Assembly (NCBI RefSeq): GCF_027214025.1
Contig: NZ_JAPWHB010000006.1
Coordinates: forward strand, 434,001 to 498,000
DNA: 64,000 nucleotides
Direction of reading: 5' to 3'
From: Parahoeflea alexandrii
Lineage (GTDB): Bacteria > Pseudomonadota > Alphaproteobacteria > Rhizobiales > Rhizobiaceae
Shown here: positions 1 through 64,000 of the stretch, one piece after another
How positions within the stretch are numbered: the stretch's first letter is position 1
How the letters are laid out: every line of letters starts with the position of its first letter
Notes under the pieces: generated by a model
The model's input: the letters and a program-made list of their open reading frames with translations, nothing else
Databases searched by the model: none
Told to the model about the DNA's origin: nothing
Program-made: the position numbers and the translations under genes

Positions 1-2
1 TG

Positions 3-338
3 ACCGAGTTTCGCGAGGCTTTGCGGCGCATCAAGCAGGCCAGCGGCCTGTACCAACGCGATCCGACCGGCGTCCAGTTCATCTCAAAGGCGCTGTTCCG
101 CGCCACCGTCCGGCTTCCGGCCAATATTCCGGTCGGCCAGCACAAGGTCCGTGCGGTTCTTTACAAGAACAACCAGTTCGTCATGGAAAAGGTGATCCCG
201 CTTCGGGTGGTCAAGACCGGCCTGGAGCAGTTCATCTACAACTTCGCCCATGTCTATTCGCTCGCCTACGGTGTTATTGCGGTGCTTCTTGCCACCCTGA
301 CCGGATGGCTGGGCAGCGTCATCTTCCGCAAGGATTGA
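3..338 (+). CDS. TIGR02186 family membrane protein, C-terminal part
   Basis: The reading frame is open from the first bases of the window, so the true start lies upstream and only about 111 residues are present. The visible part is a beta-rich domain (region FREALRRIKQASGLY onward) followed by one C-terminal transmembrane helix (about YGVIAVLLATLTGWLGSVIF) and a short cytoplasmic RKD tail. This layout matches the C-terminus of the TIGR02186 family of alphaproteobacterial proteins, often encoded beside a TauE/SafE-type sulfite exporter; that neighbour would be outside the window. The function of the family is unknown. The family call rests on recall of the C-terminal pattern only. Confidence 0.75.
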   Translation, partial: TEFREALRRIKQASGLYQRDPTGVQFISKALFRATVRLPANIPVGQHKVRAVLYKNNQFVMEKVIPLRVVKTGLEQFIYNFAHVYSLAYGVIAVLLATLTGWLGSVIFRKD

Positions 339-401
339 CCGTCGGATGGACCGGATAGGCGATGCATCCGAATCGCCACGGTGCGAGGCGCGTGTTTTAA
401 G

Positions 402-1289
402 TTATCTGCGAAAAAGACTGCGAAGCCGCTCGACAATGCCTGCCGACGCGGCTGGAGGAGTAGGTTGTGGCTCTGCATGAGCTGTAGGGGGGGGCGGAAA
501 GACTTTCCGCGGTCTGATATGCTCGCTCGCAAGTTCAAAGACCTTCACGACGTCTGTTGATATTTCCTTGTCGCCATAGCGGCCGTGAAACGTCTTGATT
601 TCGGGGCGGGCCTGCAATGATTTACTGAACTCCAACGCGTGTGAAGCGTCGCCTTTGTAGCCAACCACCAGAAGGTGCGGCGTAGAGCGCCGGAATGTGT
701 AGACCTCAAGCAGTTGGACACCGGCGCTTTGGAATTGTTTTTCAATTTCGTCGATGTAATGCGGGTTGGTGTCGACGCACACTCCTCCTCTATAGTGCTG
801 AAAGATTACCAACCCTCCGTCTCGAATTTTGGCCAGAGCATCGTTTAACGTTTCGGAGTATGGTAATTCGTCATCTGGCCATGTGACGTAGTGTGCAGCC
901 TGATCTTCGGTTTGTTGGGCTACAAAATCAGCCTGGATTGTCTCCCGCCTGATTTCATCCGGATGGAAGCTGGAAACATAGAGCAGATCGTATCGCCCGT
1001 CAGGGATATCAACCAATGCTGCCCCAGCATCACCATGATAAAACGTCAATCCGCTCCCTTGGCAGACCGCCGGAGTGAATGACAGGTTGATGTCGTTCAA
1101 GGTGAGGGTGCAGTCGCTATTATAAAACCAAGACTCTTCGAAAGCTTCGCCTGCGCCCAGCGAAAGCACGTTCTTGCCACTCAGATCATACCGATGAACT
1201 AGGCCAAGCATGGCGTCCTTGCAGAGATCGCGATTGACTGTACGGAGGTTAGAGAAGAACAGGTCCGGTGAGAGCTCAAGTTTCTGCAT
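402..1289 (-). CDS. Orphan SAM-methyltransferase-like protein
   Basis: This is a 295-residue protein. A glycine-rich segment VLSLGAGEAFEE (residues about 40-51) resembles motif I of class I SAM-dependent methyltransferases, followed by an acidic TLNDIN segment and YDLLYVSSFHPDEI, which fit later strands of the Rossmann fold. The C-terminus is a low-complexity proline-rich linker (about residues 262-285) ending in a basic tail, ERLRSLFRR. It stands alone, convergent with the TIGR02186 gene, and has more AT-rich codon use than its neighbours, as does the DNA upstream of its start. That suggests horizontal acquisition. The substrate is unknown; the methyltransferase call is tentative because only the nucleotide-binding pattern is visible. 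Confidence 0.7.
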   Translation of the reverse strand: MQKLELSPDLFFSNLRTVNRDLCKDAMLGLVHRYDLSGKNVLSLGAGEAFEESWFYNSDCTLTLNDINLSFTPAVCQGSGLTFYHGDAGAALVDIPDGRYDLLYVSSFHPDEIRRETIQADFVAQQTEDQAAHYVTWPDDELPYSETLNDALAKIRDGGLVIFQHYRGGVCVDTNPHYIDEIEKQFQSAGVQLLEVYTFRRSTPHLLVVGYKGDASHALEFSKSLQARPEIKTFHGRYGDKEISTDVVKVFELASEHIRPRKVFPPPPTAHAEPQPTPPAASAGIVERLRSLFRR

Positions 1290-1874
1290 GAAAGATCCCG
1301 CATTACTAAAAAATTTGGTGGACGATACGCTTCATCGGGCCGCTGCTCTAGCAGTACAAAATATCGCAGACAACCCCCTCCACAAGAGTACACATTTGTG
1401 CTCACCCCAAGCGACCTTCCTAAAGCGCTGGAGCCGACAGGGCAAGCTGTTCTATGTTGATGCGCTCTGATACTGGAATAAAGACGCCAGCACCAAGAGA
1501 GATCACAATCTTTCCTGAGCCTTCACACCGCTCGACTAGAACAAGCATATCATTTTTTCAATCTTGCTATTCGATTTGCCAAAATCTAAGAAAAAACAGT
1601 GAAAAGGTTGAGTATTTGCATGGATTCTCCTGCATGGAGCATCAATTTATATTGCAAGAATTTGAGTTTGAAGATCGGTTCGTCGTCACCAAATAATACA
1701 GTAAGCGTATTTACTCGTTTTTTACAAGCGCCACCGGAAAAGGAATTCTGGCTGTAAATGCTGCCGGACCGGTAAGCGATGGTGTGGCGTGTGCGGTTGA
1801 TTACCTAGGTGCTAATGGCCTGAATTGCCATCTCGTCAATCTTATGGTGTTCCGGGGCGCGCGCAATACACGGC
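1290..1874. other. AT-rich intergenic stretch
   Basis: This 585-base gap lies between the orphan methyltransferase-like gene and pdeM. It is clearly richer in A and T than the surrounding DNA, especially about 1540-1730. Short open frames occur (for example 1454-1696 on the plus strand) but none has a convincing ribosome binding site or recognisable protein pattern. I see no RNA gene. It may be degraded accessory DNA brought in with the 402-1289 gene. Confidence 0.5.
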
Positions 1875-2603
1875 TCAGCCGTTCATCCGGTTGAAGGCGA
1901 CGGAATAGAGCCGGTCCTTGCCGATCAGGTGGGCCACCAGTTGCTTTCGGTCGAACAGTCCGCGCATCGCCGGGTGCCGCAATTCGAGCCCGCCGGTGGT
2001 CGAACCGAAAGCCGGCATCAGCAGTCGCTTCCCGTCGCTGGCAAAACACGGACGGCGCACGCCCTTGCCACGCCGGACCACGCGGGCCGCCGGATGCAGG
2101 TGGCCTGCAATTTCCCCGTCCGCCGCGCCGGATTTCGGCTCGTGCCGGAACACAAGCGTGTCCACATGCAGTTCGCTGCAGAAGCTGCCCTCCAGCCCCT
2201 CGGGCCTGTCCGGATCGTGATTGCCTTCGATCCAGATCCAGTCACGGCCCCGCTGCAGGCCCCGCAACTGCTCGCGGTAACCCTCCGGCAGATGTGCCGA
2301 GCCGCTCCGGTCATGGAAGCTGTCGCCCAGACTGATCACCAGCCGCGGCGCATAGCCGGCGATCGCCGCACCAAGCCGCGCCAGGGTCGCGGCGGTATCG
2401 TAGGGGGGCAGCAGCATACCGCGGCGGGCGAAAGCCGCGCCTTTTTCCAGGTGCAGGTCGGAGACCACGAGCGTGGCGCTGTCGGGCAGCCAGAGCACGC
2501 CGGAGCGGTCGCAAACCACGGCTGTTCCGTTGACATTGAGCTCGACCGTCATCGGCCCCGTGGCCGGAATGTCTGTTCTGAGCGCCGCTGCCCTGCCGTG
2601 CAT
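1875..2603 (-). CDS. pdeM: Ligase-associated DNA damage response endonuclease PdeM
   Basis: This is a calcineurin-like metallophosphoesterase of the family found with Lhr helicase and ATP-dependent ligase in bacterial DNA repair modules. The metal-binding motifs are all present in order: VVSDLHLEKG, SLGDSFHD, EGNHD, and AGHLHPA near the C-terminus. The gene directly follows the helicase gene on the same strand, and the two are presumably co-transcribed. The frame can start at TTG 2618 (overlapping the helicase stop), ATG 2603 or ATG 2552. I chose ATG 2603 (242 aa), but 2552 is also plausible. It is known in this family as a structure-specific nuclease or phosphodiesterase; its role here is inferred from motifs and partners. 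Confidence 0.88.
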   Translation of the reverse strand: MHGRAAALRTDIPATGPMTVELNVNGTAVVCDRSGVLWLPDSATLVVSDLHLEKGAAFARRGMLLPPYDTAATLARLGAAIAGYAPRLVISLGDSFHDRSGSAHLPEGYREQLRGLQRGRDWIWIEGNHDPDRPEGLEGSFCSELHVDTLVFRHEPKSGAADGEIAGHLHPAARVVRRGKGVRRPCFASDGKRLLMPAFGSTTGGLELRHPAMRGLFDRKQLVAHLIGKDRLYSVAFNRMNG

Positions 2604-2614
2604 GCCTGTTCCGT

Positions 2615-5146
2615 TCAAGTCTGGCTCTGTGCCTCGGCAAGCAGGTCGTCCGCCGCCTCGGCCAATATGCTTTCATGGGCCTCGCCGGAAACCGGTTCGC
2701 GGCCGATTTCCAGCATGATCGGCACCGCCAGCGGCGAGATGTGCTCGAGCGGCCGGTGCCTGATGTGGCCCTTGATTCGCTTGAGCATAGCGCCGAGCCG
2801 CTGAATGTCCAAAAGCCCCTGTGCCGCATCGGCGCGGGTCGCGCGCAGCAGGATATGGTCGGGCTCGTGGCTCCTGAGCACGTCATAGATCAGGTCGGCG
2901 GAGACCGTGACCTGGCGGCCGGATTTTTCCTTGCCGGGATGCCGCCGCTCGATCAGCCCGGAGATCACGGCACAGGCCCGGAAGGTTCGCTTGAGCATCC
3001 AGGATTCGTTCAGCCAGGCATCGAGATCGTCGCCCAGCATGTCCTCGTCGAACAGATCGGCGAGACCGAGCCTGCCGTCCGAGATCATCGCGCCCATGTC
3101 CTCGAGGCCCCAGACGGCTAGCGAATAATCGGTGGCGACAAAGCCGAGCGGCTGGGCGCCAAGCCGTTCGAGCCGCCGTGTCAGCAACATGCCCAGTGTC
3201 TGGTGGGCGATCCGTCCCTCGAAGGGATAGAGCACCATGAAGAAGCGTTCCGCCCGCGGAAACGTTTCGATCAGCAGGCTGTCGCGCGCCGGAAGCTGCG
3301 AGACCTGCTGTTGCATCCTGAGCCAGTCCGAGACCTGGCCGGGCAGCGATCCCCAGGTCGACGGATCGGCGATCATCGCCCGGACGCTGTCGGCAAGATA
3401 GGTCGAGAGCGGAAACTTGCCGCCGGCATAGGCAGGCACCTTCGGGTCCTGGTCCCAGGCCTTGGAGACCAGGCATTCGTTCTCGCGAATGCCCTCGAAC
3501 CTGAGGATCTTGCCCGAGAACAGGAAGGTGTCGCCAGGCGCCAGCGTCTCCAGGAAATACTCCTCGACCTTGCCCAGCGGCGGCCCGCCGCGGCCCGACA
3601 GTGTGCCGTTCTTGCGGCTGGTCATCCGCACGTTGAGCATCGGCGCCTCGATGATGGTGCCGATATTGAGCCGGTATTGCTGCGCCACCTGCGGATTGGA
3701 GATCCGCCACAACCCGTCCGCGCGCTTGCGGATTCGCGCGTAACGTTCGTAGCTCTTCAGCGCATAGCCGCCGGTGGCGACGAATTCGATCACCTTGTCG
3801 AAGGTTTCCCGATCGAGGTACGCATAGGGGGAGGCGCTGGACACCTCCGCATAGAGCTCATCCGCGTCAAACGGGCCTGCCGCCGCCATGCCGAGCACAT
3901 GCTGGGCCAGAACGTCGAGCCCGCCATCGCCGCCGGGCGGCGTGTCCTGCGCGCCGACATAATTGGCGTCGATCGCCGCCTGGCACTCGAGCACCTCGAA
4001 GCGGTTGGCCGGCGTCAGGATCGCCCGGCTCGGCTCGTCCATGCGGTGATTGGCCCGCCCGATCCGTTGCGCCAGCCTGCTCGCGCCCTTGGGCGCCCCG
4101 ACATGCACCACCAGGTCGACGTCGCCCCAGTCGATCCCCAGGTCCAGGGTCGAGGTGGCGACAACGGCTCTGAGCTCGTTACGCCCCATCGCCGCCTCCA
4201 CCCGCCGCCGCTGCGCCGCATCCAGCGAGCCGTGATGCAGGGCGATCGGCAGACTGTCATCATTGATCCGCCACAACTCCTGGAACAGCAGTTCCGCCTG
4301 GCTGCGGGTATTGACGAAGATCAGCGTGGTGCGGTGGTCCTTGATGGTCTGATAAACGTCGGGGATGGCGTAGCGCGCCGAATGGCCGGACCAGGGAATC
4401 CGCTCCTCGCTCTCGAGAATTGTGATGATCGGGCTGGCGCCGCCGGCTACCGTGATCCGTCCCGCGAGTTCATCCGACAGTCGCGATTGCGGCACCAGCC
4501 AGCGCTGTAATTCCTCCGGATCCGCCACCGTCGCCGACAGGCCGATGGTGCGCAGGCCCGGCGCCAGTTTTCGCAGCCGGGCGAGAGCCAGCGAGAGCAA
4601 ATGTCCGCGCTTGGAGGCGATCAGCGAGTGCAACTCGTCGAAGATCACATAGCGCAGGCCGGAAAACAGCCTCTCGGCATGGGCATTGGCAATGAGCAGC
4701 GACACCTGCTCGGGCGTGGTCAGCAGGATATCCGGTGGATCGGTACGCTGCCGGGCGCGCTTGGATTGCGGCGTATCCCCGGTCCGGGTCTCGATCCGAA
4801 CCGGCAGGCCCATTTCCTCGACCGGGCGCGCCAGGTTGCGCTCGATATCCACGGCCAGCGCCTTGAGCGGCGAAATGTAGAGTGTGTGCAGCGATCTGAA
4901 GCCGGCGGAGCCCGGTTTGGGTTTGCCGCGGGCAGCAAGCTCGGTCAGGCTCGGAAGAAACCCGGCCAGCGTCTTGCCCGCGCCGGTGGGCGCGATCAGC
5001 AGCATCGACCTGCCGGCGGCGGTTTCGCGCAGCAGCTCGAGTTGATGCGCGCGCGGCTGCCAGCCCCGGCTTGAAAACCAGCTGGCAAAGGGCTCGGGCA
5101 GTTGCAAGCCTTGGGTCCCGGGGTCGGAGTGCTCGGTGTGATTCAC
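2615..5146 (-). CDS. Ligase-associated DNA damage response DEXH-box helicase (Lhr-like)
   Basis: This 843-residue superfamily 2 helicase is of the Lhr type. Walker A is APTGAGKT at about residues 52-59, the Walker B/DExH box is VIFDELHSL, and later motifs include GLSATVADPEEL, FVNTRSQAELLFQELW and QRIGRANHRMDEPS. The C-terminal half carries the Lhr winged-helix and core region. Length fits the short 'ligase-associated' Lhr class rather than the roughly 1500-residue full Lhr. The start is GTG at 5146; no better ATG is nearby. It heads a two-gene minus-strand unit with pdeM, divergent from the Rrf2 regulator. It is expected to be an ATP-dependent 3'-5' translocase acting on repair intermediates together with the ligase and nucleases encoded 2-5 kb away. 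Confidence 0.93.
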   Translation of the reverse strand: MNHTEHSDPGTQGLQLPEPFASWFSSRGWQPRAHQLELLRETAAGRSMLLIAPTGAGKTLAGFLPSLTELAARGKPKPGSAGFRSLHTLYISPLKALAVDIERNLARPVEEMGLPVRIETRTGDTPQSKRARQRTDPPDILLTTPEQVSLLIANAHAERLFSGLRYVIFDELHSLIASKRGHLLSLALARLRKLAPGLRTIGLSATVADPEELQRWLVPQSRLSDELAGRITVAGGASPIITILESEERIPWSGHSARYAIPDVYQTIKDHRTTLIFVNTRSQAELLFQELWRINDDSLPIALHHGSLDAAQRRRVEAAMGRNELRAVVATSTLDLGIDWGDVDLVVHVGAPKGASRLAQRIGRANHRMDEPSRAILTPANRFEVLECQAAIDANYVGAQDTPPGGDGGLDVLAQHVLGMAAAGPFDADELYAEVSSASPYAYLDRETFDKVIEFVATGGYALKSYERYARIRKRADGLWRISNPQVAQQYRLNIGTIIEAPMLNVRMTSRKNGTLSGRGGPPLGKVEEYFLETLAPGDTFLFSGKILRFEGIRENECLVSKAWDQDPKVPAYAGGKFPLSTYLADSVRAMIADPSTWGSLPGQVSDWLRMQQQVSQLPARDSLLIETFPRAERFFMVLYPFEGRIAHQTLGMLLTRRLERLGAQPLGFVATDYSLAVWGLEDMGAMISDGRLGLADLFDEDMLGDDLDAWLNESWMLKRTFRACAVISGLIERRHPGKEKSGRQVTVSADLIYDVLRSHEPDHILLRATRADAAQGLLDIQRLGAMLKRIKGHIRHRPLEHISPLAVPIMLEIGREPVSGEAHESILAEAADDLLAEAQSQT

Positions 5147-5206
5147 GCCTTGATCCTATGCAAAGCGGCTCGAAAGGAGAAGCGGGATTGACGCATCGGA
5201 GAATCA

Positions 5207-5223
5207 TGGATAAATTCTATCCA
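5207..5223. promoter_or_regulatory. Perfect inverted repeat, candidate Rrf2 operator
   Basis: TGGATA-AATTC-TATCCA is a perfect 6+6 inverted repeat with a 5-base AT-rich spacer. It lies 17 bases before the ATG of the Rrf2-family gene at 5241 and 60 bases before the divergent helicase gene. Its position would overlap the promoter or leader of the regulator gene. Rrf2 proteins commonly bind such dyads and autoregulate, so this is the best candidate operator; the assignment is inference. Confidence 0.6.
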
Positions 5224-5240
5224 CGAATTGGAGGTGAGCA

Positions 5241-5741
5241 ATGAAACTCAGCGACGGGGTAGAGCAGGCGATACACAGTGTGACCATGCTTGCCGGTCTC
5301 GAAACGGGAGCGGTGTTGTCGGCGTCGAGCCTGGCCGAATTCCATGGCGTCTCCACCAGCTATCTTCTCAAGCATCTCCAGGCGCTGTCGGCGGCAGGTA
5401 TCCTTGCAACCGTGCCAGGCCCGAAGGGCGGATACCGCCTCGGCCGCCAGCCCGGCGCCATCACGCTTCTCGACATCGTGCTTGCGGTGGAAGGCCCGGC
5501 GCCGGCATTCCGTTGCAACGAGATCCGGCAGCGCGGGCCCAATCCGTTGCCTGCCCGCTATTTCAAGGCCCCCTGCGGCATCAACGCGGCCATGCTCAAG
5601 GCCGAGAAAGCCTATCGCGCCGAACTGGCGCGGGTAACGGTCGCCGCTCTGAAAGCGGACCTCGTCGAAACCGACGATGGCGGCATCATTGCAAGGGGCT
5701 GCGCCTTTCTGGAACACCATCAACGCAAACCGGCTCGCTGA
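5241..5741 (+). CDS. Rrf2 family transcriptional regulator
   Basis: This 166-residue protein has the Rrf2 winged helix-turn-helix: VEQAIHSVTMLAGL, then the recognition region FHGVSTSYLLKHLQALSAAGIL, and the wing GPKGGYRLGR at about residues 60-70. A strong GGAGG site precedes the ATG. The C-terminal part has cysteines at FRCNE and APCGI, about 20 residues apart, plus RGCAF near the end. It therefore lacks the compact three-cysteine cluster of IscR-type Fe-S sensors. It may sense redox or another ligand. It is followed after 28 bases by an AhpD-like gene, its likely target, and an inverted repeat sits just upstream. Confidence 0.9.
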   Translation: MKLSDGVEQAIHSVTMLAGLETGAVLSASSLAEFHGVSTSYLLKHLQALSAAGILATVPGPKGGYRLGRQPGAITLLDIVLAVEGPAPAFRCNEIRQRGPNPLPARYFKAPCGINAAMLKAEKAYRAELARVTVAALKADLVETDDGGIIARGCAFLEHHQRKPAR

Positions 5742-5769
5742 GACCAGCCGACATCAAAGGAGACTTGCG

Positions 5770-6231
5770 ATGCACACCCGACTTGATTTCTACAAAGTCG
5801 CCCCCGATGCGGCCCAGGCCGTCATGCAGCTGGAGAACTACGTCCAGTCCTCGGGACTCGAACGCCGCCACATCCATCTCATCAAGCTGCGCGCGTCGCA
5901 GATCAACGGCTGCGCCTACTGCGTCGACATGCACGTCAAGGAATCGCGTCATGACGGCCTGAGCGAGCAGTGGATCAATCTGATGAGCGTCTGGCGCGAA
6001 GCGGGTGTCTATGACGCCAGGGAACGCGCGTTGCTGGGATGGGTGGACGCGGTCACGAATATATCGCTGACCGGAATACCGGACGCCGAATTCAAGGCGC
6101 TCAAGGCGCACTTTACCGACGAGGAGATCGTCCGGATCACCGTTGCCATCGGAACCATCAACACCTGGAACAGGCTGGCTGTCGGCTTCCGCACGCAGCA
6201 TCCAATCGACCAGCCTGCCGCCGCAGCCTGA
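5770..6231 (+). CDS. Carboxymuconolactone decarboxylase / AhpD-like peroxidase-associated protein
   Basis: This 153-residue protein of the AhpD/CMD fold has the CxxC redox motif in INGCAYCVDMHVKESRH (about residues 44-60), including the downstream histidine of the AhpD active site. The family includes alkylhydroperoxidases that use the two cysteines. The frame extends upstream to 5677 but that part overlaps the Rrf2 gene. ATG 5770 has an AAAGGAGA site 5-8 bases upstream and begins with the conserved MHTRLDFYKVAPDA start of this subfamily. Pairing with an Rrf2 regulator suggests induction by oxidative or nitrosative stress. Confidence 0.9.
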   Translation: MHTRLDFYKVAPDAAQAVMQLENYVQSSGLERRHIHLIKLRASQINGCAYCVDMHVKESRHDGLSEQWINLMSVWREAGVYDARERALLGWVDAVTNISLTGIPDAEFKALKAHFTDEEIVRITVAIGTINTWNRLAVGFRTQHPIDQPAAAA

Positions 6232-6244
6232 GGAGTTGAAGCGT

Positions 6245-6281
6245 CGACGGGGCGGAGCGGATTGCCGCGTTCGCCCCGTCG
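6245..6281. terminator. GC-rich hairpin between convergent genes
   Basis: CGACGGGGCG and CGCCCCGTCG form a perfect 10-bp stem with a 17-base loop, located just after the AhpD-like gene and before the end of the convergent methyltransferase gene. There is no clear T-run on either side, so it may act as a bidirectional or transcript-stabilising hairpin. Confidence 0.5.
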
Positions 6282-6319
6282 GCTGTAGCCTGGCTGGCGA
6301 AACCTTGACGCCGACTGAG

Positions 6320-7318
6320 TCAGTTTAGGGCCGCAACGATCGGGTCCGTCACCGAAGCCGAGGCAACCCTCTCTGCCGTCATTGCCTCCGGCCGCTTGCG
6401 CGCGACAACCAGCAGGCCGGATATCAGGTCGGCGCCATCCCGGCGGATCGGTTCGCGGGACAGGCTGATTACCTGAAGACCGTGGTTTTCCAGTTGTCGC
6501 CGCAGATAGGCCTCGCCGTGGCAATAGCGCAGCGACGGCTGAAGCAGCCAGTCGCAGCCTTCGGGTCCGGCTTCGAGCGACAGCGCGATCAGCCCACCGC
6601 CGGTGGCAAGGCCGGAGGCAACCGCCATCACCGGGTCCAGATCGCCGAAATAGGCCAGCACATCGGCGGCAACCACCAGGTCCGCCTGTTCCGCACCCGG
6701 CAGCCGGGCGTTGGTGATCCCGTGCAGGATGTCGGCCTGGCCGAGCCGGTCATACACGCCCTTTTCGCCCGCCTTCGCCAGCATGCCCTGTGACAGGTCA
6801 TAGCCTTCCAGCCAGGAGGTCATGCGGCGGATCCGTTCGCCGAAAAGCCCGGTGCCGCATCCCAAGTCGATAACCCGCGCAAACTGCTTGTCCTCGCCAG
6901 CGACGTCGCAGAGCATCGCCGCCAGCCGCTCGGGCACCCGATAGCCGAGGTCTTCCACGAGCGCCGTGTCGAAGCGGTCGGAATAGCCGTCGAACAGCGC
7001 TTCGACATACTCGGTGGGCGGTGTCGGTGGCATCTCCGCCTGGCCGGTCAGCGACAGTTTCAGGCTCGCGCCGAAAATATCGGTCGGCGAAAGGGTCAAC
7101 ACCTGGCGCCAGGCGTCGGCCGCTCCGGTCAGATCCCCGGCCTTCTCGCGGTAACCCGCAAGCTGGTGCCAGCCCGCGGCCCAGTGCGGCGCCAGTTCAA
7201 GCGCCTGTACCTGCAACTCCACGGCTGCGCTCATGTCTCCGCCCTCGGCGTACTGACGAGCATAGTGGGCACGGCGATCGGCAGTCAGATCGCCCGAGGA
7301 AAGCTGGTGGGATGTCAT
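6320..7318 (-). CDS. TPR-like plus class I SAM methyltransferase
   Basis: This is a 332-residue protein. Residues about 10-85 form TPR-like helical repeats (AVELQVQALELAPHWAAGW and AADAWRQVLTLSPTD), followed by a class I methyltransferase domain with motif I VIDLGCGTGLFGERI (about residues 148-162) and an acidic loop DLSQGMLAKA. This arrangement is common among alphaproteobacterial 'methyltransferase domain' proteins with small-molecule or biosynthetic intermediate substrates, but the substrate is not known. It lies between the two halves of the ligase-associated repair module, divergent from the exonuclease gene with about 97 bases between starts. Confidence 0.85.
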   Translation of the reverse strand: MTSHQLSSGDLTADRRAHYARQYAEGGDMSAAVELQVQALELAPHWAAGWHQLAGYREKAGDLTGAADAWRQVLTLSPTDIFGASLKLSLTGQAEMPPTPPTEYVEALFDGYSDRFDTALVEDLGYRVPERLAAMLCDVAGEDKQFARVIDLGCGTGLFGERIRRMTSWLEGYDLSQGMLAKAGEKGVYDRLGQADILHGITNARLPGAEQADLVVAADVLAYFGDLDPVMAVASGLATGGGLIALSLEAGPEGCDWLLQPSLRYCHGEAYLRRQLENHGLQVISLSREPIRRDGADLISGLLVVARKRPEAMTAERVASASVTDPIVAALN

Positions 7319-7415
7319 GTATGGACCAAACAGGAGTTGTTTCGCAGCCTATGCTGCCAGGCAATGAAAAACGCAAGCTCTTTCGCAAGGGCTCAAGTCG
7401 CCCTACTTATGCGGG

Positions 7416-8432
7416 ATGTCGATGAAGCCCGAAGACCTGCTCATTCCCCGCCGCGAAGGGCTCTATTGCCCGCCCGGCGATTTCTTCATCGACCCGGTGC
7501 GCGGCGTCGACCGGGCGCTGATCACCCATGGCCATGCCGACCACGCCCGCGCAGGTCACGGCCATGTGCTGGCCACGTCCGAGACGCTCGACATCATGGC
7601 GATCCGCTATGGCGCCGATCATGCAGGCGCCACCCAGGCGGCCGGCCTCGGCGAGACGATCCGCATCAGGGACGTGACGGTGACATTTCATCCCGCCGGC
7701 CATGTGCTGGGATCGGCCCAGATCGCTGTCGAGAGGGATGGAATGCGCATCGTCGCCTCGGGCGACTACAAGCCGAGACCCGATCCCACCTGCGCCACGT
7801 TTGAACCCGTTGCCTGCGATGTCTTCATCACCGAGGCGACCTTCGCCCTGCCGGTATTCCGGCATCCGGGCGCCGCGGACGAGATCCAGCGCCTTTTGCG
7901 ATCCGTCAGCCGCAACCCCGACCGCGCGCATCTGGTCGGCGTCTATTCACTGGGCAAGGCGCAACGCGTCATCCGCCTGATCCGCGACGCCGGCTATCAT
8001 CGGCCGCTCTACATCCACGGCGCCCTGCAGAAACTCTGCGATTATTACGAAAGCCAAGGCATAGCTCTGGGGGATCTGCGGCCGGCCACGGTCGATGCCG
8101 GCGCCAAGGGCGATTTCGCCGGCGCCATCATCCTTGGACCACCCTCGGCTTTCGGCGACAAGTGGGCCCGCCGTTTCCCCGATCCTCTGGTCAGCTTCGC
8201 CTCCGGCTGGATGCAGGTCAGGGCCCGCGCCCGCCAGCGCGGTGTCGAACTGCCGCTGGTGATCTCCGACCATGCGGATTGGGATGAACTCGCCGAGACC
8301 ATCGAGGCCGTATCGCCGGGCGAGGTCTGGGTCACCCATGGCCGCGAGGAAGCGCTGGTGCGCTGGTGCACCATGCACGGCATTGCGGCGAGGCCCCTGC
8401 ATCTGGTCGGCTACGAAGACGAGGGGGATTGA
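7416..8432 (+). CDS. Ligase-associated DNA exonuclease (metallo-beta-lactamase fold)
   Basis: This 338-residue protein has the metallo-beta-lactamase signature HGHADH (within ITHGHADHARAGHGHVLAT) and further metal-binding positions at HPAGHVLGSAQI and SGDYKPRPDPT. The C-terminal beta-CASP-like part includes GVYSLGKAQRVI and LVISDHADWDEL. This is the exonuclease of the ligase-associated module, related to SNM1/Pso2 nucleases. The ligase gene begins only three bases after its stop, so the two are co-transcribed. ATG 7416 is chosen; a second ATG two codons later is possible. Confidence 0.92.
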   Translation: MSMKPEDLLIPRREGLYCPPGDFFIDPVRGVDRALITHGHADHARAGHGHVLATSETLDIMAIRYGADHAGATQAAGLGETIRIRDVTVTFHPAGHVLGSAQIAVERDGMRIVASGDYKPRPDPTCATFEPVACDVFITEATFALPVFRHPGAADEIQRLLRSVSRNPDRAHLVGVYSLGKAQRVIRLIRDAGYHRPLYIHGALQKLCDYYESQGIALGDLRPATVDAGAKGDFAGAIILGPPSAFGDKWARRFPDPLVSFASGWMQVRARARQRGVELPLVISDHADWDELAETIEAVSPGEVWVTHGREEALVRWCTMHGIAARPLHLVGYEDEGD

Positions 8433-8435
8433 GCC

Positions 8436-10049
8436 GTGAACCGTTTCGCCGATCTTCTCGACATGCTGGCGTTCACGCCTTCGCGCAACGCCAAGCTTTC
8501 GCTGCTGCAGGACTATTTCCGCACCGTCCCCGATCCCGAACGCGGCTACGCGCTTGCCGCCATCGCCCGCGATCTCGACATCCCCGCGGTCAAGCCGGCG
8601 CAATTGCGCGAACTGATCTCGTCGCGCATGGATGCCGAGCTATTCGGTTATTCCTATGATTATGTCGGTGATCTGGCCGAGACCATCGCGCTGGCCTGGC
8701 CGGAAAAAACCGGAACCATCTCGGGCCGCAATGATGCGCCGGGGCTGGCCGAAGTGGTCGAAACCTTGCAGGCTTCCTCGCGCCGCGAGGGTCCCGGCCT
8801 CGTCGAGGCCTGGCTCGACCGGCTCGATCCGCCGGGCCGCTATGCCCTGCTCAAGCTGGTCACCGGCGGTTTCCGCATGGGGCTGTCGAGCCGGCTGATC
8901 AAGCAGGCCTTGGCCGCCTTCGGCAAGGTCGAGGTCAACGAGATCGAGGAGCTGTGGCACGGGCTGACCCCGCCCTATGCCGATCTGTTTTCCTGGCTCG
9001 AGGGCTCCGGGCCGAAGCCGGTGAATGCCGGCGCCGCGCCGTTCCGCCCGGTGATGCTGTCGCATGCCATCGATGCCAGGGACTTCGAAAAACTCGATCC
9101 GGCGGATTTCGCCGCCGAGTGGAAATGGGACGGCATCCGCGTTCAGGCGACCTCGGAACGCGGTATCAGCCGGCTCTATTCCCGCACCGGCGACGATATC
9201 TCCGCCGCATTCCCCGATCTTGTAGACGCCATCGCGTTTGATGGCGCGCTCGATGGCGAGTTGCTGGTCGCCCGCCCGGCGGGCGGCGGTATCGAGACCG
9301 GCAGCTTCTCCGACCTGCAGCAGCGGCTCAACCGCAAGACCGTGACGGCAAGGCAGTTGCGCGATCACCCGGCCTTCTTCCGCGCCTATGACCTGTTGCA
9401 GGACGGAGCCGAGGATCTGCGCGCGGCGCCGTTTGCCGAACGTCGACTGCGGCTCGAAGCTTTCGTCTCCGGACTGAACCCCGAACGCTTCGATTGCTCC
9501 GAGATGCTGGCATTCGACAGCTGGGATGAACTTGCCGCACGCCGCGCTGATCCGCCGCTCGCGGTGATCGAGGGGGTGATGATCAAGCGCAAGGCAGCGC
9601 CCTATCTGCCGGGTAGGCCGAAGGGTGAATGGTTCAAGTGGAAACGCGATCCCTATCTGATCGATGCGGTGCTGATGTATGCGCAGCGCGGCCACGGCAA
9701 GCGCTCGGGCTTCTACTCCGACTACACCTTCGGGGTCTGGCGCGAGCCAGGCGAACTCGTCCCCGTCGGCAAGGCCTATTTCGGGTTCACCGACGAGGAA
9801 CTGCTCGAGATCGACAAATATGTCCGCAACAACACCATCGAGCGTTTCGGTCCGGTCCGATCGGTGCGCGCTGGCCCCGACACGGGGCTGGTTTTCGAGG
9901 TTGCATTCGAGGGCATCAACCGCTCGTCCCGCCACAAGTCCGGCGTCGCCATGCGCTTTCCGCGCATCAACCGGCTGCGCTGGGACAAGCCGCCGGGCGA
10001 GGCCGACAGGCTGGAAACGCTTGAGCGGATGATTGACGGCATCGAATGA
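8436..10049 (+). CDS. ATP-dependent DNA ligase of the ligase-associated module
   Basis: This 537-residue ligase has an N-terminal DNA-binding helical domain (about 1-200), the nucleotidyltransferase motif I KWDGIR with the adenylated lysine near residue 230, motif III around AYDLLQDGAEDL, motif IV EGVMIKRK, motif V GEWFKWKRD, and a C-terminal OB domain. It starts with GTG three bases after the exonuclease stop, typical translational coupling. Ligases of this family seal nicks in repair alongside the nuclease and helicase genes nearby. It is not the NAD-dependent replicative LigA. Confidence 0.94.
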   Translation: MNRFADLLDMLAFTPSRNAKLSLLQDYFRTVPDPERGYALAAIARDLDIPAVKPAQLRELISSRMDAELFGYSYDYVGDLAETIALAWPEKTGTISGRNDAPGLAEVVETLQASSRREGPGLVEAWLDRLDPPGRYALLKLVTGGFRMGLSSRLIKQALAAFGKVEVNEIEELWHGLTPPYADLFSWLEGSGPKPVNAGAAPFRPVMLSHAIDARDFEKLDPADFAAEWKWDGIRVQATSERGISRLYSRTGDDISAAFPDLVDAIAFDGALDGELLVARPAGGGIETGSFSDLQQRLNRKTVTARQLRDHPAFFRAYDLLQDGAEDLRAAPFAERRLRLEAFVSGLNPERFDCSEMLAFDSWDELAARRADPPLAVIEGVMIKRKAAPYLPGRPKGEWFKWKRDPYLIDAVLMYAQRGHGKRSGFYSDYTFGVWREPGELVPVGKAYFGFTDEELLEIDKYVRNNTIERFGPVRSVRAGPDTGLVFEVAFEGINRSSRHKSGVAMRFPRINRLRWDKPPGEADRLETLERMIDGIE

Positions 10050-10112
10050 CGGTCTTGCCCGCGGCCTCTACCATGCTTATGTGAAAGTCTGCGAAACACG
10101 GGAACTGCCGGC

Positions 10113-10379
10113 ATGAGCAATGGTCTGACACGCTTTCTGGGCGATACGCCCGGCCGCACCGCACTCAAGCTGCTGGTCGCTTCCTTTGTTGTCGGCGTGA
10201 TCATGGCCGCGTTCAACTGGTATCCGGTCGATATCCTCTACATCGTGCGCGATTTCCTGGTGAACCTCTGGGAAACCGGCTTCGCCGCGCTCGGCCGCTT
10301 CGGCGGCTACCTGGTGCTCGGTGCCGGTGTGGTGATCCCGGTCTTCATCATCATGCGGCTGTTCAGCCTGCGCAAGTAA
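10113..10379 (+). CDS. DUF6460 small membrane protein
   Basis: This is an 88-residue protein with two hydrophobic helices (about residues 18-40 and 58-82), an FLGDTPGRTALKLLVAS start, and a WYPVDILYIVRDF segment between them. It matches my recollection of DUF6460, a small inner-membrane family in Rhizobiales. It lies downstream of the ligase in the same direction with a 63-base gap. The function is unknown. Confidence 0.8.
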   Translation: MSNGLTRFLGDTPGRTALKLLVASFVVGVIMAAFNWYPVDILYIVRDFLVNLWETGFAALGRFGGYLVLGAGVVIPVFIIMRLFSLRK

Positions 10380-10388
10380 GTCTGTCTT

Positions 10389-11294
10389 TCAGACGAATTC
10401 GGAAGCAGCCTCGAAGGTCAGAAGATGCCGCCTTGCGACGGCATCGACGTCGCGGCTGTAGCCGCCGCCCAGAACCGACGCCACCGGAATGCCGCGCTGC
10501 CTGTAAAACGAGAACACCCGCCGGTCGCGGTCCTTGAGCCCTTGGTCTGACAACGACAATCGCCCGAGCCGGTCGTGCTCATGCGGGTCGACGCCGGCAT
10601 TGTAGAAGACCAGATCAGGCGAGAACCCATCGATGCTGCGCGGCAGCAGCCAATCGAGCGTTTCGAGATAGGCCTCGTCGCGCACCCCGTCCGGCAGCGC
10701 GACATCGATTGACGATGTCTGCTTGCGCGCCGGATAGTTCTTTTCATTGTGCATCGACACGGTTCGGATGGCGTCCACGCCGGCGCAGATTTCTGCCGTA
10801 CCGTCACCCTGGTGGACATCGAGATCGATCACCAGCACCCGGCCCGCCTCGCCGTCGGCAAGCAGCAGATGCGAAGCGACCGCCACATCGTTGAAGGTGC
10901 AGAACCCGGCCCCTTGCGCCCGCCGCGCATGATGGCTTCCTCCGGCCGTGTTGCAGGCGATGCCCTCCGACAGCGCAAGACGCGCCGCCATCACGGTGCC
11001 GGCAGTGGCGAGCCGTGCGCGCAGGCTCACCCGTTCATTGACCGGAAACCCGATTTCGCGCTCGATCGGCAGCGGGACCTTGCACGCCAGCACCTGGTCC
11101 ACGTAGCTGCGCTCGTGCGCAAGCGCCAGCCATTCGGCGGAGGCCGGCGCGGGGGCATGGAAGACCGCCCGCGATGCCGTTTCGCTCTCGCGGATCAGTT
11201 CCATCAGCCGTGTGTATTTGCCCATCGGAAACCGGTGGTCCGGTGGAAAACTGGCGTCATAGTCCGGGGCGTGAACAATTGGCAGGAACGGCAT
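10389..11294 (-). CDS. Histone deacetylase family protein (class II-like amidohydrolase)
   Basis: This is a roughly 301-residue arginase/deacetylase-fold hydrolase. Zinc and catalytic motifs are visible: GGSHHARRAQGAGFCTFND (the HH pair), VIDLDVHQGDGTAE (zinc ligands), and YNAGVDPHEHDRLG. The bacterial relatives deacetylate acetylpolyamines or other acetylated small molecules. The open frame reaches 11330, but the family normally begins near LPIVHAPDYDA, so I start at ATG 11294 (preceded by AAGGGA); ATG 11330 remains possible. It is convergent with DUF6460. Confidence 0.88.
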   Translation of the reverse strand: MPFLPIVHAPDYDASFPPDHRFPMGKYTRLMELIRESETASRAVFHAPAPASAEWLALAHERSYVDQVLACKVPLPIEREIGFPVNERVSLRARLATAGTVMAARLALSEGIACNTAGGSHHARRAQGAGFCTFNDVAVASHLLLADGEAGRVLVIDLDVHQGDGTAEICAGVDAIRTVSMHNEKNYPARKQTSSIDVALPDGVRDEAYLETLDWLLPRSIDGFSPDLVFYNAGVDPHEHDRLGRLSLSDQGLKDRDRRVFSFYRQRGIPVASVLGGGYSRDVDAVARRHLLTFEAASEFV

Positions 11295-11348
11295 CGGTCC
11301 CTTATGCCCGGCGGCGCCCATGCCGTCCATAGCCGCAGATATTCACCT

Positions 11349-12554
11349 CTACGGCAGAGCCCGGACAAGCCTTCCGGGTCGGCGCGTCGACTGGTTCCTG
11401 AAAGCCTCGCCGCCATTGACCGCAACCTTGTTCCGGCCGCTGCTCTTGGCCTTGTAGAGGGCCATGTCGGCGTCATGCAGCAATTCGTCCAGTGTATGGC
11501 CGGTCCCCTGCGCCACCCCGATGCTGACGGTAACCGGATGATCGGCCGAGACGCCTGCATGATGCTGGCGCTCGAGGTTCATACGCAAGGCCTCGGCGAA
11601 GGCCGTGGCCGCCGGCCGGTCGGCATTCGGAAGGACGATTGCAAATTCCTCGCCGCCCAACCGGCCGATGACCGCGGTTTCGGGCGCATTGACGTGCAGG
11701 GCCTTTGCAACGTTCCGGATCACCTGATCGCCGACCTGGTGGCCATAGGTATCGTTGATCTTCTTGAAATGGTCGATGTCGATCAGAAACACCGACACCG
11801 GAAGGTTTGGTGTTGCATCCCCGACCAGAGATCCGGCGGTGTCGAAAAAACCGCGTCGGTTCAGGATTCCACTCAGCGAATCGGTGACCGATTGCGCGTT
11901 GAGTTCGGACAACAGATCCGAGGCAATGCGCAACAGGAACAGCAGCGCAAAGGCAATCCAGACAAACAGACCGCCCACTTTCAGCGAAACGGCCCAGAAC
12001 GAGGTGACCTCGATTGCATCGATGTGCGGCGCGCCTTCGATCAGGAATGAGAGCAGGGGACGGACAGGCAGCAATATCACCAGCAGCAGCAGCACGATCA
12101 GGATCGAAAGATCGATCTTGTCCCGCTGTGTTGCGCGCAGGATGGCGTTCATTGCGATCCCCACCACCACGGCGACCCCGCCGCTCACGACAAATCCCCG
12201 GATCAGCGCGTTGTGGTCGCCAAAGGACATCCAGGAGGCGACCATGCCGCAAAATGTGACCGTGAGCAGCAGTGCCCTGTCCGGGGAGCCGCCGGTGTAG
12301 CGCAGGCAAAGCCCTCTGGCTGTCAACAGCATGCTGATCGGAAGAAAGAAGTTCACACCGTTGGCAAAGCGGAAATTTGCTATGAAAAAGTGAAAGAACT
12401 CAAACGCATAGCCAATGCTTCCGGCTGCAAATCCCAGAGACCAGTTCAGGATATATTTTCTTTCGGGGTGGCTTTTCCAAATCAGAAAAAAAGTAAGTGC
12501 CAGTAGAAAACCCGTAACCGGGTTGATTGTCGATAAAATATAAGAAAAGTCCAC
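11349..12554 (-). CDS. Membrane-bound diguanylate cyclase (GGDEF)
   Basis: This is a roughly 401-residue protein with an N-terminal block of six or so hydrophobic helices (about residues 1-205) and a C-terminal GGDEF domain. The active-site loop is GGEEF (IGRLGGEEFAIVLPNAD), and FLIDIDHFKKINDTYGH is the usual metal/nucleotide segment, so it should synthesise c-di-GMP. I see no RxxD inhibitory site five residues before GGEEF. An ATG exists at 12572, but GTG 12554 has a strong GGAGG seven bases upstream that lies inside the longer version, so GTG is the likelier start. Confidence 0.9.
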   Translation of the reverse strand: MDFSYILSTINPVTGFLLALTFFLIWKSHPERKYILNWSLGFAAGSIGYAFEFFHFFIANFRFANGVNFFLPISMLLTARGLCLRYTGGSPDRALLLTVTFCGMVASWMSFGDHNALIRGFVVSGGVAVVVGIAMNAILRATQRDKIDLSILIVLLLLVILLPVRPLLSFLIEGAPHIDAIEVTSFWAVSLKVGGLFVWIAFALLFLLRIASDLLSELNAQSVTDSLSGILNRRGFFDTAGSLVGDATPNLPVSVFLIDIDHFKKINDTYGHQVGDQVIRNVAKALHVNAPETAVIGRLGGEEFAIVLPNADRPAATAFAEALRMNLERQHHAGVSADHPVTVSIGVAQGTGHTLDELLHDADMALYKAKSSGRNKVAVNGGEAFRNQSTRRPGRLVRALP

Positions 12555-12758
12555 GCGAATGCCTCCAGTCATACGGTGTTTCGAAGTTTATAAACCCAAG
12601 GGTGTTAAGAAACATAAATGCACCGTGTCCGAAAATCGTACACCCACGACGGCCGGCAAGGTGAACGCCCTTGCAAGGTGGTCTGGCAGGCCGGCCCCGG
12701 ATCCATCAAAAGCATTGATGGTCATCCCCCTTTACAGAGCCATCGAACTCGAAGAGGA

Positions 12759-14153
12759 ATGAGCCAGCTTTCCCCACCGGACCCGCACCGCTTGACCGAT
12801 CTGCTGCTCAAAACCGATGTTCTGCCACCGGAAGGCCGAGCCTTCGAGGTCACCAACCGCATGGTGTTCTCAATCGCAATCCCGATGACGCTGGCGTTTC
12901 TCACCACGCCGCTTCTGGGGCTGGTCGATACCGCCGTGGTTGGCCGGCTGGGCGATGCGGCGCTTCTGGGCGGGTTGGCTATCGCGGCGATCCTCTTCGA
13001 TCTGGTTTTCACCACGTTCAATTTCCTGCGTTCGGCGACCACCGGCCTCGTCGCCCAGGCCATGGGCCGGGATGATCCGGTGGAAGAGCAGGCCGTCTTC
13101 TGGCGCTCGCTGATGATTTCGGTGGTGGCCGGCGGGGCGATCATTGCGGCAACGCCATTGCTGCTGGCCGCGGGCCTGGCTTTCATGGGAGCCGAGGGCG
13201 AGGTTGCCGCCGCTGCCTCGACCTACTTGCTGATCCGGGCGCTGTCGGCGCCCGCGGCATTGGCGAACTACGCCATCCTTGGTTATGTGCTCGGCCGCGG
13301 CATGGGCGGGACCGGGCTGTTGCTGCAGTCGGTTATCAACGGCACCAACATCATCCTGTCGATCTGGTTCGGGCTGGGTCTCGACTATGGCCTCGAGGGG
13401 GTCGCGCTGGCCACGGTGATCGCCGAGATCACCGGCTGCGCGCTTGGATTCCTGATCATTCGTCAAAGGTTCCACCGCGCCCACAGGCCATCCTGGAGCC
13501 AGATCATCGACCGGCCGTCAGTGATGCGCCTGATGGCGCTCAACGGCGACATCATGATCCGCTCTTTCGCCCTCATCGCCGCCTTTGCCTGGTTTACCCG
13601 GCTTGGCACAGGCTTTGGCGAAACCACCCTTGCCGCCAATGCCATTCTGATGAATTTTTTCATGGTGGCGGGCTATTACCTCGACGGCTTTGCCACCGCT
13701 GCGGAGCAGCTTTCAGGCCGCGCGATCGGCGCCCGCTATCGTCCGGCCTTCGACAGGGCCGTCCGCCTGACCGTTCTCTGGGGATTTGTTCTCGCCGGGT
13801 TCACGACCGGATTTTTCCTGATCTTCGGAAACGCGGTTATCGGCCTGATGACAACGCTTGAACCGGTGCGGTTCGAGGCCGGGTCCTATCTGTTCTGGGC
13901 GGCGCTGACGGCCGTGTCCGGCGTCCTCGCCTTCGAGATGGACGGCGTCTATATCGGCGCCACCTGGTCGCGCGACATGCGCAACATGATGCTGCTTTCT
14001 CTCGCCCTGTTTATCGGGCTGTCGATCGTCCTGACCCAGGCCTGGGGCAATCTCGGGCTCTGGATCTCGCTCAACGTCTTCCTGGGTTTGCGCGGCTTCA
14101 CCTTGCTGGCGCTGCTGCCGCGCCGCCGCGACAGGGCTTTCGGCGCGGCCTGA
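12759..14153 (+). CDS. MATE family efflux transporter
   Basis: This is a 464-residue polytopic membrane protein with about 12 transmembrane helices. The N-terminal MATE signature is visible in SIAIPMTLAFLTTPLLGLVD followed by TAVVGRLGDAALLGG, and the second half begins near MALNGDIMIRSFALI. It belongs to the NorM/DinF-like branch that exports cationic compounds using Na+ or H+ gradients; the substrate is unknown. The frame is open upstream to 12618, but ATG 12759 is preceded by GAAGAGGA and starts just before the conserved region. It converges with pyrD, with only two bases between the stops. Confidence 0.93.
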   Translation: MSQLSPPDPHRLTDLLLKTDVLPPEGRAFEVTNRMVFSIAIPMTLAFLTTPLLGLVDTAVVGRLGDAALLGGLAIAAILFDLVFTTFNFLRSATTGLVAQAMGRDDPVEEQAVFWRSLMISVVAGGAIIAATPLLLAAGLAFMGAEGEVAAAASTYLLIRALSAPAALANYAILGYVLGRGMGGTGLLLQSVINGTNIILSIWFGLGLDYGLEGVALATVIAEITGCALGFLIIRQRFHRAHRPSWSQIIDRPSVMRLMALNGDIMIRSFALIAAFAWFTRLGTGFGETTLAANAILMNFFMVAGYYLDGFATAAEQLSGRAIGARYRPAFDRAVRLTVLWGFVLAGFTTGFFLIFGNAVIGLMTTLEPVRFEAGSYLFWAALTAVSGVLAFEMDGVYIGATWSRDMRNMMLLSLALFIGLSIVLTQAWGNLGLWISLNVFLGLRGFTLLALLPRRRDRAFGAA

Positions 14154-14155
14154 CC

Positions 14156-15235
14156 CTATTCAGGAATCGCCATGGCGGCGTAGTGTGCGGTTTTCGTATC
14201 GCGCAGATCCGAAATCCGTGCCAGGTTCTCGCGGTCGCAGAGGCGGGAGAGACCGCGCACGATCCGGCCCGGGAGCAGGGGGCCGCCATAAATGAACCCG
14301 GTGTAGAGCTGCACCAGATCGGCGCCGGCCCGCATCTTTTCTGCGGCCGTTTCGTCGCTGTCGATGCCGCCAACCCCGATCAGCGGCATGTCGGCCCCGA
14401 GCTTCTGCCGCATCTTGGCCAGCACGATGGTCGAACGAGCAAACACCGGCCGCCCCGACAGCCCGCCGGCTTCGCCTGACTTCGGGTCCGCCGATAGCCC
14501 GGCGCGCGAAAGCGTGGTGTTCGATACGATCACCCCGTCAAGCCTGTGCGCCAGACATTCTGCTGCGATATCGTCGAGATCCGGTTCGGTGAGATCCGGC
14601 GCGATCTTGAGGAAAACCGGAATGCGTTTGCTCTTCTGGTCGCGTTCGGCAAGCACCCGTCCCAGGAGATCGGAAAGCGCCTCGCGGGTTTGCAGATTGC
14701 GCAGGCCCGGGGTGTTGGGCGAGGAGATATTGACGGTGAAATAGTCCGCCACATCGGCAAAGCGCGAAATCCCGGCGACATAATCGCCGACCCGGTCTTC
14801 GCTGTCCTTGTTGGCGCCGATGTTGACGCCGAGGAGTCCTTCCCTGCGATTGCCGGAAATCCGGGCATGGGCGGCGGCGTGCCCCTGGTTGTTGAATCCC
14901 AGCCGGTTGATCACCGCGTGGTCCCGGATCAGCCGGAAGATCCGCGGCTTCGGATTGCCCTGCTGCGGCTTCGGGGTCAACGTACCGATCTCGGCAAAGC
15001 CGAAGCCGAGCCGAATGAGCTCGTTGGGAACCTCGGCGTTCTTGTCGTAGCCCGCCGCCATGCCCAGCGGGTTGGGGAAGCTCAGTCCGGCGACCGTGAC
15101 CGCAAGCCGCGGATCGCGATCGGAGCGGCAGCCGGGCACCAGTCCGCTCTTGAGCGCCGTGACCGAAAGTCCGTGCGCGGTTTCGGGATCGAGCGTGAAC
15201 AGCGCGCTCCGGGCAAGTCCGTCAATCAGGCTCAT
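14156..15235 (-). CDS. pyrD: Quinone-dependent dihydroorotate dehydrogenase
   Basis: This class 2 dihydroorotate dehydrogenase of about 359 residues catalyses the fourth step of pyrimidine synthesis, oxidising dihydroorotate to orotate with ubiquinone at the inner membrane. The N-terminal amphipathic helix is present (SLIDGLARSALFTLDPETAH), followed by FPNPLGMAAGYDKN (FMN binding), INRLGFNNQG, VNISSPNTPGLR with the catalytic serine, and IGVGGIDSDETA. ATG 15235 shares a base with the TGA stop of the DUF952 gene, so the two are translationally coupled; a GTG one codon earlier is also possible. Confidence 0.96.
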   Translation of the reverse strand: MSLIDGLARSALFTLDPETAHGLSVTALKSGLVPGCRSDRDPRLAVTVAGLSFPNPLGMAAGYDKNAEVPNELIRLGFGFAEIGTLTPKPQQGNPKPRIFRLIRDHAVINRLGFNNQGHAAAHARISGNRREGLLGVNIGANKDSEDRVGDYVAGISRFADVADYFTVNISSPNTPGLRNLQTREALSDLLGRVLAERDQKSKRIPVFLKIAPDLTEPDLDDIAAECLAHRLDGVIVSNTTLSRAGLSADPKSGEAGGLSGRPVFARSTIVLAKMRQKLGADMPLIGVGGIDSDETAAEKMRAGADLVQLYTGFIYGGPLLPGRIVRGLSRLCDRENLARISDLRDTKTAHYAAMAIPE

Positions 15236-15582
15236 CACGACTCCATGTCCGGAAACACATGTGCGCCGTCAGACCCGAGCGGCAGCGGTTTGACCCATTT
15301 GACCGCCGACAGCGGCATGTCGGCATAAAGGTGCGGAAACAGCGCTCCGCCGCGCGAAGGTTCGAAGATGAGCTTCTCGCCGAGTGCACTTGCATCGACC
15401 GCCACCAGCAGCAGGTTTTCCTGCCCGCCGAAGTGCTTCTGTGCGGTCTCAATGGCCTGGTCGCGCGTGGAGAAGTGGATGAACCCGTCCGCCAGATCAA
15501 TGGGCGCGCCGGTGAAGTGGCCCTCGGTTTCGGCCGTGCGCCAGAGCGCTTCCGGGGTGATCTTGTAGATTGTCGCATGCAT
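15235..15582 (-). CDS. DUF952 domain-containing protein
   Basis: This 115-residue soluble protein begins IYKITPEALWRTAE and has GFIHFSTRDQAIETA and GALFPHLYADMPLSAV, which are hallmarks of DUF952. The biochemical function is not established; the fold is related to ADP-ribosyltransferase-like small domains, which I state only as a possibility. It precedes pyrD with overlapping stop and start, a gene order I associate with rhizobia. Confidence 0.9.
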   Translation of the reverse strand: MHATIYKITPEALWRTAETEGHFTGAPIDLADGFIHFSTRDQAIETAQKHFGGQENLLLVAVDASALGEKLIFEPSRGGALFPHLYADMPLSAVKWVKPLPLGSDGAHVFPDMES

Positions 15583-15707
15583 GCCTGAACGTCCCGCTTT
15601 CCCGATCCCGGTCCTGGCCGCACCTCGCGGTGGACGTGTTTCCAGGATCCATTCTCGATTTTGTCTTTATTACGTGCCATCACATACAGAAACAGGAGTG
15701 TGCCGTC

Positions 15708-16151
15708 ATGACCCGTTTTGCAATTCTTGCCGCGTCCGCCGTGGCTATTATGATCCCCGTGCAGGCGCTGGCGCAGGAACCGGCGGTGAACCGCTATACC
15801 ATGGAGAAGACCGAAAGCGGTTTTGTCAGGCTGGATACTTTAACCGGCGAGATGTCGATCTGCACGCAACAAGCCGGTCAACTCGTCTGCAGGCTTGCCG
15901 CCGACGAGCGCCGCGCCTTTGAGGAGACGCTGTCCGAGTTGTCGGCGCGCGTGGAAAGCCTGGAGGCCCGTCTCGACGCGCTGGCGCCGCCTAATCCGGA
16001 CGCGCAGATTCCTGATGAGGCGGAACTCGACCGCGCCATCGGTGCAATGGAAAAGATGATGCGCCGCTTCTTCGGCATGGTTGAAGAATTGCAGAAGGAG
16101 TTTGACGACACTCCGAAAATCCCGCCCGAGCCGATACCCGACCGGACCTGA
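15708..16151 (+). CDS. Periplasmic hypothetical protein with coiled coil
   Basis: This is a 147-residue protein. It has a signal peptide (AILAASAVAIMIPVQALA, cleavage likely after ALAQ), then a short beta segment RYTMEKTESGFVRLDTLTGEMSICT with two cysteines, then a coiled-coil stretch (about residues 65-90, ETLSELSARVESLEARLDAL) and a proline-rich end. The pattern 'signal peptide, RYTMEKT-GFVRLDT-TGEMS-C' is widespread in Rhizobiales, but no function is known to me. ATG 15708 is preceded by AACAGGAG. It is transcribed alone, divergent from DUF952-pyrD. Confidence 0.8.
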   Translation: MTRFAILAASAVAIMIPVQALAQEPAVNRYTMEKTESGFVRLDTLTGEMSICTQQAGQLVCRLAADERRAFEETLSELSARVESLEARLDALAPPNPDAQIPDEAELDRAIGAMEKMMRRFFGMVEELQKEFDDTPKIPPEPIPDRT

Positions 16152-16299
16152 CACGCAAGCGCTTCGAAAGCCGGGTGGGGTTTTGGCCGCCATCCGGCCC
16201 ATGCACTTGCGCGAAGGCTTGGCGCGCCGCTAAAGTGGATTCCGCAAGCCGGGTTTGGGCTCGGCTGCCGCGGCAGCGCGATCAGGAGGGGGAGAGTGC

Positions 16300-16956
16300 A
16301 TGGCGCAATTGACATTCATTATTGCGGACGATCATCCATTGTTTAGAGGTGCCATGCGGCAAGCCCTGGAGGGCATGGGCGCCACGATTGATATTCTGGA
16401 GGCCGGCGATCTTGAAAGTGCCCGCAAGACCGCCGGTGACCATCCCGAAGCCGATCTCATTCTTCTCGACCTGACCATGCCGGGTGTCTCCGGCCTATCC
16501 GGCCTGATTGCCTTTCGCGCCGAATTCTCAAGCCTGCCTGTCGTGGTCGTCTCGGCCACCGACGATGTGTCCACCATGCGCCGGGCGCTGGAGCTGGGCG
16601 CATCGGGCTTCATCTCGAAATCCGCCAGCATCGATGAAATCCGCGAAGGCGTGCGCACGGTGCTCGATGGCGGCATCTGGACGCCACCCGACGTCGACCT
16701 CGGCTCGGAACACGATCAGGAAATCGCCGGCCTGATCGCCCGCATCCAGACTTTGACCCCGCAGCAGGGACGCGTGCTCGGTATGCTGGCCGAAGGCCTG
16801 CTCAACAAGCAGATTGCCTATGAGCTCGGCGTCTCCGAAGCCACGATCAAGGCGCACGTATCCGCCGTGCTGCAGAAGCTCGGCGTCGACAGCCGCACCC
16901 AGGCAGTTATCCAGCTCTCCAAGATCGGCGCAGAGGTCCTCACCCAGGGCGACTGA
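16300..16956 (+). CDS. LuxR-type response regulator (ErdR/CrbR/AgmR-like)
   Basis: This 218-residue protein has a receiver domain with acidic pair IIADDHP, phosphoacceptor aspartate in LILLDLTMPG (about residue 56), the switch threonine/serine in VVVSATDD and lysine in GFISKSAS. A C-terminal NarL/LuxR helix-turn-helix follows (LTPQQGRVLGMLAEGLLNKQ and AYELGVSEATIKAHVSAVLQ). AGGAGGGGGA precedes ATG 16300. It converges on the symporter-fused hybrid kinase with an 11-base gap. That pairing resembles CrbS/CrbR and MxtR/ErdR, which control acetate use in gammaproteobacteria; transfer of that role is inference. Confidence 0.9.
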   Translation: MAQLTFIIADDHPLFRGAMRQALEGMGATIDILEAGDLESARKTAGDHPEADLILLDLTMPGVSGLSGLIAFRAEFSSLPVVVVSATDDVSTMRRALELGASGFISKSASIDEIREGVRTVLDGGIWTPPDVDLGSEHDQEIAGLIARIQTLTPQQGRVLGMLAEGLLNKQIAYELGVSEATIKAHVSAVLQKLGVDSRTQAVIQLSKIGAEVLTQGD

Positions 16957-16967
16957 GGCGATCCGCT

Positions 16968-19900
16968 CTATTCCGCGGCGGTTCGCCGGGTGACTGTTAC
17001 CTGGTTGAGAAACGCCCGCAGCGCCGCAGGCTTGATCGGCTTGTTCTGAACCGCGATGCGTTCGGCTTCGGCCATGCCGCGCACTTCGGGCGTGCGGTCG
17101 GCTGTGACCAGCAGGGCGGGGATGTCCATCTTCCACAATTTGCGCAGCGCGACGATGGTTTCGATGCCGCTGCCGTCATCGAGATGAAAATCTGCGAAAA
17201 TCACGTCCGGCGCATCTTCCGTTTCGGCGATCTTCAAGCTTTCGCGCAGCGAATCTGACGCCAGCACCGTGCAGCCCCATCCGCTCAAGAGCAGCGTCAT
17301 GCCCTCCAGGATCTTGGGTTCGTTGTCGATGCACAGCACCCGTAGCCCTTTCAGGTTGGTGTTGGCCGCTTCGGCGCCGGTGCGCTTTGGCTGTGCCTTG
17401 ATCCGCGCGATGTTCGTCTCGATCGGCAGTTCCACGCGGAACTCGGTGCCCTTGCCCGACTGCGAGGCAATGTCGACCGAATGCTTGAGAACCCGGGCGA
17501 TGCGATCGACGATGGACAGGCCGAGCCCCAGCCCGGAGGCTGTCCGCGCGCCTTCTTCCAGCCGGGCGAACTCCCGGAAGACCGTGCGGAATTTCGTGGT
17601 CGGTATGCCGATCCCGGTATCGATGACCTGGATGACCGCCTTGTCGCCGCGGCGGCGGACACCGACCAGGACCCGGCCTTCGCGGGTATATTTGATTGCG
17701 TTGGAAACGAGATTCTGGATCAGCCGGCGCAACAGGTTGGGATCCGAGCGCACATGGACACTGGTCGGCATCACCGTGAAGCGGAGGTTCTTTTCGCGCG
17801 CCACCGGCGCAAAGTCGGTCACCACCCGCTGCAGCAGGTCGTTGAGCGGGAAGCTCGCCAGCTGCGGCTTCATCGCGCCCGTGTCCAGCCGGGAGATGTC
17901 GAGCACCGCTCCGAGAATGGCTTCCACCGATTCAAGCGAGGAGTCGATGTTCTGGACCAGCTTCTGGTCGGGCGAATTGCCGAGTCGCTCGACCAGCGTC
18001 GAGGAATAAAGCCGCGCAGCGTTGAGCGGCTGCAAAATGTCGTGGCCGGCCGCGGCGAGAAACCGCGTCTTGCCGATATTGGCTTCCTCGGCGGTCAACT
18101 GCGCCTTTTCCAGTTCGCGGTTCACGCGGGTCAGTTCGGCGGTCCGCTTCATGACCCGTTGTTCAAGCGTCTCGTTAGCCTGCTTGAGCGCCATGTCGGC
18201 GGCCACCCGCTCGGTGATGTCGGCATAGGTGGTCACGATGCCGCTGTCGGGCATTGGGTTCGAGCGGATTTCGATGATCCGCTTTTCGGGCCCGATGGTC
18301 AGCGAGAACGCCTTGTCCATGACCAGGAAGCGATCCAGCGCCTCCTGTTCCTCTCCGGCCTTCAGGTCTCCGCGCTCGACCAGGATGGAGATGATGCTCT
18401 CAAGCGGAAACCCGACCTGGCCGACCTGCTCGGGCAGTTCCAGCAGCGACCGGAAGCGCTTGTTCCAGACGGTCAGCCGGTTGGAACTGTCAAAAACGGT
18501 GATGCCCTGGTTCATCTGCCCGAGTGCCGTCTGCAGCAGGTCGCGGTTGTATTGCAGCGCTTCCGATGCTTCGTCGAGCAGCCGCGCCGTATCGCCGGGA
18601 ATGTCGTCGGCGCGCTCGAACAGCAGCGATAGCACCAGCCGCGCCGAGGCCGAACCGATAGCGCTGCCGAGCAATTGCTCGGCAAACCGGAGCAGCCCCA
18701 TATCGGCGGGATCCTGGTCGTTGATCCATCGTCCGATGGCGCGCTCGTGCGAATGGAACGACCGCTCCGTCCGTTCCTGGCCGAGATAGCGGATGATCGT
18801 CTGCTTGAGATCGCCCACCGTCACCTTGGTTTTCCAGCTGCGCCCCGAGTTCGTCAGCCGCTGGCTCTCCGGAATGAACATGGCCGACTGGATTCGCTCG
18901 ATCGACTTGGGCCGCCGCGACAGCGAACCGACCACGTAGAGCAGGCAGTTGACCAGCAGGCTGAGAACCACGGCATTGAACAGCGGATCCGCGTGCGGTC
19001 CGGAAAACCCGTTTGTCCCCGGGATGATGAAGTCGAGGATCGCCGCCGCCACATGGCTGTTGTCCGGCCCGCCGAGGCTCGGCACCATCAGGATATAGCC
19101 CCAGATGGCAATTCCGCTCGAAAGCCCGGCAATCGCCCCGCGGGCATTGGCCTGCCGCCAGAACAGGCCGCCGAAAAAGGCCGGCGCCAGTTGCGCGATT
19201 GCCGCAAACGACAAAAGCCCGATGGAAGCCAGTCCCGCGTTGATGTCCGCGGCGCGATAATAGGCAAAGCCCAAGAGCAGGATGCCGATGATCGCCGTCC
19301 GCCGGATGATCAGGATCAGGCCGGAAAAATCGCCGCTCTGGCCACGGCGGTTGCGCCGTCTGAGCACCACCGGAACAATGATGTCGTTGGAGACCATGAT
19401 GGCCACGGCCACCGACGCGACGATCACCATCGCGGTCGCGGCCGAAAAACCGCCGATAAAGGTAAAAAGGGTGACCATCGGCATGTCGTTGGCCATCGGC
19501 AGCGCCAGCACGAAAAGGTCGCTGCCGCCGCCGGAGCCGAATTGCAGCACGCCAGCGATGGCCACCGGTAGAACGAAGATGTTGATGGCGATGAGGTAAA
19601 GCGGCAGCAGCCATCCGGCCAGCCGCAACTCGCCTGGCGTCCGGTTCTCCACCACCGCCACGTGGAACTGACGCGGCAGCAGGATGATGGCGAACGCCGA
19701 CAGCACGATCAGCAAGGCCCAGCGCAGGATTGGGGTTTCGTAAGTGAGCGCGCTCATCACCTCGGCATTGGCGGTGGCGGCCTGCAGCAGGTCCCAGGGG
19801 CCGTCGAAAAGCACGAACACCACCGACAGCCCGATCAGCGTGAACGCCAGCAGCTTGACCAGCGATTCCATCGCGATTGCCAGGATCAGGCCGTCCTGGT

Positions 19901-20468
19901 GTTCGGTCGCGTCGGTGTGGCGCGTGCCGAAAATTGCGGCGAAGGCGGCGAGTACAAGGGTGACGAAGAACGAGATGTCGGACAGGAAGAAGGTTTCCGT
20001 CACCCGGTTCAGCTGCTCGACATCCACCATCACGGCAACTGATGACGAGACCGCCTTGAGCTGCAGCGCGATGTAGGGGATCGTGCCGATCACCGCGATC
20101 AGGGCGACCAGTGCCGCCACCAGCGGGCTCTTGCCGTAGCGCGCCGCCATGAAGTCGGCGATCGAAGTGAGCTTTTCCGTTTTGGCCAGGGTGACGATGC
20201 GCTTGAGGATCGGCATCCCCAGGGTGAACATCAGGATCGGGCCGATATAGATCGCGGTGAATTCCAGCCCGCGCGATGCCGCAAGGCCGACGCCGCCGAA
20301 ATAGGTCCAGGACGTGCAGTAGATGGCGAGGCTGAGCGAATAGATGATCGGGCGCCCGGCTGTGCGCTTCCGCCGCTGACGCGCCGACCGGTCGCCATAG
20401 GTGGCGATGGCAAAAAGCATCAAGAGATAAAAAAGGGCTGATCCGAAAACCAGCCAGCCGGGCATCAT
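16968..20468 (-). CDS. Hybrid sensor histidine kinase with sodium:solute symporter domain (CrbS/MxtR-like)
   Basis: This is an 1166-residue membrane kinase. Residues about 1-510 are a multi-helix Na+/solute symporter (SSS) domain (YCTSWTYFGGVGLAASRG and related segments). A PAS domain follows (about 640-760, MNQGITVFDSSNRLTVWNKRF), then a coiled-coil linker, a HisKA domain with AAGHDILQPLNAARL (phospho-His), an ATPase domain (LIQNLVSNAIKYTREGR, DTGIGIP, GLGLGLSIVD), and a C-terminal receiver with FADFHLDDG. The start is ATG 20468, preceded by AGGAGTGAG; the frame extends 12 codons further but without a site. The symporter domain may both sense and transport a substrate such as a carboxylate. 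Its partner is probably the facing LuxR regulator. Confidence 0.92.
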   Translation of the reverse strand: MMPGWLVFGSALFYLLMLFAIATYGDRSARQRRKRTAGRPIIYSLSLAIYCTSWTYFGGVGLAASRGLEFTAIYIGPILMFTLGMPILKRIVTLAKTEKLTSIADFMAARYGKSPLVAALVALIAVIGTIPYIALQLKAVSSSVAVMVDVEQLNRVTETFFLSDISFFVTLVLAAFAAIFGTRHTDATEHQDGLILAIAMESLVKLLAFTLIGLSVVFVLFDGPWDLLQAATANAEVMSALTYETPILRWALLIVLSAFAIILLPRQFHVAVVENRTPGELRLAGWLLPLYLIAINIFVLPVAIAGVLQFGSGGGSDLFVLALPMANDMPMVTLFTFIGGFSAATAMVIVASVAVAIMVSNDIIVPVVLRRRNRRGQSGDFSGLILIIRRTAIIGILLLGFAYYRAADINAGLASIGLLSFAAIAQLAPAFFGGLFWRQANARGAIAGLSSGIAIWGYILMVPSLGGPDNSHVAAAILDFIIPGTNGFSGPHADPLFNAVVLSLLVNCLLYVVGSLSRRPKSIERIQSAMFIPESQRLTNSGRSWKTKVTVGDLKQTIIRYLGQERTERSFHSHERAIGRWINDQDPADMGLLRFAEQLLGSAIGSASARLVLSLLFERADDIPGDTARLLDEASEALQYNRDLLQTALGQMNQGITVFDSSNRLTVWNKRFRSLLELPEQVGQVGFPLESIISILVERGDLKAGEEQEALDRFLVMDKAFSLTIGPEKRIIEIRSNPMPDSGIVTTYADITERVAADMALKQANETLEQRVMKRTAELTRVNRELEKAQLTAEEANIGKTRFLAAAGHDILQPLNAARLYSSTLVERLGNSPDQKLVQNIDSSLESVEAILGAVLDISRLDTGAMKPQLASFPLNDLLQRVVTDFAPVAREKNLRFTVMPTSVHVRSDPNLLRRLIQNLVSNAIKYTREGRVLVGVRRRGDKAVIQVIDTGIGIPTTKFRTVFREFARLEEGARTASGLGLGLSIVDRIARVLKHSVDIASQSGKGTEFRVELPIETNIARIKAQPKRTGAEAANTNLKGLRVLCIDNEPKILEGMTLLLSGWGCTVLASDSLRESLKIAETEDAPDVIFADFHLDDGSGIETIVALRKLWKMDIPALLVTADRTPEVRGMAEAERIAVQNKPIKPAALRAFLNQVTVTRRTAAE

Positions 20469-20695
20469 GGTCTCACTCCTCCCCACGCCTCCGGAATGCA
20501 GCATAAAGCCAAAGTACAGCCAGACAAGGCAGCCTTTGGTCGGGCAGGTGGGGATGAATCCTGCCGTGGGTAACCGGAAAAGACAGCTTCTCTGCGCGTG
20601 TCATTGTGTTAGATACCTCTAAACCGATTAGACAAGGCGCGCGGGCCTTGCGGTTCTGACTAGAGGGACAGCCGCGTCAAACGGAGAAAAGAGAT

Positions 20696-21109
20696 ATGTT
20701 GAATGAGTTCAAGGCGTTTATTGCCAAGGGCAATGTCATGGACCTTGCTGTCGGTGTGATCATCGGCGGTGCATTTGGTCTTATCGTTTCATCGCTGGTC
20801 GATGATATCATCATGCCGATCGTTGGCGCGATCTTTGGCGGGATCGATTTTTCCAATTTCTTCATCCCGCTCGCCAGCGGCGTCACCGCGACCACGCTGG
20901 ATGCGGCCAAGGAGCAGGGCGCCGTCCTCGCCTACGGCAATTTCCTCACGGTGGTGATCAATTTCCTGATCCTCGCGTGGATCATTTTCCTGATGGTCAA
21001 GGCGGTCAATTCGATGCGCAAGGAAGAGGAAGTCGCTCCGGCCGAACCCGCCGCGCCGCCTGCCGATATCGCTCTGCTTTCCGAGATCCGCGATCTTCTG
21101 AAAAAGTAG
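20696..21109 (+). CDS. mscL: Large-conductance mechanosensitive channel MscL
   Basis: This is a 137-residue protein, the typical MscL length. The N-terminal helix [20 protein letters not shown] leads into TM1 with [19 protein letters not shown], the periplasmic loop, and TM2 [20 protein letters not shown], ending with the cytoplasmic helix [11 protein letters not shown]. It forms a pentameric channel that opens at high membrane tension to release solutes on osmotic downshock. The gene is preceded by GGAGAAAAGAG and stands alone between the divergent hybrid kinase and an aminotransferase. Confidence 0.97.
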
Positions 21110-21297
21110 CATCCAGCGCCGCGCCGCCTGCCGCAGGTGCATGCGACCGGAGGCGAAGGCTGAACCCGGACCCCGGCCTCACACCGGGGTCTTTCGTTTC
21201 GGGCACCGGCTTGCATCAGAAAAATCGATGGATCGATCATGCCTTGATGGATGCGATCAATCCCGGGACCGGCTAAGAGAGGCAAACGGAGTTTGCC

Positions 21298-22464
21298 ATG
21301 AACCAGTTCGAAAGTCTCAGCCGCCGCGCCATCGAGGCCCCCGAGAGCGGCATTGTCGCCGTCGTCAACCACGGTCGCCTCAAACCCGGCCTGATCCCGT
21401 TGTGGGCCGGCGAGGGTGACGAAAAGACCCCGGATTTCATCGCCCGGCCGGCGGCAGAGGCGCTTCTTGCTGGCGAGACCTTCTACACCTGGCAACGCGG
21501 CATCCCGCAGTTGAGGCAGGCGCTGGCCGATTACCATGCCCGTCTGTTCGGCAAACAGCTGCCGCTTGATGCTTTCTGCGTCACCGGTTCCGGCATGCAG
21601 GCGATCAAGATCGCCATCGAGGCGGTCACCAATCCCGGAGACGAAGTCATCCAGATCACCCCGGCCTGGCCCAATTTCGCCGCAGCGCTCGGCATGTCGG
21701 GCGGCGTCTCGGTGGCCGCACCGCTTGATTATGCAAACGGGCGCTGGAGCATCGATCCCGACCGGATCGCGGGTGTGATCACGCCCAGGACCCGCGCGCT
21801 GTTCATCAACACACCGTCGAACCCGACCGGATGGACCGCGACGCGCGAGGACCTGGTGGCTATCCTCGATCTGGCCCGCAAGCAGGGGCTCTGGATCATC
21901 GCCGACGAGATCTACACCCGCTTCTTCTATGCCGGCGGCCGTGCGCCCTCGTTCATGGACATCATGGACGATGATGACCGGATCATCTTCGTCAACACGT
22001 TCTCTAAGAACTGGTCGATGACCGGCTGGCGGGTCGGCTGGATCGTGGCTCCGCCCTCAATCATCCAGGTGCTCGAAAACAGCGTCCAGTATCAGACCTC
22101 GGGCGTCGCCCAGTTCATGCAGAAAGGCGCGCTTGCAGCACTTGAGCATGGGGAGGCCTATGTCGAGGCGCAGATTGCCAAGGCTGCGACCGCGCGGGAT
22201 CTGTTCTGCGATGCGCTGACCAGCACCAACCGCGTCGTTACCCAGAAGCCCGATGGCGCGTTTTACGCGTTTTTCCGGATCGACGGCGTTACAGACACGA
22301 AGGCCGTCGCAATCGACATCGTCGACCGCGCCGGCGTCGGCCTGGCGCCGGGGACAGCCTTCGCGGAGGGCGGCGCCACGTTCCTGCGCGCCTGCTTCCT
22401 GCGCCGCCTCGACCATGTCGAGGAAGCGGCAGGCAGGCTGGCGGATTACATTTCCTCTCTCTAA
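21298..22464 (+). CDS. PLP-dependent class I/II aminotransferase
   Basis: This is a 388-residue fold-type I aminotransferase. Motifs include TGSGMQAIKIAIEAVTNPG (phosphate-binding start), FINTPSNPTGWT (substrate/PLP contact), IIADEIYTRFFY (PLP-pyridine Asp), and TFSKNWSMTGWRVGWIV with the Schiff-base lysine. The sequence is of the aspartate/aromatic aminotransferase-like group used for amino acid interconversion. The exact amino donor cannot be told. ATG 21298 follows CGGAGTTTGCC. The downstream galE gene is 98 bases away on the same strand. Confidence 0.9.
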   Translation: MNQFESLSRRAIEAPESGIVAVVNHGRLKPGLIPLWAGEGDEKTPDFIARPAAEALLAGETFYTWQRGIPQLRQALADYHARLFGKQLPLDAFCVTGSGMQAIKIAIEAVTNPGDEVIQITPAWPNFAAALGMSGGVSVAAPLDYANGRWSIDPDRIAGVITPRTRALFINTPSNPTGWTATREDLVAILDLARKQGLWIIADEIYTRFFYAGGRAPSFMDIMDDDDRIIFVNTFSKNWSMTGWRVGWIVAPPSIIQVLENSVQYQTSGVAQFMQKGALAALEHGEAYVEAQIAKAATARDLFCDALTSTNRVVTQKPDGAFYAFFRIDGVTDTKAVAIDIVDRAGVGLAPGTAFAEGGATFLRACFLRRLDHVEEAAGRLADYISSL

Positions 22465-22562
22465 CCGGTGATCGCGCTGCCCTTGTGGCACATTCGCGAT
22501 TCACGGTTTCTTGAAACTTGGGGTTCATCCTGCGGTGGTGGAAGCACCATCGAGGGATTGGC

Positions 22563-23687
22563 ATGACGGTTCTGGTGACCGGCGGAGCGGGCTATATCGG
22601 AAGCCACATGGTCTGGGCGCTGCTCGATGCGGGCGAGCGGGTCGTGGTGGTCGACCGGCTGTCGACCGGCTTCGATTGGGCCGTGGCGCCCGAGGCGAAG
22701 CTCATCCGCGCCGACATTGCCGACACCGCCGCCATCGCCGACGTCATCCGCTCGCACGCCATTGAGGCGATCGTCCATTTCGCGGGCTCGATCTCGGTGC
22801 CTGAATCGATGGCCGACCCGCTCGGCTACTACCAGAACAACACGGCCAATTCGCTGGCCCTGATCCGCACCGCGATTGCCACCGGGGTGAAAAAGTTCGT
22901 GTTCTCGTCGACGGCGGCGGTCTATGGCAGTCCGGAGGGCGACCGTCCGATCGCCGAGACCACGCCGACGGTGCCGCAGTCGCCCTATGGCGCATCCAAG
23001 CTGATGACCGAAGCGATGCTGGCCGATGCTTCGGCCGCGCATGATTTCCGCTATGCGGCGCTGCGCTATTTCAATGTCTCCGGCGCCGATCCCAAAGGTC
23101 GCACCGGCCAATCCACCCGTGGTGCTGCCAACCTGATCAAGGTCGCCACCGAAGCCGCCATGGGCAAGCGCGACGGCATCGAGGTCTTCGGCACCGACTA
23201 TCCGACCCGCGACGGCACCTGCGTCCGCGATTTCATTCATGTGACAGATCTGGTCGCGGCCCATCTCGATGCGCTCACCTATCTCGGCGCCGGCGGCGGC
23301 AGCCTGGTTGCCAATTGCGGCTACGGCCAGGGCTACACGGTTCGCGAAGTGCTCGATTCGGTCAGGCGCCTGAGCGGCCGCGATTTCGAGATCCGCCTGG
23401 GTCCTCGGCGCGACGGCGACATCATCACCTCGGTGGCCGATTCGACCCTGGCCCGCACGGTGCTGGGCTGGCAGCCGCGCCACGACAGTCTCGACGAGAT
23501 CGTCGGCAGCGCGTTGGCCTGGGAAGCGGCCCTTGCGCGCAGCAACCACAGCACCGCCGACCCGGCCATCCAACCCGCCAGCCGCATCGTGCTCGACTGG
23601 ACCCCGCCGCATGACGACATGGAGGAAGTGGTTGGCAACGCGCTGGCCTTCGCGCCCATCCTGGCCCAACGCAAGCACCGGCCCTAA
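22563..23687 (+). CDS. galE: UDP-glucose 4-epimerase with duplicated C-terminal segment
   Basis: This is a 374-residue extended SDR enzyme that interconverts UDP-glucose and UDP-galactose for polysaccharide synthesis. The NAD-binding motif GGAGYIGSH (residues 7-15), SSTAAVYG (catalytic Ser region) and YGASK (catalytic Tyr and Lys) are intact, as is the ALRYFNVSGADP substrate loop. It is about 40 residues longer than usual. The extra part is a second copy of the C-terminal 33 residues: residues 297-329 and 340-372 align with 16 of 33 identical. ATG 22563 is chosen over 22518, because MTVLVTGGAGYIG is the normal N-terminus. Confidence 0.92.
   Translation: MTVLVTGGAGYIGSHMVWALLDAGERVVVVDRLSTGFDWAVAPEAKLIRADIADTAAIADVIRSHAIEAIVHFAGSISVPESMADPLGYYQNNTANSLALIRTAIATGVKKFVFSSTAAVYGSPEGDRPIAETTPTVPQSPYGASKLMTEAMLADASAAHDFRYAALRYFNVSGADPKGRTGQSTRGAANLIKVATEAAMGKRDGIEVFGTDYPTRDGTCVRDFIHVTDLVAAHLDALTYLGAGGGSLVANCGYGQGYTVREVLDSVRRLSGRDFEIRLGPRRDGDIITSVADSTLARTVLGWQPRHDSLDEIVGSALAWEAALARSNHSTADPAIQPASRIVLDWTPPHDDMEEVVGNALAFAPILAQRKHRP
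23451..23678 (+). repeat. Tandem protein-level duplication at the end of galE
   Basis: Two 99-base units (23451-23549 and 23580-23678) encode similar 33-residue segments separated by a 10-residue linker. Shared positions include R-V-L-W-P-HD, E-VG, ALA and LA-H. Both copies remain in frame. The DNA copies have diverged, so the duplication is not recent. Confidence 0.85.
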
Positions 23688-23719
23688 CGTCCGGCCCGGG
23701 ACGCCAAACGGGGCTTCGT

Positions 23720-24550
23720 CTACGTCTCGACCGGCTTGAGATCGTCAAAAACGGGCGGCCGCTTCTCACCCTTGGCGATGTAAGCTTCCCGGATGTCATC
23801 GGGGCGCAGCATCGCCGCGTTCCACACCGAGATGTAGTCGAGCGCGTCGGCGGTCGAATGATCGCGGGAATAGTTGGCCATCGCCTTGCAGCCGGCAACC
23901 GCCAGCGGTGAATGCTCGGCGATCTTGCGGGCGATCGCCATGACGCCGTCGAGCAGCTCCTCGTGGCTGTCGAACACCTCGTTGACCAGTCCGATCTGCA
24001 GCGCTTTGGCGGCCGGCAGCCGCTCCGCAGTGTAGGCCATCTGACGCGCCCAGCCTTCCGGGATGAGCTTGACCAGCCGCGGGAATGTGCCGACATCGGC
24101 GGTCATGCCGATCGCGGTTTCCTGCACGGCAAAGAACGCATCCGCCGATGCGTAGCGGCAGTCGCAGGCGGTGGCGAGGTCGACGCCGGCGCCGATTGCC
24201 CCGCCCTGGATTGCCGCAAGCACCGGCTGGCGCGCCCGCTCGAGCGCGTTGAACGTTTCCTGTAGCGCCTTGATCTTGTAGCGGAACGCTTCCGCCGAGA
24301 CATGCGCATTGGCGCGGTCGCCGTCGAGGCTGCCGCTCATGAACACCGAGATGTCCATGCCCGCGGTAAAGTGCTTGCCTTCCGACGAGATCACGATCAC
24401 CCGCGCCTGGGCATCGTTGGAGATCCTGTCGACCGCCTCGGGCAGTTCCTTCCAGAACTCCATCGTCATCGAGTTGGCCTTGTCCGGACGGTTGAACCGG
24501 ATATGGGCGATATGGTCGGCAATCTCGACCGTGAAGCAGGCGTATGTCAT
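23720..24550 (-). CDS. Enoyl-CoA hydratase/isomerase (crotonase) family protein
   Basis: This is a 276-residue crotonase-fold enzyme. The oxyanion-hole segments are HFTAGMDISVF (about residues 61-71) and AIQGGAIGAGVDLATACD (about 113-130), with the catalytic acidic region around AVQETAIGMTADVGTFPRL. This resembles delta3,5-delta2,4-dienoyl-CoA isomerases and enoyl-CoA hydratases acting in fatty acid breakdown, and the DVGTFPRL segment favours the dienoyl-CoA isomerase-like group. ATG 24550 follows GGGAGA. It converges with galE and is divergent from the class V aminotransferase gene. Confidence 0.88.
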   Translation of the reverse strand: MTYACFTVEIADHIAHIRFNRPDKANSMTMEFWKELPEAVDRISNDAQARVIVISSEGKHFTAGMDISVFMSGSLDGDRANAHVSAEAFRYKIKALQETFNALERARQPVLAAIQGGAIGAGVDLATACDCRYASADAFFAVQETAIGMTADVGTFPRLVKLIPEGWARQMAYTAERLPAAKALQIGLVNEVFDSHEELLDGVMAIARKIAEHSPLAVAGCKAMANYSRDHSTADALDYISVWNAAMLRPDDIREAYIAKGEKRPPVFDDLKPVET

Positions 24551-24766
24551 GGCGGTCTCCCTTCACTCCCTTGTAGCTTTCGATTGCGAATTGAGAAACC
24601 GGCAGGTTGCGTGATTTTGCGGCGCTGACATGCCGGTCCCGGCTCTTGCGTCAATTTGGCTCCGGCGGACTTATTGCCCCCCGAAGCCTTCATTGTTTCC
24701 GGAAACCGGCCTATAGCGGTTTCGAGGCCCGTCCATGGACGGGCGAAGCGAAAGAGGAGTGAGAGC

Positions 24767-25900
24767 ATGAACAAGACGGCGTCACCGGTGGATCCCGATG
24801 GTCTGATGGAATTTTCGGTGGTTTTTACCGATCGCTCGCTCAATCACATGTCCAGGACGTTCCAGGGCGTCATGAACGATCTCTACGCCATGTTGCGGGA
24901 AGTCTACCGGGCCGACGCGGCCGTCATCGTGCCCGGTGGCGGGACCTTCGGCATGGAGGCGGTCGCCCGCCAGTTTGCCACCGGGCAGAAGGCGATGGTC
25001 ATCCGCAACGGCTGGTTCTCCTACCGCTGGACCCAGATCTTCGAGATGGGCGACATTCCCGCCGAAACAACCGTGATCAAGGCCTCGCAGGTCGGCAATG
25101 AAAGCACCTCGGCCTTTGCGCCGCAACCGGCGGAAACGGTTGCCGCGAAGATCCGAGAGGAGCGCCCGTCGGTGGTCTTCGCGCCTCACGTCGAAACCTC
25201 CTCCGGCGTCATCCTGCCCGATGACTATCTCAAGGCGATCGTCGAAGCCGCCCACGATGTCGGCGCCCTGTTCGTGCTCGATTGCATCGCCTCGGGCAGC
25301 ATCTGGGTCGACATGAAGGCAACCGGCGTCGATGTCCTGATCTCGGCGCCGCAAAAGGGCTGGAGCGCCTCGCCCTCGGCCGGGCTTGTCATGCTCGGCG
25401 AGCGCGCGCTCGAGCGGCTGGAGCAAACCAAAAGCACGAGCTTCGCCGTCGATCTGCGCAAATGGCACGACATCATGCAGGCTTATGTCAATGGCGGCCA
25501 TGCCTATCATTCGACCATGCCGACCGACGCGCTCACCGTTCTGCGCGACCGGATGATCGAGACCCGCGACTTCGGCTTTGATCTCGCCCGCGAGCGGCAG
25601 TGGGAGCTTGGCCGCAAGGTTCGTACGCTGCTTGCCGCAAACGGCTACAGGTCCGTCGCCGCCCCGGGCTTCGAGGCGCCGGGCGTTGTCGTCAGCTACA
25701 CCAGGGACCCCGAGTTCCAGAACGGCAGGAAGTTCATGGCCGAAGGCATGCAGATTGCGGCCGGCGTGCCGCTGATGTGCGACGAGCCCGCCGATTTCCG
25801 CACCTTCCGCATCGGCCTCTTCGGTCTCGACAAGCTCGGCGACGTCGACGGCACCGTGGCCAAGCTTGAAACGGTGCTCGACAAGCTTGCCGAAGGCTGA
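24767..25900 (+). CDS. Class V PLP-dependent aminotransferase (serine/alanine-glyoxylate type)
   Basis: This is a 377-residue fold-type I enzyme. VPGGGTFGMEAVARQFA is the PLP-phosphate loop, FVLDCIASGSIWVDMKATGVD contains the PLP-pyridine aspartate, and ISAPQKGWSASPSAGLV carries the Schiff-base lysine. This matches alanine-glyoxylate, serine-glyoxylate or serine-pyruvate aminotransferases. AGAGGAGTGAG precedes ATG 24767, so the upstream extension of the frame to 24656 is not used. The SDR gene begins 54 bases after its stop and probably forms an operon with it. Confidence 0.9.
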   Translation: MNKTASPVDPDGLMEFSVVFTDRSLNHMSRTFQGVMNDLYAMLREVYRADAAVIVPGGGTFGMEAVARQFATGQKAMVIRNGWFSYRWTQIFEMGDIPAETTVIKASQVGNESTSAFAPQPAETVAAKIREERPSVVFAPHVETSSGVILPDDYLKAIVEAAHDVGALFVLDCIASGSIWVDMKATGVDVLISAPQKGWSASPSAGLVMLGERALERLEQTKSTSFAVDLRKWHDIMQAYVNGGHAYHSTMPTDALTVLRDRMIETRDFGFDLARERQWELGRKVRTLLAANGYRSVAAPGFEAPGVVVSYTRDPEFQNGRKFMAEGMQIAAGVPLMCDEPADFRTFRIGLFGLDKLGDVDGTVAKLETVLDKLAEG

Positions 25901-25954
25901 GGCCAGACGGGGTCAGTCTTGCACACTGAAAACCAATCCGGGACGGGGGGCGGA

Positions 25955-26707
25955 ATGTCTGAGAAAGTGGCTCTGGTAACGGGTGCGGCGCGTGGCATCG
26001 GTCTTGCGACGACGCAGCTTTTCATCGAGCAGGGCTGGCGCGTGGCGATGGTCGACCGCGATGGTGACGAGTTGCACAAGGCTGCCGCCGGTCTCAATGA
26101 GGCCAGCGCCTTCCTCCACGATGTCTCGATTCCCGAACAGGTCGACGACATGGTACAATCGGTCCATTCGAGCTTCGGGCGCATCGATGCCGTCGTCAAC
26201 AATGCCGGTGTTGCCGATTTCGGTCCGATCGAGGAAACCGGTTTCGACCGCTGGCGCACGGTGATGGCCACCAATCTGGACGGCGTCTTCCTCGTCTCGC
26301 AGGCAACCATCCCGGCACTGCGGCAAACCCGCGGAGCAATCGTCAACATCGCCTCGATCTCGGGCTTGCGCGCCTCGACCCTGCGCGTCGCCTACGGCAC
26401 CTCGAAGGCCGCGGTCATTCACCTGACCAAGCAGCAGGCCGCCGAACTCGGCGAATACGGCATCCGCGCCAATTGCGTCTGCCCCGGCCCGGTCCGCACC
26501 AAGCTCGCCATGGCCGTCCACACCCCCGAGATCATCGCCGCCTACCACGATGCGATTCCCTTGAACCGCTACGGATCCGAGCGCGAGATCGCCGAGGTGA
26601 TCACCTTCCTGTGCTCCGAAAAGGCCAGCTACGTCACCGGCCAGGTGATAGCATCGGACGGCGGCTTCGAAAGCACCGGCGTGGGATTGCCGGCTCTGCG
26701 GAACTGA
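25955..26707 (+). CDS. SDR family oxidoreductase
   Basis: This is a 250-residue classical short-chain dehydrogenase. It has TGAARGIG (NAD(P) binding, about residues 9-16), NNAG, a catalytic serine in NIASISGLRAS, YGTSK (Tyr-x3-Lys) and CPGPVRTKL. An aspartate at MVDRDGDEL after the second strand points to NAD rather than NADP preference. ATG 25955 has a weak GGGGGGCGG upstream. It follows the class V aminotransferase in an apparent operon; the substrate is unknown but may be a hydroxy acid or amino-acid-derived intermediate. Confidence 0.88.
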   Translation: MSEKVALVTGAARGIGLATTQLFIEQGWRVAMVDRDGDELHKAAAGLNEASAFLHDVSIPEQVDDMVQSVHSSFGRIDAVVNNAGVADFGPIEETGFDRWRTVMATNLDGVFLVSQATIPALRQTRGAIVNIASISGLRASTLRVAYGTSKAAVIHLTKQQAAELGEYGIRANCVCPGPVRTKLAMAVHTPEIIAAYHDAIPLNRYGSEREIAEVITFLCSEKASYVTGQVIASDGGFESTGVGLPALRN

Positions 26708-26794
26708 GAGCCCCACCGCCTTACTGACCATCGAATCAATATGCACCCGCGCGAATGCGCGCGGGAGGCTTGATGCGTTTTGGGGAGTTTAAAA

Positions 26795-26869
<75 letters not shown>

Positions 26870-27221
26870 CCTTTGCTTCGGTCCTGATCAGCGGCCGGAC
26901 GGGAGAATGTCTCGGTCAGCCGCTGTGCATGTCGCCGTTCCGTTCGGATCGAAAGGCTGTAAACGACTGAAGCGGCCCGCTATTGCCACAGCTTGGACAG
27001 GAGTGCAAGCGCAAACGGGCGATTGGCGCGACAAGTTTTAAAAACCCCGGAAATGGCCAGTCCGGCCGCTCGAAACAGCCGCGAAGTCTGCCACCGGCTG
27101 TGGGAAACTGATCCCCGGCCAGCCCCGTCCCGCCCGAATCCTGCGTGTGGGTCTCAGGCGCCCCCATCGGCTGCGCCGGTCTCTTCACCTTGGCGCGGAT
27201 TTGCGCTATCGCTCCCCTGTC
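26870..27221. other. Intergenic region upstream of tRNA-Thr
   Basis: This 352-base region lies between the tRNA-Thr gene (minus strand) and the small plus-strand gene at 27222. It should hold promoters for both. A very long minus-strand open frame spans it and murA, but its composition is that of an antisense shadow. I see no RNA gene or repeat in it. Confidence 0.5.
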
Positions 27222-27446
27222 ATGAGCGAGAAGACACCACCAGACACGGAAGCAAGTCAGCGCAAGGCGGAAGTCGAGCGCCAGGCGGCGGAGCGGGCCC
27301 GGCGCAGCGCCGAACAGCTGCGCGCCAATTTGCAGCGCCGCAAGGCGCAGGTGCGCGCCCGCCGCGAGGGCCGCGCCGACGAGACCGACGGACTGCCGGC
27401 GTCCGGCCTTCACGGCGCTGCCGGCGACGCAAGGGACGCGGATTAA
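27222..27446 (+). CDS. Small highly charged hypothetical protein upstream of murA
   Basis: This is a 74-residue, arginine- and glutamate-rich helical protein (AEVERQAAERARRSAEQL, then RRKAQVRARREGRAD). It has no membrane segment. Small charged proteins of this type sit just before murA in several Rhizobiales, which supports a real gene; the function is unknown. The ribosome binding site is weak. It ends 117 bases before murA on the same strand. Confidence 0.7.
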   Translation: MSEKTPPDTEASQRKAEVERQAAERARRSAEQLRANLQRRKAQVRARREGRADETDGLPASGLHGAAGDARDAD

Positions 27447-27563
27447 CCGCGACGCCGTCCTCGTGTTGCCGCATTCCCGCTGATGGTCTAAACAGCCCAC
27501 CAGATATTTTTCAGGGCTTGCCGCCGGGGGGACCGGCGCAGCCCGATACCCCAAGAGGACAGC

Positions 27564-28853
27564 ATGGATCGCATCAGGATCGTTGGCGGAAATCCGCTCA
27601 ATGGCGTCATTCCGATTTCCGGCGCGAAGAATGCGGCTCTGCCGCTGATGATCGCCTCGCTTCTGACCGACGATACGCTGACGCTGGAAAATCTTCCGCA
27701 TCTCGCCGATGTCGAGCAGTTGCAGCGCATCCTGGGCAATCACGGCGTCGATATCGCCGTGGTCGGCCGCCGCGAGCGCCAGGACACCGCCTATGCCCGC
27801 ACCGTGCATTTCACCGCCCGCACCATTGTCGACACCACGGCGCCCTACGAGCTGGTCTCCAAGATGCGCGCCAGCTTCTGGGTCATCGGCCCGCTTCTGG
27901 CCCGCATGGGCGAGGCCAAGGTATCGCTGCCCGGCGGCTGCGCCATCGGCACCAGGCCGGTCGATCTGTTCATCGACGGGCTTCAGCATCTCGGCGTCGA
28001 GATCGACATCGAGAACGGCTATGTCAACGCCCGCGCGCCCAGGGGCCTGATCGGCGGTCGTTACGTGTTCCCCAAGGTCTCCGTCGGCGCCACCCACGTG
28101 ATGCTGATGGCCGCGACGCTGGCCAAGGGCCAGACGGTGATCGAGAACGCCGCGCGCGAGCCCGAAGTCGTCGACCTCGCCAACTGCCTGATCGCCATGG
28201 GCGCGAAGATCTCCGGCGCCGGCACCTCGACCATCACCATTGACGGCGTCGCCTCGCTGTCGGGCGCGCGCCACCGGGTTCTGCCGGACCGGATCGAGAC
28301 CGGCACCTATGCCATGGCTGTGGCCATGACCGGCGGCGACGTACTGCTTGAAAACACCTCCGAAGCCCTGCTCGAAAGCGCGCTGCTGGCGCTCCGCCGC
28401 GCCGGCGCCGAAATCACGTCGGAGGAAGGCGGCATCCGCGTCCGCCGCAACGGCGGCGACATTCTGCCCGTCGACATCACCACCGATCCGTTCCCCGGCT
28501 TCCCCACCGACCTGCAGGCGCAGTTCATGGGCCTGATGACCCGCGCCAACGGCATCTCGCACATCACCGAGACGATCTTCGAGAACCGCTTCATGCATGT
28601 CCAGGAGCTGGCGCGCCTGGGCGCCAAGATCTCGCTTTCGGGCCAGACCGCAACCGTCACCGGCGTGCCGGTGCTGCGCGGCGCTCCGGTGATGGCGACC
28701 GACCTGCGCGCTTCCGTGTCGCTGGTCATCGCCGGCCTCGCCGCCGAAGGCGAGACCGTGGTCAACCGGGTCTACCATCTCGATCGCGGTTTCGAGCGGC
28801 TCGAGGAGAAGCTGACCAATTGCGGCGCGGTGGTCGAACGCATCAGCGGCTGA
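27564..28853 (+). CDS. murA: UDP-N-acetylglucosamine 1-carboxyvinyltransferase
   Basis: This is a 429-residue enolpyruvyl transferase for the first committed step of peptidoglycan synthesis, adding enolpyruvate from PEP to UDP-GlcNAc. The N-terminal [13 protein letters not shown] carries the substrate-binding Lys-Asn, and the mobile-loop cysteine is in [14 protein letters not shown] (Cys126, the fosfomycin target). [17 protein letters not shown] is near the C-terminus. AGAGGA precedes ATG 27564. It heads the conserved block murA - DUF2948 - hisD - UPF0262 - phosphatase - infA - maf - yacG. Confidence 0.97.
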
Positions 28854-28990
28854 ACCGGCAGGTCGCTGGAAAGCGCTCCGGGCAAACCGCAACCTTCTGC
28901 GCATTGCGCTTTGCCCCCCGCGCACCTACCTTGCACTGCAGCACCCGCATGCTGTGGGCAAGCCCTGAATGAAGATGATCCGAGGATTTT

Positions 28991-29428
28991 ATGGACAGTC
29001 TGAAACTGATCGCCCTTGATGAAGCAGACCTGGCCGTGATTTCCGCTTGTCTGCAGGACGCCGTGTTCAAGACCGGCGACACGCAGTTTCTCGGCAAGGA
29101 CGGCGTTTTCACGCTTGAGGCCAACCGGTTTGTCTGGGAAGAGGGCAGGGACAGCAAGACCTTCGAGCGCCGCCGGGCGCTGCTGGTGCTAAAGCAGGTC
29201 CGCTCGGTCAAGTCGCTCGGCGTCAAGCCGAAAGACAAGGACACGGTGCATTCGCTGCTGGCATTGCGGTTCCTGCACGGCGAGGAAGCGCCTGCCGGGG
29301 TGGTCGAACTGGTCCTGTCGGGCGGTGCGGTGATCCATCTGGAAGTCGCCTGCATCGAAGCACAGCTTGCCGATGTCGGTGGCGGCTGGGAAACAAAGTT
29401 CAAGCCGCGCCATCCGCTGGCCGGTTAG
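28991..29428 (+). CDS. DUF2948 family protein
   Basis: This is a 145-residue protein with the DUF2948 pattern: LKLIALDEADLAVISACLQD at the N-terminus, RFVWEEGRDSKTFERRRALL in the middle, then LLALRFLHGEEAPAGVVELV and a closing region with HLEVACIEAQLADVGG. No function is known. Its fixed position between murA and hisD is typical of Rhizobiales. A GAGG site precedes ATG 28991. Confidence 0.9.
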   Translation: MDSLKLIALDEADLAVISACLQDAVFKTGDTQFLGKDGVFTLEANRFVWEEGRDSKTFERRRALLVLKQVRSVKSLGVKPKDKDTVHSLLALRFLHGEEAPAGVVELVLSGGAVIHLEVACIEAQLADVGGGWETKFKPRHPLAG

Positions 29429-29484
29429 GACGGCCCGCTTTCAGGCGTGCCGCACATTGATGAAGACAGCGTAGGGGCAGCACA

Positions 29485-30804
29485 TTGGTACTGAGGCTCA
29501 ACACCCGGCAGCCGGATTTCGAAACCCGCTTTGCCGCGTTCCTGACCACGAAGCGTGAAGTGTCGGTGGATGTCGAGACCGATGTCCGCGCGATCATCGC
29601 CGAAATCCGCGAGCGCGGCGATGCCGCTCTGCACGATTTCAGCCAGCGTTTCGACCGGATCGACACCCGCGCGCTCGGCCTTGCCGTGACCGCTGAAGAG
29701 ATCGAGGCTGCGTTCCGGGCGACCGACCCGAAGATCATCGCCGCCCTTCAACTCGCCCATGACCGCATCGAAGGCCACCACAAGCGGCAGATGCCGAAGG
29801 ACGATCACTACATCGACGCGCTCGGCGTCGAGCTCGGCTCGCGCTGGACGGCGATCGAGGCCGTCGGACTTTATGTGCCGGGTGGTACGGCGAGCTACCC
29901 GAGCTCGGTGCTGATGAACGCGGTTCCCGCCAAGGTCGCCGGTGTCGAGCGCATCGTCATGGTGGTGCCGGCGCGCGACGGCGAACTCAATCCGGTGGTG
30001 CTGGCCGCCGCCCGCATCGCCGGTGTGACCGAGATCTACCGGATCGGCGGCGGCCAGGCGATCGCGGCGCTGGCCTATGGCACCGAGACCATCCGTCCCG
30101 TCGCCAAGATCGTCGGCCCCGGCAATGCCTGGGTGGCGGCCGCCAAGCGCCAGGTCTTCGGCACCGTCGGCATCGACATGATCGCCGGGCCGTCCGAGGT
30201 GCTGGTGATGGCCGACCCCGACAACAATCCCGACTGGATCGCCGCCGACCTGCTGGCCCAGGCCGAACATGACGCCGGCGCCCAGTCTATCCTGATGACA
30301 CGCGACGAAGGCTTCGGCGAGGCGGTGATCGAAGCCGTCGAACGGCAGCTGTCGACCCTGGGCCGCGCGGAGACCGCGCGTAAGAGCTGGGCCGATTTCG
30401 GCGCGGTCATCGTCGTGCCGGACTGGGAAACGGCGCTGCCGCTCGCCAACCGCATTGCCGCAGAGCATCTGGAGATTGCCACCGATGATGCCGAGGCGCT
30501 GGCCGCCCGGGTGCGCAATGCCGGTGCGATCTTCATCGGCCGCCACACGCCGGAAGTGATCGGCGACTATGTCGGCGGCTCCAACCACGTGCTTCCGACG
30601 GCCCGTTCGGCGCGGTTTTCCTCCGGCCTTTCGGTGCTCGACTACGTCAAGCGCACCTCTATCCTCAAGCTGGGGCCGGAGCAGTTGCAGTCGCTCGGCC
30701 CTGCTGCCATAACATTGGCTGAAGCCGAGGGGCTTGATGCCCATGCGCGCTCGGTCTCGATCAGGATGAACCGGCGTGACGAAGGGCTGGATGGGGGCCT
30801 GTAA
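29485..30804 (+). CDS. hisD: Histidinol dehydrogenase
   Basis: This is a 439-residue zinc-dependent dehydrogenase for the last two steps of histidine synthesis, oxidising histidinol to histidine with two NAD. Motifs include [68 protein letters not shown] with the catalytic histidine region, and [19 protein letters not shown]. The start is TTG at 29485 after AGGGGCAG; no ATG or GTG precedes the conserved region suitably. The UPF0262 gene begins five bases after its stop. Confidence 0.95.
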
Positions 30805-30809
30805 CAGCA

Positions 30810-31286
30810 ATGGCAGCGGCGGACACTCAACGGCTCGCAGATGTTGTGCTCGATGAAACCATCGGCCGCGCAACCCCTGACGTGGAGCATGAGCGCGCCG
30901 TCGCCATCTTCGACCTGATCGAGGAAAACAGCTTCGAGCCTGTCGGCCATGACAAGGGACCTTACAAGCTCAAGCTCTCGCTGATTGATTCCAAGCTGGT
31001 GTTTTCGATCACCACGCAGGCCGACGAACCCGTCGCCACCCATATCCTGTCGCTGACGCCGTTCCGGCGCATCGTCAAAGACTATTTTATGATCTGCGAA
31101 AGCTATTACGAGGCCATCCGCTCGTCGACGCCGAGCCAGATCGAGGCGATCGACATGGGCCGCCGCGGCATCCACAACGAAGGCTCGCAAACCCTGATGG
31201 ACCGGCTGGATGGCAAGATCCGCATGGATTTCGACACCGCCAGGCGGCTGTTTACGCTGGTCTGCGTGCTGCACTGGCGCGGATAG
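30810..31286 (+). CDS. UPF0262 family protein
   Basis: This 158-residue protein matches UPF0262: [20 protein letters not shown], then [40 protein letters not shown] and [20 protein letters not shown]. Function is unknown. It is tightly packed between hisD (five bases) and the phosphatase-like gene (eight bases), so is part of the same operon. Confidence 0.93.
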
Positions 31287-31294
31287 GGACCGCC

Positions 31295-31768
31295 GTGGCG
31301 GACGACATGGCCCCGGTATCCGCAAACGCCACGCCCGGCGCGGTGCTGTTCGTCTGCGGCATGAACGCCATCCGCTCGCCGATGGCCGAGGTCATCGCCC
31401 GGTCGATCCTGCCCGCGGGCACCTATATCGCTTCCGCCGGCGTGCGCCCGGGCGAACGCGATCCCTTTGTCGATGTGGTTCTGGCCGAGATCGGGCTCGA
31501 TCTGGGCAGCCGCCAGCCGCAGACGCTCGACGAGCTCGAAGACGATTATTTCGATGTCATCGTCACCCTGGCCCCCGAAGGCCATCACCGCGCGTTGGAA
31601 CTTACCCGCGGCAACGCCGTTGAGGTGATCTACTGGCCAACCCCGGACCCGACTGTGGCGACAGGGACGCGCGAGCGCATCCTTGATGCCTACCGCGAGG
31701 TACGCGACATGCTCAGGCAGCGCATCGCTTCCGGCAAGGGCTGGTCCCGGGGGCCTGCGGGCATGTGA
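31295..31768 (+). CDS. Low molecular weight protein-tyrosine-phosphatase-like protein
   Basis: This is a 157-residue protein with a Cx5R active-site loop, VLFVCGMNAIRSPMAE, and a late YWPTPDPT segment that supplies the acid aspartate (DP) of this family. It also has SAGVRPGERDPF and LAEIGLDLGSRQPQTLDEL, as in LMW phosphatase or arsenate reductase-like folds. The loop CGMNAIRS differs from the usual CxGNxCRS. The start is GTG 31295, with ATG 31307 as an alternative. It is in the hisD-infA operon; the substrate is unknown. Confidence 0.88.
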   Translation: MADDMAPVSANATPGAVLFVCGMNAIRSPMAEVIARSILPAGTYIASAGVRPGERDPFVDVVLAEIGLDLGSRQPQTLDELEDDYFDVIVTLAPEGHHRALELTRGNAVEVIYWPTPDPTVATGTRERILDAYREVRDMLRQRIASGKGWSRGPAGM

Positions 31769-31780
31769 ATCAATTTGGTT

Positions 31781-31801
31781 CACAAAGCGCTCGTCTTTGT
31801 G
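31781..31801. other. Short hairpin upstream of infA
   Basis: CACAAAG and CTTTGTG form a perfect 7-bp stem with a 7-base loop in the 101-base gap between the phosphatase-like gene and infA. No T-run follows, so this may be a weak terminator, part of an infA promoter region or a leader structure. Confidence 0.35.
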
Positions 31802-31869
31802 TAGGTTCCGGCCAAATTTCAGGCCTGCGCGTTTTGCGCCGCCTTTTTAAACAGAAAGACAGACACTGA

Positions 31870-32088
31870 ATGGCGAAAGAAGAAGTCCTCGAATTTCCGG
31901 GCGTGGTCACCGAACTGCTGCCGAATGCAACCTTCCGGGTGAAGCTCGAAAACGAGCATGAAATCATCGCTCACACGGCAGGCCGCATGCGCAAGAACCG
32001 TATCCGCGTGCTTGCCGGCGACAAGGTGCTGGTCGAGATGACCCCTTACGATCTGACGAAAGGCCGCATCACCTACCGCTTCAAGTAA
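31870..32088 (+). CDS. infA: Translation initiation factor IF-1
   Basis: This 72-residue OB-fold protein has the expected IF-1 sequence: [40 protein letters not shown] and [16 protein letters not shown] at the C-terminus. It binds the 30S A site during initiation. Full length, ATG start, single copy in this block. Confidence 0.98.
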
Positions 32089-32110
32089 GCGCTAGCTGTG
32101 ACGCCTCCCC

Positions 32111-32731
32111 ATGGCACGATCGCAAAAACTGATCCTCGCTTCCGGCTCCCCGCGCAGGCTTGAGTTGCTCGACCAGGCAGGCATCGCCCCCGACCGGCTG
32201 ATGCCAATGGATCTCGACGAGACCCCGCAGCGTTCCGAACATCCCCGCTCGCTCGCCCGGCGGCTGTCGCGCGAGAAGGCGGAGGCTGCCCTTGCCCAGA
32301 CCCGGATCGACCCGGCTTGGACGGACGCCCATATCCTGGCCGCCGATACGGTGGTTGCCGTCGGCCGCCGCATCCTGCCCAAGGCCGAGCAGATCGACGA
32401 GGCGTCGAATGCGCTCTATCTCCTGTCGGGCCGCAACCATCGTGTCTTCACCGGCATCTGCCTGGTCACCCCCGGCCACACCATCCGCCAGAAGATCGTC
32501 GAGACAAGGGTCCGCTTCAAGCGGCTTTCCAGCGTCGAGATCGAAAGCTACCTGGCGTCGGGCCAGTGGCGCGGCAAGGCCGGCGGTTACGCCATTCAGG
32601 GCCTCGCCGGGAGCTTCGTGGTCAAGCTCGTCGGCTCCTACACCAATGTCGTCGGACTGCCGCTCTACGAGACCGTTGGCCTGCTGACCGGCGAAGGCTA
32701 CGATGTTCACTACAAGTGGCTCGAGGGCTGA
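32111..32731 (+). CDS. maf: Maf-like nucleotide pyrophosphatase
   Basis: This is a 206-residue Maf/Ham1-fold protein. It has [19 protein letters not shown] at the N-terminus (the SxSPRR loop), [35 protein letters not shown] and [20 protein letters not shown]. Maf proteins hydrolyse dTTP, UTP or modified nucleotides and can affect septum formation. It is 22 bases after infA and followed by yacG. Confidence 0.94.
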
Positions 32732-32735
32732 GGCA

Positions 32736-32936
32736 ATGAATGACGGCAAGGTAACCCCGTTGCGCAAGGCGCAGCCGTGTCCGGAATGCGGCCGCCCGTC
32801 GACGCGCGACAGCTATCCCTTCTGCTCCGAGCGCTGCCGTGGTGTCGATCTCAATCGCTGGCTGACCGGCGGCTATGCCATTCCGGTCACCGAAGTCGAG
32901 GACAATCAGGACGACGATTTCGACGACCGCGGCTAG
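32736..32936 (+). CDS. yacG: DNA gyrase inhibitor YacG
   Basis: This is a 66-residue zinc protein with the CxxC...CxxxC ligand set in CPECGRPSTRDSYPFCSERC, followed by VDLNRWLTGGYAIPV and an acidic tail (about residues 52-66). YacG binds GyrB and inhibits gyrase. ATG 32736 lies four bases after the maf stop; the upstream extension of the frame overlaps maf and is not used. Confidence 0.94.
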   Translation: MNDGKVTPLRKAQPCPECGRPSTRDSYPFCSERCRGVDLNRWLTGGYAIPVTEVEDNQDDDFDDRG

Positions 32937-32944
32937 GGCTGGCA

Positions 32945-32974
32945 GCGGTTTTTTCCCAGATGAGAAAAAACCGC
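32945..32974. terminator. Inverted repeat after yacG
   Basis: GCGGTTTTTTC and GAAAAAACCGC form a perfect 11-bp stem with an 8-base loop, nine bases after the yacG stop. The T-run is inside the stem rather than after it, so it can form a symmetrical, possibly bidirectional terminator for the murA-yacG block. Confidence 0.6.
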
Positions 32975-32985
32975 AAAAAGGGTGC

Positions 32986-33013
32986 TGGACAGTGCCTTTC
33001 AAGATGGTATAAC
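32986..33013 (+). promoter_or_regulatory. Candidate sigma-70 promoter of tRNA-Phe
   Basis: TGGACA (32986-32991) and TATAAC (33008-33013) are spaced 16 bases apart and lie about 77 bases before the tRNA-Phe gene, just after the yacG hairpin. Both boxes are close to the sigma-70 consensus. Confidence 0.55.
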
Positions 33014-33089
33014 GCGCTCGCTTTCGGCGTTGGAAAACTCCTTTGCCGGCAAGCCTCAGGTCCTGCCCTTCCGGGCTCCCGGACCGGAT

Positions 33090-33165
33090 GCCCGGATAGC
33101 TCAGTTGGTAGAGCAGCGGATTGAAAATCCGCGTGTCGGTGGTTCAAATCCGCCTCCGGGCACCA
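33090..33165 (+). tRNA. tRNA-Phe (anticodon GAA)
   Basis: A complete 76-base tRNA: the acceptor stem GCCCGGA pairs with TCCGGGC, the D-arm is AGCTCAGTTGGTAGAGC, the anticodon stem GCGGA/TCCGC closes loop TTGAAAA (anticodon GAA), and the T-arm contains GGTTCAAATCC. CCA is encoded. The DNA immediately downstream is degenerate accessory sequence, as expected for a tRNA gene used as an integration site. Confidence 0.98.
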
Positions 33166-33355
33166 CTTTTTCCTCGATAAGTTCAATATGTTGGTGTGGT
33201 TGACGGCGACGGAATTCTGACGCTTCATTTTCGTTCAAGTAGCAATCGGATTGTTCGTCAGATGAAGGTCTCTGCGGCGCAGTTGGGGGCGATCGCGGTC
33301 ATTGCCTGCGCATTTTTCGGATTTTAGCTTCGCTGGTCGCAAAGGAGATCCGTTT

Positions 33356-33484
33356 GTGTGTAACCTCTACAACGTTACCATTGGCCCGCAAGCGATCGTC
33401 GAGTTCACCAACTAGGCAACGAAACATGCAGGCAATCTCGAGCCCGGCAAGGCTTATCCCGTTGCTTGCGTCGGGAACAAATGA
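33356..33484 (+). pseudogene. Remnant of an SRAP (SOS response-associated peptidase, YedK/HMCES-like) gene
   Basis: From GTG 33356 the frame reads VCNLYNVTIGPQAIVEFTN, then a TAG stop at 33413-33415, then ATKHAGNLEPGKAYPVA and a second stop at 33482-33484. The start resembles the N-terminus of rhizobial SRAP proteins, which begin MCNLYN with the catalytic Cys2 and continue with a GNLEP...YP segment. AAAGGAG precedes the start. Only about 42 codons are recognisable and the rest of the gene is absent or unrecognisable. Identification is from memory of the family. Confidence 0.6.
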
Positions 33485-33793
33485 CTGAAATGGGGCCGTA
33501 ACCTGTCAGGCAGCTTGTTGGAACGAACTCGGGAAAGCAAAAATTCAGTGTCGCTAGGCGCGGCGTCCTTTTCGGCCCGAAGCCGACTTTGGTGATTCTA
33601 CCAACGAACGGCGGGAGGGCAGACAAATTCGATTGAAATCTGAACCGTGCTATTCTTCTGCGACGGTTGCGAGCGTCGGGGCGACTGAGTGATCCGCATG
33701 GATCACTGGAACAGATTGAGTATGTTCTTTGTGAGTTACCCCCCGAAATTTGGACACTGGCATAAGCTACGATTTGCAGTCTGCTGATCTTCG

Positions 33794-34075
33794 ATGAGAA
33801 GGAGAGCAGAGTGTCCGTCAGCGAATGATTTGAGACAGATCGTCATGACCGTGCTTGGCATGGTGGCGCAGATGCAGTGGTGCTTCATCAAGGAGCGCCA
33901 GCGTGAAGGGATCAGTCGCGCCAAGTCATTTGGCCGGTACAAGGGCGGCAAGCAGCGAGTTGATCGGGCTGAAGTGCTGCGGTTGGCATGCGCTGGCTAA
34001 AATTCATCCACGATTGCTTGGTTCTTGGGTTGTTCGTGGATGCAGGTTTATTGGATCCTGAACGAAAATGCGTGA
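33794..34075 (+). pseudogene. C-terminal remnant of a serine recombinase (resolvase)
   Basis: The frame reads LRQIVMTVLGMVAQMQ, then FIKERQREGISRAKSFGRYKG and KQRVDRAEVLRLACAG, followed by a TAA stop at 33998-34000. Beyond the stop the same frame continues with NSSTIAWFLGCSWMQVYWIL to TGA 34073-34075. Joined together this matches the end of Tn3-type resolvases: the 'LGAVAEFERxLIxERQREGI-AKA-G-YKG' helix and the C-terminal helix-turn-helix 'STxIAxxLGxSRxxVYRIL'. The N-terminal catalytic domain with the serine is missing, so the gene is dead. Confidence 0.75.
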
Positions 34076-34404
34076 TGTCCTATATGGGGCCGACTGCTAG
34101 GCTCAGACTAGTGATTGCGGAAGCACGCTGCAAAGGCTGGACAAGTCCATAAATGCCCGACCTGGGCTTTGAAACAACTCCGGGACAGGCAACAATTTGC
34201 CAACGAAAAATGCCATGCCTGACGTCCGACGCGAACAGCAATTATTACCGCGGGATTGACATTCCAAGTTGATTGTTGGCCACCTTCGGTGACGCTCAAT
34301 GGAGTTGGCGGCACGCGGGTTCCGTCAACTCGACATTCTGTCGACCCCCTCTTGGGCCTATTGCCGTCAGTTGTCAGCTTGGTGAGCGCAAGCCCCTGTG
34401 CAAC

Positions 34405-34420
34405 CTTACAAATCCGTAAG
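34405..34420 (+). promoter_or_regulatory. CTTAC-N6-GTAAG palindrome upstream of the COG4705 gene
   Basis: CTTAC-AAATCC-GTAAG is a perfect 5+5 dyad lying 181 bases before ATG 34601. Related sites precede the DUF3096, yfdX and second response-regulator genes, so I read it as a shared OmpR-type regulator site. The flank that follows (CTGAC) is also shared with the site at 47655-47670. Confidence 0.6.
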
Positions 34421-34600
34421 CTGACAGACAGCATCCCCCAATAAACCTTCCCTAGAAACGGTCTCGTCACGGAAACGGGGCCGCTGCCTCCGATCCGGCC
34501 GCCCGGCGGGTGCATCAGCGTTTTGCTGACCTTGTTGCGGGTCGTTCATAGACAAATCCGCGGTCCTTCTTGTGGATCGGCGGCTGCCAGGAGAATTGAA

Positions 34601-35413
34601 ATGTCACATACACAGATGGAGTCGGGCCTCCCGCTCGCCGCCGAAACATCCGCGTTCAATCGTGTACCGCAAGTCACAGTCGATTTCTGGCTGGTCAAAT
34701 TGCTCGCCGTCACGGTCGGCGAGACCGCCGCCGACTTTCTCAACATGAATCTGGGCCTTGGCCTGTCGGCGACCTCGGTCATCATGTCAGGTTTTTTGAT
34801 CGCCGCACTGTTCCTGCAGTTCTCCCAGCGCAAGTATGTGCCCTGGGTCTACTGGCTGGCTGTCGTGTTGATCAGCGTTGTCGGAACCCTCATCACCGAC
34901 AATCTCGTCGATAATCTCGGATACAGCCTGGAAGCCTGCACGATCGGCTTCAGCCTCGCATTGGCTGCGACATTCGCGGTCTGGTATGCGGTCGAGCGGA
35001 CGCTTTCGATCCACTCGATCTACACGGTGCGGCGCGAGAGCTTCTACTGGCTCGCCATCCTTTTCACCTTCGCGCTCGGCACGGCCGCGGGCGATCTGCT
35101 GGCTGAAGGCCTCGGCTTGGGTTACCTGCAGGCAGGGCTCGCCTATTGCGCTCTCATCGGAGCCATCGCGCTGAGCTATTATGTCTTCAAGCTCAACGGC
35201 ATTCTGTGCTTCTGGCTCGCCTACATCCTTACCCGTCCGATGGGCGCGTCCTTTGGTGACCTGTTCTCGCAACCTGTTGCGGACGGCGGTCTGGGGTTCG
35301 GTACGATCGCCACAAGCCTGCTGTTCCTCGCCGGCATCGCCGCGGTGGTGGTCTATATGCATTTTAGCCGCGATGGAGACGAACGGGTTACAATCGCCAC
35401 AGAAACCGAATAG
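34601..35413 (+). CDS. COG4705 membrane protein with fourfold internal repeat
   Basis: This 270-residue inner-membrane protein has about eight helices. Four repeats each carry a G-x4-D motif: GETAAD (40-45), GTLITD (95-100), GTAAGD (160-165) and GASFGD (215-220), each followed by L/F and a 'LGLG' or equivalent turn. Motif spacing is 55, 65 and 55 residues, so the protein is a duplicated two-repeat unit. This is the COG4705 family, often beside two-component genes; its function is not established. AGGAGA precedes ATG 34601; the frame's upstream extension is not used. A two-component system follows 201 bases downstream. Confidence 0.88.
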   Translation: MSHTQMESGLPLAAETSAFNRVPQVTVDFWLVKLLAVTVGETAADFLNMNLGLGLSATSVIMSGFLIAALFLQFSQRKYVPWVYWLAVVLISVVGTLITDNLVDNLGYSLEACTIGFSLALAATFAVWYAVERTLSIHSIYTVRRESFYWLAILFTFALGTAAGDLLAEGLGLGYLQAGLAYCALIGAIALSYYVFKLNGILCFWLAYILTRPMGASFGDLFSQPVADGGLGFGTIATSLLFLAGIAAVVVYMHFSRDGDERVTIATETE

Positions 35414-35449
35414 ACGCCAGGCAGCATCGTGTTGCCGCAATCCCCGCAT

Positions 35450-35481
35450 CCCCTGACAGGGCTCAAGAGGTTCTGTCGGGG
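35450..35481 (+). terminator. Bulged hairpin between the COG4705 gene and the response regulator
   Basis: CCCCTGACAG and CTGTCGGGG pair as a 9-bp stem with one bulged T and a loop of about 13 bases. It lies 37 bases after the COG4705 stop. There is no T-run; it could be a partial terminator or a transcript-processing structure. Confidence 0.4.
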
Positions 35482-35614
35482 AAAGATCGGGCGCTTTGCC
35501 GGACAAATCTCCACAATGCTCATATAACGAATGCAAGCTGAAAGGATCGGGACCGCATTGGTATTCGCGGTCCGGAACCGAACACGTGTAACTATCCAGC
35601 CTCCGGAGTCCGAA

Positions 35615-36292
35615 GTGCGACTTTTGCTGATCGAAGACGACATAAAACTGTCCGACTATGTCTCTCGCGGATTTAGTGAAGCAGGCCATCTGTGCGATGT
35701 GCTCGACAATGGCCACGATGGTCTTTTTCAGGCGACGCGCGAAACCTATGATGTGCTCATCGTCGATCGAATGCTGCCAGGTCTTGACGGGCTGTCGATG
35801 GTCAAGGCTATCCGCGCCGCAGGCAACAGGACGCCGCTGATATTTCTCACCTCAATCGGCGGCGTGGATGACCGCGTGGAAGGCCTTGAGGCTGGCGGCG
35901 ATGACTATCTCGTCAAGCCGTTTGCCTTTTCCGAACTGGCGGCTAGGGTTGCTGCCTTGGCCCGGAGGCCGGCCGTTCAAACGGAGCAGACGGTTCTCAG
36001 GGTGCACGATCTGGAGCTCGATCTCATTCGCCACCGGGTCACGCGCGCTGGCCAGCAGATCGAGCTGCAGCCCAAGGAGTTCGCCTTGCTTGAGGTGCTC
36101 ATGCGGGCCGAAGGCCGTGTGCTGACCAGGACGATGCTGCTCGAGCGCGTCTGGAACTACCATTTTGATCCGCAGACCAGCGTCGTCGAGACCCATATCA
36201 GCCGCTTGAGGAGCAAGATCGACAAGCCTTTTGACGTCCCCCTGCTGCAAACCGTGCGCAATACCGGATACACCCTCGATGCGCCACGTTAG
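35615..36292 (+). CDS. OmpR family response regulator
   Basis: This is a 225-residue regulator. The receiver has LLLIEDD, DVLIVDRMLPGLDGL with the phospho-Asp (about residue 51), LTSIGG and DYLVKPFAF. The OmpR winged helix begins near residue 125 with LDLIRHRVTRAGQQIEL and ends with VVETHISRLRSKIDKPF (recognition helix) and RNTGYTLDAPR. The start is probably GTG 35615, which begins the conserved RLLLIEDD; ATG 35531 would add 28 non-conserved residues. It overlaps the kinase gene by 14 bases. Its DNA-binding end is strikingly like that of the regulator at 46906. Confidence 0.93.
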   Translation: MRLLLIEDDIKLSDYVSRGFSEAGHLCDVLDNGHDGLFQATRETYDVLIVDRMLPGLDGLSMVKAIRAAGNRTPLIFLTSIGGVDDRVEGLEAGGDDYLVKPFAFSELAARVAALARRPAVQTEQTVLRVHDLELDLIRHRVTRAGQQIELQPKEFALLEVLMRAEGRVLTRTMLLERVWNYHFDPQTSVVETHISRLRSKIDKPFDVPLLQTVRNTGYTLDAPR

Positions 36293-37664
36293 TCTTTTCC
36301 GCTCCAGCGGATTTCGCGTTGCAATGACGTTTTGCGCCCTGTTCCTGGTTGCCAGTGTGATTGCCGGCGCCACCGCATATTCTGTGATACGCGAGGAACT
36401 GGTCAAACGCCATGAACGCGTTCTCGGCGAGGAATTCGATTATCTTGTCTCCACTTATGGCGGCGGCAACATCGAGAACCTGAGGCTCACAATCGAGGGC
36501 CATGCACGCGTTTCAAGCAACAGGGACAGCGTCTTCTTGTTGCAGGATGCCTCAGGCAACAAGCTTGCGGGCAATATAGAAAGGGTTCCCGACCGGCCCC
36601 TCAAACGCCAGGAAGCGGCAACCGTATTGGGCATGGAGGCCGACTATACCTACTTCGTCAAACAGGGGAAAATCGGCAATTATCACCTGACCACCGCTAC
36701 CAGCGCCGAGGACATCAGCGAGCTCGAGGAGATCATGCTGCTGGGCGCAGCATGGGCAGCTGCCGTGCTTCTGGCTGTCTCCCTGGCCGGCGGGATGCTT
36801 CTCGCCCGAAGCATGGAACGGCGCATTGCGCGCATTCAGGATGGTCTCGAGCGTGTCTCGGAAGGAGATTTTTCAGCGCGAATTCCCATCAGCGCGCGCG
36901 GAGACGACATCGACACCCTGACCGGCATGATGAACACGGCAATTGAACGCCTTGGAGCATCCGTGGAGGGCATTCGGCAGATCGGCAATGATATCTCACA
37001 TGACCTGAAATCCCCGCTGGCGCGGCTTCGCATCACCATCGAGCAGGCAGCGGAAAACCAGGCGCGAGGAATCCCTGTCGCTCATGAACTCGAAGAGGCA
37101 TCTGCGGAAACCGATCGTATCATCGCCACGTTTGATGCCCTGCTGCGGATCGCGCAGCTTGAGACCGGCGCGCGCAAGGCCCGTTTTGCCCCCACGGATC
37201 TTGTCGAGGTGGCGACATCGATCACTGATTTCTATCAGAGCTCATTCGAAGACGCCGGCATGGAGTTGAACACGGATCTGCCAGCCGGGGTTCCGCCGAT
37301 CTCAGGTGACAAGGAGTTGCTGTTTCAGCTGATTGCAAACTTGCTCGAAAATGCCCTGCGCCACTGTGCGCCGGGTGCGCGCGTGACTTACGCAATCGCG
37401 CTGCAAGCCGAAGCTGTCATTCTCAGCGTTTCAGACAATGGATCCGGCATTCCCGCGAACGAAAGGGAAAACGTGCTGCGTCGTCTCTACCGTTTGGAGA
37501 AAAGCCGCACCACACCCGGATCGGGATTGGGCCTCAGCCTGGTGAAGGCAATCGCGGACCTGCATGGTGCAAGACTGTCGCTTGAAGACAATGAGCCAGG
37601 ACTTCGGATCGCCGTCCGGTTTCCTGTGGCAGCGGATGGCAACACTGCTGCGGAATTGGGGTAA
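36279..37664 (+). CDS. Sensor histidine kinase (partner of the 35615 regulator)
   Basis: This is a 461-residue kinase. TM1 is at about residues 13-33, a periplasmic sensor region runs to about residue 150, TM2 is EIMLLGAAWAAAVLLAVSLA, then comes a HAMP domain (RIQDGLERVSEGDFSARIP) and HisKA with NDISHDLKSPLARLR. The ATPase domain has LIANLLENALRHC, VSDNGSGIPANER and TTPGSGLGLSLVKAIADLHG. It is translationally coupled to the regulator. The organisation and many motifs match the 45525-46913 kinase, indicating a paralogous system. Confidence 0.93.
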   Translation: MRHVSLFRSSGFRVAMTFCALFLVASVIAGATAYSVIREELVKRHERVLGEEFDYLVSTYGGGNIENLRLTIEGHARVSSNRDSVFLLQDASGNKLAGNIERVPDRPLKRQEAATVLGMEADYTYFVKQGKIGNYHLTTATSAEDISELEEIMLLGAAWAAAVLLAVSLAGGMLLARSMERRIARIQDGLERVSEGDFSARIPISARGDDIDTLTGMMNTAIERLGASVEGIRQIGNDISHDLKSPLARLRITIEQAAENQARGIPVAHELEEASAETDRIIATFDALLRIAQLETGARKARFAPTDLVEVATSITDFYQSSFEDAGMELNTDLPAGVPPISGDKELLFQLIANLLENALRHCAPGARVTYAIALQAEAVILSVSDNGSGIPANERENVLRRLYRLEKSRTTPGSGLGLSLVKAIADLHGARLSLEDNEPGLRIAVRFPVAADGNTAAELG

Positions 37665-37668
37665 CCAA

Positions 37669-38103
37669 GTGAGAGGATTGCCCGAATTCATCCGTCACGC
37701 GGCAAGCAAACTCACCGACTGGGCGCGGGATATCAAACGTGATGTTGCTACGCTTTGGATCGCTGCGCGGGACAAGCGCACGCCATGGCCGGTGAAGCTG
37801 GTTGCGGGTTTCGTGGTGGCCTATGCCCCGAGTCCCGTCGATCTGATCCCGGACTTTATACCGCTGGTTGGCTATCTCGACGACCTTATCATCCTCCCGC
37901 TCGGCCTGTGGCTGGCGATCAGGATGATGCCGGAGCACCTGATGTCGGAGTTTCGCTGCGCAGCAATTGAGATGGCGCCGCGACCCAAGTCACTCGCAGG
38001 TCTTATTTTCATCGGCGCGGTCTGGATGATTGGCGCCGCGATTCTGTTTCGCTGGCTGGACCAGCGCTTTGCTATCCGACCCGCGCGGTCATTCGGAGTC
38101 TGA
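37669..38103 (+). CDS. YkvA/DUF1232 family membrane-associated protein
   Basis: This is a roughly 144-residue protein. The DUF1232 core is TPWPVKLVAGFVVAYAPSPV followed by DLIPDFIPLVGYLDDLIILP, the diagnostic 'SPxDLIPDxIPxxGxxDD' motif. A further C-terminal membrane helix (LIFIGAVWMIGAAILFRW) follows. Function is unknown. The start is uncertain: GTG 37669, four bases after the kinase stop, gives a family-like N-terminus, while ATG 37636 would overlap the kinase end by 29 bases. It appears to belong to the kinase operon and is followed at once by the DedA fusion gene. Confidence 0.82.
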   Translation: MRGLPEFIRHAASKLTDWARDIKRDVATLWIAARDKRTPWPVKLVAGFVVAYAPSPVDLIPDFIPLVGYLDDLIILPLGLWLAIRMMPEHLMSEFRCAAIEMAPRPKSLAGLIFIGAVWMIGAAILFRWLDQRFAIRPARSFGV

Positions 38104-38105
38104 AA

Positions 38106-40109
38106 TTGGGTCACTATCTGCAGCCGATTGTCGATTACATCGGCAACCATCCCAACGGCGCGCTTGCGATCGTTTTCATGATGGCAATGGGCGAGGCACT
38201 CTTTGTCATTGGGCTGTTCGTGCCCTCAACCGTCGTCCTTGTCGGTGCTGGTACATTGGTCGGCATGGGCAAGCTCGAGTTCGTGCCGATCTTCACCGCC
38301 ACGGCACTGGGCGCAACCGCCGGCGACGCCATCTCCTACTGGTTCGGTCACACCTACAAGGAGAAGATCAGGCGGATCTGGCCTTTCAGCCGCTACACCG
38401 GGATGCTTGATCGCGGCGAAGCCTATTTCGCCAGGCACGGCGGAAAGAGCGTGTTCATCGGCCGGTTCATCCCGGGCATCAAGTCCGTTGTCCCTGGCAT
38501 TGCCGGCATCGTCGGCATGAGTCCGGTGCGCTTCACCATTATCAATGTGGTATCCGCCATTGCCTGGACAGCCAGCCACCTTCTGCCGGGAGTCGGGATC
38601 GGCAGGGGTATCGATGTCGCCAGTTCGGGCAATCCGAGACTGCTCGAGCTCTTCGTTCTTGTGCTTGTTGTCGCCTTCGTCGCAACTTACGCAGCCAGGT
38701 TCGCCTTTGGCTGGCTGCTGCCCCACGCGGAGCTCTGGCGCACCAGGCTTGGAGAGGCATTGTTAGGACTGCCGGTGCCGGGTGCGCGGTTCTTGCGGCG
38801 ACTGCTCCTCAACGAAGAAAACATCCTCGTTCCCTTTGCCTTCTTTGCCCTGGCGCTGCTCGGCCTTTCGGGTTTCACCTTGATTTCGGTGGCGTATTTT
38901 GCCGACCCCGCTTTCGTCCGGGCGGACGAATCCATCAGCGCCTATCTTCAATCCTTGCGCACGGAGCCTTTTGATCGGCTCATGGTCGGCGTCACAATGC
39001 TGGGTGACGGCATGGTGCTGGGCCCGGTGGCGGCAGCTGTGCTGGCAGTGTTCCTGTGGCACAGGAGGTGGCGCATGGCCGGCGCGCTTGCGACCGCTTT
39101 TGTCAGCGCCGCGCTGTTCGTGCCGCTGATCAAGGCGTTCATCCACCGCGCGCGACCAATCGCACTCTACAATGGCGCGGACAGCTACAGTTTCCCCAGC
39201 GGCCATGCGACCCTTGCGGCAACCATCATCGGGATGTGCGTCCTTGTCGCGGCCCGTGACCTCCCATCGCGCGTACAAAGGGCTGTGTATGTGCTGGCGG
39301 CGATCACCATCGGGCTGATCGCGTTTTCCCGTCTTTACCTCGCGGCCCATTGGCCGAGTGACGTCGGCGCAGGCCTCCTGTTCGGCGGTGCACTGGTATT
39401 CGGCCTGGCCTGGCTTCTGCACGGACGCTCCTACGTTCCCGCGTCCAGCCGTTCCGGCATCGCCGCACTCGTTTGCCTGATGCTGGTCTATCCTGTGCAT
39501 CTCTACCTGAACTATACTGCGACCGCATCCAACTATGTCATGCGGATTGATCAGACGCTGGTCACCCAAGAGCGGTGGCTCGCCGATAGCTGGGCTGATG
39601 TTCCGCTCCGACGCGTCCTGCTTGATGGCGATTACGGTGAACCGGTCCTTGTTCAGACCAATCTCGACATGTCGAAGATAGCTGACACCCTGACCAAAGC
39701 CGGCTGGAGTCCGAGAGCGGCCGGTCAACTGGCACGGCTGGTCGATTCGATCCTGCCATCACGCCGGTCGCTTGATGAAATGTCGGTCCTGCCGCTGACC
39801 AACCACGGACATGCGCCGATTGCCGTCTTCACCCGGCCTGCTCCCCAACCGGCAGGGGCGCGACAAGTGTTGCGCGTCTGGACATCGGGCACATCGATCT
39901 CGGAGGGAGGCCGGCACACGCCACTGCTGCTTATCTCCGTGACAACCGAAATTGCCGAACCGATCGGGTTTGGCTTTGCCCTCGCAGAGGCGCTGCAGAT
40001 GACAGCTTCCGAAAATGATGCGCTGGGATCGGTGATCGCCAACTCACTTGGCGGTTCGGTAACCCTGGTGAACGATGCAGACGGCCACCGGTTGCTATTG
40101 GTCAACTGA
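38106..40109 (+). CDS. DedA - PAP2 phosphatase - LssY C-terminal fusion protein
   Basis: This is a 667-residue inner-membrane protein with three parts. Residues about 15-200 form a DedA (SNARE-associated) domain with FIGRFIPGIKSVVPGIAG. Residues about 250-440 form a PAP2 lipid phosphatase with the three motifs KAFIHRARP, SFPSGH and SRLYLAAHWPSDVG. Residues about 460-667 resemble the LssY C-terminal domain. DedA proteins move phospholipids or undecaprenyl phosphate across the membrane and PAP2 enzymes remove lipid phosphates, so the fusion could recycle lipid carriers. The start is TTG 38106, two bases after the YkvA stop. Confidence 0.88.
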   Translation: MGHYLQPIVDYIGNHPNGALAIVFMMAMGEALFVIGLFVPSTVVLVGAGTLVGMGKLEFVPIFTATALGATAGDAISYWFGHTYKEKIRRIWPFSRYTGMLDRGEAYFARHGGKSVFIGRFIPGIKSVVPGIAGIVGMSPVRFTIINVVSAIAWTASHLLPGVGIGRGIDVASSGNPRLLELFVLVLVVAFVATYAARFAFGWLLPHAELWRTRLGEALLGLPVPGARFLRRLLLNEENILVPFAFFALALLGLSGFTLISVAYFADPAFVRADESISAYLQSLRTEPFDRLMVGVTMLGDGMVLGPVAAAVLAVFLWHRRWRMAGALATAFVSAALFVPLIKAFIHRARPIALYNGADSYSFPSGHATLAATIIGMCVLVAARDLPSRVQRAVYVLAAITIGLIAFSRLYLAAHWPSDVGAGLLFGGALVFGLAWLLHGRSYVPASSRSGIAALVCLMLVYPVHLYLNYTATASNYVMRIDQTLVTQERWLADSWADVPLRRVLLDGDYGEPVLVQTNLDMSKIADTLTKAGWSPRAAGQLARLVDSILPSRRSLDEMSVLPLTNHGHAPIAVFTRPAPQPAGARQVLRVWTSGTSISEGGRHTPLLLISVTTEIAEPIGFGFALAEALQMTASENDALGSVIANSLGGSVTLVNDADGHRLLLVN

Positions 40110-40126
40110 GCTGTGGTTCAAGCACA

Positions 40127-40156
40127 AAGCCACCGCCCGAGACCGGACGGTGGCTT
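40127..40156. terminator. Hairpin between the DedA fusion gene and bdhA
   Basis: AAGCCACCG and CGGTGGCTT form a perfect 9-bp stem with a 12-base loop, 17 bases after the DedA-fusion stop and 82 bases after the convergent bdhA end. It is well placed as a shared terminator, though the downstream T content is modest. Confidence 0.65.
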
Positions 40157-40237
40157 GTTGCCGTGTTCAGGTTGGGGCACCCGGGCGGCTGCCCGTCACA
40201 GGGCCAAAGTCCGGGAGGTCCCCTCCTTCTGCAGCCG

Positions 40238-41020
40238 TCATTCCATGAACCAGCCGTGACTGACCAGCAGCGACTGGCCGGTCAGGGCGTTTGTCGGAAA
40301 GGCGGCGAACATCCATGCCACTTCGGCGACGTCCTCAACCGTGGTAAACTCCTGGTCCACGGTCTGACCCAGCATGATCTTGTTGACGACGTCTTCTTCG
40401 GAGATGTCGAGTTCCTTCGCCTGTTCGGGGATCTGCTTTTCGACAAGAGGCGTCTTCACAAATCCGGGGCAGATGACGTTGGCGCGAACGCCATGGGCCG
40501 CGCCTTCCTTGGAAATCACCCGCGCCAGGCCGAGAAGACCGTGCTTGGCGGTGACATAGGCTGATTTCAGGGGCGAGGCTTCCTTGGAGTGGACCGACCC
40601 CATGAAAATCACCGAGCCGCTGCCGGCCTTGTACATGTGCGGCAAGCAGGCCTTGGTGGTCAGGAATGCGCCGTCGAGATGGATCGAAAGCAGTTTCTTC
40701 CACTCCGCGAAGGGAAAGTCCTGCAGCTTGTGAACGATCTGGATGCCGGCATTTGAAACCAGGACATCAATCCTGCCCCAGCTGTCGATGACCTTCTGAA
40801 CGCCTGAATTGACGGCCGCTTCGTCGGTGACGTCCATTGCCAGCCCCATGGCCTTGCCGGGGCCCATGGCGGTCAATTCATCCGCCGTGGCCTGGGCGTC
40901 TTCAAACGCCAGGTCTGCGATGACGACCCAAGCGCCATCGGCAATGTAACGTTCGGCGATGGCACGGCCGATGCCGCGTGCCGAACCGGTGATGATGCAG
41001 ACTTTCTTGTTGAGGTTCAT
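40238..41020 (-). CDS. bdhA: 3-hydroxybutyrate dehydrogenase
   Basis: This 260-residue SDR enzyme oxidises D-3-hydroxybutyrate to acetoacetate with NAD, a step in PHB breakdown. It has [34 protein letters not shown] (the typical BDH substrate region), [20 protein letters not shown] (Ser, Tyr, Lys catalytic set), [15 protein letters not shown] and [15 protein letters not shown] at the C-terminus. It is the last gene of a minus-strand run after acetoacetate decarboxylase and patatin, and PHA synthase lies about 20 kb away. Confidence 0.95.
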
Positions 41021-41146
41021 TTCATTTGCTTTCTATGGTTTGGTTGAGAGCCATGGACCACATCCCGGTCAGGCTCAGGTCTTGTGAGTGGTGATGATTG
41101 TGCGCCGATCCGGCATGGCCGAACCGGGTGGAGCGTGTGTGCAGGC

Positions 41147-41896
41147 TCACATCTGCTCCACGCTCAGGTAATCATGCACGACCTCACCCAGCCCGAGGGT
41201 CAGGTCGGCAAGAATGTGGGTGGCGGATACGACTTCCAAAACCGGAAGTTCAGCAACGGGCGCAAGTGCGTGGTCGAACAGTTCAAGTCCGGCCGGCCCG
41301 GTCCATGCGCCTTTGACGGTGATATCTTCGAGACAGTAGGAGACCAGTTCGCAGATGCGCGGCGTGCAATCGACATGCGGAATGATCTTCAGTAGGTAGC
41401 TGGGCTCCTCCATTGCCCGCCTGACGCTCTCGGGATCGAGCGCGCCGTGCTTGTAGCCCATGGTGCCGTTCGCGATGCGCAATGAACCGTAATCCAGCGT
41501 GCCGACCAGGGTATCCTGCTCAACCCGGAGGCTGGGATTCGCCAGCTTCTTCGGAAATCCCCAGATCTCGCGTCCACCGGCAATCGGCGCATCGTCGTTG
41601 AGATACATCGAGTGGACATATCCGCCTTTCTTGCCTTTGAACGTGACCGGGATGACCTGCCCGGACTCGGTGTAATCGCCGAACCCGGTTGAATCCGGCA
41701 TGCGGATGAACTCGTATTTCACGATAGCTTCGCCGATTTCCAACGGTTCGGGAACGACCGCGCGAAGTGCATCAGGATTGGTCCGGTACGTGATGATCAT
41801 GTATTCACGATTGACGAACCGGTACGGACCCTTCGGATAGGAAGGACTTGTAAGCGGCATCGCGAATGCCGTGTTTTCAACCTCGATAATTTTCAT
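41147..41896 (-). CDS. adc: Acetoacetate decarboxylase
   Basis: This is a 249-residue enzyme converting acetoacetate to acetone and CO2. The Schiff-base lysine segment [16 protein letters not shown] is intact, with [20 protein letters not shown] upstream and [18 protein letters not shown] downstream, all typical of the family. It starts 12 bases after the patatin stop and precedes bdhA by 126 bases. Together they handle the ketone body acetoacetate made from hydroxybutyrate. Confidence 0.94.
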
Positions 41897-41908
41897 TTTT
41901 CTGATGTC

Positions 41909-43024
41909 CTATTGGGTAAGGTCAAAGACCTGAAAACCGCCTTCCGGACGGCTGCGGTTTAACCAGCTCTGCGAACGGATCCCTTGCCGAACGCTTTTGC
42001 GGCCGAGTTCCCAGTGCTCCTCAACGGATTGTCGGGAAAATTCGTAGTCCTTGGAGCCGGTTTCGTAACGGGCGTCCCTGCGAATGATATGAGCGATGGT
42101 CACGGCCGCTTCCCGGCTGATCCTGGCCAGCCGCCGCGCATGCTCCGTGCCGGCAAGCTGTTCCGGCAGGGTCTCCAGCAGCTTTCGTGCCTCAAATCTC
42201 AGCTCGTGCAGCGCGCGAACATGGTCGGAGTTGAAACGGGTCCGGCTCGAAAAGCGGATGTCTTTCTCACGCTCATTGATGTCCATGATGGACTTCGGCA
42301 GCTGACCGCGTGCACTGAAAACGTCGACCTGGAAAATGCACAGATCGCCTTCCGTATCCGAGTATTCCATGACGTAGTCGAGCGGCGTGTTCGAGACCAG
42401 GCCACCATCCCAGTAGTATTGGCCATTGATCAGAACGGGCGGAAATCCCGGTGGAAGCGCTCCGGAGGCCATGATGTGGTCGGCAGCGAGCTTTTCGTTG
42501 CGGACGTCGAAATAGGCGAAATTGCCCGATTGGAGTTCGACCGCGCCGACACTCAATCTTGGTGCGTCGGCCGAGTTCAGGTAGGTGAAATCGACCAGCT
42601 TGTTGAGTGTGTCCCGCAGCGGGGATGTGTCGTAGAAGCTGACCTCCTCCGGCTGGGAGGGGCCGCCAAAGGGCAGGCAGGGAAGCCGGGGCTTGAAGAA
42701 GCCGTCGATGCCGAAGGCCATGCCCCAGTTGGCAGCCGCTTCGTTCATCAGGCTGCGCATCCCGGTCTCGCCAAACGGTGTCCGCGCCAGCAAGGACGAC
42801 GACGTCATCTCCCAGAATTCCCGCAATCTTGAAACCCGGTTTTGCTTCTGGTTGCCGGCGATGATCGCGCCATTGATCGCACCGATGGAAATTCCCGCAA
42901 TCCAGGAAGGCTCATAGCCCGCCTCGCTCAGGGCTTCATAGGCGCCAGCCTGATACGCTCCGAGTGCGCCTCCCCCTTGCAGCACCAGAACTGCCTTCTC
43001 GTTCGCCAGCAATTTCAGTGACAT
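41909..43024 (-). CDS. Patatin-like phospholipase with DUF3734
   Basis: This is a 371-residue serine hydrolase. It has the patatin oxyanion loop LQGGGALGAYQAGAYEAL, the nucleophile elbow GISIGAING (GxSxG) and the catalytic aspartate in YWDGGLVSNTPLDYV (DGG). The C-terminal third (DINEREKDIRFSSRTRFNSD and beyond) is the DUF3734 extension. ATG 43024 is used; it overlaps the upstream gene's end by 10 bases, and a GTG 12 bases further upstream is possible. Patatins of this type occur with bdhA and adc in rhizobia and may act on lipid or PHB granule surfaces; this is inferred from context. Confidence 0.92.
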   Translation of the reverse strand: MSLKLLANEKAVLVLQGGGALGAYQAGAYEALSEAGYEPSWIAGISIGAINGAIIAGNQKQNRVSRLREFWEMTSSSLLARTPFGETGMRSLMNEAAANWGMAFGIDGFFKPRLPCLPFGGPSQPEEVSFYDTSPLRDTLNKLVDFTYLNSADAPRLSVGAVELQSGNFAYFDVRNEKLAADHIMASGALPPGFPPVLINGQYYWDGGLVSNTPLDYVMEYSDTEGDLCIFQVDVFSARGQLPKSIMDINEREKDIRFSSRTRFNSDHVRALHELRFEARKLLETLPEQLAGTEHARRLARISREAAVTIAHIIRRDARYETGSKDYEFSRQSVEEHWELGRKSVRQGIRSQSWLNRSRPEGGFQVFDLTQ

Positions 43025-43659
43025 GACTGACCCCACTCGCGGTACATGCCGAGATCGAAATTTCCCGATGCGGCATCGTCATCATCGCGGTCGCGGCTGA
43101 TCGATTGAGCATGGATCTTTTGACCGCCGGATCCGGTTAGCAGATCCAGGGCCTTGGTTTCGTCCGGGTCCTGCTCCACTTGCACCACCACCAGCAGGTC
43201 GCCCTTGGCCAATTGCTTCGCCAGATATTCGGTGCGGTTCCTGCTGATGACCCTGCCAAGGAGGGTGCCTAGTCCGGCGCCCGCTGCTGCAGCCGCGGCC
43301 GATACCGCGACTGCAAGAGCGAGTGTGCCGCCTGTCGAGACGACCGCAAGGCAAGCCCCGGCGCCCCCTAGGCAGGCGGGGAGGCTGCGCGCCAGCTTCT
43401 CGTCGCCTTCCACTTCGTGCCGATCCAGATAGATCGGCTGGGGAAAGACAGCTGCATCGCCCTGCGAAGCCATGGCTTCAAACCGTTGAGCTGGTCTTCC
43501 GATAACCGCATCATGTGATGCGACCATGTTAATGCAATCGCGATGGAAACCGTTGCTTTCCAGTGTTCCCACCGCGTTCTCGAACATCTCGGCATCACTG
43601 AAGTGTGCGATGACCTGGCGTGGTTCATACGGCGCCGACATGGTGTGGACGTCAGTCAT
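43015..43659 (-). CDS. Stress-type membrane protein of unknown function
   Basis: This is a 214-residue protein. The N-terminal half resembles the general stress YflT/DUF1269-like fold (QVIAHFSDAEMFENAVGTLE and SNGFHRDCINMVASHDAVIG). A glycine/alanine-rich membrane hairpin follows (about residues 95-140), then a second soluble domain with LAKGDLLVVVQVEQDPDETK. The end of the frame overlaps the patatin start. It follows a DUF1269 gene after 44 bases, so both probably sit in the patatin-adc-bdhA transcription unit. The function is unknown. Confidence 0.8.
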   Translation of the reverse strand: MTDVHTMSAPYEPRQVIAHFSDAEMFENAVGTLESNGFHRDCINMVASHDAVIGRPAQRFEAMASQGDAAVFPQPIYLDRHEVEGDEKLARSLPACLGGAGACLAVVSTGGTLALAVAVSAAAAAAGAGLGTLLGRVISRNRTEYLAKQLAKGDLLVVVQVEQDPDETKALDLLTGSGGQKIHAQSISRDRDDDDAASGNFDLGMYREWGQSCH

Positions 43660-43703
43660 TATCAGATACCTCTGCTATCGGTTGAGCCGGATCGAGCCTT
43701 GAT

Positions 43704-44231
43704 TTAGGCGGCTTCTTTGCCCTTTGATCCGGCGGTCAGATCGGCATGCACCTTGTCGAAGACGGCGCGGGCGTGACTTTCGGCAACCGTGTCCAGATTG
43801 GTGCGCAATATGTGTCCGCCATACTCGCCGAGCTTGGCGATAACCCGGTCGGTTGCCGTGTTGCGCGACATCATGAACAGAGCGGCCTGGCCCGGTTTGA
43901 GAAGCGAAGACACGTCCTTCATGAAGTCATCGTTGATGCCGTAGTCGGTCAGGCCGCCCGAAAATCCGCCAGCGGCGGCTCCGACGGCAACGCCAAGCAC
44001 CGGATGCAGGAAGAGGAGCCCCACCAGCAGCCCCCAGAACGCGCCGCCGCTTGCGCCAAGCGTCCACATGTTGACCATTTGATTGAGGCTGACCTTGCCG
44101 TCCTTGTCGGCAACGGCAACCACCGCATCCGAGAGTTCGACAAGGTATTCTTTGGACATGCCGTAAAGCGCGGTGCGGGCGGCTTCGGCTGATTCCTGGT
44201 CTTCATAACCGACGACGATGAGTTCTGACAT
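43704..44231 (-). CDS. DUF1269 domain-containing membrane protein
   Basis: This is a 175-residue protein: SELIVVGYEDQESAEAARTA, then AVVAVADKDGKVSLNQ, a glycine-rich membrane hairpin (about residues 62-100, GGAFWGLLVGLLFLHPVLGV), then YGINDDFMKDVSSLLKPGQA and LFMMSRNTATDRVIAKL. This is the DUF1269 pattern, which is common in stress-induced proteins. An AGGAGA site precedes ATG 44231; the upstream extension of the frame has no site. It precedes the 43015 gene, with which it shares domain type. Confidence 0.9.
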   Translation of the reverse strand: MSELIVVGYEDQESAEAARTALYGMSKEYLVELSDAVVAVADKDGKVSLNQMVNMWTLGASGGAFWGLLVGLLFLHPVLGVAVGAAAGGFSGGLTDYGINDDFMKDVSSLLKPGQAALFMMSRNTATDRVIAKLGEYGGHILRTNLDTVAESHARAVFDKVHADLTAGSKGKEAA

Positions 44232-44367
44232 TTTCTTTCTCCTGTTGGCCTGGATGATGGCGGCCGGGACCGGGAGGTCGCCTGGACGCTTTTTACGGAT
44301 TGCCCCGACCGTTCGAGAGCACCGCGGGGTGCGATGCGCTGCCGGCCGGGGTGGCTGTGGTTTCTGG

Positions 44368-44520
44368 CTATGCAAACAAATGCGGAAACAGCCCGATCAA
44401 ACCGCTCAGGATCAGAAATCCCGCGACGGTGTAATTGAGGGTTCTTGGAACCAGCAAAATCAGCAGTCCTGCGAGCAGGGCGATGAGCGGTTGGGCGATC
44501 AGTCCATATTGTACGGTCAT
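44368..44520 (-). CDS. DUF3096-like 50-residue membrane peptide
   Basis: ATG 44520 opens a 50-residue frame starting MTVQYGLIAQPLIALLAG, with a second helix TLNYTVAGFLILSGLIGLF, ending PHLFA before TAG. It matches the DUF3096 family: 'QPLIALIAGILILIxPxxLNY' followed by a second hydrophobic helix ending in GLxGLF. It is too short for usual ORF cutoffs but has the right composition. It lies upstream of the DUF1269 gene on the same strand, and a CTTAC-N6-type site is 88 bases before its start. The function is unknown; relatives are co-encoded with stress genes. Confidence 0.8.
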   Translation of the reverse strand: MTVQYGLIAQPLIALLAGLLILLVPRTLNYTVAGFLILSGLIGLFPHLFA

Positions 44521-44608
44521 GTTCGGGTCCCCGGTGTGTTTGACAGGATCGCTTCAACGATCCGGGGACAGGAATAACAGGCTCCGTTGTCGCCACATTT
44601 TCGCGAGA

Positions 44609-44624
44609 TTTACTTATTTGTAAG
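44609..44624 (-). promoter_or_regulatory. CTTAC-N6-GTAAA site upstream of the DUF3096 gene
   Basis: On the minus strand the site reads CTTAC-AAATAA-GTAAA, directly followed by TCTCGCGAAAA. The inner TTAC and GTAA are a perfect dyad. It is 88 bases before ATG 44520. The yfdX site has the same core and the same CTCGCGAAAA flank. Confidence 0.65.
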
Positions 44625-44685
44625 GCGGCGATCCGGGGCATGCCGGGCGGACAACCCGTTGATTTGCATGCCGCCTGACGAAATG

Positions 44686-44712
44686 AAAAACGGAGCCCGC
44701 TTCCAGGCTCCG
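44686..44712 (-). terminator. Rho-independent terminator after yfdX
   Basis: On the minus strand CGGAGCC, an 8-base loop and GGCTCCG form a perfect 7-bp GC-rich stem followed by TTTTTC. It lies about 30 bases after the yfdX stop and should end that transcript. Confidence 0.8.
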
Positions 44713-44741
44713 CTGTTTATTAAGAACAGGAATTTCAGGCA

Positions 44742-45440
44742 TTATCCGGTGGCGCCCTGAACCGGAACCTCGTCAATATTGAAGGACTGCATCACGATCG
44801 AGTCTTCGACCGCCTTCAAGGCGAGGTTTGCCTCGTAGTACTGCTTCTGGGTGATCAGACTGGCGGCGTCGCTCACATGCGAGAGGCTGGCCTTTGCCGG
44901 GAGGAACGCGCCGGAGATGGTCACATCGATGTTGGCCAGCTTCAGCTCATCGACCGCCTTCTTCGAGTCACCCTTGGCAAGATGCTCATTGGCCGTCTTC
45001 AGGCTCGCCTGCTTTTCGGGCGTCGGCTTGAAGCCCTCGGTCAACGCCAGCGAGGTGTCAAACGGCACATAGGCGTCGTCTTTCAGCGACGGCGTGATCT
45101 TGTCGACCTGGAAGTCCTTCATCTTGTCATTGGCGGTTTGCAGATCGGCTTGCGCCGTCTTGACCATCTTGGCCGCGGCATCAGGCGAGCCGTTGAAGAT
45201 GGCAAGGCGTGCGGCGTGGATTTCGCGCAACGCGCTGTATGCCTCATCCATCGTCTTGATGATGGCCTTGTCTTCGGCCGTGTTCAGTTGCGCGTCAACA
45301 GCCTTGGTCTCTTGCGCCGAGGTCTGCTCCGCCGTTGCTTTCGCAGCACTTGCAGCGTGGGCATAGCTTGCCCCGATAATCGGCGTGGTGGCCAGCAAAG
45401 CGGCCATTGCAGCGGTGAGGATTCTGGATTGGGTGTTCAT
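44742..45440 (-). CDS. yfdX: YfdX family periplasmic protein
   Basis: This 232-residue exported protein has a signal peptide (about residues 1-30, ending ASYAHAASA) and a YfdX domain: IIKTMDEAYSALREIHAARL, then ITPSLKDDAYVPFDTSLALT and SGAFLPAKASLSHVSDAASL. E. coli YfdX is an acid and multidrug stress protein of the EvgA regulon; a similar envelope-stress role is inferred. ATG 45440 has AGAAAG upstream. A dyad site 83 bases before the start overlaps the end of the kinase gene, and a strong terminator follows the stop. Confidence 0.9.
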   Translation of the reverse strand: MNTQSRILTAAMAALLATTPIIGASYAHAASAAKATAEQTSAQETKAVDAQLNTAEDKAIIKTMDEAYSALREIHAARLAIFNGSPDAAAKMVKTAQADLQTANDKMKDFQVDKITPSLKDDAYVPFDTSLALTEGFKPTPEKQASLKTANEHLAKGDSKKAVDELKLANIDVTISGAFLPAKASLSHVSDAASLITQKQYYEANLALKAVEDSIVMQSFNIDEVPVQGATG

Positions 45441-45523
45441 TATCTTTCTCCACATTTGCAAGCCCGGTATGGACTTGTTGAAGAGACAGTAGGCTCTGAA
45501 TTTTGAGCCGGCTTTTCGCGAGC

Positions 45524-45539
45524 TTTACAAATTTGTCAG
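45524..45539 (-). promoter_or_regulatory. CTGAC-N6-GTAAA site upstream of yfdX
   Basis: On the minus strand: CTGAC-AAATTT-GTAAA followed by GCTCGCGAAAA. It overlaps the last codons and the stop of the kinase gene and is 83 bases before the yfdX ATG. The ten-base flank CTCGCGAAAA is identical to that at the DUF3096 site. Confidence 0.65.
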
Positions 45540-46913
45540 CTTGCCGTCCTTGCCTGCAGGCGGGAAAGCGACGCGGACGACAAGGCCGGGATTGTTGTCG
45601 TCAAGTTCGATGGTGGCGCCATGCCGTTCGGCGATGGCGGCGACGAGCGCCAATCCGAGGCCCGTGCCCGGCGTTGACCTGCTTCGGTCAAGCCGCTCAA
45701 AGGGCTCCAGCACCGCGAGGCGCTGGTTAGCGGGAATCCCGGGGCCGGTGTCGCAGACCTCAAGAACGGCGCCGCCGCTCTGGGTTGCCCTGGCCCGCAA
45801 TGTGATCGTGACCCCTCTGGGACAATGATTGGTGGCGTTCTCGATCAGGTTGACCAGCATCTGCCGGATCATCCGTGTGTCGGCAAGAACTGTCAGCGGC
45901 GCGCCGGGAGGCGGTTCAACAATCAGGGTGTCGCCGTGGTCTTCGGCGACCGGGGCAAATATCTCGCCTATTTCGGTGACAAGCTCACCGAGCGAAATCA
46001 CTGAAAATCCTTCCCGTCCGGCGCTTGCCCTCAATCTGGAAATCCGCAAGGTGGTGTCGAAAATTTCGGTCAGGTTTTCGATTTCGGCCTGGGCGTCACC
46101 GAGTTTGGCGGTGATCACGGAAGCCTCATCTGCCGCCAGCGCGTCATCAAGCAGTATGGACACGCGGTTGAGCGGCGAACGAAGATCGTGGGCAATCGCG
46201 TTGATCGTGTTCGTGTTGCTTTCGACGACATGCTTGAGATGATTCAAGTGCTGATTGATCAGCCGGCCAGCCTTGTCGAGTTGTTCCGATCCCTTGCCCG
46301 CGTCAACGCGCGCGTCAAGATCGCCGCCGGCAACCCTTTCAAGCGTGCCGGTCATGGCTTCGAGTTTTGAGAACGTTTGCCGGCTGATGCTGTAGCTGAT
46401 CAGCATCCGGATGATCGTCGCGGTGGCGGCCGTTGCAAAAATGGTGGTGAGAAGAACGCTGAGCACATTTGTAACAGGCCTCAGACTGCGGCCGACGGCC
46501 ACTGTCTTTCCATCGCTGATCATCTTGCTGTTGATCAGGTAAGTTCCATTCGGTTCCGGGTACAGGCCTTCGAAACTCTTGCGGGTCCATCCGGGCTCTT
46601 CCGGCGGAAGCTTCAGATTGCCTGCCAGCCTGTTTCCATTGTCATCAAACAGTCCGAACAGATTTGTCGATGCGATATTGCGCGGATCACTGAGGAAACC
46701 AATCTTCGCAAAAGCATCCAGACCCTCGTCGTTGTAGATACGCTCCATCAGCGTGACTTCCTCGGCGATCTGGCCTTGCAGTTCATCGATCATCGCACGC
46801 TGGACAACCTGGTAGACGAAAGCCGTCAGGAGCACGATCACGATGGAGGCAATCGCGGCGAAAACGAAGTTGTAGCGAAACGTTATCCCCGACGTCACGT
46901 TGCCGCTAAACAT
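45525..46913 (-). CDS. Sensor histidine kinase (second system)
   Basis: This is a 462-residue kinase. TM1 (FVFAAIASIVIVLLTAFVYQ) is near residue 15, followed by a periplasmic sensor domain to about residue 150, TM2 with a HAMP-like region (LEAMTGTLERVAGGDLDARV), HisKA NAIAHDLRSPLNRVS, and the ATPase domain (LVNLIENATNHCPRG, CDTGPGIPANQR, STPGTGLGLALVAAIAERHG). It overlaps the regulator gene by eight bases. It is a paralogue of the 36279-37664 kinase, sharing the SPLxR box and the C-terminal half. It probably senses envelope stress; the signal is unknown. Confidence 0.93.
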   Translation of the reverse strand: MFSGNVTSGITFRYNFVFAAIASIVIVLLTAFVYQVVQRAMIDELQGQIAEEVTLMERIYNDEGLDAFAKIGFLSDPRNIASTNLFGLFDDNGNRLAGNLKLPPEEPGWTRKSFEGLYPEPNGTYLINSKMISDGKTVAVGRSLRPVTNVLSVLLTTIFATAATATIIRMLISYSISRQTFSKLEAMTGTLERVAGGDLDARVDAGKGSEQLDKAGRLINQHLNHLKHVVESNTNTINAIAHDLRSPLNRVSILLDDALAADEASVITAKLGDAQAEIENLTEIFDTTLRISRLRASAGREGFSVISLGELVTEIGEIFAPVAEDHGDTLIVEPPPGAPLTVLADTRMIRQMLVNLIENATNHCPRGVTITLRARATQSGGAVLEVCDTGPGIPANQRLAVLEPFERLDRSRSTPGTGLGLALVAAIAERHGATIELDDNNPGLVVRVAFPPAGKDGKLTNL

Positions 46914-47577
46914 GCATTACGTATCCGCTGTTTCTGCTCGTGTGTATCAGCGGTTTTTCGAATGGCTTGTCCACCTTGGCGCGCAGACGGCTGACATGGG
47001 TTTCGACGACTGTCGTGCGCGGGTCGAAGTTGAAATCCCAGACCTGTTCGAGAAGCATGGTCTTGGTGACCACTCGCCCGGCATTGCGCATCAGCACTTC
47101 CAGCAAGGCGAATTCCTTTGCCTGCAGCTCGATAACTTGACCATCGCGCTTTGCCGAGCGGGCCAGCAGGTCCAGTTCCAGATCCCCGACGGTAAGAACA
47201 GTTGTCATGATGGCGCCGGACGGTCTCCGCGTCAGTGCCTTGACCCTGGCCAGAAACTCCGAGAAATGGAACGGCTTGACGAGATAGTCGTCCGCGCCGG
47301 CCGTCAGTCCGTCGACGCGCTGATCGATGTCGGCCATGGCCGTGAGGAAGATCACCGGCGTGTCCTTGCCCGAAGCGCGCAGGCTCTTGACCACCGAAAG
47401 ACCATCCATGCCCGGCATCATCCGATCGAGAACGATCAGATCGCAGTCATTGTAAAGGCTGTGCGCCAGCACATCGCGCCCGTCGCCAAAACACTCCACC
47501 GAATAGCCGTTTTCAACCAGCCCCTTGCGCAGGTAGTCACGGGTGCTTGCATCGTCCTCGGCAATCACGATCTTCAT
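46906..47577 (-). CDS. OmpR family response regulator (second system)
   Basis: This is a 223-residue regulator: MKIVIAEDDASTRDYL, then CDLIVLDRMMPGMDGL (phospho-Asp about residue 51), FLTAMAD and DYLVKPFHF, then a winged helix with VVETHVSRLRAKVDKPF as recognition helix. ATG 47577 starts the conserved sequence; the frame's 19-codon extension is not used. Over 40 residues of the DNA-binding domain it shares 29 identical residues with the regulator at 35615. A variant of the shared palindrome lies 77 bases upstream, suggesting autoregulation. Confidence 0.94.
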   Translation of the reverse strand: MKIVIAEDDASTRDYLRKGLVENGYSVECFGDGRDVLAHSLYNDCDLIVLDRMMPGMDGLSVVKSLRASGKDTPVIFLTAMADIDQRVDGLTAGADDYLVKPFHFSEFLARVKALTRRPSGAIMTTVLTVGDLELDLLARSAKRDGQVIELQAKEFALLEVLMRNAGRVVTKTMLLEQVWDFNFDPRTTVVETHVSRLRAKVDKPFEKPLIHTSRNSGYVMHV

Positions 47578-47877
47578 TGATGTTGTCTTTTCCTTTGCCC
47601 GTCTGCACCGCCGGAGCTGTGCAAATGTTAGCAATTCAGATCCGCTCCAGTCAGCTTAAAAATTTGTATGATTGCAGAAAGGGTGGCCCGAATATGAGAG
47701 GTTATGCCGCCAGACACGCAATTGCGCTTGCGGTACGCCGCCTCAAGAGGCTCGCGTTCGTGACAATCGCCAAGTGAAGCGCCAGGAGGCCGACAATCGG
47801 CAGAAACAATCAAAGGTCACCGCGCCACCTGAGCACGCCTGTTGGTCCGGCATGATAGCGACAACATGAGCACGAAA
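47578..47877. other. Intergenic region upstream of the second response regulator
   Basis: This 300-base gap lies between the regulator start and the end of the MscS-type gene, both on the minus strand. It holds the variant dyad at 47655-47670 and therefore probably the regulator's own promoter. I see no small gene; short frames here lack binding sites and recognisable content. Confidence 0.5.
47655..47670 (-). promoter_or_regulatory. CATAC-N6-TTAAG variant site upstream of the second response regulator
   Basis: On the minus strand: CATAC-AAATTT-TTAAG followed by CTGAC. The core ACAAAT and the AAGCTGAC flank match the 34405-34420 site, although the dyad is imperfect. It is 77 bases before ATG 47577, about the same distance as at yfdX and DUF3096. 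Confidence 0.5.
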
Positions 47878-50319
47878 TCACCCTGGTTGCGGAGAGGCTT
47901 TTGGTTCGGCCTCAGAGGGATCCTGGGCGGGCAAATCCGTGAGACCGGAGGATGTCCTGATATGCAGGTCGCGCTGCGGGAATGGTATCTCGATGCCGGC
48001 CTTGCTCAGTTCCCGGTAAACGCCAGCGAGCAGATCGGATCGGACAGTCAGCCCCAGCCCAACATTGGAGATGAAACAGCGAAGCTCGAAATCAAGAGCG
48101 CTGTCGCCGAGACCCCTGAACAAGACAGCAGGCGCCGGTTCTCGCAAGACATCCGGATGTGCCGACATGATGTCGACAAATATACTTTTCGCCTTCTTTA
48201 TGTCGCTTCCGTAGGCGATGCCGACAGGGACGATGACGCGCCCGGTGATCGTGCTCAGCGTCATGTTCTTTACCGTTCCGGTGATCAGATCCGTATTGGG
48301 CACGATGACATCGTCGCGATCGAAGGTTTCCAGTCGGGTAAAGCGTACCGCGATCTTGCGGACTATACCGCTGTAGCCTGAAACCTCGATCCAGTCGCCT
48401 TCCTTGAAAGGGCGCTCTATCAGCAGGATAATGCCGCAGATGAAGTTCGAGACGACGGCCTGAAGACCGAAACCGAGCCCGACGGAGAGCGCGCCGAAGA
48501 CGATGGCAAGGCTGGACAGATCGATACCAGCGAAGCCAACGGCCAGCATGAACGACACCGTGGCTCCGAGATAGCCAATTCCTGTCCGCAATGCCGATTG
48601 TGCGCCGCTGTCGAGATGGGTGTGCGGCAGAACCGCGGATCCGAGGAACCGTTGCAGCCAGCGCGACGCCACCAGTCCGACAAGAAGTGTGAAGGCGAAG
48701 ACAAGCACGACGGTGGCTGACAATCGGGTTCCGCCGACAACCACCCCTTCGGTCATCAAACGCCAGAACTCGGAGATATCGGCCGGACGGGCACCCCAGA
48801 TGAGGGCGATCACCGGCAGGGCTGCGATGCTCATCGTCAGTCCGATGGCAATGGACAGGAAACTCTGCCGCGTTTCGCCATACTGCCGCCCGGATACCCC
48901 CGCGGCCAGTCCCAGCGCGGAAACAATCAGTCTGTCTGTCGCCAGCAGAATGCCGATGACGCCCAGCGACAGCGCACAGCCCGAGAGCACGAAGCGCGCC
49001 AGCGCGGTAAAGCCGGAGAGCGCCAGCACCACAATGGCTATGGCCAACACCTGCAGTGTCCGCGCCAGCAACTGCACCAGCGCTGCTGTGTAGCTTGGGT
49101 GCTCGAGGCCTTCGTTCTCAGTCTGCGCCTTGGTGGAACTTTGTGCCATCGAGCCGAATACCCACAGCAAGAACGCACCTGGCAGCAGCGCAAACACACT
49201 CGCCACGGCATGAGTGCCCGGAAGAAAGGTCATGTCCTTTTCGGATGCTTCAATGGCGAGTTCGACGACGAGAACCAAGCCGACGCCCATGACGATCCAG
49301 AAGCCCGTTCGGGCTTGATGATCCGGCAGCTTCATAAGCCGGCGCTCGGGCGCATCCGGAGCAAAGATGACGTAGCCAAGCCAGTAGCTGATGACCAGAA
49401 ATGCCCCGACGGCGGGTATTACCTGGATCAGTGAGCGGGCGGCGGTGGAGGAAATGTCCAGCATGCTGAAGGCCGAATAGGCGAGAATGCCTGCCAGCGA
49501 AGCAAGCACCAGCCGCGCAAGCACCGCCAGCAATGCCCAACCCGAGTGGGTTGTTTTGACGTCGACACGCCTGGCCCTGGCATTCATCGAGCGGAGAGTG
49601 ACGGGCAGGATAATGAACACTACCGCGAGCGAAAGGACCAGCAGGAGGCCGGAAGCAATCAGGCGAATCTTGAGGGGTGTCGCCTTCGACGGGTTGGCAA
49701 TGCTTGTTTCGAACTCGACCAGCACACGCCCTAGATAGTCCTGCATCTCAGCAAAGGCGCCGGCCCAGTTAAATGGGTTGAGCGGCGTGGGCAGCAAGGT
49801 GGTAAGCTTGACGCTCTCACGCGCCCTGATGACGCGATCAATTTCGCTGATCAGAACATTTGCGCGGTTAAAGGCCTCCCGGGCCGCTATTACGGGTGCA
49901 TCCGCAGCCGCAAGGGATTCGTTGAGCTCGGCACGGCGGGCAGCGATGTCGGCGCGTTCGCTGCTGTCACCGTCCGGTGCAGCACCGAGCGCGTCAATCT
50001 GTGCCTGAATCGATTTGGACAATATGCTGCCGCTTTCGGCAATGGCCAATGCCTGGTCACGCTCGTCAGCCAGTTTCTGCCGCAAGACTTCGAAGGCGGA
50101 GCTGGAGGCTTTTCCGCTGCGCAGGGCCTCCAGCGCACGGGCCGCAGTCTCATTCCATTCAACCGAAGGATCGGCGACTTCCAAATTGCCGTCGGCTTGC
50201 GGACTCTCTTGCGCAAGGCTTTCGGCCGGTGCACCGGCGAGCAAAGGCAGCATCAACGCCATGATCATGAGTGCCGCTGAAACCCATGATCTTGTTCGGT
50301 TTTCCGTCGCAGTTTCCAT
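47878..50319 (-). CDS. DUF3772 / MscS-type mechanosensitive channel
   Basis: This is an 813-residue protein. A signal peptide (residues about 1-36, ending ESLAQE) leads to a periplasmic DUF3772-like helical domain (about 55-200), then many transmembrane helices (about 215-560), then the MscS pore and beta domain: FGLQAVVSNFICGIILLIER, KEGDWIEVSGYSGIVRKIAV and RLETFDRDDVIVPNTDLIT. This is the large MscK/YbdG-like class that protects against hypo-osmotic shock. It has its own upstream region, divergent from the L,D-transpeptidase gene. Confidence 0.92.
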   Translation of the reverse strand: METATENRTRSWVSAALMIMALMLPLLAGAPAESLAQESPQADGNLEVADPSVEWNETAARALEALRSGKASSSAFEVLRQKLADERDQALAIAESGSILSKSIQAQIDALGAAPDGDSSERADIAARRAELNESLAAADAPVIAAREAFNRANVLISEIDRVIRARESVKLTTLLPTPLNPFNWAGAFAEMQDYLGRVLVEFETSIANPSKATPLKIRLIASGLLLVLSLAVVFIILPVTLRSMNARARRVDVKTTHSGWALLAVLARLVLASLAGILAYSAFSMLDISSTAARSLIQVIPAVGAFLVISYWLGYVIFAPDAPERRLMKLPDHQARTGFWIVMGVGLVLVVELAIEASEKDMTFLPGTHAVASVFALLPGAFLLWVFGSMAQSSTKAQTENEGLEHPSYTAALVQLLARTLQVLAIAIVVLALSGFTALARFVLSGCALSLGVIGILLATDRLIVSALGLAAGVSGRQYGETRQSFLSIAIGLTMSIAALPVIALIWGARPADISEFWRLMTEGVVVGGTRLSATVVLVFAFTLLVGLVASRWLQRFLGSAVLPHTHLDSGAQSALRTGIGYLGATVSFMLAVGFAGIDLSSLAIVFGALSVGLGFGLQAVVSNFICGIILLIERPFKEGDWIEVSGYSGIVRKIAVRFTRLETFDRDDVIVPNTDLITGTVKNMTLSTITGRVIVPVGIAYGSDIKKAKSIFVDIMSAHPDVLREPAPAVLFRGLGDSALDFELRCFISNVGLGLTVRSDLLAGVYRELSKAGIEIPFPQRDLHIRTSSGLTDLPAQDPSEAEPKASPQPG

Positions 50320-50703
50320 TGCGCCCTGTTCCCCGCTCCACTCCGGGCCAAGCCCTGCGGGAGACCGCCAAATTGATCAATGCACGTCCTGGCAGCCTCT
50401 GCGTGAGGCCTTTGTGAAACTGAGTATGGATGAGAGACAGGCCGAATTCAAATTCCTGACCGTGTTCTCGATAACAGCTTGGCCAAACAGGGCCCGGACG
50501 GCACACCGGTTGCCCATCGACGGGCCGCAGCGTGCACGATGGAGTCGCATCTGCTATTCTAATGGAAGTACAGCGGCGATCACATCTTTGAGTAACGAGG
50601 GCTCGCTTTGAGCCAGAAATGAGGTTTACTTTGTGTGTGCGGCCAGAACGTTCGAAGTGACCGGGCGGGAGCCGGTCACTTTAGAAGACAGGAGCGCAGG
50701 AGC
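50320..50703. other. Divergent intergenic region
   Basis: This 384-base region lies between the MscS-type gene and the L,D-transpeptidase gene and should contain both promoters. No RNA gene, repeat or open frame with a convincing start is visible. AGGAGCGCAGGAGC at its right end is the ribosome binding region of the transpeptidase. Confidence 0.5.
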
Positions 50704-51702
50704 ATGAAAAAGGCAAAGATTACCCGAAGAGGCTTTCTTGCCACCGGCGGTGTGGCAGCCTTCATCGCAGCCAATGGCGGCAGCTTCGCGCAAACCGAGA
50801 AGCCCGTCACAGACCTCAAGCCGGGGGAATGGTCCTGGTATCCGGAGCGGGCACTTAACGGCCCGGTGGCCGTGCTTGTGTCGCTGGCTGACCAACTTGC
50901 CTTTGTCTACCGAAACGGCATCCGCATCGGGGTGTCGACGGTGTCGACGGGGCGAAAGGGTTACAAGACACCGACCGGCGTGTTTTCAGTACTTCGAAAG
51001 GAAAAACTGCACCATTCCAAGGCCTACAATAACGCAGCTATGCCCGATAGTCAGTTCTTCTTCGGCGGCTGCGCGTTGCATGCCGGCGGGCTGCCGGGCT
51101 ATCCCAGTTCCCATGGCTGCGTGCATCTTCCCAAAGCCTTTGCCGATCTGGTTTTCGGTGTGACCCACAACGGCACCCCGGTCATCGTCACTGATTCACG
51201 CTCGGGAATCGGCAGTCTCAGTCATGCCGGGCTGGTGCTGACCAACTCAGACCTCCAGGCGGTGGAAACCATGACGGGCAACGTCGCCGGCAAGAACCTG
51301 CCTCGGGACAAGGATGGTGAAAGCGACGACGCCTTCGCCATAATAGTCAGCAGCGCCGACCGCCGGTTGATCGCGCTCAAGAACGGCAAGGAATTTATCA
51401 GTGCCGATATCGGCATAGAGCACCCGCGCCTGCCGCTTGGCACGCACGTATATCTGCTTCAAGGAGTCAATCCGGCAACCCATGTCTATGACTGGATAGC
51501 GATCGGACTTGGAACTGGCGACGAGGCGGCGGTGGATGTGCAGCGCGAAATAGCAGCGACAGCAAGACTGGTGATCCCGCCGGATGTCTACGGCCAGATT
51601 TCCCGCAACCTGCATCCGGGTGCGACCATGATGCTGACCGATCTTCCCGCCCACCCGGAAACCCGCTCTGCAACTGATTTCGTGATCATGCGGAATTCAT
51701 AA
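50704..51702 (+). CDS. Tat-exported L,D-transpeptidase (YkuD) with second degenerate domain
   Basis: This is a 332-residue protein. A twin-arginine signal (ITRRGFLATGGVAAF, residues 6-20) targets it to the periplasm. The YkuD catalytic domain (about 55-165) has the signature HAGGLPGYPSSHGCVHLP, with His126 and catalytic Cys139. L,D-transpeptidases make 3-3 peptidoglycan cross-links or attach proteins to the wall. A second YkuD-like segment (about 205-330, SSADRRLIALKNGKEFISAD and LPLGTHVYLLQ) lacks the catalytic cysteine. ATG 50704 is preceded by AGGAGC. It stands alone, divergent from the MscS-type gene. Confidence 0.92.
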   Translation: MKKAKITRRGFLATGGVAAFIAANGGSFAQTEKPVTDLKPGEWSWYPERALNGPVAVLVSLADQLAFVYRNGIRIGVSTVSTGRKGYKTPTGVFSVLRKEKLHHSKAYNNAAMPDSQFFFGGCALHAGGLPGYPSSHGCVHLPKAFADLVFGVTHNGTPVIVTDSRSGIGSLSHAGLVLTNSDLQAVETMTGNVAGKNLPRDKDGESDDAFAIIVSSADRRLIALKNGKEFISADIGIEHPRLPLGTHVYLLQGVNPATHVYDWIAIGLGTGDEAAVDVQREIAATARLVIPPDVYGQISRNLHPGATMMLTDLPAHPETRSATDFVIMRNS

Positions 51703-51784
51703 GAGGCCGCATAGGACGATTGCTACTGTTTGTCGGATTGCGAAGGAGTTCGAAGGCAAGTGGCAACGGTCACTCGAAACGGTG

Positions 51785-52135
51785 CTATCCGAAAACCGCG
51801 TACCCCTCCGACAGGCGGGACAAGACGCCGAAAAGGATGAATACGAGCGTGAAGAGGAGGATGGTGGAGCCAATGCAAAGCCATCGGCCAAGGCGCGTTA
51901 CTTCAAAGGAGCCATTGAGTTCCTGAAAAACGGGTCGATAGGCATGGCCTATCTTGTGCAAAACCAGGCCAACAAGGAGAAAAACAGCACCGACCAAGAA
52001 GCTGACGATCACGGTCGGGCTCTTCATCGTCCAGACACCGCTGCCGGAAATCAGCAGCGCTATGGCGAAGCTGGTCCACGCCGCGATGGTTGTGATCACG
52101 CCCAGCAGTCTTGCCATGTTCAAGCCATCACCCAT
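51785..52135 (-). CDS. Small hypothetical membrane protein
   Basis: This is a roughly 116-residue protein with three predicted helices: GVITTIAAWTSFAIALLI, PTVIVSFLVGAVFLLVGLV, and IGSTILLFTLVFILFGVL near the end. I do not recognise a family. GGAGGAG lies 12 bases before ATG 52135; the frame can be extended to TTG 52177. The alternation of long hydrophobic segments with short charged loops supports a real gene. It converges with the transpeptidase gene and diverges from the AraC regulator. Confidence 0.65.
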   Translation of the reverse strand: MGDGLNMARLLGVITTIAAWTSFAIALLISGSGVWTMKSPTVIVSFLVGAVFLLVGLVLHKIGHAYRPVFQELNGSFEVTRLGRWLCIGSTILLFTLVFILFGVLSRLSEGYAVFG

Positions 52136-52445
52136 GAATGCTCGATGCTCCTCCGACAGCGCCTTTTGATCGCACAACAGATTTCATGGCAAGCGGAGCG
52201 CCAATGCGTCCACTTGATAGGCGCAATGAAACGATACTTCATTTCGAGGGGAGGGCACGCACAAATTGCGGCTTCTTTGATCTGCCCAGCGTCAAGGCGG
52301 CTCCAGTCTGACGAAATGACAAATACTGGAAGCATCCACCGATCAGCCTCACCCCCGTTGACTGAGCGGGTGCCACAAACCTGCTGACAAACCTGCTGTC
52401 TCTGTTATCGTTAATTTAGAAAAGGCAAATTCTGGCGGTTCGACC
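52136..52445. other. Intergenic region upstream of the AraC regulator
   Basis: This 310-base divergent region lies between the small membrane protein and the AraC gene. It contains CCACAAACCTGCTGACAAAC, where CTGACAAACCTGC repeats partly (AAACCTGCTG appears twice, about 52376-52397), perhaps a direct-repeat operator. Nothing else is recognisable. Confidence 0.4.
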
Positions 52446-53429
52446 ATGCTGAACTACGCTTCAAAGCACTGGGATGAAAACGAGAGCCGCAGCTCCGATT
52501 ACAGATCCTTGCTGTTCAGCGCACCCGGTCAGTTCAACATGACACGGGACAGAAACCGCTGCTTGCGGGTATCATCCGCGCAGTTTCCGGTGATTGGCGT
52601 CAGTCTCTTGAGCGTGGTTTCCTCCGGCCATGAAATCGATCTGGCGGATGACTCTTTTCTAACCGTCATGCTGCCGACCAGGGGCTTAACCAAGGTACGC
52701 ATGGATCGTCGGGAGCAGGTTATCGGTGAAGGAACCGCTCTCGCACTCGGCCCCTCTGAAAGATGGACACGGGTGGACAGGCTCGCACACCGCGACTTCA
52801 GGGCCAATCTGGCCAAGATCTCTCTGAAGAAACAACAAAGGTTGGGGATTCTTCCCAAAATTGGCGAAGATCCTGTTGTTCCCATCGCCTCGACGGCCTT
52901 GGCAGGGCTTCGCGGGCTGATGGATTATCTCTTTGCTGACCTCAAGTCCTCGGCGCCGACCCTGGTCCATAGGCCGGCATCCGATCTTTTTGCGGCGCTG
53001 GTGCTTGAACATATCCGGTGCCTTTTTGCGGTGGCTACCGACACCCTGCCGATGCGAAGTCCACAGCATGGGCTTGTCGGAAGCGCGATCGATTACATGG
53101 TAGCGCATTCGAGCGAACCGCTGACTGTACCCATCATTGCCAGAGCCGTTGGTGTCTCGGTCCGCCAGTTGCAGGACGCGTTCCGTATGACCTTGGGACA
53201 GACACCGTGGGAGCGTCTCACCGCGCATCGGCTGGAGAATGCGCGAGCGCAATTGCTGTCGGGTGGCACCGCATCGGTTACCGGCGTCGCGCTGGGCTGC
53301 GGCTTTTCGCACCTGGGTCGTTTTGCAACGACTTACCGGTCAACTTACGGAGAGCCCCCATCGGCAACGCTTGCCCGCGCACGCGGGGCCTCGTCCGCAA
53401 TCCGGATAGCCCCAACGCAGAACGGATAG
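52446..53429 (+). CDS. AraC family transcriptional regulator
   Basis: This 327-residue protein has an N-terminal ligand domain of the AraC_binding_2 (AraC/XylS-like) type (about 1-200, with RNRCLRVSSAQFPVIGVSLL) and a C-terminal AraC helix-turn-helix pair: PLTVPIIARAVGVSVRQLQD, then SVTGVALGCGFSHLGRFATT and YRSTYGEPPSATLARAR. It probably regulates the neighbouring CPBP/LprI-like genes or the genes upstream, but the ligand is unknown. The CPBP gene begins 104 bases downstream on the same strand. Confidence 0.9.
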   Translation: MLNYASKHWDENESRSSDYRSLLFSAPGQFNMTRDRNRCLRVSSAQFPVIGVSLLSVVSSGHEIDLADDSFLTVMLPTRGLTKVRMDRREQVIGEGTALALGPSERWTRVDRLAHRDFRANLAKISLKKQQRLGILPKIGEDPVVPIASTALAGLRGLMDYLFADLKSSAPTLVHRPASDLFAALVLEHIRCLFAVATDTLPMRSPQHGLVGSAIDYMVAHSSEPLTVPIIARAVGVSVRQLQDAFRMTLGQTPWERLTAHRLENARAQLLSGGTASVTGVALGCGFSHLGRFATTYRSTYGEPPSATLARARGASSAIRIAPTQNG

Positions 53430-53533
53430 CCCGCACCCAGGTTGCTCGATAGTCTCGGATCGTGCCGGTCATGCCCGGTGCAAAAAGGGCCCGGAGCATT
53501 CCGGTTGCTTCCAGAACCATCGAGGTCGCAGGC

Positions 53534-54307
53534 ATGCAACAAAATGACAACAAGGCCCGCAGTGCCGAATTTTTCTTTTTCGAGCGGGCCAGTACCGATT
53601 TGCCCTACTACCGCGGTGTACCGGTCGGCCTCGGCCCGGTCGGCTGGATAATCGTCCTTGTTGCTGTCGCCGCTGCCTACTTGGTCTTCAGCTCGATACA
53701 GTTGCGGTTTCACAGCGGAATGGCCGGATTCATCCCGCCATTTCTGTTGGTCTTGATCCCGCTGGGCGCACTGGCAATCGTTGCGGGGTCAAGGGCTCCG
53801 CTGGCTCTCTTCCGAACACCAAAGGTGCGCGACTTTGGCTTGATGATAGCCTTTTTTGTCTTGAACGCGGTCGTGACGATCACCGTGGGCAACCTGTTGG
53901 TCAAGTATTTCCATACTGTGAGCAACCCGATCGGCGACATGGTTGCCTCGGCAGCGGCGCCAGAAGCCGTTCTGATCTTTGCCTGGAGTGCCGTGCAGTT
54001 GCTCGGTGAAGAGATCTTCACCATCCTTCCGTTTCTGGCCGTTCTGACGCTGCTGGACCGTTTCGTGCCGCGCAAGCTGGCAGTCTGCCTCGCCGCGCTG
54101 GTTGCCGCCATTCCCTTTGCGGCTATTCATTTGCCGACCTACCAGTGGAACGTGGCGCAGGCGTTCATCGGACTTGTGCCTGTCCGGATCATCCTGCTGA
54201 TGCCATTCATCATCACGCGCAACATCTGGGCATCCACTGGTGCGCATATCCTCAACGATTGGGCGATCTTTGCCCTGGCCGCCGCGGCCGGGATGGATGC
54301 GGCATGA
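53534..54307 (+). CDS. CPBP family intramembrane metalloprotease
   Basis: This is a 257-residue polytopic protein with CPBP/Abi motifs: the paired glutamates GEEI at residues 158-161 (LLGEEIFTILPF), histidine in FAAIHLPTYQW (residue 199), and the HILND motif at 238-242. These residues form the glutamate/histidine metal site of the CAAX protease and bacteriocin-processing family. The EEIxxR arginine is replaced (EEIFTIL), as in some family members. ATG 53534 begins the protein; the upstream 24 codons are not conserved in composition. The next gene starts 23 bases downstream. Confidence 0.88.
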   Translation: MQQNDNKARSAEFFFFERASTDLPYYRGVPVGLGPVGWIIVLVAVAAAYLVFSSIQLRFHSGMAGFIPPFLLVLIPLGALAIVAGSRAPLALFRTPKVRDFGLMIAFFVLNAVVTITVGNLLVKYFHTVSNPIGDMVASAAAPEAVLIFAWSAVQLLGEEIFTILPFLAVLTLLDRFVPRKLAVCLAALVAAIPFAAIHLPTYQWNVAQAFIGLVPVRIILLMPFIITRNIWASTGAHILNDWAIFALAAAAGMDAA

Positions 54308-54330
54308 CCCCAAACTCAGGAGATAATTCC

Positions 54331-54930
54331 ATGACGCTGAGAGCCATTTCAATTCTTGCCTGTCTGGTCATGTGTCCCGTCGCCGTTCAGGCGCAGGACG
54401 GCCCCACCTTCGACTGCGCCAAGGCCGAGAGTTCCGCCGAAAAACTGATCTGCGACGAGCCTGAACTGGCCACACTTGACCGGCGGCTGGCCGACCGGTT
54501 CGCTGCTGCCGTCAGCGTGGCCGAGGGCCTGGATGTCGATGCAGAGGCAACCACCAAGACCCTTCGCGCCATGCAGCGCGGTTGGATATCAGGCCGGGAC
54601 GAGTGCTGGAAAGAGCCGGACCTGAGAGCCTGCGTCGAAACCGAGTACCTGCGCCGCGAGGCGGAACTGGTTGCAGAGTTCATGCTTGAGCCGCCATCGG
54701 AAACAGTTGAGCTGATCTGCGGCCCGCGGGCGCTCACCGTAGAGACCTTTCCGACTGCTCTGCCCGGGGTTCGCGTCGAGGAAGGTGACAGCGTCTACAT
54801 CGGCGCACAACTCGCGCCCGACGCTCCTGGAACCTACTACCTGCGAAGCGCTGGCGGTTTGGTGATGGGGGACGGCGCCATCAGCGTCAGCGATGCCTAT
54901 GGTGAAGAACACGCATGCCAGGCCCGGTGA
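54331..54930 (+). CDS. Exported LprI/MliC-like protein
   Basis: This is a 199-residue protein with a signal peptide (residues about 1-20, ending AVQAQ), then an LprI-like N-terminal domain: FDCAKAESSAEKLICDEPEL, ATLDRRLADRFAAA and GWISGRDECW, with conserved cysteines. The C-terminal region (about 125-199), ELICGPRALTVETFPTALPG to EEHACQAR, resembles an MliC-type lysozyme-inhibitor fold with a cysteine pair. Both domains are associated with lysozyme inhibition. AGGAG 8 bases before ATG 54331 decides the start; an earlier ATG (54304) overlaps the CPBP stop and adds nine residues. Confidence 0.8.
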   Translation: MTLRAISILACLVMCPVAVQAQDGPTFDCAKAESSAEKLICDEPELATLDRRLADRFAAAVSVAEGLDVDAEATTKTLRAMQRGWISGRDECWKEPDLRACVETEYLRREAELVAEFMLEPPSETVELICGPRALTVETFPTALPGVRVEEGDSVYIGAQLAPDAPGTYYLRSAGGLVMGDGAISVSDAYGEEHACQAR

Positions 54931-54978
54931 CACCGCGACGGTTTCGTCGCCCAATCCAGATCTTGTAGAGGGAAGACA

Positions 54979-55842
54979 ATGATGTTTCGCACCTATTCCG
55001 TTACGCCGCGTCTTAGATCGGCAATCGCAGGTGTCGCCCTGGCGCTGACTGCGGGGCTGGCACTCATGCCAGGCAGCGCCAGCGCCCAGATGGGCCCCGA
55101 CTACTGGCAGGTCACAGGCGTGGCCTCGAACGATACGCTGAATCTCCGCTCAGGACCGAGTACGTCCAATCATGTGGTTGCGCGGGCACCCAATGGTGCC
55201 GTCTTTCGCAATCTCGGGTGCCGTGGAACCGGCAAAGCCCGGTGGTGTCATCTCGAGACGCCAAACGGCCAGATTTCGGGATGGGCAGCGGGCCGGTTCC
55301 TGCGCGAGAGCGGCGCGCCCACCCACGGCACAATAGCAGGCCGGCCCGACATCCCGGAATTGCACGCCCGAAACACTGGGGAGATGGAAGTCCGGTTTGC
55401 GAGTGGCTGCACGGTGCTGTTCAACCCGATCGGGCGGGCGATCAACGCCGGCAGTTCCTGCTCGCGCTCACAACGTTCCAAGGCCCACGATGCGGTTGAA
55501 AGCTATCTGCGTGAGAACAGCCCCGGTGCAAGTCACAGTGGTTCGACCTCCGCCAACAACATCAGCGTTTCGGGTTCGGGAATGGTTTACGGAGGTGGCT
55601 CGCTGAATGGCCAGATTTTCGGTCACAGGGAAGGGGCTTATGCCCTGACAATCAACGGCGGCGGACTGACCTGCACGGGCCTCTTTCGCCATGCACCGGG
55701 TGTGGTTGGAAGCGAGAGCACGACGGTCCATTGCGTCGATGGCGCGCATGGCACGGCGGTGCTTGCCCGAAACCGCAGTGGAAACGGCAGTACGCTGACC
55801 ATGATGCTGACCAATGGAACAGGCGGGTACGTCATTTTCTGA
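54979..55842 (+). CDS. Exported SH3-domain protein
   Basis: This is a 287-residue protein with a signal peptide (about 1-37, ending GSASAQ) and a bacterial SH3 domain (about 40-112, with LNLRSGPSTSNHVVARAPNG and WCHLETPNGQISGWAAGRFL). A GxxxG-rich C-terminal domain (about 130-287) has four or more cysteines including FASGCTVLF and GGLTCTGLFR. SH3 proteins of this kind attach to peptidoglycan. The C-terminal domain is not recognised. It follows the LprI-like gene after 48 bases on the same strand. Confidence 0.82.
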   Translation: MMFRTYSVTPRLRSAIAGVALALTAGLALMPGSASAQMGPDYWQVTGVASNDTLNLRSGPSTSNHVVARAPNGAVFRNLGCRGTGKARWCHLETPNGQISGWAAGRFLRESGAPTHGTIAGRPDIPELHARNTGEMEVRFASGCTVLFNPIGRAINAGSSCSRSQRSKAHDAVESYLRENSPGASHSGSTSANNISVSGSGMVYGGGSLNGQIFGHREGAYALTINGGGLTCTGLFRHAPGVVGSESTTVHCVDGAHGTAVLARNRSGNGSTLTMMLTNGTGGYVIF

Positions 55843-55974
55843 CTGCTTCGAAATCGGTCCGCCTCGTCCGAGATGGCGCAGGTGGCCTCATTCTCGCAAA
55901 CTCCGGTGGCGTCTCTTCGCGACGGCACCGGTCAGCTGGCCAAAAGAACAGCGCAGTGTTGATGGAGCCGAACA

Positions 55975-57903
55975 ATGTCGCCAGACCAGATCCTTCCAAT
56001 TCTCATTGCTCTGCTCACGGCGGCAACGGAACCGTCTTTCGACAAGCTGAAGGAGGGTGGACACGATGATCGCTATCCGGTCACGGTCGAGGCCTGCCCG
56101 CGTCCGCTCGGCCCGCTGGAGGTCGAGGGCAAGACAGTAATCTGCGGACGTGTCGAGGTGCCGGAGGATCACGATGCGGCAGGCGGCCCGACGATCCCTC
56201 TGGCTTTCGCTGTGCTGAAGTCACACTCGACCGCCCCGGCGCCGGATCCGGTCATCTATCTGCACGGAGGTCCCGGCGGATTTACCGTGCAGACGATCCC
56301 GATGAATGCGACCCTCTTTGAATTCCTGCGTGACCGTCGGGACGTAGTTTTGTTCGACCAGCGCGGTGCAGGCATCTCGGACCGCACCATTGCCTGCTAC
56401 AATGAGGTGGCGGCCGATTTCCCGCAATTCGCCGAGGCCGACGAGGAAAAGCTGTTTGGCCCGGACGATCCGCTGGCCAAATGCCTGTCGGAAACGGTTG
56501 CCTCCGGTATCGACCTGTCTCTCTACAACACGACACAGAGCGCCCGGGATGTGCGCGCGATCATGGATGCGCTCGGCTATCCCGACTACAACGCCTTCGG
56601 GATCTCCTACGGCACAAAGTTGGGGCAGGAACTGCTTCGCACCGCGCCCGAAGGCCTGCGGAGCCTCGTGATTGACAGCATCAGCCGTGTCGACAGCCCG
56701 GCCTACGACGCAAACGGCGTATCCCCGGATCAGGCGCTGGGCTGGGTGGTGGATTACTGCATGGCAGACCAGGCCTGCGCTGCGGCCTATCCGGATCTCG
56801 AAGAGACGGTGCATGCGGCCGGTCGCCGGTTGGCGGAGGAGCCAAAGCTGACGCTCGCGGGTGAAGCCATAGACCAGGAAGTGCTCATGCAAATCCTCGA
56901 CGCAAGCAACGGCCGCGCCATGCCCTTTACCGCTTACCTGCCGCAGGTCTTCACGGAAATGGCTGCTGGGGAAACGGCGACGCTGGAAAAGCTGATGGCC
57001 GGCGGGTTCAATTTCATTCCCACCACCGGCGCGGTTCTCGCCCGATACGGTGCGGGCCTCGGCGCTCTCGACAGGACGATCGCCGAGATTGCCCTGATGG
57101 AGATCGACCAGATGCGCAGCGCCGAAGCGGCAGTCGCCAAGCTATTGTCGACGCTCTCGGACGACCTTGCCTCGTCTGGCGCGCTGAATACAGAGGCGCT
57201 TCTCGACGATGCCCTTTCCGGGGTCGCCAGGACCATGGACGCGAATACCTTGCTGGCCTTGCTGCGGGACTACGCGATGTTCATCGGTCAGACGCCAGAC
57301 CGCGCAGCCATCAAGACATTGATCAAAGCCCATCTGCCCGACATCGAGAAACCCCGCCTCCTTGGCCTCGTCGCCGCGATGTCCGACGAAGATGTCGAGG
57401 CTTTCTACCAGCGGGCGCGGACCGATGCGGCCAACCTGACCGCCCGGTCGCGGATGATGTTCACGCTTGGCATCATAGCATGTCAGGAGGACTTTCCCTT
57501 CAACACGCGCGAGGGCTACGCCGCGACGGCGGCCAAGTACCGTTTCCCGGCCATCGACGCGGGCGTAAGCAAGTCGACCCTGCCTCTGTATGGCTTCTGC
57601 GAGCTGTTCGACAAACACCCGCGCGCGGGCTTCCACGATCCGGTGGTCAGCGACATTCCGGTGCTGGCGATGTCGGGCACCAAGGACACGCAAACCGATC
57701 CCGACGCCGCCGAGAAGGTCGTGCGCACCCTGTCGAACGGACAGGCGGTCCTGTTCCCCGAGGCAGGCCACGCGGTGATCCAGTTCTCGCAATGCGCCAA
57801 GGACGTGGCCGAAGGCTTCATCGAAAATCCAACCGCGCCCGTGAACGCGGCATGCACCGCCGGCCTGAAACCCGCATTCTACATTCCGCCAAAGGCGCAG
57901 TGA
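55975..57903 (+). CDS. Alpha/beta hydrolase, TAP/proline-iminopeptidase-like (first of a tandem pair)
   Basis: This is a 642-residue hydrolase. It has the oxyanion segment HGGPGG (residues 97-102), the nucleophile elbow GISYG (209-213, Ser211) and a TAP-like C-terminal histidine region PEAGHAVIQFSQCAKDVAEG. No cleavable signal peptide is obvious, but the N-terminus is hydrophobic (ILPILIALLTA). A helical insertion (about 300-480) separates the fold's halves. The family includes tripeptidyl aminopeptidases and prolyl iminopeptidases. The next gene is a clear paralogue 21 bases downstream. Confidence 0.88.
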   Translation: MSPDQILPILIALLTAATEPSFDKLKEGGHDDRYPVTVEACPRPLGPLEVEGKTVICGRVEVPEDHDAAGGPTIPLAFAVLKSHSTAPAPDPVIYLHGGPGGFTVQTIPMNATLFEFLRDRRDVVLFDQRGAGISDRTIACYNEVAADFPQFAEADEEKLFGPDDPLAKCLSETVASGIDLSLYNTTQSARDVRAIMDALGYPDYNAFGISYGTKLGQELLRTAPEGLRSLVIDSISRVDSPAYDANGVSPDQALGWVVDYCMADQACAAAYPDLEETVHAAGRRLAEEPKLTLAGEAIDQEVLMQILDASNGRAMPFTAYLPQVFTEMAAGETATLEKLMAGGFNFIPTTGAVLARYGAGLGALDRTIAEIALMEIDQMRSAEAAVAKLLSTLSDDLASSGALNTEALLDDALSGVARTMDANTLLALLRDYAMFIGQTPDRAAIKTLIKAHLPDIEKPRLLGLVAAMSDEDVEAFYQRARTDAANLTARSRMMFTLGIIACQEDFPFNTREGYAATAAKYRFPAIDAGVSKSTLPLYGFCELFDKHPRAGFHDPVVSDIPVLAMSGTKDTQTDPDAAEKVVRTLSNGQAVLFPEAGHAVIQFSQCAKDVAEGFIENPTAPVNAACTAGLKPAFYIPPKAQ

Positions 57904-57924
57904 CCAGATCGCAAGGAGCCAACC

Positions 57925-59913
57925 ATGACGCCTGAGCAAATCTTCACCCTGATCGCCGCCTTGATCGCCGAACCCGACCCCGAGGCTTTCTCCACACTGA
58001 AAGCCGGTGGCGCGGACCCTGCCTACCCGGTCGCGGTCGCCCCCTGCGCGCGCCCGGTCGCGCCCACCGAGATCGACGGCAAGACCGTCATCTGCGGCAC
58101 CGTCGAAGTGCCGTTCGATCACCGCGCGCCGGACGGTCCGAAAATCAACATCGCCTTCAACCTTTATAAGGCGCATTCGCTGACGCCCGCACCGGACCCG
58201 GTGATCTACCTGCACGGTGGCCCGGGCAGCGGCACGGTTCGCAACGTCGCCAAGACGATCAGCTATTTCGAGCACCTTCGCGGACGGCGCGACGTCATCG
58301 CCATCGACGAGCGCGGCGTGGATTCAAGCGCTCCCGAGATGGACTGCTATGCGTCCCTGGGCGCACAATTGGGGCCGGTGATCGACTCCCGCATCAAGGG
58401 GCTCGACGTTCCAAACCTTGAGAAGAACTTCGTGAAGAGCTGCCTTGACGAGCTTGAGGCGAAGGGGATTGACTATTCGCTCATCAACACCGAGCAGAAC
58501 GCGATGGATGTCCCCTCCGTCATGTCGGCGCTCGGCTATGACAGCTACAATATCTACGGCGTCTCCTATGGCACTAAGCTGACGATGGAGATTCTGCGTC
58601 AGAACCCGCCCGGCATCCGGTCGGCGGTGATCGACGGCAACGCGCCGCCCTGGCTGCCGCTCTACTCGATGTTCTGGCAGTCGCATTCGGCGCCGATCCA
58701 GCTCAGTCTCGCGCCCTGCGAACGCGACCCGGTCTGTGCTGCGGCCTATCCCGACATCGTCGCCCGCACGTTCAAATTGTTCGAAACGCTTGGAGCGAAC
58801 CCGATCCAGGGCCCGAACGGAGAGGTTGGTGTGGATGCCCTGCTTGAGGTGATCGACGACCGCGTCAATATCACAGGCAAATACAACGCCACGACGCCGT
58901 ATATCCCTCTGATGGTCACCCAGCTGGAGAAGGGCGATACCACGCTGATGGACCAGCTGCGGTCGGGCGCGCTTCCGCCCAAGCCTGCCTCCTCGAGCGC
59001 CCAGGCCGCACGCGCCGCAGCCCAGGCAGCGAAGCTGAGCGAGGCGGAGATGGCGCAAGTGGAGGCAATGCTCTCCGCCGCCGCTCACATGAAGATCTCC
59101 GAAGAGACGGTCGCCCGCGCGGCGGCGCTGCTGGAAGGCGACCTCGACGACGATGCCCGCAGCGCCGACCTGGCCCGGGTATTCGACGACCGCCTGGCTG
59201 CCGCGATCCGCGCCATGCCCGATCCCTCCGCGCGGCTCGCGGTCGGTCGCGACTACCTCGACCTGCGGTTCAGGGAGCCCTCGGCACAGTTGCTGATAAA
59301 GCTGATCGAAACCCACATCGACCCTGACACCGCCGCTGATCTGTCGGGTCTGGTCCGGCAACTCACCCCGGCAGAGGTCGCCCGCGTCTTTGCATTGATC
59401 CGGGAGGACAACGAAGGCACGGTGAAGGACGTGGAAGGCGATCTCCAGCTTTATCTCTACGCCTGCCAGGAGGACTATGCGGACGGCTGGAACTCGAGCG
59501 AGAAGTTTGCCGCACTGATGAAAGAAGAGGGGTCCTGGGGACCATTGATGCAGGAGGGTCTTGTCGAAATGGTCGCGCCCTTCGACACGACCTGTCCCCT
59601 GTTCAAGAAGCACCCGCGCGAAAACTGGACAACCGTCGGATCAAGCGACCGGCCGGTTCTGTCGATGAACGGCGAACTCGATACCCAGACCGCCGGGGTC
59701 TGGGGAGAGCTGGCGGTTCAGAACTACAGCAACGCTCAAGTGGTTCTGGTGCCCGAATCCGGACATGGCACGATCCGCTACAGCCAGTGCGCCAAGGACA
59801 TCACCGCGGCCTTCATAGAGGACCCGGAAGCGGAACTGGACACCTCCTGCGTCAAGAACCTGCGCCTGCCGGTGATGCTGCCGGATGGGACCATGCACCC
59901 GCTGCCATACTGA
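57925..59913 (+). CDS. Alpha/beta hydrolase, TAP/proline-iminopeptidase-like (second of a tandem pair)
   Basis: This 662-residue paralogue of the preceding gene shares colinear starts (MTPEQIF versus MSPDQIL), 'GKTVICG-VEVP-DH', DPVIYLHGGPGSGTV, nucleophile elbow GVSYG (212-216, Ser214), and a C-terminal PESGHGTIRYSQCAKD. An alanine-rich helical insertion (about 355-380, SSSAQAARAAAQAAKLSEAE) is longer than in the first copy. A strong AGGAG precedes ATG 57925. The tandem duplication and shared unusual length suggest two specificities for related peptide or ester substrates. Confidence 0.88.
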   Translation: MTPEQIFTLIAALIAEPDPEAFSTLKAGGADPAYPVAVAPCARPVAPTEIDGKTVICGTVEVPFDHRAPDGPKINIAFNLYKAHSLTPAPDPVIYLHGGPGSGTVRNVAKTISYFEHLRGRRDVIAIDERGVDSSAPEMDCYASLGAQLGPVIDSRIKGLDVPNLEKNFVKSCLDELEAKGIDYSLINTEQNAMDVPSVMSALGYDSYNIYGVSYGTKLTMEILRQNPPGIRSAVIDGNAPPWLPLYSMFWQSHSAPIQLSLAPCERDPVCAAAYPDIVARTFKLFETLGANPIQGPNGEVGVDALLEVIDDRVNITGKYNATTPYIPLMVTQLEKGDTTLMDQLRSGALPPKPASSSAQAARAAAQAAKLSEAEMAQVEAMLSAAAHMKISEETVARAAALLEGDLDDDARSADLARVFDDRLAAAIRAMPDPSARLAVGRDYLDLRFREPSAQLLIKLIETHIDPDTAADLSGLVRQLTPAEVARVFALIREDNEGTVKDVEGDLQLYLYACQEDYADGWNSSEKFAALMKEEGSWGPLMQEGLVEMVAPFDTTCPLFKKHPRENWTTVGSSDRPVLSMNGELDTQTAGVWGELAVQNYSNAQVVLVPESGHGTIRYSQCAKDITAAFIEDPEAELDTSCVKNLRLPVMLPDGTMHPLPY

Positions 59914-60295
59914 TCGGCTGCCATATCCGGTTCGACAGCCACGTCTGGCACGTTGGAATGGGTTGCTGCTCTAAAGGAAGGCGTTGCGAAGTGTGCGGAG
60001 CGCTGTCGATAATGAGCAAGGCGGATGTTCCAGCGCGAGCATTTCATGACCATGTCCTGGAGATTGGTTTTGTTTGTCCACTATGGTGGTCGAGGCGAAC
60101 AACGGACGGTTTGATTGAAAGGGTGCCAAATCGCATTTGTTCGATAGCATCGACGCAAACGGGTAATGTCAGTGCCGCTTTTGCCGAGCAACTCCCGCGC
60201 AGGATCATTTGCGGCTTCTCACACGTATCCTTCAGCGACAGGGTCGATGGTCCCGGGTTTTATCGCTCTTGGTTGTCCGTTTTGGTGATCGTTTG
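59914..60295. other. AT-richer intergenic stretch
   Basis: This 382-base gap separates the tandem hydrolases from the AT-rich minus-strand gene. Open frames run through it on the plus strand only as extensions with no ribosome binding site. No RNA gene is visible. It may be degraded accessory DNA. Confidence 0.45.
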
Positions 60296-60850
60296 TCAGT
60301 TCGGCCAATCGGCCGCAGACAAATCAACCGATTTCCAAGGAGAGATTTGGCGCGTAGGCTCTTCGCAAACTATACGAACACTCATGTTTGTCAGTTCGTA
60401 TAATTCCGCCTTCGGGAAGGAAAACGAACCAATCGCAGAATTTGAGTCTGCCGAAATATTGAAGAAGGGATTGGCACCTTTCCCGTACCAGTCTGTCCAA
60501 TTTCCCTCAAACAAACCTCCTTCTCCTTTTATTTTGGGTCCGGAATAATCAGTTTGTAACTGGCAGCCTTGCATAGGCAAATTTGCCCTGTTCTCAACCA
60601 CCATGTTCACTTCATAGAAATTATCGGTTCCCCAGGAAAAGAAGATTAAGAACGGGTTTTCTCTGACGTGTGTGGTCAACACAGCTTCACGGATCTCCAG
60701 TGCTGGAACCGAATTGGCTGGCTGATTGATCAATATTGGTTCAAGATTTGGTGGCGCAGGCTGCGTCCACCACTGAACAACGGTCACGACAGATGCGGCA
60801 AATGCAACTATGCTGCCAATTGCGACAAGCCACTTCTTTATGAGTTCCAT
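60296..60850 (-). CDS. AT-rich membrane-anchored hypothetical protein
   Basis: This is a 184-residue protein with one N-terminal transmembrane helix (about residues 7-27, WLVAIGSIVAFAASVVTVVQ), a proline-rich linker (PAPPNLEPILINQP), then a soluble domain with a VNMVVENRANLPMQGCQLQT segment typical of a beta-sandwich. ATG 60850 follows an AGG-rich site; a GTG/ATG six codons further is possible. Base composition is clearly more AT-rich than its neighbours and no family is recognised, so it may have been acquired. It is on the minus strand, downstream of phaC. Confidence 0.65.
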   Translation of the reverse strand: MELIKKWLVAIGSIVAFAASVVTVVQWWTQPAPPNLEPILINQPANSVPALEIREAVLTTHVRENPFLIFFSWGTDNFYEVNMVVENRANLPMQGCQLQTDYSGPKIKGEGGLFEGNWTDWYGKGANPFFNISADSNSAIGSFSFPKAELYELTNMSVRIVCEEPTRQISPWKSVDLSAADWPN

Positions 60851-60994
60851 CCTGGCCCTGACCACCATGTTTTAGGTCGCGTCGCAACACGGTCGCCCCC
60901 CAATAATGTTCTTTTATAATGCGCAAGAAAAATTTCAATGTCTGATTGTCAGGTGGCCTTTGGGAGAACTTGCAGGTTGCCGGTGGCAAGCCGC

Positions 60995-62815
60995 TCACCT
61001 CTGGTGAATGTAGCGTCCCGGCGCGGGTTCCAGCGGCGGGTAGCCCTTCTCGGCCGCGCCCATCGATGGCGGCGCCGCAGGACCGCTGCTGTTCATGTTC
61101 AGCCAGCCGATCCATTCGGGCCACCAGGACCCGCCGGTTGGCTCGGTTTGCGCAAACCAGCTGTCCGGATCGACGTAAAGCGCGCCCTCTTCCCGGTGGC
61201 CGACCCGGTAGTGCCGGTTCGGGTGGCCCGGTTCGGACAGGATGCCGCCATTGTGTCCCGACTTGGTCAGCACGAAGGTGAGGTCGCCATCGGTGAACAG
61301 CCGCGTTTTGTAGACCGATTTCCATGGCGCGATGTGGTCAGTTTCCGTGCCGACCACGAACAGCGGCGCCGAAATGTCCTTGAGCGCGATCACCCGGCCC
61401 TCGACCGCAAACCGGCCTGCCGAAAGCCGGTTTTCCAGGAACAGGCCCCTTAGATATTCCGAATGCATCCGCGCCGGCATCCGCGTCGTGTCGGCATTCC
61501 AGACCCCGATATCGGTCGGCAGATCGTCCCGGCCGAGGAAGTAGCGATGTACGGCACGGGTATAGATCAGGTCCTCGGCGCGGATCGAAGCAAAGGCACG
61601 GGCCATCTGCGGCCGGTCGAGATAGCCCTGGGCCCACATCGTGTCTTCGAGGAACGCCACCTGGCTTTCATCCAGAAACAGCAGCAACTCGCCCGCTTCC
61701 GAAAAATCCACCTGCGCCGCCATCAGGGTGACGCTGGCCAGCCGCTCGTCGCCATCCCGCGCCATCGTCGCCGCCGCGATCGCCAGCATCGTGCCGCCCA
61801 GGCAATAGCCGTTGGCGTGGATCTTCCGGCCCGGCACGATTGCCGTGATCGCGTCGAGTGCCGCCATCACTCCGCGCTTGCGGTAGTCCTCCAGCGACAG
61901 GTCGCGCTGCTCGGCGGTCGGATTGCACCAGGAAATGGCAAAGACGGTGAAGCCCTCGCCGACCAGGTAGTTGATCAGCGAATTGTGCGGCGAGAGATCG
62001 AGAATGTAGTATTTCATGATCCATGCCGGCACGATCAGCACTGGTTCGGCCTGCACCTTGCCGGTCTGCGGCGTGTACTGCAGCAGTTCGAAAATGTCGT
62101 TGCGGTAGACCACTTCGCCCGGCGTGCAGGCGAGGTCCTCGCCAAGCCGGTAGCCCTCGGGCGGCGGCGTGTGCGCCTGGCTCAGCGTGTGCAGCCAGTC
62201 GTCGGTGGCATGCACCGCGCCTTCGGCCAGGTTGCGCCCGCCGGTCCGTGCCGTTTCGGCCAGGATTTCCGGATTCAGCCAGGGAAAGTTCGAGGGCGAG
62301 ACGGTGTCGAGCATCTGGCGCACCAGGAACCGCGTCCGGTCGGAATCCTGCTTGCGCAAGCCGCGCATGTTCTCGGTCGCATGGTCCCACCAGTCCTGCG
62401 TTGCCAGGAAGCCCTGTTGCCAGAGGCTGAACGGCGGGGACTGCCAGCTGTGGTCGGCGAACCGGTGATCGTAGACCTTGGCCGCAAAAGGGGGGCTTGG
62501 CGGTCGGCCCGAAACCGACTTTGCGGCGAATTCCACCAGTTTCAGTGCATTGTCCCTGGCGTGTTCCGCCAGTTCCAGTTGCCGCCCGGGCGCGCGGGCA
62601 AGGTGCAGCGCCCAATCCGTCCAGGTTTCGACCAGAGCGAATGGAGATACTCCACCCGTCATCCGCGCGACAGCACCACGCGCGGCCTGATCAACCACCG
62701 CATAGGGATGCTCCACCGGTGCATCCGCGCCATGCAGCGGCGGTGAGAATGATGCCGGCATGGCTGCAGGGCTGGCTGGCTTTGTCGACAGTTTGACTTG
62801 GCTGTTCTTACGCAT
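60995..62815 (-). CDS. phaC: Class I poly(3-hydroxyalkanoate) synthase
   Basis: This is a 606-residue enzyme that polymerises 3-hydroxyacyl-CoA into PHB granules. The N-terminal PhaC domain contains FLATQDWWDHATENMRGLRK, and the lipase-box-like nucleophile is GYCLGG at residues 336-341 (Cys338). Catalytic Asp is in TETDHIAPW and His in SGHNGGI. The open frame extends to 63076, but ATG 62815 has AGGAAGG nine bases upstream and gives the normal length; ATG 62836 is possible. BdhA and acetoacetate decarboxylase about 20 kb away handle the monomer's breakdown. Confidence 0.95.
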   Translation of the reverse strand: MRKNSQVKLSTKPASPAAMPASFSPPLHGADAPVEHPYAVVDQAARGAVARMTGGVSPFALVETWTDWALHLARAPGRQLELAEHARDNALKLVEFAAKSVSGRPPSPPFAAKVYDHRFADHSWQSPPFSLWQQGFLATQDWWDHATENMRGLRKQDSDRTRFLVRQMLDTVSPSNFPWLNPEILAETARTGGRNLAEGAVHATDDWLHTLSQAHTPPPEGYRLGEDLACTPGEVVYRNDIFELLQYTPQTGKVQAEPVLIVPAWIMKYYILDLSPHNSLINYLVGEGFTVFAISWCNPTAEQRDLSLEDYRKRGVMAALDAITAIVPGRKIHANGYCLGGTMLAIAAATMARDGDERLASVTLMAAQVDFSEAGELLLFLDESQVAFLEDTMWAQGYLDRPQMARAFASIRAEDLIYTRAVHRYFLGRDDLPTDIGVWNADTTRMPARMHSEYLRGLFLENRLSAGRFAVEGRVIALKDISAPLFVVGTETDHIAPWKSVYKTRLFTDGDLTFVLTKSGHNGGILSEPGHPNRHYRVGHREEGALYVDPDSWFAQTEPTGGSWWPEWIGWLNMNSSGPAAPPSMGAAEKGYPPLEPAPGRYIHQR

Positions 62816-63151
62816 GAGGTTGTACCTTCCTCTCATGCTCACACTAACAGTGTCCTGCGCAAGCGCCTTGACCGATATCAAGCGGCAAGGGCTTGAAGCA
62901 CGACACCCCGCCCTGCGTCGCAGTCGTCGGCGGCTTTGACGGAACCTAGGCGCGGATTGCCAATCGGCAATGCACGGTGGAAACTTCTCGGGATGCCGGG
63001 TTGGTGCCCGTTGACCGGCTTCCACCAGGCGGCTCAGCCGCAGCATGGGCAGCGGCTGCCAACAGTTTGGATTCATTCTAAACTATACAGTTTGACTCCA
63101 CTTTCAGAATACATTACCCAAAACCTCATGTTTAGAAGACAGGTCGGCGAA
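62816..63151. other. Divergent region between phaC and the eight-cysteine gene
   Basis: This 336-base gap holds the phaC promoter on one side and, on the other, an ICE-like motif and a second small palindrome before the plus-strand gene at 63152. No RNA gene was found. Confidence 0.6.
63066..63082. promoter_or_regulatory. Irr/ICE-like iron control box
   Basis: TTTGGAT-TCA-TTCTAAA matches the iron control element bound by Irr in rhizobia (TTTAGAA-N3-TTCTAAA) at 12 of 14 defined positions. It is about 70 bases before the 63152 start, and the imelysin gene (a family often under Irr or Fur control) follows. A second dyad AAACT-ATAC-AGTTT (63080-63093) overlaps its end. Confidence 0.55.
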
Positions 63152-63682
63152 ATGGCGCGAATGGAACATGATGATTGCGGTGACTGCCCTGCGGCGGCCT
63201 ATCTGCGCCAGCCGCCGGAAAACCTGGTGGTCAATGGCTATCGCAACTGGATTGCGGGTCTGGCCCATGCGGATCAGCGCTACTGGGACGCCGCCTGGGC
63301 AGCCCACGCCAGGGCGCTCGGTGCGATCGACGGGCAGATCGCGCTTGATGCCATGGCGTCGCTGATCCGCCAGCTCGGGGCCTGCGCAACCTGCCGCTTG
63401 CGGTTCTACAAGCCGGGTGCCGGCCATTTGTGCCGCGACGAATGTCTTGTTCTGGGCATGGTGTCGGGGGCGCAGCATGGCGATGAGGATCTTCTGGTCC
63501 AGTCCGCCAAGCTGCTCACCTGTTCCGACACGTGTATCGAGGTGATCGAGCGCGCAAGTGCCTACGCGGGTATCCTGCTTGGCCACAGCCACAGGCTTGC
63601 GTCCATCCCGTTGAGCGCGATTGCCGACATCGAAATGAGGTCGGTGTCTGCCGGATCCGGAGCGAGCGGATCGGTTCACTGA
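63152..63682 (+). CDS. Hypothetical protein with four cysteine pairs
   Basis: This is a 176-residue protein with eight cysteines in four pairs: C9-x2-C12, C78-x2-C81, C94-x3-C98 and C124-x3-C128, in helical surroundings (for example CATCRLRFYKPGAGHLCRDE). Pairs spaced like this could bind Fe-S clusters or zinc. There is no signal peptide. The start may be ATG 63152, 63161 or 63128. It lies 32 bases upstream of the imelysin gene and behind an ICE-like box, so I infer an iron-linked role. I do not recognise its family. Confidence 0.75.
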   Translation: MARMEHDDCGDCPAAAYLRQPPENLVVNGYRNWIAGLAHADQRYWDAAWAAHARALGAIDGQIALDAMASLIRQLGACATCRLRFYKPGAGHLCRDECLVLGMVSGAQHGDEDLLVQSAKLLTCSDTCIEVIERASAYAGILLGHSHRLASIPLSAIADIEMRSVSAGSGASGSVH

Positions 63683-63714
63683 ATGACCATGCCAGATCGG
63701 GAGTACCTGAGATC

Positions 63715-64000
63715 ATGAAAAGCTTCATCCGTCTACTCGGACTTGGCCTCGCCGCCTCCACCGCCATGACAGGCATTGCGGTTGCCGATGTCACGCCCGA
63801 GGCTGTGATCGCGCATTATGCCGATGTTGCGGAAGTAAAATACGGCGATGCATTGGCGGCCGCCAGGGCGCTCGATGCTGCCATCGAAGCGCTTCTCGCA
63901 AATCCGACGGACGATACGTTGCAGGCCGCCAGAGCCAGCTGGCTTGCGGCCCGGGTGCCGTACCAGCAGTCCGAGGTCTATCGCTTCGGCAACGCGATCG
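63715..64000 (+). CDS. Imelysin family protein, N-terminal part
   Basis: The gene runs off the window, so only about 95 residues are visible. A signal peptide (about 1-25, ending GIAVADV) is followed by the imelysin N-terminal region: AVIAHYADVAEVKYGDALAA and then SWLAARVPYQQSEVYRFGN, the recognisable 'W-AARxPYQQ-E-xRFGN' stretch. Imelysins (ICMP, IrpA, EfeO-related) are periplasmic proteins linked to iron uptake. It follows the eight-cysteine gene after 32 bases and is downstream of the ICE-like box. Confidence 0.88.
   Translation, partial: MKSFIRLLGLGLAASTAMTGIAVADVTPEAVIAHYADVAEVKYGDALAAARALDAAIEALLANPTDDTLQAARASWLAARVPYQQSEVYRFGNAI

Follow-up and report, generated by a model that had tools for sequence, protein, structure and literature searches.

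The window analysed here, a stretch of 64,000 nucleotides from Parahoeflea alexandrii, carries four 16-bp boxes, which we regard as predicted operators of a branch of CopR/CusR-like OmpR-family response regulators with a VVETH recognition helix. This branch includes the two regulators encoded in the window, RR1 and RR2, which would activate the surrounding island of genes (Table 1); we put the probability of this reading at roughly 0.8. The boxes precede little-studied genes of the cell envelope and the sensor-regulator systems themselves. Because the same box recurs by relatives of these regulators in related bacteria, the arrangement has the look of a genuine small regulatory circuit; its type, that of copper/silver regulators, is known, whereas its target genes are new.

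Table 1. Boxes, genes and other features of the island, in window coordinates. Distances are bases between the box and the start codon.
Feature	Position	Strand	Remarks
Box 1, CTTACAAATCCGTAAG	34405-34420	+	180 bases before DUF347/COG4705 ATG 34601; extended score 36.7
-10-like TAGAAA	34453-34458	+	TA at +32 from box 1
COG4705-type membrane protein, DUF347 (PF03988)	34601-35413	+	COG label from the initial annotation
RR1, OmpR-type response regulator	35615-36292	+	GTG start read from sequence
HK1, sensor histidine kinase	36231-37664	+	start uncertain
VTT/DedA-like + PAP2 + LssY_C fused membrane protein	38106-40109	+	LssY_C and NCBIfam matches below cut-offs
DUF1269 protein	43704-44231	-	downstream of DUF3096
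DUF3096, 50 aa	44368-44520	-	ORF
-10-like TATTCC	44571-44576	-	TA at +32 from box 2
Box 2, CTTACAAATAAGTAAA	44609-44624	-	88 bases before DUF3096 ATG 44520; extended score 24.7
Terminator-like hairpin with T run	44689-44714	-	after yfdX; 11 pairs, longest among 15 listed
YfdX (PF10938)	44742-45440	-	domain match
-10-like TACTGT	45486-45491	-	TA at +32 from box 3
Box 3, CTGACAAATTTGTAAA	45524-45539	-	83 bases before yfdX ATG 45440; extended score 30.3
HK2, sensor histidine kinase	45525-46913	-	end overlapped by box 3
RR2, OmpR-type response regulator	46906-47577	-	55% identical to RR1
-10-like GCTAACAT	47625-47632	-	at +22 from box 4, facing RR2
Box 4, CATACAAATTTTTAAG	47655-47670	-	77 bases before RR2 ATG 47577

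The initial annotation had described four copies of a 16-bp motif, three close to a start codon and the fourth, before DUF347, farther away, and all four copies are present (distances in Table 1). The pattern CWKACAAATNNKTAAR occurs at exactly four sites in the window (mean of 0.00 in 100 window shuffles), and a search of the whole genome (5,543,836 bases, 68 contigs) returned the same four matches only, with one match for the pattern read backwards; all four fall within 13 kb of 5.54 Mb. The boxes are forms of one palindrome, CTTACrrATyyGTAAG (TTAC-N6-GTAA, a 6-4-6 inverted repeat of TTACA). Boxes 1 and 2 are exact in TTAC..GTAA, box 3 departs from this by one base in a single half (TGAC, the CopR form), and box 4 has one change per half (ATAC..TTAA). 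By its sequence, the motif can be described more closely as an inverted repeat like those of CopR, CusR, HprR and AgrR. The flank pairs described earlier are also present: CTCGCGAAAA is common to the yfdX and DUF3096 boxes, and AAGCTGAC to those of DUF347 and RR2. Box 3 overlaps the final codons and the stop of the HK2 gene. Box 4 read in the plus orientation has a target-type layout (score 30.2) and may face away from the RR2 gene as well.

Many random genomic hits of equal score had been named as grounds for doubting that one factor controls all four. The genome holds no further exact match, and one site of equal score was found among 20 stretches of the same genome, hand-picked among the matches listed for relaxed patterns. 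With the four-site matrix this site (C10:652865-652880, TTGACAAATTTGTAAA) reaches 23.0, within the range of the four boxes (22.2-23.8), and the next-best scores 20.3. It lacks the promoter layout described below, with an extended score of 5.8, and the extended scores of all 20 stretches are at most 9.1 versus 24.7-36.7 for the four boxes. A few of the near-matches are intergenic, and ten neighbouring proteins that were scanned had no common theme; their domains were ABC ATPase, KAP NTPase, OEP, lactate/malate dehydrogenase and receiver domain, and five of the ten had no match. We read these stretches as chance matches, less surely for the 23.0 site. Relaxed forms were not enriched in this genome, either for CTTACAAATNNGTAAG with at most three mismatches (57 true versus 131 control matches) or for TTACNNANNNGTAA with at most one (118 versus 490), and in 40 other genomes the loose form CNNACAAATNNNTAAR was not above its control (38 versus 40, summed from the table). 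Since one off-island site reached an equal score and the relaxed forms were not enriched, the regulon is probably limited to the island.

The comparison with relatives that the initial annotation had suggested showed conservation. A matrix built from the four window boxes alone found 24 sites scoring at least 18 in 55 loci of relatives, versus none for the reversed matrix, and eight versus none at the same threshold in 16 plasmid loci. Sites in relatives precede genes for COG4705/DUF347, response regulators, YfdX and copper clusters. Conversely, a matrix built from the relatives only ranked the four boxes at the top of the window (25.5, 21.0, 20.1 and 19.7; next, 10.6). Among words found de novo upstream of response regulator and DUF347 orthologs, TACA-N5-GTAA came first (14 of 34 loci versus a control mean of 1.6), and 14 of the 15 top words are fragments of the box. 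DUF347 upstream regions contain the box in 12 of 14 loci with a response regulator ortholog versus two of 12 without one (Fisher p = 0.0011), although these genomes are not independent, because six of the 14 loci belong to one genus. Across families, box sites in relatives go with VVETH-helix regulators; in a later check, both further VVETH regulators, in two congeners, had adjoining boxes, and the Paracoccaceae plasmid CP031593 has a perfect box flanked by YfdX and a DUF3096-like ORF. Other OmpR-type regulator loci had a site of at least 14 in one of ten cases (L189, 15.5). Autoregulation does not appear to be general, because just seven of 33 response regulator orthologs (at least 55% identity) have a box of at least 14 no farther than 200 bases from the gene that encodes them. 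The full box was absent at the YfdX genes of Shinella and of genome G280, which adjoin RR2-type regulators, and no relative was found when YfdX was used as the query for related loci among the genome contigs.

Many of the relatives' sites share a fixed layout, with G..A at +6 and +17 and the TA of a -10 element at +32. TA at +32 was found in 26 of 114 flanks, versus a mean of 2.6 at other offsets; G+6/A+9 occurs in all 26 of these versus 23 of the 88 others, and G+17/A+20 in 22 of 26 versus 20 of 88. The two G..A positions, which rank first and second among the offsets in relatives, represent in-phase direct half-site repeats, and the layout holds with the window-only matrix too. The boxes of the window follow it partly: +6/+9 is present at three of the four gene-facing sides and +17/+20 at one, G+17 is absent at boxes 1 and 3, and the RR2-facing side of box 4 is without A+9, A+20 and TA+32. 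GCTA occurs at the matching +22 offset in L146 and L151. TA at +32 is absent on both sides for 31 of 61 boxes, about half. A sigma-70 scan found no promoter at the four boxes of the window; together with TA+32 this places the boxes, relative to predicted starts, just before the -10 element without a good -35, the position of a type II activator.

The initial annotation had proposed one factor, most likely one or both of the paralogous OmpR regulators. Because both regulators are OmpR-type (a receiver domain with a Trans_reg_C winged helix) and have a common recognition helix, VVETH[IVM]SRLR, also found in most box-linked relatives, this is the best reading and gains support. For both, TIGR01387 (cztR_silR_copR), a model of heavy-metal regulators, is the best NCBIfam match, yet both fall below its curated cut-off of 279.2 (RR1, 254.9; RR2, 256.9). 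In a PDB comparison of the C-terminal domain PcoR was closest; its helix (chain 2jzy, VIDVAVRRLR) is unlike the VVETH helix. The AgrR system belongs to betaproteobacteria and to the silver class, and EvgA and RcsB, which are not known to be OmpR-type, are of regulator families other than those of RR1 and RR2. The excerpts of PMC6339873 and PMC6394985 nevertheless describe control of yfdX by EvgA and RcsB in enterobacteria, a stress-linked two-component control of yfdX such as is predicted here.

According to the available text of PMC7380067, AgrR of Cupriavidus metallidurans is a type II activator with the same inverted repeat and direct repeats. Its box ATKACANNNNTGTMAT is, like the boxes here, a 16-bp inverted repeat (TTAC/TGAC-N6-GTAA), and in-phase extra direct half-sites, type II promoters with a poor -35 and autoregulation are further likenesses. 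Its targets differ and include agrR, prsQ2, copA2-copR2 and czc genes, and the extra repeats occur at some of its operators only, whereas those at +6/+17 accompany most TA+32 flanks of relatives (22 of 26). The E. coli CusR/HprR box CATTACAAAATTGTAATG, also TTAC-N6-GTAA and shared by two regulators, precedes hiuH-msrPQ in the part of PMC9302797 seen, whereas the boxes here precede DUF347, YfdX and DUF3096. For Pseudomonas, the text of PMC11195947 at hand gives one palindrome, ATTCATnnATGTAAT, cross-regulated by CusR, CopR and CzcR, with a CopR form CTGACAn5GTAAT; box 3 (CTGACAAATTTGTAAA) fits CTGACAn5GTAA, although the Pseudomonas targets are copper/zinc-responsive. UzcR of Caulobacter was also weighed as a possible relative; a motif logo is named, and no motif letters are printed, in the excerpt of PMC12864828. 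The predicted operator is of an already known type (cop/CusR/HprR/AgrR); its new aspects are the branch of regulators, the set of targets and the regularity of the layout. Literature searches on yfdX, on CopR in Alphaproteobacteria and on CusR/HprR repeats did not show this regulon among the matches listed, and a search for COG4705 found no paper, one for DUF3096 a single paper and one for DUF347 43 papers.

Copper as the signal is suggested by the copper clusters that adjoin close homologs of the regulators, but not by HK2, whose sensor part (115 aa, with bounds from a simple hydropathy rule) contains no histidine, and we did not adopt it. The CopS periplasmic sensor has two conserved histidines, His41 and His140 (PMC7763554, in part), a CusS/CopS feature that HK2 thus lacks; the HK1 sensor part has three histidines, for which equivalence to those of CopS is a candidate only. 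A metal is a candidate signal by family, not from the sensor evidence of HK1 or HK2.

In the mechanism that we propose, a phosphorylated regulator dimer would occupy the inverted repeat TTAC-N6-GTAA, and further protomers would occupy the weaker half-sites at +6 and +17, one helical turn apart, and from there bring RNA polymerase to a promoter whose -10 lies at +32 and which lacks a good -35 (class II activation). Four transcripts would be switched on: DUF347 followed by RR1-HK1, RR2-HK2 by autoregulation, yfdX, and DUF3096, possibly with the DUF1269 gene. The terminator-like hairpin after yfdX may set off the DUF3096 transcript, although 12.7 hairpins were expected by chance in this region and 15 were listed. 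The VTT/DedA-like/PAP2/LssY_C fusion possibly belongs to the same island.

One alternative, possible but rather doubtful, is that the boxes, though similar in appearance, belong to two regulons running in parallel, RR1 serving DUF347-RR1-HK1 and RR2 serving RR2-HK2, yfdX and DUF3096, insulated through flanks such as CTCGCGA versus CTGAC. RR1 and RR2 do belong to different clades, each with support (12 rows, 99/92; 11 rows, 100/99), and a TCGC flank follows the box directly at yfdX and DUF3096 here and in L192 and L200, which have RR2-clade regulators. However, TCGC at those offsets is also present in L127, L128, L194 and L196, the box cores are not split by clade as judged by eye, and the recognition helices of RR1 and RR2 (TSVVETHISRLRSKIDKPF versus TTVVETHVSRLRAKVDKPF) differ at few, conservative places. 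Because these helices are near-identical, RR1 and RR2 probably share the boxes, and therefore two sensors would feed one envelope-stress island.

That the boxes are repressor operators, through which the regulators shut the genes off, is unlikely: the excerpt of PMC11195947 describes Pseudomonas CopR as limiting the expression of pcoA2 through the shared palindrome, but many of the relatives' boxes stand a constant distance ahead of a -10, and the missing sigma-70 promoters resemble the type II promoters of AgrR (PMC7380067, in part). It is very improbable that the boxes serve another regulator, whether an unlinked factor or the third CopR-like paralog (C10:804978-805640), with a coincidental neighbourhood. 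The third paralog is of the same wider family (51% identical to RR2), but its helix reads VIDVH, its 3.7 kb locus has no site of at least 12 with either matrix, and the boxes go with VVETH regulators across families and congeners. If the boxes were AT-rich palindromes arisen by chance, or four copies of a repeat element, this might explain why relaxed patterns match the genome often and why one off-island site equals the window-matrix scores. The exact pattern (four versus none expected) and its conservation in other genomes with differing flanks speak against both ideas, and the 24 versus zero sites of the window-only matrix in our view refute them.

Beyond operators of the VVETH branch, we suggest tentatively, at slightly less than even odds, an alphaproteobacterial branch with a strict promoter grammar (an inverted pair, two 11-bp-spaced direct half-sites and a -10 at +32), in which two paralogous systems use one operator to control an accessory island for envelope stress, made up of orphan proteins (YfdX, DUF3096 and DUF347; in relatives also PepSY and CusF/DUF1344-like proteins), with an HK2 signal other than copper. 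The boxes tie YfdX, DUF3096 and DUF347, families whose function is known poorly or not at all, to one regulator type. Furthermore, the box and its layout form a sequence rule precise enough for predicting further alphaproteobacterial targets, and the two paralogous two-component systems, with their nearly unchanged recognition helices, offer a compact natural case of shared versus insulated control.

All four 16-mers described in the initial annotation were present in the window (see the table), as variants of a single imperfect palindrome, CTTACrrATyyGTAAG, i.e. TTAC-N6-GTAA. The common pattern matched four times in the window, with none expected, and in the whole genome (5.54 Mb) solely at the same four boxes. 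With the exact pattern the proposed genome scan gave no further hit, but a position matrix built from the four boxes (the window matrix), which gives them 22.2-23.8, assigned an equal score of 23.0 to one site outside the island, TTGACAAATTTGTAAA; this site is without the promoter layout described below (extended score, 5.8). It is intergenic, with a KAP NTPase among the adjoining genes. Relaxed forms of the box were not enriched in this genome or in relatives, and thus a large regulon is not visible.

Features of the island and sites discussed in the text (window coordinates unless a contig or locus is named; RR, response regulator; HK, histidine kinase)
Feature	Coordinates	Strand	Remark
Box 1, before DUF347	34405-34420	+	180 bases to start codon, read off the sequence
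Box 2, before DUF3096	44609-44624	-	88 bases, likewise
Box 3, before yfdX	45524-45539	-	83 bases, likewise
Box 4, before RR2	47655-47670	-	77 bases, likewise
DUF347, RR1, HK1, VTT/PAP2/LssY fusion		+	profile matches
RR2, HK2, YfdX, DUF3096, DUF1269		-	profile matches
Pfam-less protein, patatin, acetoacetate decarboxylase, short-chain dehydrogenase		-	profile matches for the last three
Hairpin between DUF347 and RR1	35450-35481		by eye
DedA and/or PAP2 phosphatase genes	38106-40109		
Region faced by box 4	47671-47880	+	
Off-island site	C10:652865-652880		
Third paralog	C10:804978-805640		CopR-like RR
Recurring gene block	L145: 1971-10005		genome G219

Three tests from different sources agree that the boxes exceed chance. 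In 55 loci from other genomes of the order, the window matrix found 44 sites scoring at least 14, versus 6 with the reversed matrix (31 versus 1 at 16 or more, 24 versus 0 at 18 or more), and 16 plasmid loci gave 18 versus 1, 11 versus 1 and 8 versus 0 at these thresholds. A motif-free search over all gapped 4-mer pairs upstream of RR and DUF347 orthologs was topped by TACA-N5-GTAA, present in 14 of 34 loci against 1.6 on average in controls, and 14 of its top 15 words were fragments of the box. Finally, a matrix from 20 relatives' sites, picked by the rule TTAC-N6-GTAA, placed the four boxes at the top of the window (19.7 to 25.5; next, 10.6), and none of 200 simulated windows got to 19.7.

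DUF347 and YfdX homologs were found in 34 and 11, respectively, of 397 genomes of the order. In 26 DUF347 loci (identity at least 50%), the region up to about 900 bases upstream was searched for its best site. As conservation in relatives would predict, the box recurred upstream of DUF347 in RR-bearing loci: a site scoring at least 14 was found in 12 of 14 loci with an RR ortholog (at least 55% identity) but in only 2 of the 12 others (Fisher p = 0.0011, which is generous because six of the 14 loci are from one genus). Of these two exceptions, L125 is an entire contig of just 6.1 kb, and the genome of L127 carries an RR ortholog at another locus (L164). DUF347 genes with only a distant RR (30-36%) in the locus had no box. 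The island is accessory within the genus, because YfdX is present in one and DUF347 in two of its 18 genomes, our own included. Two congeners, G013 and G001, have an extra RR (58%) besides the paralog type that matches RR2 at 50-52%. The 14-kb stretches around it, checked after the matrices had been fixed, contain boxes scoring 23.6, 19.2 and 17.8 in G013 and 24.1 and 23.3 in G001, and the two RRs each have VVETHISRLR.

A tree of 67 RRs placed RR1 in a clade of 12 rows (99/92) and RR2 in one of 11 rows (100/99). RR1, RR2 and the box-linked relatives contain VVETH[IVM]SRLR or close variants (e.g. IVETH, VVETL and VVETHISKLR) at the place of this family's recognition helix. The third paralog, whose type occurs in 16 of the 18 genomes of the genus, our own included, has VIDVH, and no site scoring at least 12 with either matrix was found at its locus. 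Because the VVETH helix is common to RR1 and RR2, and the third paralog differs and is without the box, RR1 and RR2 would both be good candidates for the same boxes. Among ten other OmpR-type RR loci of this genome, one (L189) has a site (15.5). The earlier proposal that one or both OmpR regulators control all four boxes thus stands as far as the sequence goes. Autoregulation is not universal among the RR orthologs: 7 of 33, and none of 10 more distant RRs, have a box (score at least 14) no farther than 200 bases from the gene that encodes them.

Many of the boxes also have a regular promoter layout. Among 61 boxes scoring at least 16 (122 flanks), TA at +32 from the box end occurred in 30 flanks, whereas other offsets averaged 2.7 (in the relatives by themselves, 26 of 114 versus 2.6); it was on one side in 30 boxes and absent in 31. 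In the 26 relatives' flanks, selected by TA+32 alone, G+6/A+9 was found in all 26 versus 23 of 88 others, and G+17/A+20 in 22 versus 20 of 88; four control offsets had no such link to TA+32. When the window matrix alone served to pick the boxes, and flanks resembling one another were removed, TA+32 remained in 20 of 110 flanks, with G+6/A+9 in 19 of 20 versus 22 of 90 and G+17/A+20 in 18 of 20 versus 17 of 90. Since the right GTAA of the box starts at -5, half-site-like elements recur every 11 bp (-5, +6 and +17) ahead of a -10. The DUF347, yfdX and DUF3096 boxes in the window each have TA+32 and G+6/A+9, but G+17/A+20 is present in the DUF3096 box alone; the +6 element is contained in CTCGCGAAAA, a flank already seen to be shared. 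An extended 56-base matrix (21 relatives' flanks) scored the four boxes 36.7, 30.3, 30.2 and 24.7 (next, 10.5). On its RR2-facing side, box 4 has GCTA at +22, a feature also of L146 and L151; its other side has the target-type layout (extended score, 30.2). This best layout points toward the 3' end of an MscS-like gene, into a region where only very short ORFs were seen by eye; a small RNA, a small protein or a lost divergent gene is possible.

The Paracoccaceae plasmid CP031593, which comes from a different order, has a perfect CTTACAAATTTGTAAG flanked by a YfdX gene and a DUF3096-like ORF of 48 aa (labeled from its translation, with no profile match), next to an RR2-clade RR and its kinase. 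YfdX is also beside an RR2-clade RR on the Shinella megaplasmid NZ_CP131131 and in genome G280; in both, yfdX has no full box upstream, just a stretch resembling the right half, with TTCGC after it. TATACAAATTTGTAA[AT] occurs in three plasmid copper clusters (azurin-like, copper oxidase, TolC), 78-79 bases before the first gene, a hypothetical one. The box further precedes a CusF/DUF1344-like gene (L155), a PepSY gene (L196), GT25 genes (L151, L203) and an EptA-like transferase gene (L140; by position and size, L142 and L144 too). These last three loci, from three genomes, belong to family f40, with the variant box [CT]TTACATCTGTGTAAG near the EptA-like phosphoethanolamine transferase (the Pfam scan covered L140), and the RRs of these genomes read VVETLISRLR. 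There, the helix may have changed along with the box; however, in Shinella L192 the same 16-mer occurs with VVETHMSRLR.

In the window, DUF3096, with its own box, probably starts a separate transcript, because a terminator-like hairpin lies 3' of yfdX. Another strong-looking hairpin (CCCCTGACAG ... CTGTCGGGG, no T run), between DUF347 and RR1, could set the level of RR1-HK1 behind DUF347. The short-chain dehydrogenase-acetoacetate decarboxylase-patatin block, here downstream of DUF3096, recurs in another family (L145; 79, 73 and 53% identity), about 3.4 kb or less from an RR2-HK2 pair. DedA and/or PAP2 phosphatase genes accompany the RR/DUF347 islands, here and in plasmid loci L196, L205 and L206, which recalls the DUF347-undecaprenyl phosphatase operons up-regulated by lead in the cited passage of PMC4531530.

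According to the cited parts of these reports, CusR and HprR of E. coli recognize CATTACAAAATTGTAATG (PMC9302797), the Pseudomonas CopR site is CTGACAn5GTAAT, with one palindrome common to CusR, CopR and CzcR (PMC11195947), and the target of AgrR is a 16-bp 6-4-6 inverted repeat, with in-phase direct repeats at some operators; both repeats aid activation by AgrR, a type II activator at promoters without a good -35 (PMC7380067). The operators in the window resemble these in construction and by architecture belong to the same kind; that the boxes work like a CopR/AgrR operator is a prediction that the sequence supports well. RR1 and RR2 (55% identity) best match TIGR01387 (CztR/SilR/CopR), then CusR and HprR, all under the curated cut-offs. 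HK1 and HK2 (31% identity) best match the partner TIGR01386, likewise under its cut-off, in HK1 ahead of BaeS/SmeS by just 0.2 bits. The sensor part of HK2 has no histidine, whereas CopS is described as using two (PMC7763554, in the part cited), so a copper system is at most a candidate reading. Metal remains on the list of candidate signals, because a role as metal transporter has been suggested for DUF347 in Frankia (PMC4531530). Thus, the operator type is already known, and what is added here is the regulator branch, its targets and the regular layout.
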